A stretch of 48,188 nucleotides of DNA from a virus: positions 1-48,188 of the IMG/VR virus record IMGVR_UViG_3300000553_004736, one strand, 5' to 3'. The notes beneath the pieces are model-generated. The model made no database searches. It was not told the DNA's origin and saw nothing but the letters and a program-made list of their open reading frames with translations. The position numbers were made by a program, and so were the translations under genes. Below are positions 1 through 48,188 of this stretch, piece after piece (the stretch's first letter is position 1; each line of letters starts with the position of its first letter).

Positions 1-918
1 TTACTTCTTCATAAGGGCCGGCATCCATCCTGCATCTTGGATCGTTTGAAGGATGGCTTCCGCCGTGATCTGGTTCCCATACCGATTCATATGCACATTC
101 TGATCAGCAACGTGCCAGGTGAAACTTCCTTGGATATCAATTCCATTTATTATTCTATTTCTCATGGCGCAATATAAATCTGTGTATTTTGCACCTTCAA
201 CAGAAGAAGCATCACTCTCTTCCTGCCGAGTTGGCACACTCCACGGCATCTGGACGCTGAGAGTGTCTCCACCTGAACTCCAGTTAAAATAAGGCGGGTT
301 GGGGAATATTATCTCGGAGCAGCCATTTCCCTGAAGGTACTTGGCAATCAGTTCAAGGTTGCCTTCGGTGCTGATGACAACTGGGTCTCCCGCAGTGGGG
401 GTGTAGCCAGAGGATCCAAGCACGGTGATGACATCGGCAGCGATTCCAACGACTGTCTCTTCATTCGAGTTGATTAGGATCTTGCTTCCATTGGAGAAGT
501 TGGATCCCATCCCGCTTTCAACTGCGAACGATTTCGTTGAGGCGTCATATTGAGAAGCGACTACGGTCTGGTGCTGGGCGAGTTGGTCATTCGTCCCACC
601 ATAAACCACAGCAATAGTTGGAATCTCATACTCAAACATATCCTTAACTCTGCTATACATCTGAGAGGTCGTATTTCCGCTGACACCCAAATTCCTTGAT
701 ATGACATTTCCGCCATTGCTATTTATCAATACTTCTAGTTGGAATGGATAAAAATCGCCCAATACCAAACCTAAACTTGTGTTAAATGTTTGGCTGTCCC
801 CAATGCATACTATCGCCTTGGGAGCAGGCGGGGGCGGGGTGGCCGTTTGGCTTGAGCCTGCGCAAGCAAGCAATAGAGGAAGGGTGATCAGAGCCGAAAT
901 CCACTTTGGAATCTTCAC
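1..918 (-). CDS. SGNH/GDSL-family secreted lipoprotein esterase
   Basis: The 305-residue product starts with a lipoprotein signal: charged MKIPK, a hydrophobic stretch, and LLLAC as lipobox with Cys 19 as the lipidation site. SGNH hydrolase blocks follow in order: IGDSQTF (nucleophile Ser), GVSGNTT (Gly), YGGTNDQ (Asn) and, near the C terminus, DQNVHMN (Asp/His pair). A beta-rich insert of roughly 60 residues lies after block III. The start is GTG, preceded by GAGGGAG. Such enzymes usually remove acyl groups from glycans or lipids. It is the last gene of the late operon, after the tail spike, and is visibly richer in A/T than its neighbours, so it is probably a recently acquired accessory gene (moron) acting on the host envelope. 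The substrate is not deducible. Confidence 0.82.
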   Translation of the reverse strand: MKIPKWISALITLPLLLACAGSSQTATPPPPAPKAIVCIGDSQTFNTSLGLVLGDFYPFQLEVLINSNGGNVISRNLGVSGNTTSQMYSRVKDMFEYEIPTIAVVYGGTNDQLAQHQTVVASQYDASTKSFAVESGMGSNFSNGSKILINSNEETVVGIAADVITVLGSSGYTPTAGDPVVISTEGNLELIAKYLQGNGCSEIIFPNPPYFNWSSGGDTLSVQMPWSVPTRQEESDASSVEGAKYTDLYCAMRNRIINGIDIQGSFTWHVADQNVHMNRYGNQITAEAILQTIQDAGWMPALMKK

Positions 919-953
919 TGCACTCTCCCTCTATTGTTTGACATGTTTCTATT

Positions 954-3233
954 TTAGATCCCCTTCGCGTCAAGTCGCGCAGAAAGTTCCTGAACGGCTT
1001 TGATGAGAGGCGCGATCAGCTCTTCGTAGCGCAGGCCCTGCCGGCTTTCCGGGTTGGACGGATCATCCTGAGTCCAGGCGCCACAGTCCTCCACCTTGGC
1101 GGCATCCAGCGCGGCCTTTACTTCCTGGGCCAGGAGGCCGTAGTGGGTGCGGGAACCCGGGACCGGCGTGACCTTGACGACAGCTTCCTTCGTCAGGGCT
1201 CCCTTTTCGTCATATTCTTGCGGTTCGACCACATCGACCTGGTTCCTACCCGTGATCCAGCGGTAGGAGACCGGACGCAGGCTGTTGATGAAGGCCAAGC
1301 CGAGCTGGGAATCAGCCACAGCGGTTTTCTCGCGGGCATCAGAGGTGCTGATCGTGGAAGTCGCGGCCCAGATAACCGAAGGTCGCGCCCCTGAGGCGCC
1401 CAGCGACACGGCATTGTCCACCGCTGGCTGGAGCGCTCCGGCCAACACTTTCCATACCGAGGCGCCCCCGATATTGAAATAGGTCACCGTGTAGCTTTGG
1501 AGGGCCGTGGTATTGCACCCGGTTGCGTTGCTATCGCCCAGATAGAGGGCCGTTCCGGTCAAGCTGACCAGGTTGGTCTTCGCGGTCGCACCCGCATTGA
1601 TTTGCTGGAACGCTTGGTTGTTGTCGAGAAAGAAATTGGTTCCGTGCCAGCCAACAGGGCCGCTCCCGACGTTGACCTCATGGGTGACATTGGAAGAGTC
1701 TCCACCGTATCGAACGAGCTGGGCAGCAGCAGCTCCGATGCTGCGCTTGATGATATTCACACCACCGCCACTGCTGGTCAGGGTCGTTCCTCCTTGCCAG
1801 ACACAGGTCTCATCAATGGTGACGCCCGATCCGCAATTGGCCGTGACAGTGACGTTCCCGGCGATCTGGACGGCAGAAAACACGGTGTTCGACTGGTCGA
1901 TGGTGATGGCGCCCTTGAGCCTCACGCCAACGACCTTGGGGCCGCCACTGCCGGCAGGAGCCGTCCCCGTCATTGTGGAGAGTTTACCGAACGCCCCTCC
2001 CATGATGGTCGCAGCCCCGGTGTCGGTCATCAGAATGCCGCCCGTAGACTGGGAAGACTCGATGTTTTCGAGGTGATGGTAGAGGCTGGCCGTCCCAGAC
2101 ACGCCGATCTCAATATCGTAGCCGGTGGCCGTAAGGTCAGCCGTCTGCCAGACCGGATTGGAACCGATGATTTCGAGCTGTCCAATGCCCTGGAAGAGGA
2201 GTGCCCGGCCATAGGCCCACATCGAGCCCGTATTGACGCACCTGGCGTTCTGAACCGCCGAGGTAAAGACGATATTGTGCCCGGTGAAGGTGGGCGTGGA
2301 CGCATCACCCATGAACTTCAGGCCGTTCAGCTCAAACTCCCAGGGGGCGCTGATCGTGATGATGGGCCCGTTCGCGTTCTTCTTGATCTGGACGAACCCC
2401 ATCCCGATAAGGCGCTGGCCGGAGGTGCTCGCGGTCAGGTTGTTGGCGAGGTAGGTCCCGTCAGGGAAGATGATGCTGCGCCCGCTGTTGATGGCCTTCT
2501 GGATGCCCGCTGAGGAATCATTGGTCCCAGTGGGATCCACGCCTTGGAAGTCCGTGACGGTGACGCAGTCGGCATTCTTCTGGGCCTGGGTGCGAACTGC
2601 GGCGCCAAAGGCCGCCAGGAAACTGCCAGAGGATGCGAGCCAGCCGAAGGCGGTCATGCTCTCACTGCCCACAATGCCAGGGGTCGTGGAGAGGTTATAG
2701 GTGCCGTTCCCGCCGGTTCCCGTACCGAAGCTGACGATGGTCGTCCCGAGCGGGATCCCCACGCCGGAGACTTGCTGGCCGACCTGAAGCACGCCCGCCG
2801 TCGCCGTGACGGTGAGCACGTTGGTCGCGCAGCTGGCCGTGATGGCGAAGGGCCCGCTGTCGGGATTGCTGGAATTGTTTGCGCACAGGTTGACCCAGGA
2901 GACCGAGGGATTGCTCACGCTTTGGAGCACGGCGCCGATCCCATAGCCACCGATTGCGGCAGCAAGGGTGGCGCTGAAATTGTATTCACCGCCCCCATTG
3001 AGCCAAGCCGTGTGCTGGGTGATCAGGTTGAGGATGCCGTTCATGTCCTGCCCGCTGGGAGGCACGCCCCCGGCCAGGAGAGGGAGCATGGTCACGTTGG
3101 GGAAACCGTCCGCGAGCGACGCCGCAGGAGAGGCAGAGGCCACCGGGATGGCGTTTTTTCCGCCAAAGTTCGGGCCTGAGCCAGAGGCGAACGGCTGCGA
3201 GAGCAAAGATGGGTAGGTGAGCGCGGTCGTCAT
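954..3233 (-). CDS. Tail spike/fibre with C-terminal S74 intramolecular chaperone
   Basis: 759 residues. The N terminus resembles baseplate-attachment regions of short tail fibres. Residues about 129-195 carry the GTGTGG-GTYNLS module that also occurs in three other virion proteins here. Residues about 225-560 look like a right-handed beta-helix (repeated short strands beginning at VTDFQGVDPTGTNDSSAGIQKAI, typical of pectate-lyase-like tail spikes). The C-terminal 110 residues are a Peptidase_S74 chaperone: SDAREKTAV with the catalytic Ser, then YGLLAQEVKAAL. That domain assists trimerisation and is cleaved off. The gene sits after the P2-gpI-like baseplate gene, the usual place for receptor-binding proteins. 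It probably binds or degrades a surface glycan. The family is clear; the substrate is unknown. Confidence 0.88.
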   Translation of the reverse strand: MTTALTYPSLLSQPFASGSGPNFGGKNAIPVASASPAASLADGFPNVTMLPLLAGGVPPSGQDMNGILNLITQHTAWLNGGGEYNFSATLAAAIGGYGIGAVLQSVSNPSVSWVNLCANNSSNPDSGPFAITASCATNVLTVTATAGVLQVGQQVSGVGIPLGTTIVSFGTGTGGNGTYNLSTTPGIVGSESMTAFGWLASSGSFLAAFGAAVRTQAQKNADCVTVTDFQGVDPTGTNDSSAGIQKAINSGRSIIFPDGTYLANNLTASTSGQRLIGMGFVQIKKNANGPIITISAPWEFELNGLKFMGDASTPTFTGHNIVFTSAVQNARCVNTGSMWAYGRALLFQGIGQLEIIGSNPVWQTADLTATGYDIEIGVSGTASLYHHLENIESSQSTGGILMTDTGAATIMGGAFGKLSTMTGTAPAGSGGPKVVGVRLKGAITIDQSNTVFSAVQIAGNVTVTANCGSGVTIDETCVWQGGTTLTSSGGGVNIIKRSIGAAAAQLVRYGGDSSNVTHEVNVGSGPVGWHGTNFFLDNNQAFQQINAGATAKTNLVSLTGTALYLGDSNATGCNTTALQSYTVTYFNIGGASVWKVLAGALQPAVDNAVSLGASGARPSVIWAATSTISTSDAREKTAVADSQLGLAFINSLRPVSYRWITGRNQVDVVEPQEYDEKGALTKEAVVKVTPVPGSRTHYGLLAQEVKAALDAAKVEDCGAWTQDDPSNPESRQGLRYEELIAPLIKAVQELSARLDAKGI

Positions 3234-3242
3234 GCTGGCTCC

Positions 3243-3908
3243 TTAATGAGGAAGGGGAACGGTGTAGTAGCCGCCAGAGAAAAAGATTCCCTGGCCGAAT
3301 GGCTGGAGGCCGGATCCTTGGAAGCCGAATCCGCTTGGAGGACTGAACCCGTTGATGAGGTATGCCTGCACGCCCGCAGGCCGGGGGATGGCGCCCGACT
3401 GGGTGATGATGCAGAGGCTCCCGATGTCGAGGTTGAACTCGAAGAGCAGCAGCATCGCCATGTTGCCCCGGTCCAGGGCGTAGCACTTGCCACCTGACCC
3501 GAACAGCGTGGTCAAGATCTTATTGATGACCTGTGCCGAACACCGCGAGATGTTGGCAAGAGCCTTCATCAAGATCAGGGTTCGGAAGGTGGCGTCGTTC
3601 ACTTTGAAGATCGTGCCGTTCCCACCGGTCCAGAAAGGGGCCTGGCCGAAGGGCTGCCATGAAGAGCCTTCTTTGAAACCCAGGTATGAGGCGGATTGCA
3701 GGGGCATATTGATGGTGCGTTGCACCCCAACGATCCGCCCCAGCACGTCAAGCCCATAGCCCTGTGCTGTGCTCACGTTCCAAACCATGTTGTAGAAGTT
3801 GGTGAGGTTCGTGGAGGGGTCGATATAGGCGTTCATGTTGTTGATGAGCGCCATCAGAATCGGACTGTTGGCGAACTGCGCGATGATGGTCTCTTCGAGG
3901 TTGATCAT
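3243..3908 (-). CDS. Baseplate/tail protein, DUF2612-like (gpI position)
   Basis: 221 residues starting MINLEETIIAQFANSPIL, followed by a helical region and the GYGLDVLGRIVGVQR motif typical of DUF2612 phage tail proteins, which occupy the place of P2 gpI between the baseplate J protein and the fibre. The C-terminal part contains three short Gly/Phe-rich repeats of the type QPFGQ.PFWTGGNG / QPFGQGIFFSGGYY, probably surface loops that dock the fibre. The start overlaps the stop of the J gene by ATGA. The role as a peripheral baseplate protein is inferred from family and position. Confidence 0.75.
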   Translation of the reverse strand: MINLEETIIAQFANSPILMALINNMNAYIDPSTNLTNFYNMVWNVSTAQGYGLDVLGRIVGVQRTINMPLQSASYLGFKEGSSWQPFGQAPFWTGGNGTIFKVNDATFRTLILMKALANISRCSAQVINKILTTLFGSGGKCYALDRGNMAMLLLFEFNLDIGSLCIITQSGAIPRPAGVQAYLINGFSPPSGFGFQGSGLQPFGQGIFFSGGYYTVPLPH

Positions 3909-5311
3909 GCGAGTGTCAAGGTGACGTTCCCGATGACGGGATACTGGTTGATGTTCAAGGCCTGAGAGGGGGTAGTGGGTGATCCGGTTCCCACCAGGAC
4001 GCTGAGGATGTTCACCCCAGGCAAGAGCTGGTTGATCGTCGAGAAGAACCGAGAGCCGTAGATCGTGGCGCCGATGCCCGCCGCTGGCGTTCCGCCGTCC
4101 TCACCGTTGAAAGCCTTGACCAGGCCGTTCGAGGCATCGCTGAGCAGCGCCAGCGCGTTGGAGGGCGGATTGGAGGCGGCTGCCAGGGTCACCGCGATAT
4201 TGATGGGCGCCGTGATGGGCACCGTGTAGCTCACGGCATAAGTCGGATATGGCGGAGGGTAGGTCGTGTCTTGGACGTAGACCGTGGTTGCAGCGGTCAT
4301 GGCCTCGCCTGGCACGGTCCCAACTGAGACATTCAGGTTGTAGGTCCCTGCCCCGCCCGTGCCGGTGCCCAACGATGCGATGGTCGTGCCCGCCGGAATG
4401 CTAACCCCGGAGATGGTCTGCCCCGCCACCAGCGCCCCGTAAGCAACGGCTGTGACCGTCAATACCGTCCCGGAAACACTGGCGGTAAAGGAGGCGCTCG
4501 GGGCGTAGCTGCAGCCGATGTCCTTCTTTGCCCAGATGGCGTTCGCGATGGCCGCCGGATTACCGCCCACCACGGCCACATAGATGGAGTTGCCCGGAAT
4601 GGTCAAGCCGCCGATGATGGCTGCCGTGTTTGAGGGGTTGTCCACCAGATAGGCCGCCGTAACGCCAGTGGCCAAGACAGCGGCACGAATCGCCGCCAAG
4701 CTACCATTGGCGTTCAGGGCCACTGATGCAGACCTCCGGGCCTCGAACTGCTGGGTGGTCTCCACATCCTGACCAAGGGCGACCTGGAGGGTGCTGGTGA
4801 TGGTGTCCCAACCAGGGGTCGTCTGATAAATGTTGAGGGGACCGACGAAGGGAATGGGGCCTGTGACCTGGTTGGAGAAGGTCAGGGTCACCGTGCCGCC
4901 CGCGCCGATGGTCCCCCCCAAGCAGGTATAGAGGTTCCCGCCCGCATCTGAAGCCACAGCCACACCGGCAGGGATCACCGTTCCGGCCAGGCCGCCGCAA
5001 ACCCCGGAAACCTGAGTGGGCTGGGCCGGGAACCGGGTCATGAAATAAAGGTTCCCGATCGCATCCTGCATCCGCCCCTGGGCGTATTGAGGATCCACCT
5101 GACTGACAATCTGAAGGAACTGGGCATCGCAGTCGGCGATGATGGCGGCGAGGGAACTGGCGAGCTGTCCCTGGGGGGTGTTGAGCCCAGGGTTCGCCCC
5201 GCCACCGAAAGCGGCATTAATATCCGCCTGGGCGCCAGCCAGGATCGCCGACTCATCGGGCAGCACGAATCCGGTGGGACCGAGGGTTGGGACAGGGACA
5301 TTGGTCATCAA
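3905..5311 (-). CDS. Baseplate J-like protein (wedge)
   Basis: 468 residues. The N-terminal part (PDESAILAGAQADINAAFGG ... LNTPQGQLASSLAAIIADCD) is the standard start of Mu gp47/P2 gpJ-like baseplate wedge proteins, followed by the ARRSASVALNANGSLAAIRAAVLATGV stretch of the J domain. An insert at about residues 270-340 is another copy of the GTGTGG-GTYNL module, breaking the J fold before a conserved C-terminal domain. It connects the baseplate hub to the periphery. Coding is continuous with the gp25-like gene upstream, with a 6-base gap. Confidence 0.9.
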   Translation of the reverse strand: MMTNVPVPTLGPTGFVLPDESAILAGAQADINAAFGGGANPGLNTPQGQLASSLAAIIADCDAQFLQIVSQVDPQYAQGRMQDAIGNLYFMTRFPAQPTQVSGVCGGLAGTVIPAGVAVASDAGGNLYTCLGGTIGAGGTVTLTFSNQVTGPIPFVGPLNIYQTTPGWDTITSTLQVALGQDVETTQQFEARRSASVALNANGSLAAIRAAVLATGVTAAYLVDNPSNTAAIIGGLTIPGNSIYVAVVGGNPAAIANAIWAKKDIGCSYAPSASFTASVSGTVLTVTAVAYGALVAGQTISGVSIPAGTTIASLGTGTGGAGTYNLNVSVGTVPGEAMTAATTVYVQDTTYPPPYPTYAVSYTVPITAPINIAVTLAAASNPPSNALALLSDASNGLVKAFNGEDGGTPAAGIGATIYGSRFFSTINQLLPGVNILSVLVGTGSPTTPSQALNINQYPVIGNVTLTLA

Positions 5312-5317
5312 GTGCTC

Positions 5318-5665
5318 CTAGAAAGTCACGCCGAGCGCTTGCCCGGTGATGTCGATGACCTGGACGACCCCAGTTACCGCCCCGTTTTTCACGTCAAGAT
5401 TGACCACCCGAGCAGAGACCACATCGGGCACGGTGAGAGCTGCCTGGACCAGGAGCGCTGAGACCAGGGCCGGGGAGAATTCCTGCCCGAACACCTCGCT
5501 GAGCCAGGGGAGGCCCAGGGTCGTGTCGTAGTAGACCTCGCCCAGGAAGGTGCTGATGGCGCTGGCCACGTCCTGGGCGATTGCCTCCGAGCCCGTGGCC
5601 AGGGCGATGTTGCCGTTGGCATCGAGCATGAGGTCCCAGGCGGGAGAAAGCTGGATCGTGTCCAT
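5318..5665 (-). CDS. Baseplate wedge protein, gp25/gpW-like
   Basis: About 115 residues: MDTIQLSPAWDLMLDANGNI followed by AIAQDVASAISTFLGEVYYD and LGLPWLSEVFG. This matches the small gp25-like wedge proteins that lie just before baseplate J. The start is ambiguous: ATG at 5665, or GTG at 5668 which would overlap the upstream stop as GTGA; a GGAGG lies 6-9 bases upstream of either. It overlaps the spike gene. The product is a structural component of the baseplate wedge. Confidence 0.8.
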   Translation of the reverse strand: MDTIQLSPAWDLMLDANGNIALATGSEAIAQDVASAISTFLGEVYYDTTLGLPWLSEVFGQEFSPALVSALLVQAALTVPDVVSARVVNLDVKNGAVTGVVQVIDITGQALGVTF

Positions 5666-6474
5666 CACATCGGCCCTCCGGTATTACCGCCACCGGTCTG
5701 AACGCCGGAGTGGACGTGGGATGCGAGGCTGATGGATCCGCTCTTCACGTCGCCGGATGCACTGAAGGCCCCGGTAAGGGTGAAGTTGCCGTTCATGGTG
5801 GACCCGCCGGATCCACCGCCGGAGATAGCCACGCCGCCGCTGCCCGTGATCAGGCCGGCAACTTCGACCGTCGAGTCGAGCTTGGTGTCCCCGGTGACCT
5901 CTGCGGTGCCATTGACCTTCAGGGCCGCATTGATCGTCACCAGACTCGCGGTGACCTCCGCGATGGGAGCCCCGCCGATCTGGAGATTGATCAGGGACGG
6001 GTTCACGATGTTGATGGCCGCCTGGGTCACCTGGACGTAGCTGGTGGGTGCCGTGCCGGTAACCCACCCACCGAAATACAGAGCATCGGCCATGTCGAAC
6101 CGGCGGCCGCTCCCAGGGTTGGCCTGGGCTCCGGTGGCCTTGACGCTGGAAAGGTCACGGTCAGCGAACAGTGCGAAGCCTACATCGCCCTCGGCAGGGT
6201 CGCAGATCACGGCATTGGCCCCGCCCTGGACGCGGAAATAGGGCACGCCGAAGATGGTTCCGTGGGGCACGGCGGATGCATCGCCCGCCACCTGGTTGAC
6301 CAGGGGTTGCACATCCACGAACCCGACCAGAAGGCCGGCGCCCGGGTGGACGGCGATCACCTGGACCAGGGTGGCGATGTTCAGCTTGGCCAGCATCTGC
6401 GTGACCATGAAGTTCAGTTGGTTGAACGGGTTGTTCCCGCTCGCCATGCCCTGTTTCCCGAAGACGCCGCCCAT
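5665..6474 (-). CDS. Baseplate spike protein, gpV/Gp138 type
   Basis: 269 residues. Residues 15-110 look like the OB-fold N-terminal domain of Gp138/gpV-type central spikes (LNIATLVQVIAVHPGAG, VPYFRVQGGANAVICDPAEGDVGFALFADRD). The C-terminal 100 residues are a repetitive Gly/Ser/Thr-rich beta region ending in SHVHSGVQTGGGNTGGP, where HxH-type residues commonly bind the metal at the tip of the puncturing spike. It lies between hub and wedge genes. The protein probably pierces the outer membrane during tail contraction. Confidence 0.82.
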   Translation of the reverse strand: MGGVFGKQGMASGNNPFNQLNFMVTQMLAKLNIATLVQVIAVHPGAGLLVGFVDVQPLVNQVAGDASAVPHGTIFGVPYFRVQGGANAVICDPAEGDVGFALFADRDLSSVKATGAQANPGSGRRFDMADALYFGGWVTGTAPTSYVQVTQAAINIVNPSLINLQIGGAPIAEVTASLVTINAALKVNGTAEVTGDTKLDSTVEVAGLITGSGGVAISGGGSGGSTMNGNFTLTGAFSASGDVKSGSISLASHVHSGVQTGGGNTGGPM

Positions 6475-6475
6475 G

Positions 6476-7348
6476 CTAGTTCCCCACCCAAGTCGCGCTC
6501 ACCTTGGAATCCCAGGGACCGTTCGGCATCTCACAGGTGAGGTGGTGGTTGAGGCCATGCACGCGCCAGGTGCCGCAGCAGATCGGGATGCTGGACTGCA
6601 CCACGATGAGGCCGCCCAGCTTGATTCCGGGGTTGTAGAGGGTGGTGAGCTTCAGTCCCTTCTTGTCGAAGATCGGGTAGCCCTTCAGGCCGGTAGAGGC
6701 TGAGATCAGGGGAGCCTGGCCCTTCCTGGCCACACCGCGGGGGGCGATGAACAAGGTCCCGTCGTCCACACCGAACTCGATGTTCGCGGCATCGGCAATG
6801 GCCGCAGCCTGTTGCATGGCGGTCCCTGCGAGGTAGGGATTGTGCAAGCTGGCCGTGACGCCATTGTTCTCGAAGGCGTATTCCATCTGGGAGGCCAGGG
6901 CCTTCATGAGGTTCGCCACAGAGGCGCTCCCCTGGAAGCTCTTGGGCTTCACCGGAGCGAGTGCAGGGTAGAACCCCGCGATGGCCTCGATGCTGAATTC
7001 GAGGTTGGGAGCGCTCTGGTAGCTGGTCCACGCCCCAGTGATCTCGCCTTCGAAGGCGGTGGCCAGACCGAACTGATCCCCTGCCAGGAGCTGGAGCAAG
7101 CTCTTGTGGACGGCCAGCGGCTTCTCGCTCTTGGCCGGCAGGGTCGTGAGCATGTTCATGTCGTGCTCACGCATCCCGAAGATCTTGAGCTTCAGGCTGT
7201 TCTTGCTGGGATGCCCGCCCTTCTCGATCTCCGCTTCCATGCGCAGGCCGGTGAGGTTCACCGTGTTGTGCGAACCGTCGAAGGTCCCCTTGGTCAACGT
7301 GAGGTTGGCCTGGAGGATCTTCTGGTTGAAGCTGGAGCCTTGGGTCAT
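6476..7348 (-). CDS. Baseplate hub protein
   Basis: 290 residues without signal peptide or membrane segment. The segment VNLTGLRMEAEIEKGGHPSKNSLKLKIFGM and the later FSIEAIAGFYPALAPVKPKSFQGSASVANLMKALA are typical of phage hub proteins related to gpD/gp27, often annotated as baseplate hub in this type of myovirus. It sits between the spike gene and a small baseplate protein, consistent with a ring around the spike. The family assignment rests on pattern and position. Confidence 0.7.
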   Translation of the reverse strand: MTQGSSFNQKILQANLTLTKGTFDGSHNTVNLTGLRMEAEIEKGGHPSKNSLKLKIFGMREHDMNMLTTLPAKSEKPLAVHKSLLQLLAGDQFGLATAFEGEITGAWTSYQSAPNLEFSIEAIAGFYPALAPVKPKSFQGSASVANLMKALASQMEYAFENNGVTASLHNPYLAGTAMQQAAAIADAANIEFGVDDGTLFIAPRGVARKGQAPLISASTGLKGYPIFDKKGLKLTTLYNPGIKLGGLIVVQSSIPICCGTWRVHGLNHHLTCEMPNGPWDSKVSATWVGN

Positions 7349-7352
7349 GGGG

Positions 7353-7658
7353 TCACTTCTGATAGAGGCTGATGGTGCAGTTCTGGCCGCCCAGGTTCAC
7401 GTCGAGCTGCTGGGCGGGGATGGCCTGGAGCGGGACCTGCACGGTGTCTTGACCGATCTGGGAGTAGAGCAACTGGAAGCGCCCGCCAGGACCGAGGCCG
7501 GTATAGTCCGGGTCGTCCGAGCCCTGGGAATCATCGAAGCCCAGGTGGCCGATGAATCCGAGGTAGCGGTAGGAGTCGATCAGCACGCAGTTGAGGCAGA
7601 CGACGCCGGTCCAGAGGGTGATGCCGTCGATGGCGAGGTCGCAGTAGAGGTTGCTCAT
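7353..7658 (-). CDS. Small conserved baseplate/tail protein (plug-like)
   Basis: 101 residues: LYCDLAIDGITLWTGVVCLN, then YLGFIGHLGFDDSQGSDDPDYTGLG and RFQLLYSQ. This resembles the small beta-rich proteins found between hub and inner baseplate genes in related phages (sometimes called plug proteins). Its ATG overlaps the upstream stop. No catalytic motif is visible. A structural role is inferred from position. Confidence 0.55.
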   Translation of the reverse strand: MSNLYCDLAIDGITLWTGVVCLNCVLIDSYRYLGFIGHLGFDDSQGSDDPDYTGLGPGGRFQLLYSQIGQDTVQVPLQAIPAQQLDVNLGGQNCTISLYQK

Positions 7659-8188
7659 GATGCCGCCCCGTCAGCTTCCGCAACGACCGTTGACCAGGTG
7701 TGGGATGGCGGCTTGGCCGGCGCCTGGGCTTGCCCCTTCCCTCCCACAGCCTTCGAAGTGCTGGCGGGGTTCTTGGGCTTTGGCAGCGCCACGGTGGTAT
7801 AGGCCGGGGTGACCTCGCGCACCTCCAGCAGGGCCATGTCGACCACCAGCATGCTCAACCCGCCGTTTTCGGCAGTCTGGTCATGGTCGTAGTTCTCCAA
7901 GGTGACGTTGAGGTAGACCGCCGTCGGGGTGGCCACGTTGTAGAGGTTCGCCTGGGTCAGTTCGCTCTTGAGCGTGGCCTGGAACGCGGCGATCCGCTCC
8001 TGCCCACTCACGGCCATCCGGGTCTTGATGGCATTGGGTTCATTCACCTTGTTGTAGCTGGCGAAGGCGCCCAGTTCCACCGGGAACGTGCTGACTTTGG
8101 CCTTGTTGGCTACCTTTAGATCCAGGCAAGAATCCACGTCAAAAACCAGTTGCCCGTTCACCCTGTAGAGGCCCCACCCGTTCGCCAT
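7655..8188 (-). CDS. Tail/baseplate structural protein of unknown fold
   Basis: 177 residues from an ATG two bases after the tape-measure stop (MANGWGLYRVNGQLVFDVDS). The reading frame stays open further upstream, but that part is the shadow of the tape-measure gene. The body contains a DUF-like tail segment (FPVELGAFASYNKVNEPNAIKTRMAVSGQERIAAFQATL) seen in baseplate proteins next to the tape measure, and a low-complexity Pro/Lys/Ala C-terminal tail. Probably an initiator or baseplate component joining tube and hub. Confidence 0.62.
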   Translation of the reverse strand: MANGWGLYRVNGQLVFDVDSCLDLKVANKAKVSTFPVELGAFASYNKVNEPNAIKTRMAVSGQERIAAFQATLKSELTQANLYNVATPTAVYLNVTLENYDHDQTAENGGLSMLVVDMALLEVREVTPAYTTVALPKPKNPASTSKAVGGKGQAQAPAKPPSHTWSTVVAEADGAAS

Positions 8189-8190
8189 GG

Positions 8191-9765
8191 CTACATACCC
8201 CCGTCGGCTTGGTCCACAAGGCCATGGGACTTGACCGCGCCGCCAATATCCTTGGCGATGCCCTTGGCGTCCGTGGCCTGGGTCTGGACGGTGATCTGCC
8301 CGATGTGGGTTTCCCGCGTGCTGGTGCTGGTGGAATGGCTGCTGTTGGCCACGGAGGGGCGCATGGCCATGCTGGCGTTTGCTCCCGCTCCAGCAGAGGC
8401 AGGTTGAGGCGTGGACCCTCCAGCCATGCCCAGGGTGGCGACCTTCAGCACCACGTTGCCGATGCTCTTGAGCTTGTCGCCGATCCACCCGAGCGCAGCC
8501 TTGGCCCCGGCCAACAGCGCCTTCCACATCTTGGCCCCGGCGTGCTCGACGGTGAAGAATGCCTTGAGCATCTGAAAGACAATCTCCAGAGCCACCTCAT
8601 TGAAGAAATGACCCACCTCCCTGATGTGCTTGATGAGGAGGTAGAGCCCTGCCGCCACTGCGGCGATGCCCGCCACCAGAAGCACCAGGGGCCAGGTCGC
8701 CATGAACCACGCGATGGCAGCGTTGATGCCCATGAGGATCGCGGCACCATTGACGGCCAGGAAGGCTGCAGCGATGCCGAGAATGCCCGCCTTGATGACC
8801 TCCGAATGATCCCGGGCCCACTGGGCAACCTTACCGAGTGTTTGAGCCATGAATTGCAGCGCAGGCATCAGGTTGGACATGAGGTCGCGCCCGGTGGCTG
8901 CTAGAGCCCCCTTGATGTCAAGCATGGACTGCTCAAACTTCTCGGCGGCTTCCACTTGTTCCGCGCTGGCGACGTGCTTCTTGACGGCGCTGGTCAGGGC
9001 CTCCATGCCCTCCTTGCCCTTCTGGAGCAGGCGCACCGTGCCCTCGTCCAGGCCCAGGCGCTCACCCAACGCCATCGCCTTGGCCCCACTCATGTGCTCC
9101 ATCTTCTCGGCCAGGAGGCCCATCACCTGGGTCGCGTCCTTGCCCTTCAGTGCCACCTCAGAGATGCCCAGGCCAGCGAAGACCTTGAGAGCCATCGCCG
9201 AGCGGGGCCCATGGATGGCGATCATCTCCAGGCGGGAGTTGAGCCCCTTCAAACTGGAATCCATGCCTTCTGCGGTGCCACCTACGCGCTTGACGGCCCC
9301 CTGGAAAGCTTCAAGGTCCTCTACGTCCATGTTCAGGGTCTTGGACAGGCGCCCCGCAGAGACTTCAGCCTCCAGCGTGCCCTTGACGAATTCGACCATG
9401 GCGCCCGCGGCCATCATGATGCCGAAGAACTCCATGGCACTCTCAGCCATGCCCTTGAAGAACTCCTTGCCCTTCTCGGTCTGCTCCTTGATTTTTTCGG
9501 TGGTCTCCTTGGCCTCTTTCTTCATGCTGTCGGAGATCGCCTTGGCGGCCTTCTTCTCGGTCGTCATCAGTTCCTTGGCCGTCGCCTTGGCAACGTCAAT
9601 CTCTTCCTTCGACTTCCCCTTGGCTGCATCCACGATGGCCTTCGCGGATGCAGCAGCCTTCTTGACCATTTCGTTATACATTTTTTCGGCTTCTTGCTCG
9701 CCCTTTTTGAACTCGCTGTTGTCGAGCCCCAGGGTCACCAGCAGCGCGTCGATCACGGTTGCCAT
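8191..9765 (-). CDS. Tail tape measure protein (short)
   Basis: 524 residues. The first 150 are a Lys/Glu/Ala-rich coiled coil, followed by a small hydrophobic patch (FFGIMMAAGAMVEFV). Residues about 330-380 hold two or three strong membrane-like segments (ILGIAAAFLAVNGAAIL and WPLVLLVAGIAAVAAGLYLL). The Ser/Thr-rich C terminus is typical. Location right after the frameshifted tail chaperones is diagnostic. With about 0.15 nm per residue the length would fit a tail of roughly 80 nm, short for a myovirus. The start overlaps the stop of the chaperone fusion as TAATG. Confidence 0.92.
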   Translation of the reverse strand: MATVIDALLVTLGLDNSEFKKGEQEAEKMYNEMVKKAAASAKAIVDAAKGKSKEEIDVAKATAKELMTTEKKAAKAISDSMKKEAKETTEKIKEQTEKGKEFFKGMAESAMEFFGIMMAAGAMVEFVKGTLEAEVSAGRLSKTLNMDVEDLEAFQGAVKRVGGTAEGMDSSLKGLNSRLEMIAIHGPRSAMALKVFAGLGISEVALKGKDATQVMGLLAEKMEHMSGAKAMALGERLGLDEGTVRLLQKGKEGMEALTSAVKKHVASAEQVEAAEKFEQSMLDIKGALAATGRDLMSNLMPALQFMAQTLGKVAQWARDHSEVIKAGILGIAAAFLAVNGAAILMGINAAIAWFMATWPLVLLVAGIAAVAAGLYLLIKHIREVGHFFNEVALEIVFQMLKAFFTVEHAGAKMWKALLAGAKAALGWIGDKLKSIGNVVLKVATLGMAGGSTPQPASAGAGANASMAMRPSVANSSHSTSTSTRETHIGQITVQTQATDAKGIAKDIGGAVKSHGLVDQADGGM

Positions 9766-10414
9766 TAGGCATCGCTCCCTTTGTTGGAGGCCACGCGCTC
9801 GTTGTAGTTGTCCACAGCGATTACCTCCAGCAAGTTGTAGAAGTCCTCAAGGCCATAGGTGCCGTCTTGCAGTTCCCGAAGCGATGCCAGCCGGCGCGAA
9901 ACGACTATGCCGATGCGCGGCGGGACATTCTTGTAATTGGCGAAACCCGGGTCGTCGCCGTCGAAGCCGGGGAGGTCGAGGGCTTGGCGGCGAAGGAAAA
10001 ACCCGTGTGGAGCTTCAGGATTGCGCCCCGGAGCTGGAGCAGCGTGGTGACCTCTTCGATGTCCTCCGTGGTCTTGTTCAGCCCACGCGAGAAATCCGGG
10101 TTCTTGACCGGATCCGGGACGATGCGAACGCACTCCATCATCTCGTCCAGCAGAGGTTCCAGCAGCTCCCACCGGATCTTACCGAGCCCTCCCAGGAGGG
10201 ATGTCCCGATGGCTTTCACTCCGGCTTCGGAGACCAGCCCTTCCATGCCGGCAGCCACGACTTCTTCCGGGATGTTCACCCCGGATTCGATCAGGGCCAG
10301 GAACGCGCGGGCGGCCCACTTCTCGGCTTGGTAAGGGGGCATCTCGGTCAGGAGGAAGACCTTGCCCTTATCCCTGTTCGCGGATTCGACGGTGAACGGC
10401 TGCTTGTTCCGCAT
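9765..10414 (-). CDS. Tail assembly chaperone, long form by -1 ribosomal frameshift
   Basis: Codons 1-139 of the short chaperone are followed, after a -1 slip at 10004-9998, by 77 residues in the other frame (FLRRQALDLPGFDGDDPG ... DGTYGLEDFYNLLEVIAVDNY). The 216-residue fusion corresponds to lambda gpGT. The second frame has no plausible start codon of its own near its beginning and is clearly protein-like, and its stop joins the tape-measure start. The slip rests on a canonical heptamer in the right phase; efficiency cannot be judged. Confidence 0.85.
9905..10414 (-). CDS. Tail assembly chaperone, short form
   Basis: 169 residues, MRNKQPFTVESANRDKGKVF onward, mainly helical, containing LLGGLGKIRWELLEPLLDEMM and ending in a Ser/Thr/Arg-rich tail produced when ribosomes read through the slippery site without shifting. 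This is the equivalent of lambda gpG, made in excess and absent from the virion. Located between tube and tape measure, where chaperone pairs always lie. The last 30 residues (after LHTGF) look non-conserved, supporting the view that the shifted product carries the second functional domain. Confidence 0.85.
   Translation of the reverse strand: MRNKQPFTVESANRDKGKVFLLTEMPPYQAEKWAARAFLALIESGVNIPEEVVAAGMEGLVSEAGVKAIGTSLLGGLGKIRWELLEPLLDEMMECVRIVPDPVKNPDFSRGLNKTTEDIEEVTTLLQLRGAILKLHTGFSFAAKPSTSPASTATTRVSPITRMSRRASA
9998..10004 (-). promoter_or_regulatory. Slippery heptamer G_GGT_TTT for -1 frameshift
   Basis: Read on the minus strand, codons ACG GGT TTT TCC contain G GGT TTT, an X_XXY_YYZ heptamer in phase with the upstream chaperone frame. 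A -1 slip gives GGG TTT then TTC CTT CGC, which continues the downstream frame exactly where the protein similarity to tail chaperones continues. Confidence 0.85.
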
Positions 10415-10415
10415 C

Positions 10416-10853
10416 TTACACCGCCGTCTTCTGGACGGACTGCCAGGTGATCTCGTAGGAGAGCGGATCCAGCACCTTCTTGGCGTCGGGCATATCCTTG
10501 TAGTCGGTCAGGAACCCCCGGATGCAGGTATATTCCCGGCCGTTCGAAGGGAACAGGGCCGTCATGCTGGCGGCGATGGAGTCCGCCGGGGAGGTGTTCT
10601 CCGCGTTATACCAGTCGTCGAAAACCTGCTGGCTCTCGGAGCTGGCTTCCAGGTGGATCTTCATAACCCGGGGCTGGAGCTGCTTGCCCGAGCTGAGGAT
10701 GCCGTCCACGCCGAAGCGGGTCACGTTGGGCTTCACGGCCGCCAGATCGAAGATGTCATCGGTCTTGAAACCCTGGAGCTGGACCCCATTGGGATAGACG
10801 CCCGGAATGGTGAGGACCAGCACCACGTCAAGCGAAGTGAGAGAACGGGTCAT
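10416..10853 (-). CDS. Tail tube protein (DUF3277-like)
   Basis: 145 residues: MTRSLTSLDVVLVLTIPGVYPNGVQLQGF, then FDLAAVKPNVTRFGVDGILSSG and YTCIRGFLTDYKDMPDAKKVLDPLSYEITW. This is the pattern of KPP10/DUF3277-type inner tube proteins, whose gene regularly follows the DUF3383 sheath gene, as here. It forms the inner tube around the tape measure. Spacing to the sheath stop is 9 bases. Confidence 0.82.
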   Translation of the reverse strand: MTRSLTSLDVVLVLTIPGVYPNGVQLQGFKTDDIFDLAAVKPNVTRFGVDGILSSGKQLQPRVMKIHLEASSESQQVFDDWYNAENTSPADSIAASMTALFPSNGREYTCIRGFLTDYKDMPDAKKVLDPLSYEITWQSVQKTAV

Positions 10854-10862
10854 GGGATCTCC

Positions 10863-12563
10863 TTAGATGAGGTCGATGCTGGCGACGTTGAGGGAGGTCA
10901 CGCCGAACGCGCCGCAATACCAGAACAGGCAGGGCGGAGTGGTGACGGGCGTCGGGGCCGGGAGGACCTGGAGATACCAGCCGACGGCGTTGAGGATCGG
11001 GGCGATGTTCTTGCCCGCCTGGGAATTGACCAGGGCGATCTGCGTGCTGGTGAGGTTCACGCCGGTCTGGATCACGCCGGCATTGAGCGCCTGTGCGAAG
11101 AGGGTCTTGAGCGCGGCCTTGATGAGCGTGTAGCCGGCGGGATCGTTCGGGATCGAATTGGCCCCGGTGAACATGCCCATTTCGGCAAGCTGAATGTTGG
11201 CGTTGAGCCAGATCGCATCCACGTAGGCGCCGATCTGGAGGTAGGACCCACTGATCTGGCCCGGGTAGAGGATGTTCCACTGGGTGGCCGCGGTGGCGTA
11301 GGACCCGTAGTAGTTCAGGCCATTGGCGATCACGTTCGCCGCGGTGACCGAATCGGTGACGCTCGGGGGGATCACGGCATTGCTGGTCTTGTAGGAGTGG
11401 TCGAGCCGACCGTTCGTGACGTTGTAGTTCGTGCTGGCCGTGAGGCTCAAGTCGAAGGCCGATTCCAGGGCGCTCAGGAAGCAGGCGGTCCCGGACACGC
11501 TGTTCTGCTGCAGCCAGTAGCCGAAGCCGACGTAGGAGCCGTGAGCGCCCTTGGCGGTCGCGTCCGTGGAGTAGGGGGCGTAGTAGAACTGGCCATTGGT
11601 ACCGGCCGTCCAGGTGGCGAAGGCCTGCTTGTCGGTGTCGATCGGTTCGAAGGCGGTGGAGAACCCGGCCCAGTTCGCGGTCTGCGCAACCAGGGCGGTC
11701 ATGGCGGTGCCGGGGACCATGGCGGCGGAACCCTGCGAGAGGGTGCCCCCGTTGCCCGAGGCGAGGCCCAACGTCGCGGCGAGGGTGCCAGTGGCGTAGG
11801 TCATGGTCGAGGTCGCTCCGGTCGTGCCAGAGGTCACCACGAAGGCGCCGAGGAGGCTGCTGTAGGTGACGGCGGCAGAACCAGCGAGGCTCAGAGCCGT
11901 GGTGAGCAGAGCGGCGGCGTTGCTGAGGCTGGTGGCCGCGCTGAGGTTCACGGCGGCGAAGGACTTGACCACCCCGTCGATCGTGATGCTGAGGGTGCCG
12001 GAGACGATGGCCTGAACCTGGGCCAGGGTCAAGCCCATGGCCGCGCCGTTCAGGAACGCGGGGCAGGCGACGGAGGCGTAGCGGCTGAAGATCAGCGCCT
12101 GGGGCGTCTGGGTGCCGATGGTGAAGCCCGCGAAGTAGACCTGGGCCATCTGGTATTCCAGGCAGTTCGAGGTCATGGCCGAGCTGGTGGCCTGCGTGAA
12201 GCCCGGGCCGGAGATGGTCACGGTGCCGATGCCGGTCACGCTGCTGTAGGTGCCGATGGCGGTGATGACGGTCCCGGGCGGGACGCCGACAGCCTGGGCG
12301 CCCTGGATTTGCTGGCCGACCGCCAGCGCCCCGGAGATGGTCTGCGTGACGGTGAGGGTGTTGCCGACGCAGGTTCCGGTGAAGTTGCAGTTGTAGTTCC
12401 CGAAGTAGGCCAGCACCGCGGCCAGGTTCGGGAAGGACAAGGGCGTCCCCACCGGCAGGGAAGCATTCTGGCTGAGGATGACCCCGTTGAGGGTCTCGGC
12501 GACGCCGCCCCCGGAGACCACGCTGGGCGTCACGCTGATGAGCTGCTTGACAGGGATAGACAT
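10863..12563 (-). CDS. Contractile tail sheath protein (DUF3383-like)
   Basis: 566 residues, MSIPVKQLISVTPSVVSGGG followed by TLNGVILSQNASLPVGTPL, the usual start of DUF3383 sheath-like proteins. Residues about 55-130 carry a divergent copy of the Thr/Gly-rich module found in other virion proteins (GNTLTVTQTISGALAVGQQI ... IGTVTISGPGF). The C-terminal half (NGLNYYGSYATAATQWNILYPGQISG; LNANIQLAEMGMF; NSQAGKNIAPILNAVGWYLQ) is typical of contractile sheath subunits. Its presence defines the phage as a myovirus. Confidence 0.85.
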   Translation of the reverse strand: MSIPVKQLISVTPSVVSGGGVAETLNGVILSQNASLPVGTPLSFPNLAAVLAYFGNYNCNFTGTCVGNTLTVTQTISGALAVGQQIQGAQAVGVPPGTVITAIGTYSSVTGIGTVTISGPGFTQATSSAMTSNCLEYQMAQVYFAGFTIGTQTPQALIFSRYASVACPAFLNGAAMGLTLAQVQAIVSGTLSITIDGVVKSFAAVNLSAATSLSNAAALLTTALSLAGSAAVTYSSLLGAFVVTSGTTGATSTMTYATGTLAATLGLASGNGGTLSQGSAAMVPGTAMTALVAQTANWAGFSTAFEPIDTDKQAFATWTAGTNGQFYYAPYSTDATAKGAHGSYVGFGYWLQQNSVSGTACFLSALESAFDLSLTASTNYNVTNGRLDHSYKTSNAVIPPSVTDSVTAANVIANGLNYYGSYATAATQWNILYPGQISGSYLQIGAYVDAIWLNANIQLAEMGMFTGANSIPNDPAGYTLIKAALKTLFAQALNAGVIQTGVNLTSTQIALVNSQAGKNIAPILNAVGWYLQVLPAPTPVTTPPCLFWYCGAFGVTSLNVASIDLI

Positions 12564-12573
12564 GGGCGCCCTC

Positions 12574-13098
12574 CTAGGGCTTGGTGAGGATGTCGAGGAT
12601 GGTGGGCTTGGGAATGGTCAGGAACGTCATGGGCGCGACGATGGCCGGGTTGTATTGCAGATGCACCCGCGTGAGCAGCCGCATTTCGTACTGCTCCTCG
12701 CCGTTGACCAGAGGGGCGCTTGTCGGATCTTCGTGGTAGAGGGGAACCAAGCCGCTGGGCGCGAAGTATTGGGTTCCGAGGCTCGAACTGAAGGCGGTGG
12801 TCAAAATTGACATCCAGTCGGAGGCGCTGGGACCGTAGCAGTCGAGCTGGATCACGAAATCCTTGTCCTGCTGCTCGGTCACGGTCTCGACGGGAAAGGC
12901 GTTCGTGAAGAGCCGGACATTGGTGCTCAATCGCTTCTGGGCGATCCGGGTCATGCAGACGAATCCGCCCGTGGGGGTGGAAACCCGGTTTCCGAGTTCC
13001 TGGATGACGTGGTTGATGTCCAGCCCGAGCGCATCCATGATCCACGCCTGGAGGGCCTGGAACACCTGGTCATCGGTGATGGTGGAGGTGTAGGTCAT
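12574..13098 (-). CDS. Neck/tail terminator protein
   Basis: 174 residues: MTYTSTITDDQVFQALQAWI, LGLDINHVIQELGNRVSTPTG, then YGPSASDWMSILTTAFSS and PLVNGEEQYEMRLLTRVHL. The pattern fits the LIC_12616-type neck terminator proteins that precede the sheath gene in this kind of phage. It would cap the tail tube and join it to the connector. The assignment is from pattern plus position. Confidence 0.65.
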   Translation of the reverse strand: MTYTSTITDDQVFQALQAWIMDALGLDINHVIQELGNRVSTPTGGFVCMTRIAQKRLSTNVRLFTNAFPVETVTEQQDKDFVIQLDCYGPSASDWMSILTTAFSSSLGTQYFAPSGLVPLYHEDPTSAPLVNGEEQYEMRLLTRVHLQYNPAIVAPMTFLTIPKPTILDILTKP

Positions 13099-13235
13099 TG
13101 CACGACCTCAACCTTCACGGCATGGTCAATGCACCAGAATGCCAGGCGCTTGGAGATGAGCGAGGCCAGGACGATGGGCCAGGACCAGCCCTTGCGGATG
13201 GAGATCTTGACCAGGATGGAAGGGGCACTCGCCAT
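13095..13235 (-). CDS. Small coupled protein of the head-tail junction operon
   Basis: 46 residues (MASAPSILVKISIRKGWSWP, then IVLASLISKRLAFWCIDHAV). Both ends are joined to neighbours by ATGA overlaps: its start overlaps the stop of the connector gene upstream, and its stop overlaps the start of the terminator gene. That makes it a likely real gene although it is very short. It is basic with a hydrophobic centre that could be one membrane segment or an amphipathic helix. Function unknown. Confidence 0.6.
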   Translation of the reverse strand: MASAPSILVKISIRKGWSWPIVLASLISKRLAFWCIDHAVKVEVVQ

Positions 13236-13606
13236 CAGGACACCTGCTTCTGGATGGCCGCAGAGCACCAGTCGGGGAACTGTTCGAGGATGTGGACCAC
13301 CAGCCAGATGGTGCCGTCGGCGAGGGTGACCATATCGCCGCCAAGGCTCTGGGCCCGATCGACGGCGTGGAGGGTGCCATTGACCCAGAGCTTCCGGAGG
13401 ATGCCGTCGATGCCCAGACCGTTGACGTGCCGGAGCTGGTCGCTGGTGAGCTCCTGGACCTGGGCGTCAATATTGACCACCGAAGCATAGGTGGGAGACT
13501 GCTTGCCGCCCGCCGCGGTGGTGTAGCCGGTGCTGGCCTTGAGCGCGACCTTCTGGCTCGGGTTGACGGACCCGATGGCGCCGGAGGCGATCCCATGGAG
13601 GTTCAT
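13235..13606 (-). CDS. Head-tail connector / head closure protein
   Basis: 123 residues: MNLHGIASGAIGSVNPSQKV, YASVVNIDAQVQELTSDQLRH and MVTLADGTIWLVVHILEQFPDWC. Size, beta-rich character and place between the gp6-like connector and the terminator match head-closure proteins of myophages with DUF2184 capsids. Its start overlaps the upstream stop by ATGA. No enzymatic motif is seen. Confidence 0.6.
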   Translation of the reverse strand: MNLHGIASGAIGSVNPSQKVALKASTGYTTAAGGKQSPTYASVVNIDAQVQELTSDQLRHVNGLGIDGILRKLWVNGTLHAVDRAQSLGGDMVTLADGTIWLVVHILEQFPDWCSAAIQKQVS

Positions 13607-14136
13607 TCGTTCACCCGGAAATCGACCGCGTTGAGCATGTTGTGCGAGTCGATCAGGGGCTTGCTCTCGCCGCCCGCGAACTGCTTGCGGGCCTTGGTCG
13701 CAGCCGAGATGTCCGGGCCGTCGAAATTGATGATGCTGTCCTGAAGCTGTTCCTTGATCTTCAGGCCGATCATCTGAAGGGCCTTCTTGGAGTTGTAGCC
13801 ATTGGCCTTGAGCGCGGCCCCGATCAGCCGCCCCCAGGTCGGGCTTTGCTTGGCGATCATGCCGCTGAAGAACGGACGGGGCGGCATGAACTTGTTGCCG
13901 TATTCCAGTTGGAACGCGACCGTGGCAGCGGGGACCTGGCTTCCCTTGGCGTTGTCGGACTTCTTCCGGCTGCCCTTCTTGGACGGGCCCTTGGGGCGCG
14001 GTCCATTCCAGCCGGCAGTTGACCCTTCCAGGAAGCCGACGCTCACAGTGGCCTCGTCACCGATGGCCTTGGCGATCGCAGCCAGGGCTTCGCCCATCTT
14101 GTTGCCGCCGGAGAACGCCGCCACATCGAAGGTCAT
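13603..14136 (-). CDS. Neck/tail completion protein, HK97 gp10/Mu gpG-like
   Basis: 177 residues: MTFDVAAFSGGNKMGEALAAI, VSVGFLEGSTAGW, a Lys/Ser/Pro-rich loop, then VAFQLEYGNKFMPPRPFFSGMI. The EYG....PPRPFF block is a hallmark of phage neck/tail completion proteins. It is followed by the helix KALQMIGLKIKEQLQDSI. It sits between the gp6-like connector and the head-closure protein. A role in joining head and tail is inferred from the family. Confidence 0.78.
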   Translation of the reverse strand: MTFDVAAFSGGNKMGEALAAIAKAIGDEATVSVGFLEGSTAGWNGPRPKGPSKKGSRKKSDNAKGSQVPAATVAFQLEYGNKFMPPRPFFSGMIAKQSPTWGRLIGAALKANGYNSKKALQMIGLKIKEQLQDSIINFDGPDISAATKARKQFAGGESKPLIDSHNMLNAVDFRVNE

Positions 14137-14139
14137 CGC

Positions 14140-14562
14140 TTATCCCCTCGGGACGTAGGAGGGGATCATCTGGGGGGCGCCGATGTAGAGCATCCCCCGG
14201 AACGAAGAGGAAGCACGCCAGTAGGCCGCGCCGTATTTCGTCTGGTTATACCAGGCCGCCGCTTCGGAGGTGGTCCCGAAGTCGGCTTTGACCGACACGG
14301 AACCTTCCTTCGCTTCGGAGACCCGGCCCACCAGGGAGTTCGCGGACTGACCGCTCACGCCGATGTTCAGGGCCGTGATGTGAGCGGTCAGCATCCAGAG
14401 GAAAGCGGTCCGGGTGGGGATGTCCTGCACCTGGGAGTTGTCCGTGTTGTCGAGGTAGAACGTGGCTTCCGTGAACAGCATCCCGAGCATCGTCGGGCTC
14501 ACCGAAGCGAACTCCGGGTAGCGGACGATGAAGCCAACGGGATCGAAAGCGACGACAGTCAC
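14140..14562 (-). CDS. Head-tail connector protein (DUF4054, gp6-like)
   Basis: 140 residues beginning with FDPVGFIVRYPEFASVSPTM, then LFTEATFYLDNT and RTAFLWMLTAHITAL, and ending in AYWRASSSFRGMLYIGAPQ. This is the DUF4054 pattern, a small helical adaptor that binds the portal and opens the connector. It lies two genes after the capsid gene. Confidence 0.85.
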   Translation of the reverse strand: MTVVAFDPVGFIVRYPEFASVSPTMLGMLFTEATFYLDNTDNSQVQDIPTRTAFLWMLTAHITALNIGVSGQSANSLVGRVSEAKEGSVSVKADFGTTSEAAAWYNQTKYGAAYWRASSSFRGMLYIGAPQMIPSYVPRG

Positions 14563-14571
14563 GGTGCTCCT

Positions 14572-15003
14572 TTACAGAACCAGGCCGGCGGGTTGATTGG
14601 TCTTGTTCGAATCCTCGACGCCGTGTTCCTTGGGGATCAGGGCTTCGAAACCGCAGCGCACCTTCTCCATGTCCTTGGCCATGGCCGTGGCTTCGTCGCG
14701 GTCCTTGCCGACGTAGATCGCAGGGGATTCGCCGTTGGGGCCGGGAAGGAGCGGCTGGAACGTGTGCTTGCCCTTGTTGAACGGATCCGGGAAGGACCGC
14801 AGGATCATCGCGTTCCAGTCGTCCCAGAACTTCTTGTCGATCACGTTCAGGCTGTCGACATAGACGATCTCCGGCGCCTGGAACTTCCGCTTGGGGTTCG
14901 GCTGGAGGTAGTTGGCAGATCCGCGAAGAGATACCCGCTTGTCCCCGACCTGGAGAACCAGGCCGTGGGGCAGCTTGCACATGACGATGACGGATTCAGC
15001 CAT
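14572..15003 (-). CDS. Conserved head-region protein of unknown function
   Basis: 143 residues from MAESVIVMCKLPHGLVLQVGDK, two bases after the capsid stop with GGAG upstream. The open frame extends further but that extension is the capsid gene in another frame. It contains VDSLNVIDKKFWDDWNAMIL, SPAIYVGKDRDEATAMAKDME and PKEHGVEDSNKTNQPAG. Similar proteins are often found right after DUF2184 major capsid genes. It may be a minor head or connector component. Confidence 0.6.
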   Translation of the reverse strand: MAESVIVMCKLPHGLVLQVGDKRVSLRGSANYLQPNPKRKFQAPEIVYVDSLNVIDKKFWDDWNAMILRSFPDPFNKGKHTFQPLLPGPNGESPAIYVGKDRDEATAMAKDMEKVRCGFEALIPKEHGVEDSNKTNQPAGLVL

Positions 15004-15004
15004 T

Positions 15005-16048
15005 TTAAACTCCGAGGAGCTGGGTGATGGCGGCGGGGATCTTGACGATCGCGCCCCAGGTGCCAGCGGACTTCTTCTGGTAGGTCGAGGAGGTGTCACG
15101 CACGATTGCGTGAGCCCGCATCTTTTCGGTGAAGGCGCAGAACCCGGCCTTCTGGCCCTGGACCATGGGCGCGATGAGCTGCACCAGGTTGCCGGAGCCG
15201 GTGGCGTATTCGACGGCGGTCTTGATCTCCATGTTGGGGAACGCCTTCTTCAGGTATTCCTGCACATTGGCGGTGCCGTAGGTGTTCTGCATGCTGGTCA
15301 GCATGTAGGGCTCGGTGAGGGGCGCCATGACCAGGGTCAGCTTGTCCTTCATGGAGACGTTGCCGCCCAACTGGGTGTTGAGCAGGGCGAACATGCGCTG
15401 GACATCGCCGACGATCTGGACGCCGGTCGCGGTGGACCAGGCGGCGGTCGGGGTCAGCGGGGCGCTGAGGGCCGGGTCGTTCAGCAGGCCGTAGTTGCTC
15501 AGGCCGGCGACGCCGAACGCGTAGCTCTTGTTCAGGAACTTGGCGAAGCACAGGGCGCCGCTGATGTTCTGCTCGGCAGCCCAGTCGATCTTGGCCTGCC
15601 CCGCCATCTCCATCTCTTCGTCACCCCAGCGAGTGAAGATCTGGAAGGTGTAGCTCTGCCTGGGCTCGTAGTTCACGTTGGCACCGGCCAGGCCGTTGTT
15701 GTTGTAGTCGCCGTAGCTCGACACTTCGCCGGTCGCTTCCACCAGCGGGAACATGGCGCTCTTGGTGATCCAGTCGCCCTTCTTGACCTCGCCGAAGATG
15801 TTGGCGAGTTCGGGCGGGGTGGTGAGCACCCGGGTCAGCTCGGGGTCGAGGAAGTTGGTCAGATACGCAGGGATGCCCGCGTTGCCGAAGGTGACCAACT
15901 GGCTCTGCAGCGCGTTGGTCGGAGCCGCGTCGGCCAGGACCGCACGCTGGGCGTCAATGGCGACCTGGGAACTGGTGTAGTCCACGGCGCCCGGGAAGAT
16001 GATCCCGAAGTCCCTGGCCAGGAGGGGGATGTGAGAGTTGATGCGCAT
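15005..16048 (-). CDS. Major capsid protein (DUF2184)
   Basis: 347 residues. Motifs of the DUF2184 capsid family are visible: LARDFGIIFPGAVDYTSSQVA, GIPAYLTNFLDPELTRVLTTP, GDWITKSAMFPLVEATGEVSSYGDY and QIFTRWGDEEMEMAGQAKID. The C-terminal half contains MKDKLTLVMAPLTEPYM and ends GTWGAIVKIPAAITQLLGV. HK97 fold is expected. There is no N-terminal delta domain, consistent with a separate scaffold gene nearby. Confidence 0.92.
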   Translation of the reverse strand: MRINSHIPLLARDFGIIFPGAVDYTSSQVAIDAQRAVLADAAPTNALQSQLVTFGNAGIPAYLTNFLDPELTRVLTTPPELANIFGEVKKGDWITKSAMFPLVEATGEVSSYGDYNNNGLAGANVNYEPRQSYTFQIFTRWGDEEMEMAGQAKIDWAAEQNISGALCFAKFLNKSYAFGVAGLSNYGLLNDPALSAPLTPTAAWSTATGVQIVGDVQRMFALLNTQLGGNVSMKDKLTLVMAPLTEPYMLTSMQNTYGTANVQEYLKKAFPNMEIKTAVEYATGSGNLVQLIAPMVQGQKAGFCAFTEKMRAHAIVRDTSSTYQKKSAGTWGAIVKIPAAITQLLGV

Positions 16049-16062
16049 GTTGGCTCGCTCCT

Positions 16063-17022
16063 TTAGTTGCGGACGCCGATTTTGATGGGGTCGCCGACGT
16101 TACCGGGCGAGTTGACATACCAGGGGGTCTCGATCCAGCTGGAGGCCGCGGTGGCTTCGGCAGCGATCGTTCCCGGCGTGGTGCTCAGGTTGTAGGTGCC
16201 CAGGCCGCCAGTGCCGGTGCCGAGGCTGGAGATGTAGGTGCCAGCGGCAACGCCAGCAGCCTGGATGATCTGGCCGACGGCGAGGGCGCCAGTGGTGACC
16301 ACGGTCACGGTCATGACGGAGGTGGCGAAGGACGCCTGGCCGGTGAACCCGCCGAGGCCGCTGGGGGAAACGCTGGTCATGGCCGTGCCGGTGGCGATGG
16401 TGGCGCTCTGGCTCAAGTTGTAGGTGCCAGTGCCGCCGGTGCCGGTGCCGAGCGACTCGATGTAGCAGGGGAACGGGAGGCCCGCGCCGGAAACCTGCTG
16501 GCCGACCTGGAGCACGCCGGAGGCGACAGCGGACACGGTCATCACGTAGGCCGCGACGGTCGCGGTGAACGCGGCGTTGCTGCCCAGGGCGAGGGTCAGG
16601 AAGGAACCGGCGGGGGCCGCGTAGATGTCGCCGCTGAACAGGTTGGCGAACACCTTGTTGCCGACGACCGCTTCACCGTAGACGCTGTTCGCCCAGAAGT
16701 CACCGCGGCTGTAGAGGGTGACCGGAAGGCCCGGGGGCACGACCAGGGAGCGGTCGGCGAGCCAGGTGGTGATCAGGCCCTGCTGCTCGTTGGAGACGAA
16801 GCCGTCAGGGATGACCGGGGCGGTGGGGCTGAAGTTGTTGACGGTGCTGATGCCAGTCGCGGCCACCAGGTTCTGCCAGGCGAACTTGCCGACCACGACG
16901 CCCAGGGCGCCAGTGGTGAGGTTCCAGGGCCCGGCGACGATGCTGAAAACCGGGTTCATGCTGGCGCGAGCGCCGGCCACTCCGGGGGAGGGGAAGATGC
17001 TGGTGGATTTCTGGAAGGTCAT
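16063..17022 (-). CDS. Structural cement / decoration protein, gp24-like, with two inserted modules
   Basis: 319 residues. The first 170 resemble gp24-type structural cement proteins (GVAGARASMNPVFSIVAGPW, VIPDGFVSNEQQGLITTWLA, LPVTLYSRGDFWANSVYGEA). From about residue 145 two tandem copies of the Thr/Gly module follow (VLQVGQQVSGAG ... GTGTGGTGTYNLS and ALAVGQIIQAAG ... GTGTGGLGTYNLS), then the C terminus SWIETPWYVNSPGNVGDPIK resumes the family sequence. The inserts would project from the capsid surface. Confidence 0.75.
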   Translation of the reverse strand: MTFQKSTSIFPSPGVAGARASMNPVFSIVAGPWNLTTGALGVVVGKFAWQNLVAATGISTVNNFSPTAPVIPDGFVSNEQQGLITTWLADRSLVVPPGLPVTLYSRGDFWANSVYGEAVVGNKVFANLFSGDIYAAPAGSFLTLALGSNAAFTATVAAYVMTVSAVASGVLQVGQQVSGAGLPFPCYIESLGTGTGGTGTYNLSQSATIATGTAMTSVSPSGLGGFTGQASFATSVMTVTVVTTGALAVGQIIQAAGVAAGTYISSLGTGTGGLGTYNLSTTPGTIAAEATAASSWIETPWYVNSPGNVGDPIKIGVRN

Positions 17023-17031
17023 GGCGTCTCC

Positions 17032-17865
17032 TTACGCTTTGCCGGGACGGTTGGGGTAGGCGGCGGCATAGCTGTCGACTGCGGCCTTGTCGAGCGCGAT
17101 GGTGGGGGTGGCGCTGTCGTCAGGCTTCGGGAGCATGCCGACCATGGCGCGGAAGGCGCTGGGGTCCACGCTCTCGGTCGAAACCTTGGCGGCATCCAGG
17201 GCCAGCTTGTAGACGGCGGCGGCGCTGTCTGCGGCCAGCACGTCGACCTTGCCCAGGAAGGGGGCGACTTCTTCGCCGGCCTTGAACAGGGCGCTGATGC
17301 GCTCCTGGGTCCGCTTCTCCACGTCCTTGATCGCCGCGTCCATCGCGGGCTTGGTCAGGGGCGGAACCGGCAGGGCCTCCCCTTCCTTCTTGGCGGGGAA
17401 AGCGCCAGGCTTGGGGGCATCGGCGGCGGCACCGGGCGCGGGGGGCGCCATGGCGGTCAGCAGGCCGTTGATCTTGTCCAGGTCTTCGGCGGGAATCTGG
17501 TATTTGGCCAGCATCGCCATGAGCTGCTCGCCGGGGGTGCCGGCGTCCTCGCCCATGTCGTCGTCCATCGAAATGCCTTCGTCGCCGTCGTCATCGCCGC
17601 CGGCAGCCTTCAGGGCTTCCAGGATCTCCGGCAGATCATCCAGGCTCGCGTCCTTGGCGAGATGCGAGCCGAACTTGGCCTTCGCATCGCCGACGATGGC
17701 GGGGATCTGGGCGCTGTATTTGCCGAGGGCCACGCCCTTCAGCAGCTTGTCGATGTCGCCGGGCTTCAGGGCAGCGTCAGCGGCCAGCCGGGGCGCGAGG
17801 ATGCCGGTCAGGAGGCCGCGAACAGCCTGGCCCTGAGCGGTGAGATTTCTGACTTTCTTGCCCAT
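17032..17865 (-). CDS. Head scaffold-like protein
   Basis: 277 residues from the ATG at 17865, which has GGAGG eight bases upstream; the longer frame would overlap the DUF2213 gene. It is rich in Ala, Asp, Glu and Lys with no Cys. An acidic stretch (DDDGDEGISMDDDMGEDA) and a Pro/Ala linker separate helical N- and C-terminal parts; the latter (AAIKDVEKRTQERISALFKAG) looks coiled coil. It lies between protease and decoration genes. In related phages the C-terminal part of DUF2213 proteins has this composition, so it may be a split-off scaffold. Confidence 0.62.
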   Translation of the reverse strand: MGKKVRNLTAQGQAVRGLLTGILAPRLAADAALKPGDIDKLLKGVALGKYSAQIPAIVGDAKAKFGSHLAKDASLDDLPEILEALKAAGGDDDGDEGISMDDDMGEDAGTPGEQLMAMLAKYQIPAEDLDKINGLLTAMAPPAPGAAADAPKPGAFPAKKEGEALPVPPLTKPAMDAAIKDVEKRTQERISALFKAGEEVAPFLGKVDVLAADSAAAVYKLALDAAKVSTESVDPSAFRAMVGMLPKPDDSATPTIALDKAAVDSYAAAYPNRPGKA

Positions 17866-17890
17866 TGCGGGGCCTCCGTTGGGTGTGGGT

Positions 17891-18616
17891 TCACTTGCCG
17901 AAATGCAGGGCGGCCTTGATGCGGGCAGCGATGTTCGGTTTCGCGGTCCGGGGTTTCGCGTCTCTGCTAAACGCGACCGCAACGGCGGCGGCGATCTTCT
18001 TGGTCTGCTCTGCCCTGGCCAGGGCGGGATTCACGCTGTCCTGGACCACCACGTCCGGGCCTGCCCTGCCCTCTTCAACCAGGGCGACGTGGTTCCCCTG
18101 GATGTCATACATGCGACCGTCGTAGGGCTGTCCCTGGAACTCGCCCGGCGTCATGTCGATCTTGTAGCGGTAGGCGCAGGAGAGTTCCGTCTGCTCCTTG
18201 CTCTGCACCCCGGCGATGGCAGAAGCGGTCCACACGGTCAGGGAGTTCTGCAGGTAGGGCGCGTTGAACTGCGCGTTGCTGCCGGTGGTGCCCACCATGT
18301 GCCGCTTGACTTCCGGGTCCATCAGGTCGAACGCGCTGACCGGGATGTGAACGTCCATCAGCGGCAGTTCGTTGAACGTGGAAACGGCCTTGGCCAGTTC
18401 CTCGGCAGGGCGCAAGATCTGGTATGCCCCGCCGGGGTTCAAACCGAGTTTTCCATCCGGGTCGAGTTCCTGGCCGATGTAGAGGTTGACCGTCGCCTTG
18501 CTGATGTTGCTCACCTCGACGTGCAAGAACCCCTGGGCATCGATGCTCCGGGCAGAGGCGTCGCATGCCGTGAGGAGATCGGCCTTGGGTGCTGCTTTGT
18601 CAAAGGCGAGGGTCAT
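17891..18616 (-). CDS. Prohead protease-like protein (DUF2213)
   Basis: 241 residues: [73 protein letters not shown] and [20 protein letters not shown]. The [13 protein letters not shown] block is the DUF2213 signature, where the His and a Ser/Asp are thought to be catalytic in a herpes-protease-like fold. It is expected to mature the capsid. Its position ahead of scaffold and capsid genes supports this. Catalysis is inferred from the family. Confidence 0.82.
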
Positions 18617-18624
18617 GTTGTTCC

Positions 18625-19062
18625 CTATGCGACAGGGTCAGCGGTGGATGACGAAACGGGCGTTTCGGAAACTTCGGCGGGCGCAGCTTCCGCCGGGGCG
18701 GGGATGGGCTCAGGAGCCGCCGGGGGTTCCTGGACGGCCAGAAGGATGGGCTCAGGCGCGGGCTCTTCCTGGGGCGGCGCAGGGGGCAGGAAGGTGACCA
18801 CGTTCTCCGCGGGCGCCACGTCGGGGACTTCCTCCGTCAGCACCTCGACTTCCAGGAGGTTAGTCACATCGTTGGCGAAGTGGATCACCAGGGCCTTCCC
18901 GTTGGGCTGAACCCAGACGTAGGTCTTGGCCCGGTCCATGGTGGCGATGGCAGCGGCGAGCGCGGCCTTGGATTCGCACTCCAGCGCCTGGAGCTGGGCG
19001 GCGAGCGCGGCCCCCTGCTCGTTCACGCTGATGAAGGTTTTCAGATTCTCGACTGCGCCCAT
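18625..19062 (-). CDS. Uncharacterised head-region protein with Pro/Glu/Ala tail
   Basis: 145 residues. The N-terminal half is helical ([20 protein letters not shown]), then [20 protein letters not shown]. The second half is a disordered Pro/Glu/Ala segment ([16 protein letters not shown]). A perfect 16-base palindrome shared with 25067-25082 falls in its last codons. It sits between the Mu gpF-like region and the DUF2213 gene. The start has AAGGAG upstream, next to a TGACCGGTCA palindrome at 19074-19083. Function unknown. Confidence 0.6.
18652..18667. repeat. Perfect 16-base palindrome CGAAACGGGCGTTTCG (copy 1)
   Basis: Identical to 25067-25082. This copy is inside the last codons of the 145-residue gene (encoding SETPVSS). 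Two identical palindromes of this length in one window are unlikely by chance and could be a protein-binding site or the remnant of a copied hairpin. Confidence 0.7.
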
Positions 19063-19081
19063 GGGGCTCCTTTTTGACCGG

Positions 19082-19318
19082 TCACTTGCCGGCGGCTTTG
19101 AGGGTGGTTGCGGCGGCCTGGTGGATCGCCACCGATGCCGTGTGCTGGGCGACGTTGCGGGTGTCGCCCGTGGGGAGCCATGCGCTCGCGGCCTGCTGAT
19201 GCGCGATGGCCGCTTGGTTGTGCATGGCAGAGGACTGGGAAGGGCTGGCGGCGGCGGTAGCGGCCTGGGCCTGAACCGTCAAGGCGGCAGCGGTGGTCTG
19301 GAGATCCTGGATGCTCAT
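19082..19318 (-). CDS. Small Ala/His-rich head-region protein
   Basis: 78 residues from the ATG at 19318, which overlaps the stop of the gpF-like gene (ATGA) and has GGAGGAA upstream. Composition is Ala, Gln, His and Thr, with a helical repeat such as SAMHNQAAIAHQQAASAWL and ASVAIHQAAATTLKAAG. The same His/Ala repeat style appears at the C terminus of the portal protein. Function unknown; possibly an internal head or portal-associated protein. Confidence 0.58.
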   Translation of the reverse strand: MSIQDLQTTAAALTVQAQAATAAASPSQSSAMHNQAAIAHQQAASAWLPTGDTRNVAQHTASVAIHQAAATTLKAAGK

Positions 19319-20175
19319 TCGGCTTCCTCCTGGGTTGCTTCGTCGTCGTAGCCGGGGATCACAGACGCGCTGCAACACCCGCAGTTGATGGCTTCGCCTG
19401 GCAGCACGGACCCGAAGTCATCCCCGAAGTCGTGCCCTTCCTCCACGTCGTAAAGCTCACCGTCGAAGGCGGCGTGATCCTCGCGGGGGTGGATGCTCGC
19501 CCCGGTGTGGACCCACTTCGCCTTGGTGATGCCGAGGTCAAGCTGCCGCACCTGGTGGATCAGGGCAGTCGCCTTGTTGTTCTGGTCCCGAGCGATGAGG
19601 CTGGCCCGGCGCTTGGTGATTTCGAGCCGATCCTGCATGTAATCGGTCAGGGTCTTCAGGTCCCGGCCATGTCCGACTGATCGAGCAACGTGCGTCTCGA
19701 TGTCATGCATGTATTGCGTGGGAACATTGGAGATGAGGTTGACGTTCTCGGTCACTTTTGACCGGACAGCCCGCTTCAGCCGCTTGGTCATCTGGAGCTT
19801 GATCGGGGCCAGCTTGTGCAAGACCTTGGCGTCCATGGCGACGACACCGAACCCGGCATTTACCAGCGAGCCGCGGAACGCGAGGTCATGGTGCCGCAGG
19901 GTCCGGTCAACAAAGCCCTCTGCCATGGACTGGGCCACGTCATCGAACTTCTTGTGCCACTTCTTCCCGAGCAGCTCCAAGGTGTGATAGAGCGCTCCTT
20001 CCGGAGCGGCGCCGGCCAGGTGCCGCCGGTAGGCGCCGGTCGCCCAGTGCTCGACGCTGGTGGCCATCTCATCCACCAGCCGAACCAACTGGCCTTCATA
20101 CCATGCCCTCACCGCTGCGCTGGGTCGCACAGGTGTGAGGGTTACGGCCTTCGAGCCAGGGGCGTGGAGTTTCAC
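19315..20175 (-). CDS. Mu gpF-like minor head protein (SPP1 gp7 family)
   Basis: 286 residues. The C-terminal domain has the F-like head morphogenesis pattern: ITKRRASLIARDQNNKATAL, KAKWVHTGASIHPREDHAAFDGE and PGEAINCGCCSASVIPGY, with the conserved H-x3-D-H and paired Cys. The N-terminal 150 residues are helical. In such phages the protein binds the portal and enters the head. Its gene follows the portal gene after two small ones, the usual order. Confidence 0.85.
   Translation of the reverse strand: MKLHAPGSKAVTLTPVRPSAAVRAWYEGQLVRLVDEMATSVEHWATGAYRRHLAGAAPEGALYHTLELLGKKWHKKFDDVAQSMAEGFVDRTLRHHDLAFRGSLVNAGFGVVAMDAKVLHKLAPIKLQMTKRLKRAVRSKVTENVNLISNVPTQYMHDIETHVARSVGHGRDLKTLTDYMQDRLEITKRRASLIARDQNNKATALIHQVRQLDLGITKAKWVHTGASIHPREDHAAFDGELYDVEEGHDFGDDFGSVLPGEAINCGCCSASVIPGYDDEATQEEAE
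19750..19763. repeat. Dispersed 14-base palindrome, copy 1 (gpF-like gene)
   Basis: GGTCACTTTTGACC on the + strand, GGTCAAAAGTGACC along the coding strand. See the finding on the nine copies. Confidence 0.7.
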
Positions 20176-20399
20176 TGAGGCGGTTCGACCGTGACGGTTT
20201 CGGTGTTGACGTTGGTTTCCGCGATGGTGTCAACCTGCGGGGACGTCGAAAGGTTCTGCGCGTCACAGATGCCGACCTGGACGATGGGGGCCTGCCCGGG
20301 GTTGCCCTGATTGCAGACGTGGGGCAGGACCAAGGTCGGGGCGGTGCTGTTGTCCACCGCGGCCACTTGGCCACAGCAGCGGAAAAGGTATGCGGTCAT
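20172..20399 (-). CDS. Small conserved protein downstream of portal
   Basis: 75 residues: MTAYLFRCCGQVAAVDNSTA, then PHVCNQGNPGQAPIVQVGIC and a Thr/Val-rich acidic tail. Four Cys (CC, HVC, GIC) could hold a metal or disulphide. It is joined to both neighbours by short overlaps. No function can be assigned. Confidence 0.55.
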   Translation of the reverse strand: MTAYLFRCCGQVAAVDNSTAPTLVLPHVCNQGNPGQAPIVQVGICDAQNLSTSPQVDTIAETNVNTETVTVEPPQ

Positions 20400-20626
20400 C
20401 AGGAGTCCTCCTCAGGGGTCTCGAAAAACGCGATCAGGTTGCCGATCCCTTGGATCGTGGATTTCTCGGAGCCCTTCTGCACCTGGACGAAGTCCAGCGG
20501 CAGAGGGACCGCGCATGGATGGAATGACACCTGACCCTGGAACGGGCTGAGGTTCTTCTCGTGGGACACGTCGAGAGCGAAGAGTTCCCCGCAAGCCGCG
20601 CAGCGGTAGATCATCTTGGTGATCAT
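20399..20626 (-). CDS. Small zinc-ribbon-like protein
   Basis: 75 residues: MITKMIYRCAACGELFALDV begins with a CxxC knuckle. A single later Cys and His (SFHPCAV) could complete a metal site. The rest (PLPLDFVQVQKGSEKSTIQG) is not recognisable. The start overlaps the portal stop. Unknown role; perhaps a head-region accessory protein. Confidence 0.55.
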   Translation of the reverse strand: MITKMIYRCAACGELFALDVSHEKNLSPFQGQVSFHPCAVPLPLDFVQVQKGSEKSTIQGIGNLIAFFETPEEDS

Positions 20627-22557
20627 TTCTTGCCTCGCGCGATGTGAGCGTCTATCGAAGCCTGGTGAGCCTCGGCATACGCTTCGTGGACCGGCTTGGC
20701 CTGAGCCGAAGCCGACACCAGGGCATCCTTGTGAGCCGCCAAGGCTCGCTGGTGGGCACTGATCGCCCGCTGGTTGGATTCCTTGGTGTCGGTCTTCTTT
20801 GCCAAGTTGGACGCCCTTTGGGCAAGTCCACTGGCCTTCATGGCTGTCACGTAGGGGTGCTCCCCTGCGCCGCCGAATCCTCCGGTGTGGCCGTTCCCAT
20901 GCCAGTTCGTGTCCTGGGCCAGGGAGACGGCGTCGAGCATGAGCGTGTATGCCTTTGCGTCCTTCGCCCCCGCTTCCGCGCCGGCCTGTGCCCCTGCCGC
21001 AGATGCGCTGGAGGCGGTTGCAGACTTCGCAGCGGCAGCGGGATTCGGGGTCAGCTTGTTGGAGGCCACGCCCTTCGAAAGGTTATTCCAGCCGCTCTCA
21101 GGGTCGTTGATCAGGTTCTCCCGGATTTCCTCCGGAGAGACGGCCCCCAGCACATCGTAGATCTGGGCGCAGTCGGCATCGGCCTTGCGGATCAGCGACC
21201 GTTCCTTCTCAGTCATGGCCATCATGGGGGCGAAGTCGAAGGTGATGTCGTCGTCCATGTAGCCCAGCTCGGAAAGCTGGATGACCTTGATGATCACTTC
21301 GAGGGGACCGCGGAACAGGGCTTCCTGCAGGTCGCCGACGTAGTCATAGAAGGTGCGCACCTCGCCATCGTTGGACGCGTTCAGCCCGGTCGGGGTGATG
21401 CCAAGCAAGATGGAAAGCGGCGTCTTGGCGACCGCCGCCATGTGCTCCTGCGCCTGGGCCTGGAGCTTGTCAAGGCCCGCGAGGGAGGTGTCATGCTTCT
21501 CGAATTGCTCCTTGTTCTTGTCCAGGACCATGAGGCCCTGGCTGTCTCGCATCTGGACGAAGGCTTGAGCCCGGGCAATGAAGTTCTGACCGGATCCGCC
21601 AGAGAGCACGTCGTCCATGTTGGTGAGATAGACGCACGTCGAGAAGTTGCGCAGCAGGGCGCCCACGGAATCGCGGGTGTTCAGCCAATAGTCCACATAT
21701 GGCTGCGCGAGCTGGCTGAGGCTCATCCCGCTGAAGTTGTAGGCAGGCTTGAGCAGATCCGGCAGGGGCCGGGAAACGAAGGTCAGGAGACGGCTGGCGT
21801 GGACTTCTTGGCCGTAGACGAACCAGGAGCTGGGCACGTAGTAGTCCTGCTGAAGCGGCACGGACGCGTTGTATTGAGCCGGATACGTGGTGATGGGCTC
21901 GACCATCTTGAAGCCGCGGAGGCTGCCCTTCTGGATCTTGAAGGAGTTGAGCATCAGCGGGGTCTTCAGCTCCGGCCCCTCCGTGTCGCCGCAGTCGATG
22001 AAGATTTGGGCGCGGCCCATGAAGCCGTCCATGATCGCCGCCTGCCGGAACAGGTCACGCACCTTGAGCCGGCGCATGGCCCGCTCGATGACCTTGGTTT
22101 CCTCGGAGCGGTCCGTGCCGGAGACGGAGCGCAGTTTGATCCACTTGCGCACCATCTCGTAGGCGACGCGCTCGCTCATGTCCCGGTATTCGGTGATCTG
22201 GGTCAGTTCCGTCAGGTAGGGGAAGCCAGGGAAGCCCATGCCAGAGAAGAGGACCGCGCCCGTGCTTCCGCCCAGGGTGGTTGACCAGGCGGCGTCGCAG
22301 GCCAGGACGTGACGGGCCGGCGCCACGCCCGAGGGCGGGGTGTAGGGCTCGATCGGCAACTGCTCGCGCACCGGCATGCCGTGTTTGACCGCGGTGCGGG
22401 CTGCGCCCATCTCGTTCAGCCGCTGGGCGAAGACCTCGCCGATGTGGATGCGCTGCTTCTCCCGGCGCTCGGCAAGCTCCTTCTGCGCCTTGGCTTCAGC
22501 CTTGGCAGCTTCGACCTCCGGCGAGGGCTTGCGACGGAACCAGGAGAACCACCGCAT
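20623..22557 (-). CDS. Portal protein, DUF1073 family
   Basis: 644 residues. The portal core is seen in FPGFPYLTELTQITEYRDMS, ERVAYEMVRKWIKLRS, LRGFKMVEPITTYPAQYNAS, SSWFVYGQEVHASRLLTFVS and LSILLGITPTGLNASNDGEV, all typical of DUF1073 portals. The last 100 residues form an unusual Ala/His-rich helical tail (AISAHQRALAAHKDALVSAS, EAYAEAHQASIDAHIARG). The family is sometimes labelled anti-CBASS-like in databases because of a shared domain name; context (terminase, gpF, protease, capsid) shows this one is the portal. Confidence 0.88.
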   Translation of the reverse strand: MRWFSWFRRKPSPEVEAAKAEAKAQKELAERREKQRIHIGEVFAQRLNEMGAARTAVKHGMPVREQLPIEPYTPPSGVAPARHVLACDAAWSTTLGGSTGAVLFSGMGFPGFPYLTELTQITEYRDMSERVAYEMVRKWIKLRSVSGTDRSEETKVIERAMRRLKVRDLFRQAAIMDGFMGRAQIFIDCGDTEGPELKTPLMLNSFKIQKGSLRGFKMVEPITTYPAQYNASVPLQQDYYVPSSWFVYGQEVHASRLLTFVSRPLPDLLKPAYNFSGMSLSQLAQPYVDYWLNTRDSVGALLRNFSTCVYLTNMDDVLSGGSGQNFIARAQAFVQMRDSQGLMVLDKNKEQFEKHDTSLAGLDKLQAQAQEHMAAVAKTPLSILLGITPTGLNASNDGEVRTFYDYVGDLQEALFRGPLEVIIKVIQLSELGYMDDDITFDFAPMMAMTEKERSLIRKADADCAQIYDVLGAVSPEEIRENLINDPESGWNNLSKGVASNKLTPNPAAAAKSATASSASAAGAQAGAEAGAKDAKAYTLMLDAVSLAQDTNWHGNGHTGGFGGAGEHPYVTAMKASGLAQRASNLAKKTDTKESNQRAISAHQRALAAHKDALVSASAQAKPVHEAYAEAHQASIDAHIARGKK

Positions 22558-22925
22558 CAGTTGCCCCCTGCGGGACGATTGATCTTGGCGATTTGGACCA
22601 GCGTCTCGGTGAGTTGGCCGGATACCTTGTCCAGCTTCGCTTCCAGCAGGGTCCGCAGGTTTTCCAGCTTGGCGTCCCAGCGTTCGAAGTCTGGAAGGCC
22701 TTCGATCCGGTCTTCCAGCACTGCGGTCAGCCGCTTGAGGGCTTCCACTTCGGTGCGCATGGTGTCCACCCGGGTCCAGAGCACCTTGGCCTGGGCTTCC
22801 ATGTCGCTGTCAGCTTTGTCGATGGCGACACGATCCCGGTGGAGGATGCTCCAAACGAGTTTGCCAAGCCACCCGAGGGCTACGGCAGTGATAGCGGCTG
22901 CTTGCAGTTCTTCTGGAAGGGTCAT
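22557..22925 (-). CDS. Membrane-anchored coiled-coil protein
   Basis: 122 residues. One N-terminal hydrophobic segment (AAAITAVALGWLGKLVWSIL) is followed by a long amphipathic helix (DSDMEAQAKVLWTRVDTMRT, EALKRLTAVLEDRIEGLPDF). It resembles DUF2730-type proteins of Mu-like lysis/head borders. It lies between the lysis block and the portal. Possible roles are a lysis accessory or cell-envelope protein; no stronger call is justified. Confidence 0.55.
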   Translation of the reverse strand: MTLPEELQAAAITAVALGWLGKLVWSILHRDRVAIDKADSDMEAQAKVLWTRVDTMRTEVEALKRLTAVLEDRIEGLPDFERWDAKLENLRTLLEAKLDKVSGQLTETLVQIAKINRPAGGN

Positions 22926-22928
22926 CTT

Positions 22929-23342
22929 TTACGCCTGTGCGGTCGGAGCCTGAGCGGAATCGGCGACCACAGGGGCGGCAGTATCGGGGGAGAGGGCGGC
23001 CTGGGCTTTGGCCAGTTCGGCGGCAGCGTCAGCCTTTACCTGGGCCAGGGCGGCATCCGCGTCGGCTTTCGCCTTCGCCAGATCAGCAGCGGCGCGGGAC
23101 TCGACGGCGGCCAGCTTGCCTTCGAAGTCTTCCTTCATGAGTTCGTAGGCGGCCTTGAGCCGGGCGATGTCACCGGACCACAGGGCCTCTGCCTTGGCTT
23201 CGGCGGCCTTGACCTCGGTTTCCACGATCTGGGCGTGTGCGGCGATCCAGGCTTTCAGCGATCCCCACTCTTTGCCCAGGAACAGGGCTATGATCACGGC
23301 CACGATGCCGATGATCAGATGCAGGATGTCTTTGTCGATCAT
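22929..23342 (-). CDS. Membrane-anchored Ala/Lys-rich coiled-coil protein
   Basis: 137 residues. An N-terminal transmembrane helix (LHLIIGIVAVIIALFLGKEW) is followed by a 75-residue heptad-rich coiled coil (VETEVKAAEAKAEALWSGDI, AELAKAQAAL) and an Ala/Pro tail. Topology is like an i-spanin (Rz), but no Rz sequence signature is seen. It lies in the lysis block, next to two further membrane proteins. A lysis role is possible. Confidence 0.55.
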   Translation of the reverse strand: MIDKDILHLIIGIVAVIIALFLGKEWGSLKAWIAAHAQIVETEVKAAEAKAEALWSGDIARLKAAYELMKEDFEGKLAAVESRAAADLAKAKADADAALAQVKADAAAELAKAQAALSPDTAAPVVADSAQAPTAQA

Positions 23343-23356
23343 GTGACCTCCTCGGG

Positions 23357-24052
23357 TCAGAAGCGGTAGAGCACGCGGCCCTGGGCTTCGAGGGTTGAAT
23401 TGCCGTTGCTGATGGGTCGACGGACCACGTCCACGCCCACCCGGAAGGGGCCAAGGTCGCGCTCTGCGGCCACGCCAGCGGTTCCGTTGGTGCCGTAGAT
23501 CCCACCAGCCGCCCAGACGCGCTTGTCGCCTGTGAGGGCGCTCACAGCGATGCGCAGGGACGCCGCTTCCGCCTGGAACCCATGAGCGGCGGCATCGGCT
23601 GACTTGTAGGCCGATTCGAGGAACGCGATCTTTTCCGCCTGGTCAGAATTGACCTTGGTGAGGTCCGCGATCAGCCGATCCTTGTCTTGCTCCACAACAG
23701 ATTCCACAGGCGGCGCAGCAGGCTGAGGATCGGGTGAACCGGGAACGGCGGGAGGCTGAACAGGGCCGGGATGCTGGGCTCTTGCCTGATCCATCGCCAG
23801 CTTGGCGCGGTCGTTCGAAACCGCCGATTGACCGGCCTTGATGGCGGGATCCTTCTCGACTGCGGCTGCGGCATTGCGTTCTCCCGTCTGGAGGTCGGCC
23901 ACTGCCGGCACGTCGAGTTTGTCTGCCTGGGCCAGGGCGGCGCTTGCGATCTTCTGCCCGACGCAGCTCTTGGCGTTGAAGCCCAGGGTGATGAGACCCA
24001 AGGCCAGAACGATTCCGACGATCCACTTCCAGTTCGAGAGCGCCCAGGTCAT
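23357..24052 (-). CDS. Membrane-anchored periplasmic protein, spanin-like candidate
   Basis: 231 residues. One N-terminal membrane helix (WKWIVGIVLALGLITLGF), a helical region, a Pro-rich linker (PGPVQPPAVPGSPDPQPAAP), a coiled coil (DRLIADLTKVNSDQAEKIAF) and a short C-terminal beta region (AAGGIYGTNGTAGVAAERDL, GRVLYRF) ending in aromatic Phe. The layout, anchored inside and reaching outward with an outer-membrane-type last residue, would suit envelope spanning. Known spanin motifs are absent. One GGTCAATTCTGACC palindrome lies in its coding region. Confidence 0.5.
   Translation of the reverse strand: MTWALSNWKWIVGIVLALGLITLGFNAKSCVGQKIASAALAQADKLDVPAVADLQTGERNAAAAVEKDPAIKAGQSAVSNDRAKLAMDQARAQHPGPVQPPAVPGSPDPQPAAPPVESVVEQDKDRLIADLTKVNSDQAEKIAFLESAYKSADAAAHGFQAEAASLRIAVSALTGDKRVWAAGGIYGTNGTAGVAAERDLGPFRVGVDVVRRPISNGNSTLEAQGRVLYRF
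23641..23654. repeat. Dispersed 14-base palindrome, copy 2
   Basis: GGTCAGAATTGACC on the + strand, in the membrane-anchored protein gene at 23357. Confidence 0.7.
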
Positions 24053-24055
24053 GGC

Positions 24056-24316
24056 CTACTCCGCCGGGGTGAAGTCGCAGTAGAACTTCTGGCCAGGCTT
24101 GAACTGGCCCATCAGCGCCGGATTGGCGACGGTAAGGCTCAGGCTCCCGCTGGGGCTGAACTTGGCGAAGGTGTTGTCTTCGTCCGAGCCGTCGGCGGGG
24201 TAGGCGCCGGACTTGCAGACGGGGCTCATGTCGACGGTCTCGCTGCCGACCTCGCCCTTGTGGTCGAGGTTCCGCCTGACGCTGTGGATCTGGAACTTGG
24301 CACGCATGTTGGTCAC
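24056..24316 (-). CDS. Conserved small phage protein
   Basis: 86 residues: MRAKFQIHSVRRNLDHKGEV at the start and FSPSGSLSLTVANPALMGQF, KPGQKFYCDFTPAE at the end. This arrangement (a beta-rich small protein ending in F-Y-x-D-F-T-P) recurs in many tailed phages, where it is uncharacterised. It is coupled to the holin candidate upstream. No function is known to me. Confidence 0.65.
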   Translation of the reverse strand: MTNMRAKFQIHSVRRNLDHKGEVGSETVDMSPVCKSGAYPADGSDEDNTFAKFSPSGSLSLTVANPALMGQFKPGQKFYCDFTPAE

Positions 24317-24618
24317 TGATCACCTCCTGGGCGACGACGGAAATTGCTCAACTTGACGGCGGCCCAGATCGTGGCGAAGGCCGCAGCCCAGTTGCCGTCG
24401 ATGTGTGGATGGACCTGCAGCCAATAGATGGAGAACGGGAAGAGGACACAGAACGCGATGGCATCCAGGTCAACGACCGGGTCATCGCTGTTGAACGCAT
24501 GAACGACGAACGCCTTCGCCGGGCTCAAGGCCGCTTGGAACGCCTTGCGGAGTGGTTCCCAACGGGAGGTCGTATCCGTAGGGGTCGTCGATTGGGTCAG
24601 GCCACATGATTCGGTCAC
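24313..24618 (-). CDS. Holin candidate
   Basis: 101 residues with two hydrophobic stretches: LDAIAFCVLFPFSIYWLQV and NWAAAFATIWAAVKLSNF, and a short basic C terminus (FRRRPGGDQ). The first 45 residues are polar. Size, two predicted membrane helices and location immediately downstream of the peptidoglycan enzyme fit a class II holin. The sequence matches no holin family that I recognise. Confidence 0.55.
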   Translation of the reverse strand: MTESCGLTQSTTPTDTTSRWEPLRKAFQAALSPAKAFVVHAFNSDDPVVDLDAIAFCVLFPFSIYWLQVHPHIDGNWAAAFATIWAAVKLSNFRRRPGGDQ

Positions 24619-25028
24619 GCCACTACCTGCAGCCGGCGAATGCCGGAATCGGCCACGGCCTGGCGCACGTCATGAGCCTGGATGATGCAGCCCTCACTGG
24701 AGTTCTCGGGGTCATCCCCGCCAGCGCCGTGCATGAAGAAGTCGTCCCTGCCGAACATTTCGTTCTCCGGATCCGGCGTGAGCTGGAAGGTGATCTGCCC
24801 GAGCTTCGGGTGATGGAACGGCTCGCTCATCGAATACCAACCCACCGGCAGCGGCCCAATGCACCTCACCGCCTGCATGGCCGGGTTGTTCTGCCCCGGG
24901 ATGTGGTCGGGGTTCACTCCGGCCCGAGAGTTGTTGCCCGCCCAGCCAGTGCCCATCAGGGTTTCGGTGCCGTCATCATCCACCTGGATCAACTGACCGT
25001 TGCTCTGTGAAAACCGGTCGTTGGCCAT
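24615..25028 (-). CDS. Tlde1/DUF2778-like peptidoglycan enzyme, probable lysis protein
   Basis: 137 residues. Visible blocks are SQSNGQLIQVDDDGTETLMG, GPLPVGWYSMSEPFHHPKLG and FFMHGAGGDDPENSSEGCII. The H-G ... S-x-G-C core is that of L,D-transpeptidase-fold (YkuD) enzymes of the Tlde1/DUF2778 group, with His and Cys catalytic. Some cut or exchange peptidoglycan stem peptides. No signal peptide is visible, so export would need the holin. It is the only cell-wall enzyme I see, and its stop overlaps the holin candidate start. A lysis role is inferred from context. Confidence 0.72.
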   Translation of the reverse strand: MANDRFSQSNGQLIQVDDDGTETLMGTGWAGNNSRAGVNPDHIPGQNNPAMQAVRCIGPLPVGWYSMSEPFHHPKLGQITFQLTPDPENEMFGRDDFFMHGAGGDDPENSSEGCIIQAHDVRQAVADSGIRRLQVVA

Positions 25029-25066
25029 GGCAGGGATCTCCGTCCCTCAGGCTCAGGCGGGCATAA

Positions 25067-25082
25067 CGAAACGGGCGTTTCG
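25067..25082. repeat. Perfect 16-base palindrome CGAAACGGGCGTTTCG (copy 2)
   Basis: It lies immediately downstream of the stop codon of the Mor-like gene, in the only gap of this stretch. The same 16 bases occur at 18652-18667. As RNA it folds into a six-base-pair hairpin with four-base loop, but no U-tract follows, so it is not a clear intrinsic terminator. Confidence 0.7.
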
Positions 25083-25322
25083 CTATTTCTGTTGCCGCCT
25101 CAGCGTGCGCTCCCGGACGATCTGCTGAACCCTCCGGATGGTGAGGCCGAACCGCTCCGCTACCGCGGCCTCGGTCATCGTCGCCCGCAGTTCATAGATC
25201 TTGGCGTCGCGCTGATCCTGCTCGAAGGACAGGGCGGCCCGGTGCGCCAGTCCTGCCGCGTCGGTCGCGCCCTGGGCAGTGAACACGTCCCGCAAGAGCC
25301 CTTCCAGGTAGGCGGTGCTCAA
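25083..25322 (-). CDS. Mor-like late transcription activator
   Basis: 79 residues. The second half (DAKIYELRATMTEAAVAERF, GLTIRRVQQIVRE) is a helix-turn-helix of the Mor/C type: A-x-x-F-G-L-T followed by recognition helix R-R-V-Q-Q-I. Mor proteins activate middle or late phage transcription. The full-length Mor proteins are longer, so this is a short version. It lies directly before lysis and structural genes, which it may control. Identification rests on the HTH and location. Confidence 0.6.
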   Translation of the reverse strand: MSTAYLEGLLRDVFTAQGATDAAGLAHRAALSFEQDQRDAKIYELRATMTEAAVAERFGLTIRRVQQIVRERTLRRQQK

Positions 25323-25489
25323 GACTTCTCCCCGATGGCGAAGTAGGGCAGCGTCGTGTGGACGATCATGCCGGTGTCGGTCTTGAAGAAGATGTTCTGG
25401 ACCCCGGAAAGCTCCGTTGCGCCCTGGTAGATGGCGAAGACCTTCTTGCTCCCCGGGTGAAAGATGGTGATCGTCCAGGTGGCGTCCAT
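25319..25489 (-). CDS. Small unknown protein
   Basis: 56 residues from the ATG at 25489, which overlaps the stop of the next gene upstream (ATGA) with GGGGAT as ribosome site. Sequence MDATWTITIFHPGSKKVFAI followed by YQGATELSGVQNIFFKTDTG suggests a compact beta-rich fold. It is the first of three small genes in a coupled row. Function unknown. Confidence 0.6.
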   Translation of the reverse strand: MDATWTITIFHPGSKKVFAIYQGATELSGVQNIFFKTDTGMIVHTTLPYFAIGEKS

Positions 25490-25647
25490 CAGATCCCCTT
25501 CTTCAGGAACAAACAATCCATGACTGCCGTGAGGATGGTGAAGAACCAGAGAATGGGCCTGGCAACTATGTTCCCGAACCTGTTGAATTTGGGACCGTAA
25601 CTGTTGAGAAAGTCCATCTCGCGCTTGACCTGTGCAAGGAAACTCAT
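25489..25647 (-). CDS. Small membrane protein
   Basis: 52 residues: MSFLAQVKREMDFLNSYGPK, then a hydrophobic segment IVARPILWFFTILTAVMDCL and a basic end FLKKGI. It is translationally coupled on both sides. The 15 bases GAAGGGGATCTGATG at its start recur at the start of the next gene. It could be an antiholin or simply an inner-membrane protein; no family recognised. Confidence 0.58.
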   Translation of the reverse strand: MSFLAQVKREMDFLNSYGPKFNRFGNIVARPILWFFTILTAVMDCLFLKKGI

Positions 25648-25928
25648 CAGATCCCCTTCGCCAGCTCTGTCATCCGGGAAAGGAAGTGCCGACTCCACTC
25701 CGGGCAGTATTCCGGGGTGCCTGCCTGCGCAACGGTCAGCGCGTCGGCTTCGCTGGCGGCCTTGGGGATGAGCCGGTTGCGATCCGCTTCGTAGGTTCGA
25801 TCCAGGGTGGAGTCTTCCACGATGCGGATGAGGCTCTGCCGCATGGCCAGGTCCTTGGGCGGGAAGTTGGCCAGGGTGCTGATGTGGGCCATGCGCTGGA
25901 GCTGCTGGGATGCCTGGTGAGGGGTCAT
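25647..25928 (-). CDS. Uncharacterised protein
   Basis: 93 residues, mostly helical: MTPHQASQQLQRMAHISTLA, MRQSLIRIVEDSTLDRTYEA and YCPEWSRHFLSRMTELAKGI. The C-terminal KGI is shared with the small protein encoded next. No motif identifies it. It is part of the first genes of the late transcription unit. Confidence 0.55.
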   Translation of the reverse strand: MTPHQASQQLQRMAHISTLANFPPKDLAMRQSLIRIVEDSTLDRTYEADRNRLIPKAASEADALTVAQAGTPEYCPEWSRHFLSRMTELAKGI

Positions 25929-25931
25929 GAA

Positions 25932-26180
25932 TCAGCCCTCCTTCTCGACGGCCGGTACTTCTGCAGCCTGTTCCAGGGCGGCCTGCTCGATCTCGCAGAT
26001 GTAGCCAAGCGCGATGCCGAGGTGTTTCTTGATCCAGGCCACGTCATCCAGGTGCAGGCTGTAGAGCAGGGAATGGGGCGAGGGAATGATTTCCCGGATG
26101 ACTTCCAGCGTGCCGGCCAGAGCCAGGACGGTCCCGCCACAGGTGGGAAGGAGAGATGAAACCGATGTGCGCTTTGCCAT
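25932..26180 (-). CDS. First gene of the late unit, unknown function
   Basis: 82 residues from the ATG at 26180, preceded by GGAGG eight bases upstream; the longer frame upstream lacks such a site. MAKRTSVSSLLPTCGGTVLAL, then VIREIIPSPHSLLYSLHLDD and GIALGYICEIEQAALEQAAE. It is helical with no recognisable domain. It lies directly after the terminator/promoter gap at 26181-26335. Confidence 0.6.
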   Translation of the reverse strand: MAKRTSVSSLLPTCGGTVLALAGTLEVIREIIPSPHSLLYSLHLDDVAWIKKHLGIALGYICEIEQAALEQAAEVPAVEKEG

Positions 26181-26214
26181 GCTTGGACCTCCGTGGACCA
26201 TCCACACGGCAAGC

Positions 26215-26290
26215 ATTGGGCAGCAGGAGAGCGAGCGCATCATCGAGCGCTGGTATGTATATGGATATCTATGGACTTATAGGAACGTCT
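26215..26290 (-). promoter_or_regulatory. Candidate start region of the late transcription unit
   Basis: This A/T-rich island between the terminator and the first late gene contains TATACA on the minus strand (candidate -10) but no good -35 hexamer at 16-18 bases, as is common for phage promoters that need an activator. It is 60-90 bases upstream of the ATG at 26180. Only the composition and position support it. Confidence 0.35.
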
Positions 26291-26306
26291 AGGCATTTCA
26301 GGCATT

Positions 26307-26330
26307 AAAAAGGGGCCGGTGAAGGCCCCT
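26307..26330 (-). terminator. Intrinsic terminator of the early/terminase unit
   Basis: On the minus strand AGGGGCC, a six-base loop and GGCCCCT form a seven-base-pair GC stem followed directly by TTTTT. It lies 20 bases after the stop of the gene at 26352 and before the late block, so it separates the two transcription units. Readthrough or antitermination would be required if both are one operon. Confidence 0.85.
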
Positions 26331-26335
26331 GGTGT

Positions 26336-26349
26336 GGTCAGTCTTGACC
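26336..26349. repeat. Dispersed 14-base palindrome, copy 3 (non-coding)
   Basis: GGTCAGTCTTGACC, overlapping a second palindrome TGACCGGTCA (26345-26354). It lies between the terminator and the stop of the gene at 26352, outside coding DNA. Confidence 0.7.
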
Positions 26350-26351
26350 GG

Positions 26352-26588
26352 TCAATCGCTCCCGGTGCAGACGGTCGAAATGGCGTAGACCCCATGCGCA
26401 TGGAGCGGATGCCCCTTTTGGTGCTTGATCTGGCGTCTCAGCCACTTGGGAAGCATATGCCAGTGGCACCAGAAAGGCGGGAACGGGGCAGAGATGATCA
26501 TCCCGGGCTTGATGGTGCCCGACTGGCAGCATGTGACTTCAAGCTCGGCATCACCGAACAGGGCTGGGATGCGAATGTGGGCTCTCAC
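26352..26588 (-). CDS. Small unknown protein
   Basis: 78 residues starting at GTG (26588) that overlaps the stop of the next gene upstream as GTGA, with GGAGGTG before it. VRAHIRIPALFGDAELEVTC, then MIISAPFPPFWCHWHMLPKW and a His-rich stretch LRRQIKHQKGHPLHAHGVY. Cys and His residues could bind a metal. It is the last gene before the terminator at 26307. Function unknown. Confidence 0.55.
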   Translation of the reverse strand: MRAHIRIPALFGDAELEVTCCQSGTIKPGMIISAPFPPFWCHWHMLPKWLRRQIKHQKGHPLHAHGVYAISTVCTGSD

Positions 26589-26935
26589 CGCTTCACCTCC
26601 GGTGGATCCGGCAGCGGCATCCAGTGGGATGGGACAGGGACGATATCGCCCTCTTCGTTGAACCAGAGGTCTTGGCCGTTCCTGGCGAGGCTGCACACCA
26701 GAAGGCTCGTTCCACGCCCTTTGGCAAAGGTCAGGACCAACTCGCTCTTCGGCGCGGTGGCGATGGGTTGCCAGCCCTGGGCCAGGGTTGATCGGTCAGA
26801 ATTGACCGCTTCGACGATGGCCTTGACGATGTTCCCGGTTTCGATATCGCGGGGGAACAACCGGCCCCCCATGGCCTGCAACTGCTCTAGCCAAAGGTCG
26901 TCCACTCGCCTCATGACCTTCGCCGCGTCGATCAC
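26585..26935 (-). CDS. DUF551-like protein
   Basis: 116 residues starting at GTG (26935), coupled to the gene upstream. The C-terminal half has the DUF551 pattern: WQPIATAPKSE, then HWMPLPDPP. This domain is frequent in phage accessory genes with unknown function. The N-terminal half is helical (VMRRVDDLWLEQLQAMGG). A GGTCAATTCTGACC palindrome is in the coding region (26794-26807). Confidence 0.72.
   Translation of the reverse strand: MIDAAKVMRRVDDLWLEQLQAMGGRLFPRDIETGNIVKAIVEAVNSDRSTLAQGWQPIATAPKSELVLTFAKGRGTSLLVCSLARNGQDLWFNEEGDIVPVPSHWMPLPDPPEVKR
26794..26807. repeat. Dispersed 14-base palindrome, copy 4
   Basis: GGTCAGAATTGACC in the DUF551-like gene. Confidence 0.7.
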
Positions 26936-27102
26936 TCCTTACCCTCCGTCTGGTCAATTTTGACCGGCTCCTTCGGGATCTCAACCCACCCCGCCTTGGC
27001 CTTCGCGGGCGTGAAGTTCAGCGAGATCTCCAAGGCAAACTCCCCGCTCTTCTTCACGGTGCGGAAGGCCCCAGCACTTCCAGGCTTCGGTTTTTGCTTC
27101 AT
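26932..27102 (-). CDS. Small basic protein
   Basis: 56 residues, MKQKPKPGSAGAFRTVKKSG, then FALEISLNFTPAKAKAGWVE and a tail KEPVKIDQTEGKE. It is coupled by ATGA to the gene upstream and by GTGA to the gene downstream. The tail VKIDQTE is encoded by a GGTCAAAATTGACC palindrome; the same seven residues occur in the + strand protein at 47733. Function unknown. Confidence 0.6.
   Translation of the reverse strand: MKQKPKPGSAGAFRTVKKSGEFALEISLNFTPAKAKAGWVEIPKEPVKIDQTEGKE
26952..26965. repeat. Dispersed 14-base palindrome, copy 5
   Basis: GGTCAATTTTGACC in the small basic protein gene at 26932. Confidence 0.7.
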
Positions 27103-27311
27103 GCTGCCCCCTGTGATTCCTTTTCGATGAGGGCGAGAATGACCGCCCGGGACACTTCGATTGACCGCTTGCCAGTCTTGCCCCGCCGGACACGCAGACC
27201 GCCCAGCCTGGCAATGATTCCCCCATCCTCGCAGTAATTCTGCCGGAAATACTCGGCATTAAGCCCGTAGAGTTCGGCGGCTTCTTTGACGCTGATTCCG
27301 TCGACTATCAT
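27099..27311 (-). CDS. Small DNA-binding-like protein
   Basis: 70 residues: MIVDGISVKEAAELYGLNAE, YFRQNYCEDGGIIARLGGLR and a C-terminal helix. The first part (SVKEAAELYGLNAEYFRQ) reads as a helix-turn-helix of the excisionase/MerR type, and RLGGLRVRRGKTGKRSIEV resembles the following wing. It lies directly after the terminase large subunit gene. It may be a regulator or a packaging accessory; evidence is limited to the motif. Confidence 0.5.
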   Translation of the reverse strand: MIVDGISVKEAAELYGLNAEYFRQNYCEDGGIIARLGGLRVRRGKTGKRSIEVSRAVILALIEKESQGAA

Positions 27312-28822
27312 CGGAGCCTCTGCAAGAAGGAACTGCTGATCACGATGGGCAGGTTGCGCTTGTCGATGTAATTCGCATAGACCACCGCATCCCCGTCATC
27401 TGGGCTGTGGCCGATCCGCTTGATGATGTCTTCCTTCGCCTCGACCTGGATGCCTTGGGCTGTGAGTTTCCAATGGGCAGCGCAGAGGTCAATCAACAAC
27501 TTACGATCTGGCGGCAAAGCCAGGTCTTGACCGGTAACCGGATCCAGGGCCTCGCGGAGAAACCAATACATCTCGGCACGCAGGTTCTTGAAACCCAGTT
27601 GGCCGCTCTTATCCGTGGCGAGGGACTTTTCGGCTCCATTCAGCGGGATACATGCTGTGCCGATGACCGGCTTGAGGTGGTCCACCACGCTGCCGCCGAC
27701 CCCAATCACGTCCACATTGACCGTCGCCTTGTCCCGCCGCGCCTGGATGGCAAGCGTGGCCACAGCGGGGCCGTCCGGGGTATCTGAGCCTGGGAACTTC
27801 TGCAGCTTGTCGAACCAGTTCCCATACCGGGGGGCCAGCACCGTGTTGTCCTTCCCACCTCGGGCAACGTCAAGGCCAAGGGAAGACATAGCCACATCGG
27901 GCTTTTCTCGGAGCTTCCACCGCTCCATGGCCGCTTGAACCCAAGCCGTCGGGATGACCTGATATGGATTATCCGCCTTCCCTGCCTGGAAATCGCCATA
28001 GAGCATCTTCGAGCGCAGGGGCTCCGGCAGGCCCTGCAGTTTGGCGCGGTAGTTCGTGGCCATCAGGAAGGGGTTGTCCTCGACCCGGGCCGGGATAAAG
28101 GTCCGGCTGAGGGGAATCACCAATTCACGCTTGCCGCTGTCTGAATGGGTATGCCAGAACGGATCCCCGCTGCCGATCTCGGTCTCCTTACCGTCCACCA
28201 TGGCAAACCATCGCAGCTCTCCCGGAGCGGCAGGGTTCGGGTGGGTGTCATCCAGCCATGGTCGCCAATACTGAACCACCCATTCCCCTTCGGGATCAGT
28301 AGGCGGGTTGCCAGCGGCCACCACGCGGCAACGCTGGCCCGGCTTGGTGGATCGGAGCCAGCCGCAGAGGAACCGGAACTGGAACTCTAGAAAGTGGGTG
28401 ATTTCATCGAAGCCCTTGAGGGAATGGGGACGGCCCTGATATTTCTGCTCGTCGCCCAAAAGGTTGCATGCGCCCAGTTCGATCGTTCGCCCATCGTCCA
28501 AGGTCCAGAGGTGATCCTGCCCGTTGTAGTCACCGACTCCGCGGAACATCTCCTTGGCCCGGGTCTGGATGCCCATGAGCTGGGGATACTCCCGGCGGAA
28601 GAGGATCGAAACGTCGTGGGCCGTGCTGCCCAAGCCAAGGAGGAGATCGGTCTTCCCGCCGCCGGCTGAGCCGCCGTAGAACAGTTCGTCAGCCTGCGAG
28701 TGGTAGGCCATCGTCTGCGGTCCCGGCAGGGGCTTCCAGGCATTCAGTTCACGCAACCGCTTGAGGAGCGCGAGCTTCTTTGCTGGCGTGGAGCTTCGCA
28801 AGCTCTGCTTCGATTTCCGCAT
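27308..28822 (-). CDS. terL: Terminase large subunit
   Basis: 504 residues from the ATG at 28822, preceded by GAGGAA; the overlap of 74 bases with the small subunit gene is real if this start is used. Walker A GGSAGGGKT is at residues 50-58, Walker B with catalytic pair GFDEITHF at about 138-144. The C-terminal nuclease carries LGLDVARGGKDNTVLAPRYG (first Asp), VDVIGVGGSVVDHL and DDGDAVVYANY (last Asp). It packages DNA into the prohead. Confidence 0.95.
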   Translation of the reverse strand: MRKSKQSLRSSTPAKKLALLKRLRELNAWKPLPGPQTMAYHSQADELFYGGSAGGGKTDLLLGLGSTAHDVSILFRREYPQLMGIQTRAKEMFRGVGDYNGQDHLWTLDDGRTIELGACNLLGDEQKYQGRPHSLKGFDEITHFLEFQFRFLCGWLRSTKPGQRCRVVAAGNPPTDPEGEWVVQYWRPWLDDTHPNPAAPGELRWFAMVDGKETEIGSGDPFWHTHSDSGKRELVIPLSRTFIPARVEDNPFLMATNYRAKLQGLPEPLRSKMLYGDFQAGKADNPYQVIPTAWVQAAMERWKLREKPDVAMSSLGLDVARGGKDNTVLAPRYGNWFDKLQKFPGSDTPDGPAVATLAIQARRDKATVNVDVIGVGGSVVDHLKPVIGTACIPLNGAEKSLATDKSGQLGFKNLRAEMYWFLREALDPVTGQDLALPPDRKLLIDLCAAHWKLTAQGIQVEAKEDIIKRIGHSPDDGDAVVYANYIDKRNLPIVISSSFLQRLR

Positions 28823-29339
28823 CAACTTCCTCGTTGTTTGGATTCTTGGGGTCGTCCAGGCCCCGGATCATCCGCAGGGTCTCAATGTTGATTCGCACGC
28901 ACTCGGACAGGATTTTCAGATCCTTGGCCGCGACCAACCCGGTCCGGGGGTCAGCCTTGGACTCTTCCTCGGTCGGGAGTTGAAGGTCGGCAACGGCACG
29001 CTGGAGGGCCAGGCGGGCACCACTCAGACCGAGCTGCATGTCCTGGACATCCTGGTCAGCTTCGGCCTCGATCTGATACGCGGTACACTGTCCCGCTTCC
29101 TGTATCACCCCTGCCAGGCGGGCCGCCACGATGCGCCTCTTCGTCCCGGTGGGGTCTCTAACCCATCCATTCTTCTTTGCTTTGCGCTGGATGGCGGCAA
29201 CCGATACGGAATACTGGGCTGCAAGCTCCCGATACGATTTCGTACCGGCTCGGAAGTCTCCTTCGATGACAATCCAGTCGGGTCCGGCGGCAGTCTTGAG
29301 CGGTTCGACCTTCATTTTGGGCATCCCTGATTTTCTCAT
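28749..29339 (-). CDS. terS: Terminase small subunit
   Basis: 196 residues from the ATG at 29339, which overlaps the stop of the zinc-ribbon gene upstream. An N-terminal HTH (YRELAAQYSVSVAAIQRKAK) follows TAAGPDWIVIEGDFRAGTKS; the rest is a long helical oligomerisation region (LSGARLALQRAVADLQLPTE) and a C-terminal coiled coil. HTH plus helices directly before the large subunit gene is the usual small terminase arrangement. It would recognise the packaging site, which is not visible. Confidence 0.8.
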   Translation of the reverse strand: MRKSGMPKMKVEPLKTAAGPDWIVIEGDFRAGTKSYRELAAQYSVSVAAIQRKAKKNGWVRDPTGTKRRIVAARLAGVIQEAGQCTAYQIEAEADQDVQDMQLGLSGARLALQRAVADLQLPTEEESKADPRTGLVAAKDLKILSECVRINIETLRMIRGLDDPKNPNNEEVDAEIEAELAKLHASKEARAPQAVA

Positions 29340-29464
29340 CGCTGCTTGCAGGTTGGGCAGATCACCCCGCCGTGGGGGAGACGGTTGATGTGTTCGCCGC
29401 AGCGGGGGCAGAAGCCGAGGGTATGGCAGAGGATTCGCCAGTAGTAACGGAGCTTGTATCTCAT
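29336..29464 (-). CDS. Zinc-ribbon microprotein
   Basis: 42 residues: a basic N terminus (MRYKLRYYWRILCHTLG), then FCPRCGEHINRLPHGGVICP and TCKQR. The two CxxC knuckles 18 residues apart make a classical zinc ribbon. It is linked by ATGA to NinB and to the small terminase. Such microproteins are common in phage recombination/packaging regions; role unknown. Confidence 0.65.
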   Translation of the reverse strand: MRYKLRYYWRILCHTLGFCPRCGEHINRLPHGGVICPTCKQR

Positions 29465-29919
29465 GCGGCAGGCCTCCCTCGGTATTCCTCGCGTTCCCGG
29501 GGGCGGTCAATGTTGACCTCTCGGGCGTCGGACTCGGAGAACAGGAACGTGATGAACTCCCTCATGGTGGTGCCGGAGAAGTCTCGGGTTCGGCAGCCGA
29601 GCAGGACCATTCCCCCGGTGAGGCCGGGAGCTACCCTGCCCATCTCTCCGAGGAAGGCTGCTGTGAGGATGTCCTTCCATTCGTCTGGGGTGAGCAGACC
29701 CATGCGTCCATTGATCGGCCATTCGACCTGTTTGCTCCATGCGGTGAGGATGACCCACATCAAAGCATTGGCTTCCATGCTTCGCTTTGTTTCGCTGGCG
29801 GTTATGGCGATGGGTTTCCCTGCCAGGGATTGACGTTCCCAGTTCTCGGCTATCCACCTGAGGAAGTAATCCAGGTGGCAGCGCTCGCGGAGGACGAAGA
29901 CCTTCTTGTCGAGGCTCAT
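29461..29919 (-). CDS. ninB: NinB-like recombination protein
   Basis: 152 residues from the ATG at 29919, overlapping the stop of the gene upstream. Matches to the NinB family: KPIAITASETKRSMEANALM, WVILTAWSKQVEWPINGRMG, TPDEWKDILTAAFLGEMGRV and CRTRDFSGTTMREFITFLFS. NinB (Orf) of lambda binds SSB and ssDNA and can replace RecFOR. The GGTCAATGTTGACC palindrome lies in its last codons. Confidence 0.85.
   Translation of the reverse strand: MSLDKKVFVLRERCHLDYFLRWIAENWERQSLAGKPIAITASETKRSMEANALMWVILTAWSKQVEWPINGRMGLLTPDEWKDILTAAFLGEMGRVAPGLTGGMVLLGCRTRDFSGTTMREFITFLFSESDAREVNIDRPREREEYRGRPAA
29505..29518. repeat. Dispersed 14-base palindrome, copy 6
   Basis: GGTCAATGTTGACC in the NinB-like gene. 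Confidence 0.7.
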
Positions 29920-30101
29920 GCCCGCCCCTCGCGGCCAACCATCCAAAAGACATCCTGAACCCACTTTGGGACCGCGCCAGAGGCTCCAGGATCTATTTCG
30001 GGGGTCTGGGGGGCGTCATCGCACAGGGCGAGGTCGTTCCGCGTCACCTTGCCCTGGTTCCTGATGATGGCGGGGCAGATGATGGCGTTCTCTGGGGTCA
30101 T
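29916..30101 (-). CDS. Small unknown protein
   Basis: 61 residues from the ATG at 30101 with AAGGAAG upstream. MTPENAIICPAIIRNQGKVT, then RNDLALCDDAPQTPEIDPGA and VPKWVQDVFWMVGREGRA. It is coupled on both sides. No motif identifies it. Confidence 0.58.
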   Translation of the reverse strand: MTPENAIICPAIIRNQGKVTRNDLALCDDAPQTPEIDPGASGAVPKWVQDVFWMVGREGRA

Positions 30102-30250
30102 GATGTCTTCCTTTCTGCCGGGCAACGCCCGAAGCGCTTGATGGTGTCGGCCTGGGCTTTTTCCTTTGCCAGGGGTGCGGGGATCCCGGCGTCGAACTCC
30201 ATCACAGCCGCACGCTCTTGCGCTAATGCGATCCAATCTTCCCTAGTCAT
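30098..30250 (-). CDS. Small unknown protein
   Basis: 50 residues: MTREDWIALAQERAAVMEFD, then AGIPAPLAKEKAQADTIKRF and GRCPAERKTS. Both ends are in ATGA overlaps with neighbours, including the HNH gene upstream. It is helical and charged. Similar short stretches occur in phage genes near NinB, but I cannot name a family. Confidence 0.55.
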   Translation of the reverse strand: MTREDWIALAQERAAVMEFDAGIPAPLAKEKAQADTIKRFGRCPAERKTS

Positions 30251-30762
30251 GCTGACTCTCCAAAATTAGCGAATTCCCCATGGAGTTTCCTGGCGGCCTC
30301 ACAGTAGGCGGCATGAGCTTTTTCAGGAGAGTCAAAGTAGCCCAGGCTGTGTTTCTTGCCGTTGCACTCGATCTCTGCTCTCCAGTTTTGATCGCGTTTA
30401 AACCAGATGACACCTTTGAACCCGGTGGTGTTCTTTGGACCCCTGGCCTTATTCCATCCATTCTCAGCGTTGGTTGCCAAACGGAGGTGATCCGGGTTCA
30501 CGCAGGCCCGGCAATGGCAAATGTGATCCAACTGCATCCCTTCGGGGATCGGCCCATGAACCATCTCGTATGCGATCCGGTGGGCCAATTGCATCTTCAC
30601 GTTGAGGCTGAAAAGACCGTAGCCACCCGGGTTCTTGGCTGCGATCCAGATCCAACATCCATTCAGACCGTTCTTGTCGACTTTCGACCAAAACCGGGAT
30701 TCAACCGGAAGCGGCTTAGGGCCGGGCTTGGAAGGAGTTTGGGGGGTGTACGTCTCACTCAT
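30247..30762 (-). CDS. HNH endonuclease with AP2-like C terminus
   Basis: 171 residues. The HNH part has SRFWSKVDKNGLNGCWIWIA, then AHRIAYEMVHGPIPEGMQLD, HICHCRACVNPDHLRLATNA and EN. The DH ... N ... H residues are present. The C-terminal 50 residues (GFKGVIWFKRDQNWRAEIEC, KHSLGYFDSPEKAHAAYCEA) form an AP2-like DNA-binding domain. This combination is typical of free-standing homing endonucleases. It is a probable recent insertion, slightly A/T-richer than neighbours, and is a paralogue of 40666 and 40968. Confidence 0.85.
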   Translation of the reverse strand: MSETYTPQTPSKPGPKPLPVESRFWSKVDKNGLNGCWIWIAAKNPGGYGLFSLNVKMQLAHRIAYEMVHGPIPEGMQLDHICHCRACVNPDHLRLATNAENGWNKARGPKNTTGFKGVIWFKRDQNWRAEIECNGKKHSLGYFDSPEKAHAAYCEAARKLHGEFANFGESA

Positions 30763-30794
30763 TCAGTTCTTCCTTGGTAAGGGCTCTTTCAAAG

Positions 30795-30818
30795 GCATAC
30801 GCATATGCATAGGCATAA
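30795..30818. repeat. Four tandem GCATAN hexamers
   Basis: GCATAC, GCATAT, GCATAG and GCATAA follow each other without gap. They lie in the 68-base gap between the HNH gene and the replication gene. On the minus strand the block is a run of NTATGC units. They may be iterons of an origin or a microsatellite. Confidence 0.65.
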
Positions 30819-30830
30819 GCAGGCGCGGTA

Positions 30831-31235
30831 TCATGTAACATCTGGTTGTTGCGCAACATGTTGCGGCGTTGCGCCTTTGGTTTTCTTGCGGTAGTTGCGG
30901 AAATACTCCGCCCTGCTACCGTCCTTCTGTTGCCCCTGGCCGCGATACAGCTCGTAGTTCACCACCAGCCATCCGCCGGGTTCAGGCACCAGTCTTCGCC
31001 CCTCGTGGTCAGGGGTGCGGCTGTAGGGATCCGGGGCAGCGAGGCGAGCCAGGCAGGTTTCCGTTTCAGGAATTGTAGCCCCGAGAATCCGCGCCATGCC
31101 CGGGACAGACCCATCCACGTGCCCGTGAGCATCGGCCATGGCCAGCATGGCGATCCACAAACGGAATGTCTTGTCGTCCTCACACCAGATTGAGCTTGTA
31201 ACGATTGAGGCCGAAAGCTTCGCGTAGCCAGCCAT
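30831..31235 (-). CDS. Replisome-organiser-like replication protein
   Basis: 134 residues from the ATG at 31235, overlapping the primase stop. MAGYAKLSASIVTSSIWCED, then KTFRLWIAMLAMADAHGHVD and SVPGMARILGATIPETETCL, ends with a basic tail (EYFRNYRKKTKGATPQ). The winged-helix-like N-terminal part matches proteins placed near phage replication initiators (DnaD/O-type organisers). The 3' end carries nested palindromes and GCATAN repeats lie just downstream. The role is inferred. Confidence 0.65.
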   Translation of the reverse strand: MAGYAKLSASIVTSSIWCEDDKTFRLWIAMLAMADAHGHVDGSVPGMARILGATIPETETCLARLAAPDPYSRTPDHEGRRLVPEPGGWLVVNYELYRGQGQQKDGSRAEYFRNYRKKTKGATPQHVAQQPDVT

Positions 31236-32188
31236 CACGCCACTCCTTGCAATTGTTGGGCTTCGGCCCACATGTCGTTCCAGTCACTATCGGGATTTGG
31301 GGGGATTTTGACCTCAACGTCGAACCCTTTGAGCCTGAGCAATCGGCCTTTCTCGTATGCCGCGCTCTGTCCCACATAGTTCCGATCGTTGTCACCGAAA
31401 ATGATCACGCTCTTTACGCCCTCGGGGGGAACCCATCCCAGGATTCCGTTCGCGCTGATCCCGGCCCAAACAGGCAGCCCAAAGAGCTTCGAGGCGCTGA
31501 TGCAGGTCTCGATGCCCTCACCGATTCCCAAACGCTCCTGGAGGGCTCCCAGGCGCACGGCGGCCCCTTCCAGCGGAAGGCCAGCCATGATCTTTCGCAC
31601 CGGATCCAGGTTCGCCTTGAAACCGTCCGCGGTGAGGTAGGTCCGGTGGACGCTAACCCCGTTTTTCTTGTCGTCCAGGCTCGGGCTGCGCATGATGGCC
31701 AGCATCGCCGGGTAGCAGTCCCGGGTGTCCGGGGCGTAGCGCAGGTTTGGGTGGTACCGGAGATCCTTGATGAATCCCGAGGGATCGCCGCAGCGCCGCT
31801 CCAGGTAGAGCCAGGCGGGATTGCCCGGGGTGACACGGTCGGCGCCCCCGAGCACCCGCTTGATACTGGCCGTCTTGTCCTCAGCGGAGCGCTTCTGCTT
31901 GACCACGTCGGCATGGACCACGCCCAGGATGGAATCGACTTCCTTGGCGGCCTTGCCGAATTCCCAGCCCTTCAGTTCCATGAGCAGGCGCATCCCGGTG
32001 CCGGCCCCGCACTGGGAGCAGTAGAAACTTCCGGTGCCCTCCTTGTTATCCCAACGGAATCTGTCTTCTCCCCCACATGTGGGACAGGGGCCGTGCTCAT
32101 CCTTCAGGAATTTTTCATCCATCCCGAACTTGATCAGGATTTCGCGCCACCGGCCCCGGGCGGCTTCGGTCGTTTTCTCCATGCTCAT
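31235..32188 (-). CDS. DNA primase (zinc ribbon + Toprim)
   Basis: 317 residues from the ATG at 32188, overlapping the helicase stop. The zinc ribbon is C35-P-T-C38 ... C57-S-Q-C60 (GPCPTCGGEDRFRWDNKEG, SFYCSQCGAG). The Toprim domain follows with GIGEGIETCISA (catalytic Glu) and VIIFGDNDRN (DxD). The order and length match P4 alpha/phage primases without a fused helicase; a separate helicase is encoded next. It makes primers for phage DNA replication. Confidence 0.88.
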   Translation of the reverse strand: MSMEKTTEAARGRWREILIKFGMDEKFLKDEHGPCPTCGGEDRFRWDNKEGTGSFYCSQCGAGTGMRLLMELKGWEFGKAAKEVDSILGVVHADVVKQKRSAEDKTASIKRVLGGADRVTPGNPAWLYLERRCGDPSGFIKDLRYHPNLRYAPDTRDCYPAMLAIMRSPSLDDKKNGVSVHRTYLTADGFKANLDPVRKIMAGLPLEGAAVRLGALQERLGIGEGIETCISASKLFGLPVWAGISANGILGWVPPEGVKSVIIFGDNDRNYVGQSAAYEKGRLLRLKGFDVEVKIPPNPDSDWNDMWAEAQQLQGVA

Positions 32189-33828
32189 GCGGCCACCTTC
32201 CGTTTGGCAGGGGAGTTTCCCCATGCCGTGTAGATGGACCGGATCTTATTCACCGTGTTCCGGTTCGGCTGAGTTTCGGGGGCCGTGGCGACGCTCATCC
32301 CCCGTGGCGGCCACTCGTTGGTGATCGCCTTATACAGGGCCATGACGCGCTTCTCACGCTTCTCTGGATCAGTGATGGAACTGGCGCGGACATAGGTTGC
32401 TACCTGGGAATACAGGTCAGTCTTGTCCTTGGCGATATGCTTCCCGTTCTCCAGGGTGATCTCGGTCATTTCTCCCGGCAGAGCCTCAACCAGGCTCTTC
32501 GGGTCGGGCTTGTAGCCGCACCTCACGCACTTGAGGCCCATGGGGGTATACCCGCACTTGGGGCACTTCTTCGGCTCCTTGATTTCGTCCTTGCGGATTT
32601 CCTTGTCCAAGCGTTCACCGTCGTTCAGCTTGTCCAGGCCCTCGTAGTAGATTTTCGAGAAGTCATCGGCAAAGCGGATGATGTTGCCGCTGAAGTCCAG
32701 GAGGTAGCAGTCCTTTTTGCCGGTTTCCTTGGAGGCGCGGAGGCCCCTGCCCCACATCTGGATCGCGGTGCTGAGGCTCTTCCTGAGGGGACGGCAGTCG
32801 CAGACGCACCCGATATCCTTCACGTCGAACCCTTTGGCTAAGGCCTCGACGCTGATCAAAACAAGGATATCGCCGTCTTGGAACCCTTGCAGGATCCGGG
32901 CCCGTTCGTCATCCTCGGTATCGGCGCAGAAGGTGGCCGCGGGGATACCCGCCTCGTTGAACTGGCGGCACATCTCCTCGCAGTGCAGGATCGTGGACCC
33001 AAACACGATGCTTTTCCGGCCCTCGGCATAGCGGGTCCATTCCTGGATCACATCTCCGACGATGACCAGTTCCCGCTCTGCCGCCGCGGCATCGGTCCAC
33101 TCACCGCCGGAAGTCTCGGCGCCGGCCATGTCGGGCTTCCGGCAACTGAAGATCCGCATGGGGACCAGAATCCCCTTCTTGGTCAGTTCGTCCATGGTGG
33201 CGGCGTTGACCAGTTTGTTGAACACCTTGCCCAGGCCAGGGCTGAACGGCGTTGCGGAAAGGCCGATGACAATAGCCTTGCATTTCGTGGATTTAATGTA
33301 ATCAACCCACGTTTTATACATCGCATGGGCTTCGTCAATGATGATCACGGCCATGTCCTGGGGCCAACCGCGACGCATGAGGGTCTGGCAACTGGCGATC
33401 TGGAAGGGCCGGGACAGATCGAACATGGGATTCTGGGCCTGGATGATGCCGTGGTATCCCAGACCAACCTCACGGGCAACGTCAGAGGTCTGGGAAATAA
33501 GGGTTTTACGGTCGGCCAGGAACATGGACCGGCTCCCCTTCTTGACGCCCTCGTTCACCACGTTGAGCGCCAGAATCGTTTTCCCGGCCCCGGTGGGAGC
33601 CATGACCAGAACCCGGCACAGGTCCTGATAGTCTTCCTCTTCTTCCCGTGTTTCTCGCGCTTCCCTTTCCTTGTCGGATTCCATCACCCGAACCGCTGCT
33701 TCCGCTTCCCGCTTCACCTTGCGGTCATGCTGGGCCTTCAATGATTCACGGACGGCCTCCCGAATTGCCTGATGGGCGGTGGCTTGGAAATCATGAAGGG
33801 CTGGGAATTCTCCTTGGAAGAGGCTCAT
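32185..33828 (-). CDS. DEAD/DEAH-box superfamily II helicase with zinc ribbon
   Basis: 547 residues. A helical N-terminal extension precedes Walker A APTGAGKT (77-84), DEAH (165-168) and GLSATPFSPGLGK. The second lobe shows SIVFGSTILHCEEMCRQFNE, LISVEALAKGFDVKDIGCVC and QMWGRGLRA (motif VI). A zinc ribbon, CPKCGYTPMGLKCVRCGY, lies near residue 430. It resembles UvsW/RecQ-type phage helicases associated with replication/recombination. Coupling to the primase gene suggests a replisome partner. Confidence 0.88.
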   Translation of the reverse strand: MSLFQGEFPALHDFQATAHQAIREAVRESLKAQHDRKVKREAEAAVRVMESDKEREARETREEEEDYQDLCRVLVMAPTGAGKTILALNVVNEGVKKGSRSMFLADRKTLISQTSDVAREVGLGYHGIIQAQNPMFDLSRPFQIASCQTLMRRGWPQDMAVIIIDEAHAMYKTWVDYIKSTKCKAIVIGLSATPFSPGLGKVFNKLVNAATMDELTKKGILVPMRIFSCRKPDMAGAETSGGEWTDAAAAERELVIVGDVIQEWTRYAEGRKSIVFGSTILHCEEMCRQFNEAGIPAATFCADTEDDERARILQGFQDGDILVLISVEALAKGFDVKDIGCVCDCRPLRKSLSTAIQMWGRGLRASKETGKKDCYLLDFSGNIIRFADDFSKIYYEGLDKLNDGERLDKEIRKDEIKEPKKCPKCGYTPMGLKCVRCGYKPDPKSLVEALPGEMTEITLENGKHIAKDKTDLYSQVATYVRASSITDPEKREKRVMALYKAITNEWPPRGMSVATAPETQPNRNTVNKIRSIYTAWGNSPAKRKVAA

Positions 33829-34796
33829 CCTGCGGCCTCCAATTCGGATTCGTCCTCACGGGTTTCGAGCATTTCGTCTTCGAGGTTCGAATCCTCGCCC
33901 TTGGAGCTTTCGAGCTTCTTGATCTTCCGCAGGGCAGATTCCAGGCGCTTGGCCAAGTCATGGTTGCCGACCTGGAGCCCCTTGTTCTGGGACACGACGA
34001 CCCGGGCCATCTCCCGGCACTTCTTGAGGTCATCCATCATGACGTTCAACCGCCCATCAGGATTGACCGCCTTTGCCAGGGTTTCATTCTCAGCGATAGC
34101 GTCCTTGAGCATGCTGCCCTGCTCGGCATACTGCTCCCGCAGCGCTTCGTTCTCAGTTCGCAGCGCCCCTGCTTCCGCCTGTGCCTCAGCCAGGAGGCGC
34201 GAGAGCTGCGCGATGCGGGCGTCCCTGTCATCCTTCGCCTTGGCGGGCGCCGGAGCCTTGATGGCCTCCTTGCGCTCAGCGGCGGGCATCTGGGAGACTT
34301 CCGCGGCACGCTCCAGGCTGATCGACTTGGACGCGAGGGCCTGGGCCACATCGGGATCAGCCGCCCTCGCCACCTGGGCCGCCTTGACGGCGGTTCCGTG
34401 GCTCACGTCCAGCGTCTTCTCGATCTGGCTCACGGTCGGAGTGGTCAATTTTGACCGATCCTCCCCCTTGGCCTCGCTGGCGGTGGCCAGCATCGCCATG
34501 TATTCCGACATGACCGTGACGCGCTCGACGGGGCTCATGTGCCGACGGTGCATGTTGCTGGAGCAGACGAAGGACCAGGGATCGGTGTTGAGCTTGAGGT
34601 TCGTGGTCTTGGGCTTCACCTTGGCCAGGAGACACGCCTGATAGCGGTTCCAGCCGTCCAGGACCATCCTGTCGTGCATGGTGATGGGCTGGAGTTGGCC
34701 CTGCCCCTTGATGTCCTTGGCGAGGGCCTTGAGATCGTCCCCGGCGAGGTCGAACCGGGCGAAGAGAGCGGAGAGGGGGTGGCGTTGCATGTTCAT
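33825..34796 (-). CDS. ParB-like protein with C-terminal coiled coil
   Basis: 323 residues. The N-terminal half has the ParB nuclease-like fold: LSALFARFDLAGDDLKALAK, GQLQPITMHDRMVLDGWNRY, SSNMHRRHMSPVERVTVM. A helix-turn-helix follows (VSQIEKTLDVSHGTAVKAAQ). The C-terminal third is a long coiled coil (RLLAEAQAEAGALRTENEAL). No ParA gene is present, so plasmid-type partition is unlikely. It may act as a transcription or replication regulator. A GGTCAATTTTGACC palindrome lies in the coding region. Confidence 0.75.
   Translation of the reverse strand: MNMQRHPLSALFARFDLAGDDLKALAKDIKGQGQLQPITMHDRMVLDGWNRYQACLLAKVKPKTTNLKLNTDPWSFVCSSNMHRRHMSPVERVTVMSEYMAMLATASEAKGEDRSKLTTPTVSQIEKTLDVSHGTAVKAAQVARAADPDVAQALASKSISLERAAEVSQMPAAERKEAIKAPAPAKAKDDRDARIAQLSRLLAEAQAEAGALRTENEALREQYAEQGSMLKDAIAENETLAKAVNPDGRLNVMMDDLKKCREMARVVVSQNKGLQVGNHDLAKRLESALRKIKKLESSKGEDSNLEDEMLETREDESELEAAG
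34443..34456. repeat. Dispersed 14-base palindrome, copy 7
   Basis: GGTCAATTTTGACC in the ParB-like gene, identical to copy 5. Confidence 0.7.
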
Positions 34797-35164
34797 GCGG
34801 CAATATCCTCAAGAATCAGGACGGTGAAGGGTTTCTCCCCTTTGTTCAGGGGAATCTGTATCGGGGTTCCGTGTTCGATGAAGGCGGGCGCATCGTCCAC
34901 CAGGAGTTGCCAGAGCACCAGGCAGTCCACGATGCCTTTGCAGCCTCCGTGAATGTTGGCTTCGTCCTGGTGCTGGCCGTTCCGATGGTGCCGCTCGATG
35001 GTCAGCCGGCGCTTGCCCTTGGCCTTCGGGATCTTGAGGAAGGTGGAGGCGGCCCGGATGAGCATGGACCAGTCCCGCTTGACCCGGCGGCGCAAGGCCC
35101 AGTGCTGGCCGTCTCGCACATTTTGAGAGGGTGTGGGCCAGTCGATGCGAAGGGAATAGATCAC
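34793..35164 (-). CDS. rusA: RusA-like Holliday junction resolvase
   Basis: 123 residues from the GTG at 35164, overlapping the stop of the gene upstream as GTGA. The start VIYSLRIDWPTPSQNVRDGQ and the later DEANIHGGCKGIVDCLVLWQ, LLVDDAPAFIEHGTPIQI follow the RusA layout: an N-terminal strand, then D-x(2)-N ... K ... D-x-L ... DD with the catalytic Asp pair. It resolves Holliday junctions and branched DNA before packaging. Family assignment is by motif, not by close similarity. Confidence 0.72.
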   Translation of the reverse strand: MIYSLRIDWPTPSQNVRDGQHWALRRRVKRDWSMLIRAASTFLKIPKAKGKRRLTIERHHRNGQHQDEANIHGGCKGIVDCLVLWQLLVDDAPAFIEHGTPIQIPLNKGEKPFTVLILEDIAA

Positions 35165-35349
35165 ACCGCCTCCGCGAACAAGGGCGTGCCCAGGCATGAA
35201 GCCTTGCTCTGGGCGTATTTGCGGACTCGCTTAGCGGTGGTCTTTCCCACGCCGGTTTTCTTGGCGCAGTGCGGCCCGATGCCGAGCCTGACCGATTCCA
35301 CCGTCTTCAGGGCCCGATGGCAAATAACACAGCGCGGGGAGGCGGTCAT
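35161..35349 (-). CDS. Small zinc protein, DUF6011-like
   Basis: 62 residues: PRCVICHRALKTVESVRLGI, GPHCAKKTGVGKTTAKRVRK. The C-x2-C ... ES-x2-L-G-x-G-P-x-C pattern is that of DUF6011, a small zinc-binding module common in phages and in PARP-like contexts. A basic C-terminal tail could bind nucleic acid. Coupled on both sides. Confidence 0.65.
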   Translation of the reverse strand: MTASPRCVICHRALKTVESVRLGIGPHCAKKTGVGKTTAKRVRKYAQSKASCLGTPLFAEAV

Positions 35350-35531
35350 ACGTCACCTCCAAACAGCGCCGAACCCTTGGCCGCCTCCCTAGCAAGGGCC
35401 TGTTCCTTGCGCTCCTGGGCTTTCCGTTCAGCCTCTTGTTCTTCGGGGGTCTTGATCCCCTGCGCATGCCGAATCAACTCGCTCTTGGCGTGCTGCCGGC
35501 ACTGGAAGGCATCATGCTTCAACCCGCTCAT
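35346..35531 (-). CDS. Small helical protein
   Basis: 61 residues: MSGLKHDAFQCRQHAKSELI, HAQGIKTPEEQEAERKAQER, then KEQALAREAAKGSALFGGDV. Strongly charged helix in the middle. Cys and His at the start (FQCRQHAKSEL). Coupled to both neighbours. Function unknown. Confidence 0.5.
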   Translation of the reverse strand: MSGLKHDAFQCRQHAKSELIRHAQGIKTPEEQEAERKAQERKEQALAREAAKGSALFGGDV

Positions 35532-35908
35532 GCGAAGGCCTCCTCATCGAAGAGGGACAGCTGGACCCCGGCGCTCAGCAGCGGAGCAACAGGCAACGCC
35601 GCAGGAGCTGGAGGCACCGGCAGAGCCGGCGCTGTCGGCAAGGGCTCCCCATCCGCCCCGAATGGGAGCGGCCTGGAAGCGTCCTCCTGGCTCAGGCCAG
35701 CTTCGAGTCCCGCGAGGAAATCCCGCATCACCGGGCGTCCGTCGATGCGGTCCAGGGCGTCCAGGAAATGCTCGAAGGACAGGGCGCCCTGCTCAACCCG
35801 CCGGTCTCCCTTGATAGCCACACGGACCCAGCGAGCCTCTGAATCCGACCATGTTTGCTGGCCGCCCCAACCGCCGCGATATTGGAAGTCGAGAGTCTTG
35901 GCGGTCAT
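35528..35908 (-). CDS. Uncharacterised protein of the methyltransferase operon
   Basis: 126 residues from the ATG at 35908, overlapping the stop of the fusion gene. MTAKTLDFQYRGGWGGQQTW, SDSEARWVRVAIKGDRRVEQ, FEHFLDALDRIDGRPVMRDF and a Pro/Ala linker to QLSLFDEEAFA. The open frame continues upstream only as a shadow. The C-terminal QLSLFDEE resembles short linear motifs that bind the beta clamp (QxxLF-type), which is a tentative reading. Confidence 0.5.
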   Translation of the reverse strand: MTAKTLDFQYRGGWGGQQTWSDSEARWVRVAIKGDRRVEQGALSFEHFLDALDRIDGRPVMRDFLAGLEAGLSQEDASRPLPFGADGEPLPTAPALPVPPAPAALPVAPLLSAGVQLSLFDEEAFA

Positions 35909-38514
35909 GATGCCGCCTCTCCGTCCAACCCTTCCAGGTCGAACAGCGCGGGCATGTTCAGCTTGAATTCTTCGGCCTTGCAATAGTTCACGCCGTCGAG
36001 GAAATACTGGGGGTTCAGTTCCGAGGCCTGCCCGCGGCGCCCGAGCTTCATGGCCCGCACCGGAACGGTCATCAGGCCGCCGAACGGATCGTAGACCAGT
36101 TCCCCCTTGTTGGAGTAACGGGTGATCAGGCGGTCCACGATGTCGAACTGGAGCGGGCAGACATGGTTCGCAAGGCCCTTCTGGGTCTGGGAGCCGTTGA
36201 GCGTGAGCATCCGCTGGACGTCGTGCCACACGTCCGGGTGATGGCTGCCAGGCGCGATGCTCATGAAGGTGGCCGGCAGGCTCCCCCGGAAGTCCATGTC
36301 CTCACCGATGCGGATGTGGGCCTCATGGTCGTAGATCCGCTCAAGGGAAAACTGAGTGAACATGCTGGCGAGTTCCCCGGCGTCATAACCCTTCATCTCT
36401 TCGGATGTCAGCAGGCGGTTCCCCGAGCTGCGCCAGAAGGCGTGAGCGTCAACCTGCCACCGAGCCCGGCTGTAGCCTGTGCCAGGGAGCGGATGCAGGG
36501 TCCGATCGAAGTCAACGGCTTCTGGCACCTCTGCTTCCTCGAAAAGCATTTCCTGGCCCGCCTGGCACTGCGGCTTCTCCTTGGTCACCCGCACATCCGC
36601 GTAGCCCTTGCACCGGTCGGTCTGGGGCTTCCGGAACAGCAGGACGTATTCAGGCGAGCCGACGCCCATCTTGGTCGAATCCTTGCAGTTCTCGGACCAC
36701 CCGAGGCGGTAGGTCTGGTTGTTCTCCCGGACCACATCGGTAACCACGGTGATCATGCCCATGTAGTCGAAACCGTGTTTCAGACCATGGAACAGCGCCT
36801 CGGCATGGAAGGGGCTCACAGTCGGGGCCCCTGCCCCAGTCACGTTGCCGAACAGGATCCTGTCCTTGACGTGGCAGCAGTAGATCCGCCCCGGCTTGAG
36901 GATGCGCAGCAGTTCCGGGGTGAGGAAGTCCATCTGCGCCCAGAAATGCTCATTACCGGTCGTGTGCCCGAAATCGTTGAAACTGGGCGTGTATTCGTAG
37001 TGGTTCGAGAAGGGGATACTGGTGACGATGAGGTCACAGTGGTTCTCAGGCTGCAACCGCGCTTCCAAGACGCAGTCGTTATTCGCCACCTTGTAATGCG
37101 CCCCACTCTGCTCGATCCGCTCAACCCCGATGGTGCGGGCCAGGATCTGGTTGATGTCCATCTCGGCAAGGCCGTTGGCCTTGATGATCTCGCTCATGTT
37201 GTTCACCAGTTGGATGTGATCTGCCCATTTCTTTTTAAGAACGTCCACTACGTCGCGCTCTGCCTCGGAATAGATGATGTCGATCCGGCAGGAATACGGC
37301 TGGAGGAAGCGGAATATGCGGTGAATTGACTGGATGAAGTCATTAAATTTATAGCCAACACCAACGAAGATGGCCCGATGGCAGAACCGCTGGAAGTTGC
37401 AGCCGCTCCCGCTCAATTCCGGCTTGGACGCCAAGTATTTGAGTTCTCCATCCGAGAAGGCGATAACGCGCTGTTCCCGAATGTCCAGGTCCAAGCTGCC
37501 GTAGACCTCGCTGGCATCCGGGAGAGCTGACTTGATGGCCCGGCGTTCATCCTCCAGGTCATGCCAGAGCAGGAAATGGTCATCAGGGGAGGCTTCGATG
37601 ATGTCCATCATCTTGGCGACGCGGCCCTCCAGACTTTCCCGCTTGGCGATGGCCGCCTTCTGGAGTCCCATGGCGGAATTCTGGAAGAGGGGCACCTGGC
37701 CGTCCCGATCCGGGAGGACGTGGGTATGGTCCACCGGGACCTCATGCCAGACCACTTCCAGGGGCGGAAGGTCATAGCCTTCATCTGAATAGCCGATGTC
37801 GCTGGGCTTCTGGAGGAAGATGGCCCAGGAATGGAGCCAGAGCCAGAACTCCTTTTCGTGGTGAGGGTAGAGCGTGAGGTTCCCGGCCTGGCTCGAATCG
37901 CGCTGGAAAAACCGGGTGAGGCACTGGCCGGTGTCCATGATCCCGAGGAATCCGGCGTAGTGGATCAATTCCTTGTAACGGTTCGGGCTGGGCGTGGCCG
38001 TAGCGACGAACTTGAAGCGCACCTTCTTGAACAGGGTCAGGAACGACTGGTAGGTCAGGCTCCCGTAGCTCCGGAGAACCGAAGCCTCATCCAGGGAAAC
38101 GGCGGTGAACAGATCCACGTCCAGCTTGCCGTCCCGGATGCTCTCGTAGTTGGTCAGGTAGAATCCGGAGTCCTCAGGCGCCATCTCTTCGGCCCTGCGG
38201 ATGAATTTGTATTCCACCCCGACTTTGAGGCCGTCGCGCTTGAACTCCTGCCGGACGCCCAGGGGCACGACCACCAGGACAGGGCCGCCGGCATGGGCCT
38301 TGATGAGCCGCAGGGCCTCGGTTTCCATCAGGGTCTTGCCTAGGCCGAAGGCGGCGAAGATGGCCCGCCTGCCACCCTTGACGGCCCAGCGAACGATATC
38401 CCGCTGGTGTGGCTTGAGAATGGGCGAGATGTCTTCCAGGGCCACGTCGAAGCCGGTTGCCGGCGCAATGGTGATCTTGGCCCGGAGGAAGGTGAGATAG
38501 GGATCCTCGGTCAT
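35905..38514 (-). CDS. SNF2-like helicase fused to N4/N6 DNA methyltransferase
   Basis: 869 residues. N-terminal helicase: Q-like LKPHQRDIVRW (33-43), Walker A AAFGLGKT (54-61), motif II SLDEAS (140-145; DEAS rather than DEAH), motif III ATATP (171-175), motif VI-like QSIHRIFRF near 400. From about 480 a beta-class amino-methyltransferase follows: catalytic TSIPF (498-502, an atypical form of the S/D/N-P-P-Y/F motif), ILKPGRIYCCHVKDR, and motif I YDPFGGLMTVPVRAMKLGRRG near 800-820. Motif IV before motif I fits the beta order. It could remodel and methylate phage DNA; whether it guards against host restriction is inferred. Confidence 0.82.
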   Translation of the reverse strand: MTEDPYLTFLRAKITIAPATGFDVALEDISPILKPHQRDIVRWAVKGGRRAIFAAFGLGKTLMETEALRLIKAHAGGPVLVVVPLGVRQEFKRDGLKVGVEYKFIRRAEEMAPEDSGFYLTNYESIRDGKLDVDLFTAVSLDEASVLRSYGSLTYQSFLTLFKKVRFKFVATATPSPNRYKELIHYAGFLGIMDTGQCLTRFFQRDSSQAGNLTLYPHHEKEFWLWLHSWAIFLQKPSDIGYSDEGYDLPPLEVVWHEVPVDHTHVLPDRDGQVPLFQNSAMGLQKAAIAKRESLEGRVAKMMDIIEASPDDHFLLWHDLEDERRAIKSALPDASEVYGSLDLDIREQRVIAFSDGELKYLASKPELSGSGCNFQRFCHRAIFVGVGYKFNDFIQSIHRIFRFLQPYSCRIDIIYSEAERDVVDVLKKKWADHIQLVNNMSEIIKANGLAEMDINQILARTIGVERIEQSGAHYKVANNDCVLEARLQPENHCDLIVTSIPFSNHYEYTPSFNDFGHTTGNEHFWAQMDFLTPELLRILKPGRIYCCHVKDRILFGNVTGAGAPTVSPFHAEALFHGLKHGFDYMGMITVVTDVVRENNQTYRLGWSENCKDSTKMGVGSPEYVLLFRKPQTDRCKGYADVRVTKEKPQCQAGQEMLFEEAEVPEAVDFDRTLHPLPGTGYSRARWQVDAHAFWRSSGNRLLTSEEMKGYDAGELASMFTQFSLERIYDHEAHIRIGEDMDFRGSLPATFMSIAPGSHHPDVWHDVQRMLTLNGSQTQKGLANHVCPLQFDIVDRLITRYSNKGELVYDPFGGLMTVPVRAMKLGRRGQASELNPQYFLDGVNYCKAEEFKLNMPALFDLEGLDGEAAS

Positions 38515-40334
38515 GCCACCACCTCCTGGGGCATCCCGAAGGCCAGGGGGCGCTGCAGCACCACCGCCTTGATCAGCGCAGCGACCGTGTTGACCGGACA
38601 GGCGTTGCCGATCATGCGGACCTGGTTTGCCTTGGACAGCGGCTTTCCATCCTCATCCACGAACAGAAACCCTTCCGGGAATCCCATCGCTTTGGACAGC
38701 TCGTGGGGCTGGAGCATCCGCATGCCGATGTCCACCACGATGTAGGTCTCCCCGTCGATTTCCACGGTGATCAGGCCGAATTCATCCTTGGTGGTCACTG
38801 CGTGAAGGGGAGATTCCAGGCCCTGCCACTGGCCCCCGGTCGCATGATATTTGGTCAAAAATGACGCCACCAGGGCGTGGTGATTCCCCGTGGTGATGGT
38901 TGGAACAGGCTGATCGGCAGAGGTTGGGCCATGCCCGGAGGTGTTGGTCATGAGGTTGACCGCAACCAAGCCGTGATGATCCTGGCTGGTAACGGTTCCC
39001 ATCGGCGAATCCAGGGAGCTGCCAGGCGTCTGGTGACCGGCAGGGCCGCCGTAGTGTTTGGCCAGGAACGCCGCACAAAGTGCTGCATGCTCCCCGCCGG
39101 CAGAAATGGTGCGGACAGGTTCTTCCACGCTCATTGCCGTTCCGGCCAGCCCGCCCGGGCGAGTGCCCCGTAGAGAGATCATGCTGGCAGCGACGAGAGC
39201 ACCGTCGGCCTTAGCCGTGCAGGTCCCGAAGGGTTCATCCACGCCCCGGGGGCGGGACTGGCCGGCGCGCCCTCCGACTCCCACCAGGGACGGAATGATG
39301 ATGGCGCGGTCGCCTCCCTTGGGCTCCGCGGTGATGGTTTTCAGGGGTTCATCCAGCGATTCGTTCCTGCCACCGTGGGAGAGATTCAACAGGGACGGGA
39401 CCAAGAGAGCCTTTTCGCCCCGGTTTGCCGTGGTGATGGTCTTGAAGGGCTCGCCCAACTCCTCCAGGCGCCCGCCGTGGGTCAGGTTGACCAGGAATGG
39501 TTCCTGGGAGTCGAGCACGTAGCGCTGCACCCCTGCGGCGATCCTGCGGCAGGTTGCCGGTTTGAGGGGTCGCTTGCGATCGAAGATGCTGGGGCATGGA
39601 ATTGACCAGTCGATGCAGCCGGCGGCGGTCCTCCACAGGGGAAGGTGCCCGGTGAACATGTCCGCGCCCTTCTTGGGGTCTCGGTGGGTCGGATCCGCCC
39701 AGACGATGGGCAAGCCATCCTTGACCGCCTGCATGAAGAATCTGCGCCTGGTAGTCGGATCGCCGTAGTCCGCGGCACAGAGCACCCGATGCTCGCAGCG
39801 ATAGCCCAGGGCCTTCAAGTTCGCCAAGAACCGGCGGAAGAACTCGCCCTTGCGCTCAGGGATGGGCTTGTCGAAATGGCAAGCCTTGAGGCACTTGGCG
39901 CCACCAGGACAGCCCCCACTGTGCGTCGTATAGAGTGGACCCCAGTCGATGAATTCGGGGACATTCTCCATAAGGAGGACGCGCACATCGGCCATCTTGA
40001 GCCAGCGTTCGACCACCTCATCAGCGTGGCTCCGCTGCTGATCGTTCATCGGCTTGCCTCCCCTGGCCCGGGAATGATGAACACAGGATGGGGAAGCCCA
40101 CAGGAGGTCAGCCTTGGTCACACCGAAGGTCGCTGCGGTGACCTGGGTGATGTCCTCCTGGTAGCAATGAATCGTCGGGAAGTTCGCGCCATGGGTTGCA
40201 ACCGCGAGGTCCCAATGGTTCAGGGCCAGCGAGGTCCAGTCGCGGATATCGATGCCCAGGTCCTTGAACGCGAGTTCCTTGCCCGCGCTCTCGCCGCCCG
40301 CGCCACAGAAAAGGCTTACGGTGGTGGGCTTCAT
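38511..40334 (-). CDS. dcm: DNA (cytosine-5) methyltransferase with repeat-built target region
   Basis: 607 residues. Motif I LFCGAGGES (8-16), motif IV ASPSCVHHSRA with catalytic Cys 84 (SPSC variant of PPCQ), motif VI MENVPEF, motif VIII-like TTRRRFF, then a target recognition region, motif IX-like LQPHELSKAMGFPEGF and motif X GNACPV. The target region (about 290-520) holds seven repeats of roughly 30-40 residues with a shared core such as LDEPLKTITA ... HALVASFL. The pattern of repeated EP-x2-TIT blocks is rare. It probably shields phage DNA; target sequence unknown. Confidence 0.88.
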   Translation of the reverse strand: MKPTTVSLFCGAGGESAGKELAFKDLGIDIRDWTSLALNHWDLAVATHGANFPTIHCYQEDITQVTAATFGVTKADLLWASPSCVHHSRARGGKPMNDQQRSHADEVVERWLKMADVRVLLMENVPEFIDWGPLYTTHSGGCPGGAKCLKACHFDKPIPERKGEFFRRFLANLKALGYRCEHRVLCAADYGDPTTRRRFFMQAVKDGLPIVWADPTHRDPKKGADMFTGHLPLWRTAAGCIDWSIPCPSIFDRKRPLKPATCRRIAAGVQRYVLDSQEPFLVNLTHGGRLEELGEPFKTITTANRGEKALLVPSLLNLSHGGRNESLDEPLKTITAEPKGGDRAIIIPSLVGVGGRAGQSRPRGVDEPFGTCTAKADGALVAASMISLRGTRPGGLAGTAMSVEEPVRTISAGGEHAALCAAFLAKHYGGPAGHQTPGSSLDSPMGTVTSQDHHGLVAVNLMTNTSGHGPTSADQPVPTITTGNHHALVASFLTKYHATGGQWQGLESPLHAVTTKDEFGLITVEIDGETYIVVDIGMRMLQPHELSKAMGFPEGFLFVDEDGKPLSKANQVRMIGNACPVNTVAALIKAVVLQRPLAFGMPQEVVA

Positions 40335-40669
40335 GCCGTCACCGTCAACGGTTCCCAGCCGATGATTTCACCCTGAAAAGGGCGAAGGGCCTCGGGGGTC
40401 AGCCAAGTGCGGAAGAAGGGTGACCACTCCGCGATGGAGACATGCTGATGGTGATGCGGAGCGTCGGCTACGGTGACAAGAACCAGCTCGCCAGCGGGGG
40501 GATATGTCATGCCGCCACCCCCCGGAGCTTCCGGGAATACCTCATCGAGCGCATGCTGCTGGACTTCATCCGGCGCAGAAATTCGAGCCGTTTCCTCCCA
40601 GCCCTTCCACATGGCCAGGTTGCACAGCAGATCATTGAACCGGGAGTATTTGAGAGCGAGGCGGTTCAT
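40331..40669 (-). CDS. Uncharacterised protein
   Basis: 112 residues: MNRLALKYSRFNDLLCNLAM, WKGWEETARISAPDEVQQHA, a Gly-rich link (EAPGGGG), then AGELVLVTVADAPHHHQHVS and FRTWLTPEALRPFQGEIIGW. The EIIGWEPL ending suggests a small DUF551-like or beta-sheet protein. Coupled on both sides between an HNH gene and the methyltransferase. Function unknown. Confidence 0.5.
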   Translation of the reverse strand: MNRLALKYSRFNDLLCNLAMWKGWEETARISAPDEVQQHALDEVFPEAPGGGGMTYPPAGELVLVTVADAPHHHQHVSIAEWSPFFRTWLTPEALRPFQGEIIGWEPLTVTA

Positions 40670-40971
40670 GCCGCACCCGCCATCTTCCGCCGCGTGAAGA
40701 TCCGCCGGCAGTTGCAGGCCCTGGACACGTCCTCAAGGTGAGCAGGGTTCCAGCAGCTCCGGATGGTGCAGGTGTGGTCAATCTCTTTGCCCCGGCGCAG
40801 CTTGCCGTTGAACAGGGCGAAGGACGCCTGATGAACCCGAATGGTCTTGCCCTGGAAGTGGACTTTCCCGTAGCCGTCCTTGTCCCAGCAGCCGGTGTAG
40901 ATCCAGCAGCCGGTGTTGGGCTCGTAGTAGGTCATCGCCTCCAAGCGGGAGAGGGTTGCGGAATCGCTCAT
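40666..40971 (-). CDS. HNH endonuclease
   Basis: 101 residues: YYEPNTGCWIYTGCWDKDGY, GKVHFQGKTIRVHQASFALF, GKEIDHTCTIRSCWNPAHLE, ACNCRRIFTRRKMAG. The DH and WNPAHLE stand for the HNH residues; Cys pairs bind zinc. It is one of three related HNH proteins in the window, here without extra domain. Probably a homing-type enzyme; the neighbouring genes remain intact. Confidence 0.8.
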   Translation of the reverse strand: MSDSATLSRLEAMTYYEPNTGCWIYTGCWDKDGYGKVHFQGKTIRVHQASFALFNGKLRRGKEIDHTCTIRSCWNPAHLEDVSRACNCRRIFTRRKMAGAA

Positions 40972-41711
40972 GCCGCCAACCGCCTTCCCAGGCGTTCCAA
41001 CTTCTCCTGGACCTTGGCATCAACCAGATCGGCCCCGAAGATCAGCCGCATCTGCCCGCACATGATGGTCATGTCGGCAATCTCGCCGGCCACGTCCTCA
41101 TTGGTGCAGCGGCAGCGGCGATGGTGCTGAAGGGCCTGGATCAGTTCGGCGGCTTCCTCAACGGCCATGTCGATCTGGGTGGTGTGGCCCCACTTCGCCA
41201 GTGCGGTGCGGAAAATCCCTTCGTGCGGGTCGAGAGGGGTCACGTTTCTTTTCCCTTTCGAGTAGCCACGCTCCCGCGCATTGGCGCAGATGCGGCAACT
41301 ACGGTTCGGGCGGCAATTTTCCGGAGTAAGGAGGTGCCCCCTTTTGCAGGTTTTGCGCATCCCTGTTGCGCTGCTCCGGTGGACATTCTCGGTTCTTGAA
41401 ACGGCCTCAAGATGATCTGGATTCACGCACTTGGTGTTTTTGCAGAGATGGTCGATTTGAAATCCATCGGGAATAATCCCTTTGAACTTCCTGTAAGAAA
41501 GACGATGGGCAGCGTATTGCTGCTTATCAAGGAACATGCGGCCATACCCGTTGGGCGCAATAGTAGAGGTCCATTCCCAGCACCCGTTAGGACCACTCCG
41601 GTCAACGTGGGAAAGGAATCGGTCCGTCTGCTTGATGTCCATCTCTGGAACAGGCTTCCCGTTTCGGATTCGAGCCTTGACGGCAGTGACACTTTCGCTG
41701 ATATCATTCAT
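40968..41711 (-). CDS. HNH endonuclease fused to MazG-like pyrophosphohydrolase
   Basis: 247 residues with AGGAGG before the ATG. Residues about 30-160 are an HNH protein: GCWEWTSTIAPNGYGRMFLD, AHRLSYRKFKGIIPDGFQID, HLCKNTKCVNPDHLEAVSRT, then the Cys/His tail (CKRGHLLTPENCRPNRSCRI). From about 165 a MazG-like part follows: HEGIFRTALAKWGHTTQIDM, AVEEAAELIQALQHHRRCRC, EDVAGEIADMTIMCGQMRLI with E-E-x2-E ... E-x2-D residues of the NTP pyrophosphatase. An internal GTG near residue 160 could give MazG alone. It is a genuine continuous frame. Confidence 0.8.
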   Translation of the reverse strand: MNDISESVTAVKARIRNGKPVPEMDIKQTDRFLSHVDRSGPNGCWEWTSTIAPNGYGRMFLDKQQYAAHRLSYRKFKGIIPDGFQIDHLCKNTKCVNPDHLEAVSRTENVHRSSATGMRKTCKRGHLLTPENCRPNRSCRICANARERGYSKGKRNVTPLDPHEGIFRTALAKWGHTTQIDMAVEEAAELIQALQHHRRCRCTNEDVAGEIADMTIMCGQMRLIFGADLVDAKVQEKLERLGRRLAA

Positions 41712-41739
41712 ATGGCGATCCTCCTGAGATCGTTGAAGT

Positions 41740-42045
41740 TCAGGCCACCTGTGATGAGGTGGCCTTTTCGTTGAGGGACTTGATCAGATCGAGGGCACGG
41801 CGGATGCTCTGCATCGCCTTCCCCGCGCCATGGCGGCCCAGCAGCGCACCGTCAGCGCACCGCAGATCGGTCATCACGTCCGGGATGCAGGACGCATCCC
41901 GGTAGGCCAGGTGGTCAATGCAGCGCCGAAGTGCCTGCCGGCCTTCACGAACGCTGTCCTGGTCGATGTGCGAACCCCAGAGGGAGGATTCAGCCGCGAA
42001 CAGCTCACGGATGATGGCGTGGATGGTTTCCCGTTCCTCATTCAT
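41740..42045 (-). CDS. Uncharacterised helical protein
   Basis: 101 residues from the ATG at 42045, one base overlapping the stop of a 25-residue gene. MNEERETIHAIIRELFAAES, then EGRQALRRCIDHLAYRDASC and GKAMQSIRRALDLIKSLNEK. All-helical with no motif I recognise. The end of this gene is separated by a gap of 28 bases from the HNH-MazG gene. Confidence 0.55.
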   Translation of the reverse strand: MNEERETIHAIIRELFAAESSLWGSHIDQDSVREGRQALRRCIDHLAYRDASCIPDVMTDLRCADGALLGRHGAGKAMQSIRRALDLIKSLNEKATSSQVA

Positions 42046-42122
42046 CAGCGCACCAGCAGTGAGAGGAAGAACCCGACGGTGCATCCGGCAGCGAAGGCAG
42101 ACATGACGACAGAGGCTTTCAT
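42045..42122 (-). CDS. 25-residue membrane microprotein
   Basis: MKASVVMSAFAAGCTVGFFL followed by SLLVR: essentially a single membrane-spanning helix with a basic end. The start overlaps the stop of the gene upstream by ATGA, and the stop overlaps the next start as TGATG, so it is part of the coupled row. Too short for any family assignment. Confidence 0.5.
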   Translation of the reverse strand: MKASVVMSAFAAGCTVGFFLSLLVR

Positions 42123-42400
42123 GCGGCCTCCCGCGTCAGCCGCTTGATGAGCGTGAAAAACTCGGTTTCAGCCTTTTCATCGAGCTGGGCCAGCACGATG
42201 GGCAGCTTCTCGGAAGGGAGCGTGTGCGGATGTTCGTAGGAGGTCCACCTGGACCACGTTCCGGCGTCAACCTCGCATGGGATATACATCTGCTTGGGCA
42301 TCTTATGAAGCCGATCGCATGACATCCGGAGCCAGCGTTTGACTGCAAAGGAAATATCTTCGCTAGGCTCAGGGATTGCCGTAATCTTCCGTTGCACCAT
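42119..42400 (-). CDS. Uncharacterised early protein
   Basis: 93 residues: MVQRKITAIPEPSEDISFAV, KRWLRMSCDRLHKMPKQMYI and KLPIVLAQLDEKAETEFFTL. The ATG at 42400 follows a gap of 38 bases after the 53-residue gene. No family recognised. It is part of the early leftward operon controlled from the promoter at 42844. Confidence 0.55.
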   Translation of the reverse strand: MVQRKITAIPEPSEDISFAVKRWLRMSCDRLHKMPKQMYIPCEVDAGTWSRWTSYEHPHTLPSEKLPIVLAQLDEKAETEFFTLIKRLTREAA

Positions 42401-42438
42401 CGAATACCCCTATGAAGGAATCGATACCAATGAATCAA

Positions 42439-42600
42439 TCAAGAAATACAGAACCCTTTGAGCCGCAAGGCCTCATCACCCGTTTCCGCTGCCTCGGGGC
42501 GATTGACACCCCCGAGGCAGACCAGGTGCGATTGGCGCTTCGGCTCAGGGCGAACAGAAACGGGAAGGTGGTCAACTTTGACCGGCACGAAGTCGCTCAT
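42439..42600 (-). CDS. Small early protein
   Basis: 53 residues from the ATG at 42600 that overlaps the Cro-like stop: MSDFVPVKVDHLPVSVRPEP, then KRQSHLVCLGGVNRPEAAET. The stretch VKVDHLP is encoded by a GGTCAAAGTTGACC palindrome as read along the minus strand. A + strand ORF covers the same bases but has no ribosome site. Function unknown. Confidence 0.45.
   Translation of the reverse strand: MSDFVPVKVDHLPVSVRPEPKRQSHLVCLGGVNRPEAAETGDEALRLKGFCIS
42570..42583. repeat. Dispersed 14-base palindrome, copy 8
   Basis: GGTCAACTTTGACC in the early gene at 42439. Confidence 0.7.
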
Positions 42601-42836
42601 GCTGCGGCCTTGGCAGGGGTGGAAGGTTGAACGGGCGGGGCGAACGGCTCGATACCCAACAGGAAGCCGACGGGCAGATACCCGTCCACGGCGGCACTGA
42701 TCTTCTTGGCCATGTCCAGGGAGATGGGCACCTTCCCGGAAATGACCCGGTGGAAGTGGCACTCCTGGCCGCCGACCCTGCGCCACACGGAGCGGAGGGA
42801 CCAGCCTTTGGCTTTGATGTAGGGTCTGAAGTCCAT
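42597..42836 (-). CDS. Cro-like early regulator
   Basis: 79 residues. HTH features: MDFRPYIKAKGWSLRSVWRR, VGGQECHFHRVISGKVPISL and MAKKISAAVDGYLPVGFLL. It is the first gene of the leftward operon, divergent from the CI-like gene, which is the cro position. There is no Shine-Dalgarno sequence before the ATG, and the predicted start of transcription from the promoter at 42844-42872 falls at the ATG, so the mRNA looks leaderless. Confidence 0.68.
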   Translation of the reverse strand: MDFRPYIKAKGWSLRSVWRRVGGQECHFHRVISGKVPISLDMAKKISAAVDGYLPVGFLLGIEPFAPPVQPSTPAKAAA

Positions 42837-42843
42837 GAAAAGA

Positions 42844-42872
42844 ATTTTGTAGTCTGCCTACAGAGTTGTCAA
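42844..42872 (-). promoter_or_regulatory. Early leftward promoter with operator in the spacer
   Basis: On the minus strand TTGACA (42872-42867), a 17-base spacer and CAAAAT (42849-42844). The spacer and -10 overlap the near-perfect palindrome TGTAGGCAGACTACA (42862-42848), six of seven arm positions matched. The first transcribed base should fall at the ATG of the Cro-like gene (42836). Same arrangement as 43475-43503. Confidence 0.75.
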
Positions 42873-42882
42873 GAGAATCATT

Positions 42883-42911
42883 TTGACCCCAGCTCAATTT
42901 GTTCTGACACT
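42883..42911 (+). promoter_or_regulatory. Candidate maintenance promoter of the repressor
   Basis: TTGACC (42883-42888), 17 bases, GACACT (42906-42911). The predicted start would lie at the ATG at 42918, without a ribosome site, which suggests a leaderless message as for lambda PRM. The -10 is poor, so activation by the repressor or another protein may be needed. Confidence 0.45.
42891..42909 (-). repeat. Conserved box TGTCAGAACAAATT (left copy)
   Basis: Read leftward, TGTCAGAACAAATT-GAG lies upstream of the -35 of the leftward promoter. The right control region has TGTCCGAACAAATTTG at 43439-43457 in the corresponding place. The conservation outside the operator suggests a second binding protein or a shared UP-like element. 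Confidence 0.6.
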
Positions 42912-42917
42912 ACGAAA

Positions 42918-43319
42918 ATGGAAGACCGGTGGCCACAGCGAGAGAGATTCTGCGAACTACTGGATCAGTGGATTGCCGACGGCAACGGAACCACGGCGGA
43001 GTTCGCCTACCAGGTCAAAAAATCAGTCGCCATGATCTACTCCCTGAGGTCCAGGCCCACCTCCTTGCCGACCGTTGAACTCGTCGTGGACATTGCCCGG
43101 GTGCTGCGCTGCCGGATCACGGAGCTGATCACCGATCCAGGCGCGACCATCGCCGGCCAGGACGTAACGGGCTTGACAGGGAAAGAGCAGGTCCTGGCCG
43201 AAATCATCTTCCAGAAATACCGAGACCCAGAATTTGATGAGGCCGACCGTCAGCAACTCTTTGAAGACTTCATTCGGGACTACGACCGGCTCAAGGCAAT
43301 GAAGGCCAGGCACAAATGA
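42918..43319 (+). CDS. CI-like phage repressor
   Basis: 133 residues: MEDRWPQRERFCELLDQWIA, then an XRE-type HTH (TTAEFAYQVKKSVAMIYSLR, LPTVELVVDIARVLRCRITE). The C-terminal half is helical (VLAEIIFQKYRDPEFDEADR, DFIRDYDRLKAMKARHK) and has no S24 protease residues or Ala-Gly cleavage site, so it is not the self-cleaving LexA type. It lies between the two operators TGTAGTC-N-GACTACA and is divergent from the Cro-like gene. It should maintain lysogeny. Confidence 0.75.
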   Translation: MEDRWPQRERFCELLDQWIADGNGTTAEFAYQVKKSVAMIYSLRSRPTSLPTVELVVDIARVLRCRITELITDPGATIAGQDVTGLTGKEQVLAEIIFQKYRDPEFDEADRQQLFEDFIRDYDRLKAMKARHK

Positions 43320-43412
43320 CAGTGGCTTTGTGTTCAAGAGTTCAATAGCCCAAGAGATCGAGAAGATCACAGGAACCCATATTTCATAACCAGTCCAGCA
43401 CCAAAATGGCCG

Positions 43413-43436
43413 AGCCCCGATCCGTCGGGGCTTTGT
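43413..43436 (+). terminator. Intrinsic terminator after the repressor gene
   Basis: AGCCCCGA, TCCG loop and TCGGGGCT form an eight-base-pair stem, followed by TTTGT. It ends the rightward repressor message and lies just before the right operator/promoter block. The short U-tract makes it moderately convincing. Confidence 0.65.
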
Positions 43437-43438
43437 CA

Positions 43439-43457
43439 TGTCCGAACAAATTTGCTC
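43439..43457 (+). repeat. Conserved box TGTCCGAACAAATTTG (right copy)
   Basis: Located 17 bases upstream of the right -35. It matches the left box at 42891-42909 in opposite orientation. Confidence 0.6.
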
Positions 43458-43474
43458 AAACTGAAAATATTTTG

Positions 43475-43503
43475 TTGACACCTCTGTAGTCAGACTACAA
43501 ACT
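43475..43503 (+). promoter_or_regulatory. Early rightward promoter with operator in the spacer
   Basis: TTGACA (43475-43480), 17-base spacer, CAAACT (43498-43503). The perfect palindrome TGTAGTCAGACTACA (43485-43499) fills the spacer and overlaps the -10. It drives the + strand operon and is an inverted copy of the leftward promoter block. Confidence 0.78.
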
Positions 43504-43799
43504 AAGCCCCAGAGAGCAAACCCGATCATTCTCAGCCACAGAACGATTCACGAAATCGAAAACCCAGTTTCAGGACTGGGCGGTAATGCCAGGTCCCCTG
43601 CTCTCAAGGGGTCAACGGCCCGGGAATGAGTTTCCGGCACGCCTGGATCAAGACGCCGAACCGACCTCCGAATGGACATCCACGCGCTAGGGCAGTGGAT
43701 GAGCTGGGACAGTTGCCAGCCTCGGAGAACCTATGACGGTGATGAGCAACAGCGGGCCTCTCATGGCTCGCTGGTGAACCTCACCCAAAGGAGATCAGG
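43504..43799 (+). other. Untranslated leader of the rightward operon
   Basis: About 300 bases between promoter and the first gene contain no convincing ORF. Visible structure includes CCCAGTTTCAGGACTGGG, GTCCCCTGCTCTCAAGGGGTC and a GGTGA-ACC-TCACC hairpin directly before the AAAGGAGATCAGG ribosome site. It could hold an antitermination or attenuation element. Confidence 0.4.
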
Positions 43800-44078
43800 A
43801 TGAACGCTCATACCCCAGGAACATGGGAAGCTCGCTTCCCTATCTCTGGTCAGCCCATCGTATTCAGCCCTGATGCCCCTAACGGGATCGTCTGCCGGCC
43901 CAGCACCCGCGAGGATGCAACGCTGATCGCCGCCGCACCGGAACTCTTAGCCCTAGCCAAGGAGCTGGATTCTCACTCGGCCCACGCTATCGGGTTCGAC
44001 CTCGACAAGCTGCCCGCGCTCATGGATCGGTTCCGTGCAATGGCCATTGCCGCCATCGCCAAGGCCGAAGGGCGCTAG
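43800..44078 (+). CDS. Small conserved phage protein, first gene of the rightward operon
   Basis: 92 residues with AAAGGAGATC upstream: MNAHTPGTWEARFPISGQPI, VFSPDAPNGIVCRPSTREDA, TLIAAAPELLALAKELDSHS. The HTPG-x-W-E start and the DA-x-LIAAAPELL helix are a common pair in small phage proteins of unknown function located in early regions. No catalytic motif is visible. Confidence 0.65.
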   Translation: MNAHTPGTWEARFPISGQPIVFSPDAPNGIVCRPSTREDATLIAAAPELLALAKELDSHSAHAIGFDLDKLPALMDRFRAMAIAAIAKAEGR

Positions 44079-44177
44079 ACCATCGCGATGACTGCCGCGG
44101 ACCCGGGACAACAAGAGGGGCCACCTTTCTAGCGATTGACGGTCCCTCGGGACGCCGGATGACGTAACCGGCACCCC

Positions 44178-44253
44178 GGGCCCATAGCTCAGCCGGGAGA
44201 GCGCCTGGTTTGCATCCAGGGGGTCGCAGGTTCGAACCCTGTTGGGTCCACCA
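44178..44253 (+). tRNA. tRNA-Ala (anticodon UGC)
   Basis: 76 bases. Acceptor GGGCCCA/TGGGTCC, D arm GCTC...GAGC, anticodon stem CCTGG/CCAGG with loop TTTGCAT (anticodon TGC), T arm GCAGG-TTCGAAC-CCTGT, discriminator A and encoded CCA. The G3-U70 pair that identifies alanine tRNAs is present. Loop position 38 is T where C is usual. It is inside a gene-free, hairpin-rich stretch. Confidence 0.95.
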
Positions 44254-44532
44254 ATCAAGTCCGGGTCCGCGTCTGCGGAAGGTGTCACCTCCACCTAGCC
44301 GCCTGGGCTTGAAGCCCCCTTGAGTGGGGGCGCCTATCACGCCTTCGGGCCAGCACCGCTTAACTCGTGGGGAGATGCGCGGATAGCTGGTTCGATTGAA
44401 TCCTGAAGCCCGGTGAAAGCCGGGAACGCTCCAGGACAACCCACCAGGAACGGACGGTCTATCCGTCGATTCCCGCCGAGAGGCGAGGACAGAGAAAGAA
44501 CCTGGTGGCCCCATCTGAATCACCTTCAAACC
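44254..44532 (+). ncRNA. Structured gene-free region downstream of the tRNA; candidate non-coding RNA
   Basis: No convincing gene. Hairpins: GCCCCC-TTGAGT-GGGGGC (44314-44331); CCCGG-TGAAAG-CCGGG (44409-44424) closed by CCTG/CAGG; and a three-way junction with P1 CCACCAGG (44441-44448)/CCTGGTGG (44501-44508) enclosing GACGG-TCTAT-CCGTC and a CGCC-GAGA-GGCG stem extended by TCC/GGA around a bulged A. The GAGA is a GNRA-type tetraloop. I recognise no known RNA family. Limits are arbitrary. Confidence 0.5.
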
Positions 44533-44553
44533 GCCCGGGGAACCGGGCCTTTT
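44533..44553 (+). terminator. Candidate intrinsic terminator
   Basis: GCCCGG, GGAA loop and CCGGGC form a six-base-pair stem followed by CTTTT. It would end the tRNA/structured RNA transcript. If active, genes from 44834 need antitermination or their own promoter. Confidence 0.55.
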
Positions 44554-44833
44554 GGGTATCCGGCAGGGCGCAACCGGTGAATTCCGGAAGCCGCGCCCCT
44601 TGAATAGAGCCCGCCGCAGCGCGGGATTGTCTATGGCCCACTGGCGAGCCCAATTCGCCTGCATGTTGGGAGGTGATCTTTGCGCTTGAATGCCTAAACA
44701 GCGTGGTCCTGAAGCGGACGGCCCCGTCCCTGCTCCCATTGCCCGGGCCGTCCCGTTCAGCACCATCCAACCAACCCCGCCAAAAAGCATAGCCCATAGG
44801 GCGAGCCGAAGGCATATCTACAAGGAGACCCCC
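44554..44833 (+). other. Gene-free interval with hairpins before the next gene
   Basis: Contains CCCGC-CGCAGC-GCGGG, GGCGA-GCCCAAT-TCGCC, the sequence GGAGGTGATC (perfect complement of the 16S rRNA 3' end) at about 44671, and the long hairpin at 44711-44760. A frame continuous with the next gene is open from an ATG at 44690, but its spacing to the ribosome site is too long and its residues look non-natural. Confidence 0.4.
44711..44760 (+). repeat. Long hairpin, copy A (CTGAA-GGACGGCCC ... GGGCCGTCC-TTCAG)
   Basis: Arms GGACGGCCC (44716-44724) and GGGCCGTCC (44745-44753) pair perfectly, with an outer CTGAA/TTCAG stem across a two-base internal loop. A related hairpin is at 45284-45330. It lies upstream of the 89-residue gene. 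Confidence 0.65.
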
Positions 44834-45103
44834 ATGGGTCAGGCAAAACGTCGCGGCACCTTTGAACAGCGGCTCGCCACCGCAACCCCGAAGCCGGCGA
44901 CGGTCCACTCCCACAAGCCGAAGCTCGACATGAGCCCCGAGGCCGTCAACTGGCGCTACGGGCAGAGCACCCGCAACCACTGCCCCGGCGTCGAACACCG
45001 CGTCCGCGGCGCGATCTACCGGGTGAGCCGCTCCGGCGCCTGGTTGCGCATGACGCCCCGCGATACGAAGGCGAACCGCCGCGCTGCCGCCCTGGCCGCG
45101 TAG
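44834..45103 (+). CDS. Small conserved phage protein (MGQAKRRGTFEQR type)
   Basis: 89 residues with AAGGAG before ATG 44834. The start MGQAKRRGTFEQRLATATPK is a widespread N terminus of small basic phage/bacterial proteins with unknown function. The rest is PKLDMSPEAVNWRYGQSTRN, HCPGVEHRVRGAIYRVSRSG and a basic tail. Highly basic, possibly nucleic-acid binding. Confidence 0.65.
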   Translation: MGQAKRRGTFEQRLATATPKPATVHSHKPKLDMSPEAVNWRYGQSTRNHCPGVEHRVRGAIYRVSRSGAWLRMTPRDTKANRRAAALAA

Positions 45104-45106
45104 AAG

Positions 45107-45238
45107 ATGATTCCCATCCATTCACTCCTCCAGCCCATCGTCATGGGCGAACGGTGGCCCAGCAGCGCCGTTGGGGACTCTCCCGATCTGACCGCTGAGG
45201 CGGTCCAAGATCCCCGCTTCAAGATCGATTTGCGGTGA
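45107..45238 (+). CDS. Small unknown protein
   Basis: 43 residues: MIPIHSLLQPIVMGERWPSS, AVGDSPDLTAEAVQDPRFKI, DLR. It begins three bases after the stop of the previous gene with a weak ribosome site. Protein-like composition but no support beyond the reading frame and spacing. Confidence 0.4.
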   Translation: MIPIHSLLQPIVMGERWPSSAVGDSPDLTAEAVQDPRFKIDLR

Positions 45239-45283
45239 GGGCACCGTCCTGCCCTCCGGATCGCTTTGCGAACTGCTGACTCT

Positions 45284-45330
45284 GAAGTGAACGGCCCTCG
45301 CCCCTCAACGGCGCGGGCCGTTCCATTGAG
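45284..45330 (+). repeat. Long hairpin, copy B (GAACGGCCC ... GGGCCGTTC)
   Basis: Arms GAACGGCCC (45289-45297) and GGGCCGTTC (45315-45323) pair perfectly. Relative to copy A, G17-C52 is replaced by A90-T322, a compensatory change. Outer CTGAA/TTGAG is one mismatch away from pairing. It precedes the 28-residue gene. Confidence 0.65.
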
Positions 45331-45355
45331 CGTCAACCAGACCATGGAGAACGCC

Positions 45356-45442
45356 ATGCGAAAGATCGTTCGGTTCCGCCCGCCCCGGCGGATTCCGCCG
45401 CCGCCACCCATCATCCCTTCCCCCATCAAGGAGGCTGCATGA
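45356..45442 (+). CDS. 28-residue Pro/Arg-rich microprotein
   Basis: MRKIVRFRPPRRIPPPPPII followed by PSPIKEAA. GGAG lies six bases upstream and the stop overlaps the next ATG as ATGA. The Arg/Pro composition recalls translation-inhibiting or nucleic-acid-binding peptides, but that is speculation. It may also serve to couple translation of the next gene. Confidence 0.45.
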   Translation: MRKIVRFRPPRRIPPPPPIIPSPIKEAA

Positions 45443-45750
45443 AGATCAATGGGATCACCATCAAGTTCGGTATCGACACATCCGACTACGGAGCATCGGG
45501 GCCGGCGGGCTATTACCTCTCGGTCTTCGCCGTGCTGGACACGCAATACGGCTGGGCTCACAAGGTGCCGCTCCCCGAAGTGCCCCCCCAGCTGCTCGCC
45601 ATGGACCTGGAAACCTTCCTCTCGGACCCCTGGGTTGAGCCCCTTGTCCAGGAGGCGGTCGCCAACCTGCTCCCGCACCTGGATGCCCAGGTCGTTACCC
45701 TCACCGCCGCCATCGCCGGGATCCGGGCTGAGTTGCCCGCCGCGTCATGA
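45439..45750 (+). CDS. Uncharacterised protein
   Basis: 103 residues with AAGGAGG upstream: MKINGITIKFGIDTSDYGAS, GYYLSVFAVLDTQYGWAHKV and MDLETFLSDPWVEPLVQEAV. Beta-strand start and helical end. It lies in the early recombination operon. No family recognised. Confidence 0.6.
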   Translation: MKINGITIKFGIDTSDYGASGPAGYYLSVFAVLDTQYGWAHKVPLPEVPPQLLAMDLETFLSDPWVEPLVQEAVANLLPHLDAQVVTLTAAIAGIRAELPAAS

Positions 45751-45860
45751 ACCGGCACACCTTCATCCTCACCATCGCCCTGGGCTTGGTGGCCTTCGGA
45801 ATCCTCCAGGGCTTGCCGGATGCCACCAGCGCCACGGCCATCTGCTTGGGGTTGCGATGA
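45747..45860 (+). CDS. Single-pass membrane microprotein
   Basis: 37 residues: MNRHTFILTIALGLVAFGIL, QGLPDATSATAICLGLR. One membrane-spanning helix near the N terminus. The start overlaps the previous stop (ATGA) and the stop overlaps the next start (ATGA), which supports expression. Function unknown. Confidence 0.55.
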   Translation: MNRHTFILTIALGLVAFGILQGLPDATSATAICLGLR

Positions 45861-46048
45861 CCGCTCTATTCCCTGACCCCGACGACCTGGTTCGTGCTGC
45901 CATCGCCAGGAGGGGCGAGCGCGAAACGGTTCCGACCCTCACCCAATACGACATGCTGCTCATGGAGTCGTGCGGGATCAAGCCTGATGTTCACCGGCTG
46001 AGCACCACCGGCATCGCGGCAGGGTGGGACCGTGAGCGCCTGGGTTGA
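45857..46048 (+). CDS. Small unknown protein
   Basis: 63 residues: MTALFPDPDDLVRAAIARRG, ERETVPTLTQYDMLLMESCG, IKPDVHRLSTTGIAAGWDRE. It overlaps the next gene by 17 bases. The alternation of helix and loop suggests a small folded protein. No motif recognised. Confidence 0.55.
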   Translation: MTALFPDPDDLVRAAIARRGERETVPTLTQYDMLLMESCGIKPDVHRLSTTGIAAGWDRERLG

Positions 46049-46289
46049 CCGGCTCGACACTGCCGGCCAGCCTCACACCTCGAATCACCGGGACGGCCAC
46101 AAGGTAGGCCTGTTCTCGGATGGCTGGTGGGCCTACCACCGGGACTACAAATACACCCCACCGCGGCGGCCTACCATCGGCCCAAGGCCGGTGGGCCCGT
46201 TCAACACCCTCACGGACGCGAAGCACTTCGTCGAGGCCCAGGGTTGGGCCTCGACATTTCCCTTTTCCGAACAGGAGCAAACCGCATGA
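46032..46289 (+). CDS. Small unknown protein, GTG start
   Basis: 85 residues from GTG 46032: MSAWVDRLDTAGQPHTSNHR, DGHKVGLFSDGWWAYHRDYK, GPFNTLTDAKHFVEAQGWAS. The F-N-T-L-x-D-A-K-x-F-V-E pattern is often seen in small proteins accompanying recombination genes. Its stop overlaps the ERF start. Function unknown. Confidence 0.58.
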   Translation: MSAWVDRLDTAGQPHTSNHRDGHKVGLFSDGWWAYHRDYKYTPPRRPTIGPRPVGPFNTLTDAKHFVEAQGWASTFPFSEQEQTA

Positions 46290-47065
46290 GCGAACCTGAA
46301 ATTGACGGCAGCAGCGCCCCCGAGCTGGAGCAGATCCCGCAGCGGCTAAACGTGCGCCCGCCGCAGACCGCCTCCATCATCCCCACGAACCCCGCCGAAA
46401 TGCTCTACCTGGCCATGTCCCAGGGCAAGGGGATGGAGGACCTGGAGAAGTTCATGGACCTCAAGGATCGCTGGGAGGCCGGCGAGGCCCGCAAGGCGTT
46501 CGTGGCCGCCATGTCCCGGTTCAAGGCCAACGACATCCACGTCAGCAAGGACAAGGACAACCTGCAATACAAGAGCCGCTACACCACGCTGGGGAATCTG
46601 GTGGGCACGGTGACGCCCTTCCTCAGCCAGAACGGCCTTTCCGCCAAGTGGGACATCCAGCAGGAGGCGCAGAAGATCCGCGTTATCTGCGTCATCACGC
46701 ACTCCCTGGGGCACTCCGAACAGGTGACCATGGAGGCCCCTCCCGATGCTTCCGGCGCCAAGAACCCCATCCAGATGATCAAGTCCACGATCACCTACCT
46801 GAAGGCTTGCACCTTCGAGTCCATCTGCGGCCTCGCATCGACCGAAGCCAACCTGGACGACGACGGCAACGGTGCCAACGGAATCCCGGCGCATCAGGCC
46901 GATGTGGACCGGATCAAAGCCGCCAAGACCCTCAAGGAATGCCAGGAAATCTACACAGAGGCCTACCGCAAGGCCTCTGCCGCCAATGACAAGAAGGCCA
47001 TGGACGCACTCCTGAAAGCCAAGGATGAGCGCAAGGCCGAACTCCAGAAGGGAAGTGGGAAATGA
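46286..47065 (+). CDS. erf: ERF-family ssDNA annealing protein
   Basis: 259 residues. The ERF core appears at MEDLEKFMDLKDRWEAGEAR, KAFVAAMSRFKANDIHVSKD, YKSRYTTLGNLVGTVTPFLS, QNGLSAKWDIQQEAQKIRVI and KSTITYLKACTFESICGLAS. The C-terminal part is helical. ERF proteins anneal single strands in phage recombination and pair with an exonuclease; YqaJ follows with a 4-base overlap. The start overlaps the previous stop by ATGA. Confidence 0.9.
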   Translation: MSEPEIDGSSAPELEQIPQRLNVRPPQTASIIPTNPAEMLYLAMSQGKGMEDLEKFMDLKDRWEAGEARKAFVAAMSRFKANDIHVSKDKDNLQYKSRYTTLGNLVGTVTPFLSQNGLSAKWDIQQEAQKIRVICVITHSLGHSEQVTMEAPPDASGAKNPIQMIKSTITYLKACTFESICGLASTEANLDDDGNGANGIPAHQADVDRIKAAKTLKECQEIYTEAYRKASAANDKKAMDALLKAKDERKAELQKGSGK

Positions 47066-47733
47066 TGAAGATCATCGAATGCACCCAGGGCAGCGCCGAA
47101 TGGAAGGCCGCCCGCGCCGGCAGGGTCACCGCTTCCAAGGTCAAGGACATCCTGGCCAAGGGGAAGGGCGGCGCCGATTCGGCCTCCCGCGCCAACTACC
47201 GCCACCAGATCGTCTGCGAAATGCTCTCCGGTGAGCCGCAGGATGATCCGATCTACGGCGCCGCCATCGCCTGGGGAGTCGAGCAGGAGAAGTTCGCCCG
47301 GGCCGCCTACGAGGTGGAGACGGGTTCCATGGTCGATCAAGTGGGCATGGTGATCCATCCCAAGTCCGACCGCTGCGCAGCCTCTCCGGACGGCATCGTG
47401 GACTGGGACGGCCAGGGAATCCCCGAGGGCTTGGTGGAAATCAAGTGCCCCCTGACCAAGACGCACATCGCCTACATCCTGGCCGGCGGGGTTCCCTCCG
47501 ACTACGAGCCGCAGATGGTGTGGCAAATGGCTTGCACCGGGGCCAAGTGGGTCGATTTCGTCTCCTTCGACCCGCGGCTCAAGGGCAAGGCGGAAGGACT
47601 GCAGCTCTACATCTGCCGCCTGGAGCGCAACGAAACCCGCATCCAGGAGGTTGAGCGCGAGGTGGAGAAGTTCCTGGACGAAGCCGACTGCCTCTATGCC
47701 TCCATCCTCAAGATCACCGAACAGGCGGCGTGA
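47062..47733 (+). CDS. YqaJ/lambda-type exonuclease
   Basis: 223 residues: MMKIIECTQGSAEWKAARAG, RVTASKVKDILA, then CAASPDGIVDWDGQGIPEGL, VEIKCPLTKTHIAYILAGGV and QMVWQMACTGAKWVDFVSFD. D-G-x-V-D and E-I-K-C are the metal-binding catalytic residues of the YqaJ family. It produces ssDNA for the ERF annealase. The stop overlaps the next start as TGATG. Confidence 0.92.
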   Translation: MMKIIECTQGSAEWKAARAGRVTASKVKDILAKGKGGADSASRANYRHQIVCEMLSGEPQDDPIYGAAIAWGVEQEKFARAAYEVETGSMVDQVGMVIHPKSDRCAASPDGIVDWDGQGIPEGLVEIKCPLTKTHIAYILAGGVPSDYEPQMVWQMACTGAKWVDFVSFDPRLKGKAEGLQLYICRLERNETRIQEVEREVEKFLDEADCLYASILKITEQAA

Positions 47734-48188
47734 TGGCCATCCGTGGATCTGTCGCCCGCGAGCCTATCCCCGCTCCTATCCCGCTCATCCCGGCGGTCAA
47801 AATTGACCAGACGGAACCCCGGATGGACGGAACCAGCGCCCTCGCCCCGGAGCCGTCCCAGCCGGCGGAAACTCCGGTCCTTGAAGGCATCATCGAGCCG
47901 GAAAAACTGGTCATCATCGAGCCGACCAAACGCCTGGAGGTGTTCACCCTCCCGGGCGGGCTCAACCCCATCATCGAGGCCATCACCGCGGTGGCCCGCA
48001 AGCACACTCCGGACCTGACGACCAAGAAGGGACGGGAGGCTATCGCCTCCAACGCTTACAAGGTCGCCCGGTGCAAGACTCTGCTGGACGATGCCGGGAA
48101 GGAAGAAACAGCCAAGGCGAAGGAAATCCCCAACGCGATCGACGCGGCCCGCCGGGACATGCGGACCCGCCTGGAAGCCCTCCAAACC
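47733..48188 (+). CDS. Uncharacterised recombination-operon protein (cut by window edge)
   Basis: The first 152 codons are present. A Pro/Ile N-terminal part (PIPAPIPLIPAVKIDQTEPR) precedes a helical region with KRLEVFTLPGGLNPIIEAIT, LTTKKGREAIASNAYKVARC and DAARRDMRTRLEA. The last part resembles a coiled-coil family often encoded next to phage exonucleases. VKIDQTE is encoded by a GGTCAAAATTGACC palindrome and matches the tail of the protein at 26932. It runs out of the window. Confidence 0.6.
   Translation, partial: MAIRGSVAREPIPAPIPLIPAVKIDQTEPRMDGTSALAPEPSQPAETPVLEGIIEPEKLVIIEPTKRLEVFTLPGGLNPIIEAITAVARKHTPDLTTKKGREAIASNAYKVARCKTLLDDAGKEETAKAKEIPNAIDAARRDMRTRLEALQT
47795..47808. repeat. 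Dispersed 14-base palindrome, copy 9
   Basis: GGTCAAAATTGACC in the + strand gene at 47733; it is the reverse complement of copies 5 and 7, so the orientation follows the direction of transcription. Confidence 0.7.

Follow-up and report, generated by a model that had tools for sequence, protein, structure and literature searches.

The IMG/VR virus record IMGVR_UViG_3300000553_004736 is a 48,188-base window (the term is used here for the whole stretch of DNA that was analyzed) from an uncultured phage, and it carries a phage gene set including portal, terminase, primase, helicases, methyltransferases, and Erf- and RecE-like recombination genes. Most of the genes in the window are oriented leftwards. 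In an 869-residue protein (35905–38514, minus strand), most of the length matches a DNA helicase family and the region toward the C-terminus matches methyltransferase families; it is encoded beside a 607-residue DNA methyltransferase (38511–40334) and another helicase (32185–33828). The HNH endonuclease gene at 40968–41711 (minus strand) is an apparent fusion, with the C-terminal part of its product matching nucleoside triphosphate pyrophosphohydrolases (phrog_2245).

Toward the right end there are two divergent early promoters, in each of which a TTGACA hexamer precedes an exact or near copy of the palindrome TGTAGTCxGACTACA. The promoter/operator pair forms a 38-base inverted repeat with 84% complementarity between 42846–42883 (the leftward copy) and 43464–43501; a second inverted pair is present in the same region (42896–42916 and 43432–43452). 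The leftward promoter (TTGACA-17-CAAAAT) was found by a promoter scan, and its transcript enters the first gene almost without a leader. An HTH-like frame that is repressor-like by inspection only lies between the two promoters, and the whole arrangement is a putative lambda-like immunity region.

Rightward transcription from the putative promoter P_R (Table 1) would pass through a leader of ~300 nt, a gene coding for 92 residues, the segment at 44079–44833 that is the subject of this analysis, the gene at 44834 and small genes, with the Erf (46286–47065) and RecE (47062–47733) genes at the far end of the proposed transcript. The leader is moderately structured, and the folding window at 43501 has an ensemble base-pair distance of 25.9, the ninth lowest among the 642 phage windows described below. 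The product of the gene at 44834 has an N-terminus that is conserved in other phages.

Table 1. Features of the proposed rightward early operon and of the structured segment downstream of the tRNA.
Feature	Coordinates	Strand	Support
Putative early rightward promoter P_R, TTGACA (43475–43480), overlapping palindromic operator TGTAGTCAGACTACA (43485–43499)	43475–43503	+	putative function
Leader of rightward transcript, ~300 nt, non-coding	43504–43799	+	no coding signal; fold z −2.4
First gene of rightward operon, 92 aa	43800–44078	+	coding score positive; phrog_1273 (unknown function), PHROGs E 1.7e-6
tRNA-Ala(UGC), encoded CCA	44178–44253	+	ARAGORN; Rfam RF00005, 64.8 bits
Domain 1, three-way junction with 12-bp closing stem	44255–44312	+	pair probability 0.93–0.95 isolated; closing stem 0.48–0.95 with flanks
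Hairpin 2, GCCCCC/GGGGGC	44314–44331	+	pair probability 0.94–1.00 in all contexts
Hairpin 3, 19 pairs, interrupted	44345–44395	+	pair probability 0.97 in all contexts
Hairpin 4, GAAA tetraloop	44401–44436	+	pair probability 0.87–0.93
Domain 5, three-way junction with GAGA tetraloop arm	44441–44508	+	in MFE; pair probability 0.97–0.99 isolated; closing stem 0.55–0.76 with tRNA
Terminator-like hairpin GCCCGG-GGAA-CCGGGC (44533–44548) then CTTTT, putative 3′ end	44533–44553	+	weak U-tract
Gene after the gene-free segment, 89 aa (MGQAKRRG...)	44834–45103	+	strong ribosome-binding site; coding score 0.40

With codon statistics derived from the genes of this phage, no coding signal is seen in any of the six frames of 44079–44833 and the flanking genes score clearly positive, in agreement with the original prediction that this segment holds no convincing gene. 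Together with 43320–43799 it is one of the two longest non-coding stretches of the phage, and the longest runs lacking coding signal in the window are 44208–44832 and 43272–43872. Translations of its open reading frames, long antisense frames included, have no match in Pfam or PHROGs, and the sole trace of a family is a run of 18 residues belonging to the real gene at 44834. With neither a coding signal nor a match to a Pfam or PHROGs family, a hidden protein gene was rejected. Both ARAGORN and Rfam report a single tRNA in the segment, the embedded tRNA-Ala that had been recognized from the letters. At 44668–44678 (plus strand) the sequence GGGAGGTGATC is an almost perfect complement of the 3′ end of 16S rRNA; the only frames downstream of it are one of three codons (TTG AAT GCC TAA) or an extension of the next gene on its 5′ side, which is weakly coding.

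Predicted structure is not spread across the 755 bases but is concentrated in ~300 nt of the plus strand at 44254–44550 (referred to here as the block). The earlier description of the entire segment as hairpin-rich thus holds for the part that follows the tRNA but not for 44560–44833, which shows no folding beyond chance level (z = −1.1) apart from a hairpin at 44704–44765. For the 307 nt after the tRNA (44254–44560) the predicted energy is −141.5 kcal/mol (z = −3.8, with 0 of 100 shuffles equally stable) and the minimum free energy (MFE) structure equals the centroid. The ensemble mean base-pair distance is 17.2, compared with 72.8 ± 24.0 in dinucleotide shuffles (minimum 21.8; 0 of 200 as low), and it is at this location that the lowest value is found among 642 equally long windows from both phage strands (16.6 for a window offset by 3 bases). 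Three GNRA tetraloops are present, a count reached by one of 200 shuffles, and across the 642 phage windows this is the only place with three in the MFE structure. The G+C content of the block is 0.622, compared with 0.620 for the phage. The minus strand has no GNRA tetraloops, and these loops are thus restricted to the strand of the tRNA and the operon. The fold is a prediction from one sequence by energy alone, and its statistics carry some selection bias because the region was picked out for its hairpins in the first place.

Two three-way junctions and several further hairpins make up the predicted fold (Table 1). The junction at 44441–44508, with its GNRA-type loop, had been described previously and is recovered in the MFE structure; the second lies just after the CCA of the tRNA. 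The inner hairpins retain pair probabilities of ~0.9 in four longer contexts, and their robustness to flanking sequence counts in favor of a real RNA. The closing stems of both junctions are context-sensitive (0.48–0.99) because alternative pairings with the tRNA and its leader compete with them, which counts against it. Since the full-length MFE structure pairs the tRNA 5′ leader (about 44096–44108) with domain 1, a switch between the two was considered; of 500 shuffles of the leader, however, 267 pair with domain 1 equally well, and such a switch is therefore not claimed. The last helix coincides with the terminator that had been proposed at 44533 and is terminator-like, a further point in favor, although the weak U-tract detracts from this.

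Comparison by cmscan with all 4,227 Rfam families, using gathering thresholds as well as permissive filters and E-values up to 10, reported only the tRNA, the remaining matches being at chance level. GOLLD, ROOL, introns of described types and the other listed RNAs are therefore unsupported. A divergent GOLLD or ROOL member was one of two identities offered by the original prediction, and this covariance-model check speaks against it; the other, a structured RNA of an undescribed kind next to a tRNA, is consistent with the evidence. GOLLD and ROOL are multi-helix non-coding RNAs of phages or prophages and are often encoded beside tRNA genes (PMC12286853), and the setting is similar here, in a phage record with an adjoining tRNA-Ala and several junctions. 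However, many GOLLD members are longer than 800 nt (PMC12286853), and the block differs in being only ~300 nt, in matching no Rfam model and in having no homologues that we could find. We consider it very improbable that this is a divergent GOLLD, ROOL or other described large phage RNA, an identity that is already largely refuted.

Relatives were sought in several ways. Blastn against 50,697 phage and 72,556 plasmid records returned the tRNA or chance pieces only, exact motifs in IMG/VR viral contigs gave zero matches or unrelated sequence, and synteny followed through the portal, Erf and flanking small proteins identified no matching element in related phages. The phages related through their portal genes share structural genes, with identity reaching 75% across a 13.7-kb fragment and 59% in larger ones; these records, several of them fragmentary, have no tRNA on the contigs read and no matching element, and because many are fragments this absence is weak evidence. 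Candidate host genomes were searched at the DNA level or with a single-sequence covariance model (first 291 and later 201 genomes from one phylum, centered on an Armatimonadota MAG; 385 of one class, centered on Bradyrhizobium; and 199 of another phylum, centered on an Elusimicrobia MAG) and contain no convincing homologue. Two weak covariance-model matches have E-values of 0.003–0.008 per genome over hundreds of genomes and no adjoining tRNA, and were taken as chance; one further genome match is antisense and inside an open reading frame. An internal relation of the block to the leftward operon was also sought and not found.

With no homologue there is also no covariation, which counts against the RNA interpretation, and the lack of detectable conservation or of relatives that might show selection speaks for the alternative that the segment contains no functional RNA at all. 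It would then be spacer, tRNA trailer or decayed genes, with hairpins that are incidental or that act at the DNA level as a replication, recombination or packaging site. Also in its favor, energy alone prefers neither strand of the block (−141.5 and −141.6 kcal/mol) and several windows over phage genes equal or beat it in z-score. Against it are the base-pair distance and the tetraloop count, which stand out from the phage's own windows and do so most on the plus strand, and the absence of protein-family traces from the frames. We regard the lack of any functional RNA as unlikely. Fold z-scores of −4.2 to −5.1 occur in windows overlapping reading frames at 20701–20900 (plus strand, antisense to the portal gene), 6301–6500 (minus strand) and 41701–41900 (minus strand).

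A different function is suggested by the position of the block. In lambda, nutR is a control element located between the first P_R gene and the terminator tR1. The block likewise follows the first P_R gene and directly precedes a terminator-like hairpin, beyond which lie Erf- and RecE-type genes on the same strand. The parallel in position with nutR/putR and tR1 makes it a serious rival reading that the block controls the early rightward operon in cis. The nascent RNA would bind polymerase, or be bound by factors, and enable passage through the hairpin at 44533 and downstream terminators, in the manner of nutR or the HK022 putR site. HK022 putR is a two-stem-loop RNA lying ~270 nt from its P_R start (PMC9378689), and resembles the block in being a structured RNA within an early transcript, downstream of P_R. 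The differences are that put sites are ~70 nt with a left and a right copy, whereas the block is ~300 nt and, with the leftward transcript having almost no leader, lacks a second, left copy of the nutL/putL kind. The likeness to nutR-tR1 is one of position; the block is much larger and more branched, and a boxA/boxB-type element was not identified in it. We located putL and putR in NC_002166 by their mutual similarity and aligned and modeled them; the model recovers both HK022 sites (E about 1e-20) but has no match in 43320–45450, so identity with HK022 put was rejected, noting that the poor base pairs of the model make this mainly a test of sequence. Overall we find a cis-acting element somewhat unlikely.

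The block at 44254–44550 makes a good candidate for a new phage RNA, as yet unproven and represented by a single sequence, because it is non-coding, has an unusually good predicted fold, matches no known family and has no relative that we could find. The best reading is probably that of a structured phage RNA, an orphan, transcribed together with tRNA-Ala(UGC). The analysis shows the gene absence, the tRNA, the unusual quality of the predicted fold and the position among genes; that the RNA is transcribed, processed, stable and active in trans is inferred from these. Rightward transcription would start at P_R (about 43475) or at some unrecognized promoter and yield a precursor of which the block RNA is the 3′ part and which also holds the tRNA. 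As domain 1 starts just after the CCA, and in effect abuts it, maturation of the tRNA 3′ end would expose the 5′ end of the RNA directly upstream of this domain. The hairpin at 44533–44553 would set the 3′ end, with part of the polymerases continuing into the recombination genes, and the compact product, with its two junctions, further hairpins and three GNRA loops, would be a stable RNA. That the block is a real structured, tRNA-linked non-coding RNA whose compact product acts in trans is a tentative proposal, to which we would give slightly less than an even chance.

It is doubtful, although well within reason, that the block is the founding member of an undescribed class of compact (~300 nt) phage RNAs, in which a tRNA trailer freed by processing either acts in trans during infection or serves as a new protein-free antiterminator. 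Structured phage RNAs of the GOLLD/ROOL type are known and their functions are not understood, and such a class, if real, would be a simpler system (one tRNA, a defined operon position and a terminator) for asking why phages keep RNAs beside tRNAs. Alternatively, it would be a second example of RNA-only antitermination.

Two similar intergenic hairpins of the form CTGAAGYGRACGGCCC...GGGCCGTYCCRTTSAGC are present in the same operon, at 44704–44765 and 45277–45335 (plus strand), ~570 bases apart. No other close copies occur in the window, and the two differ by one compensatory G-C to A-T change in the stem; the copy at 45277–45335 sits in a window with a fold z-score of −4.2. These are possibly processing or regulatory hairpins.
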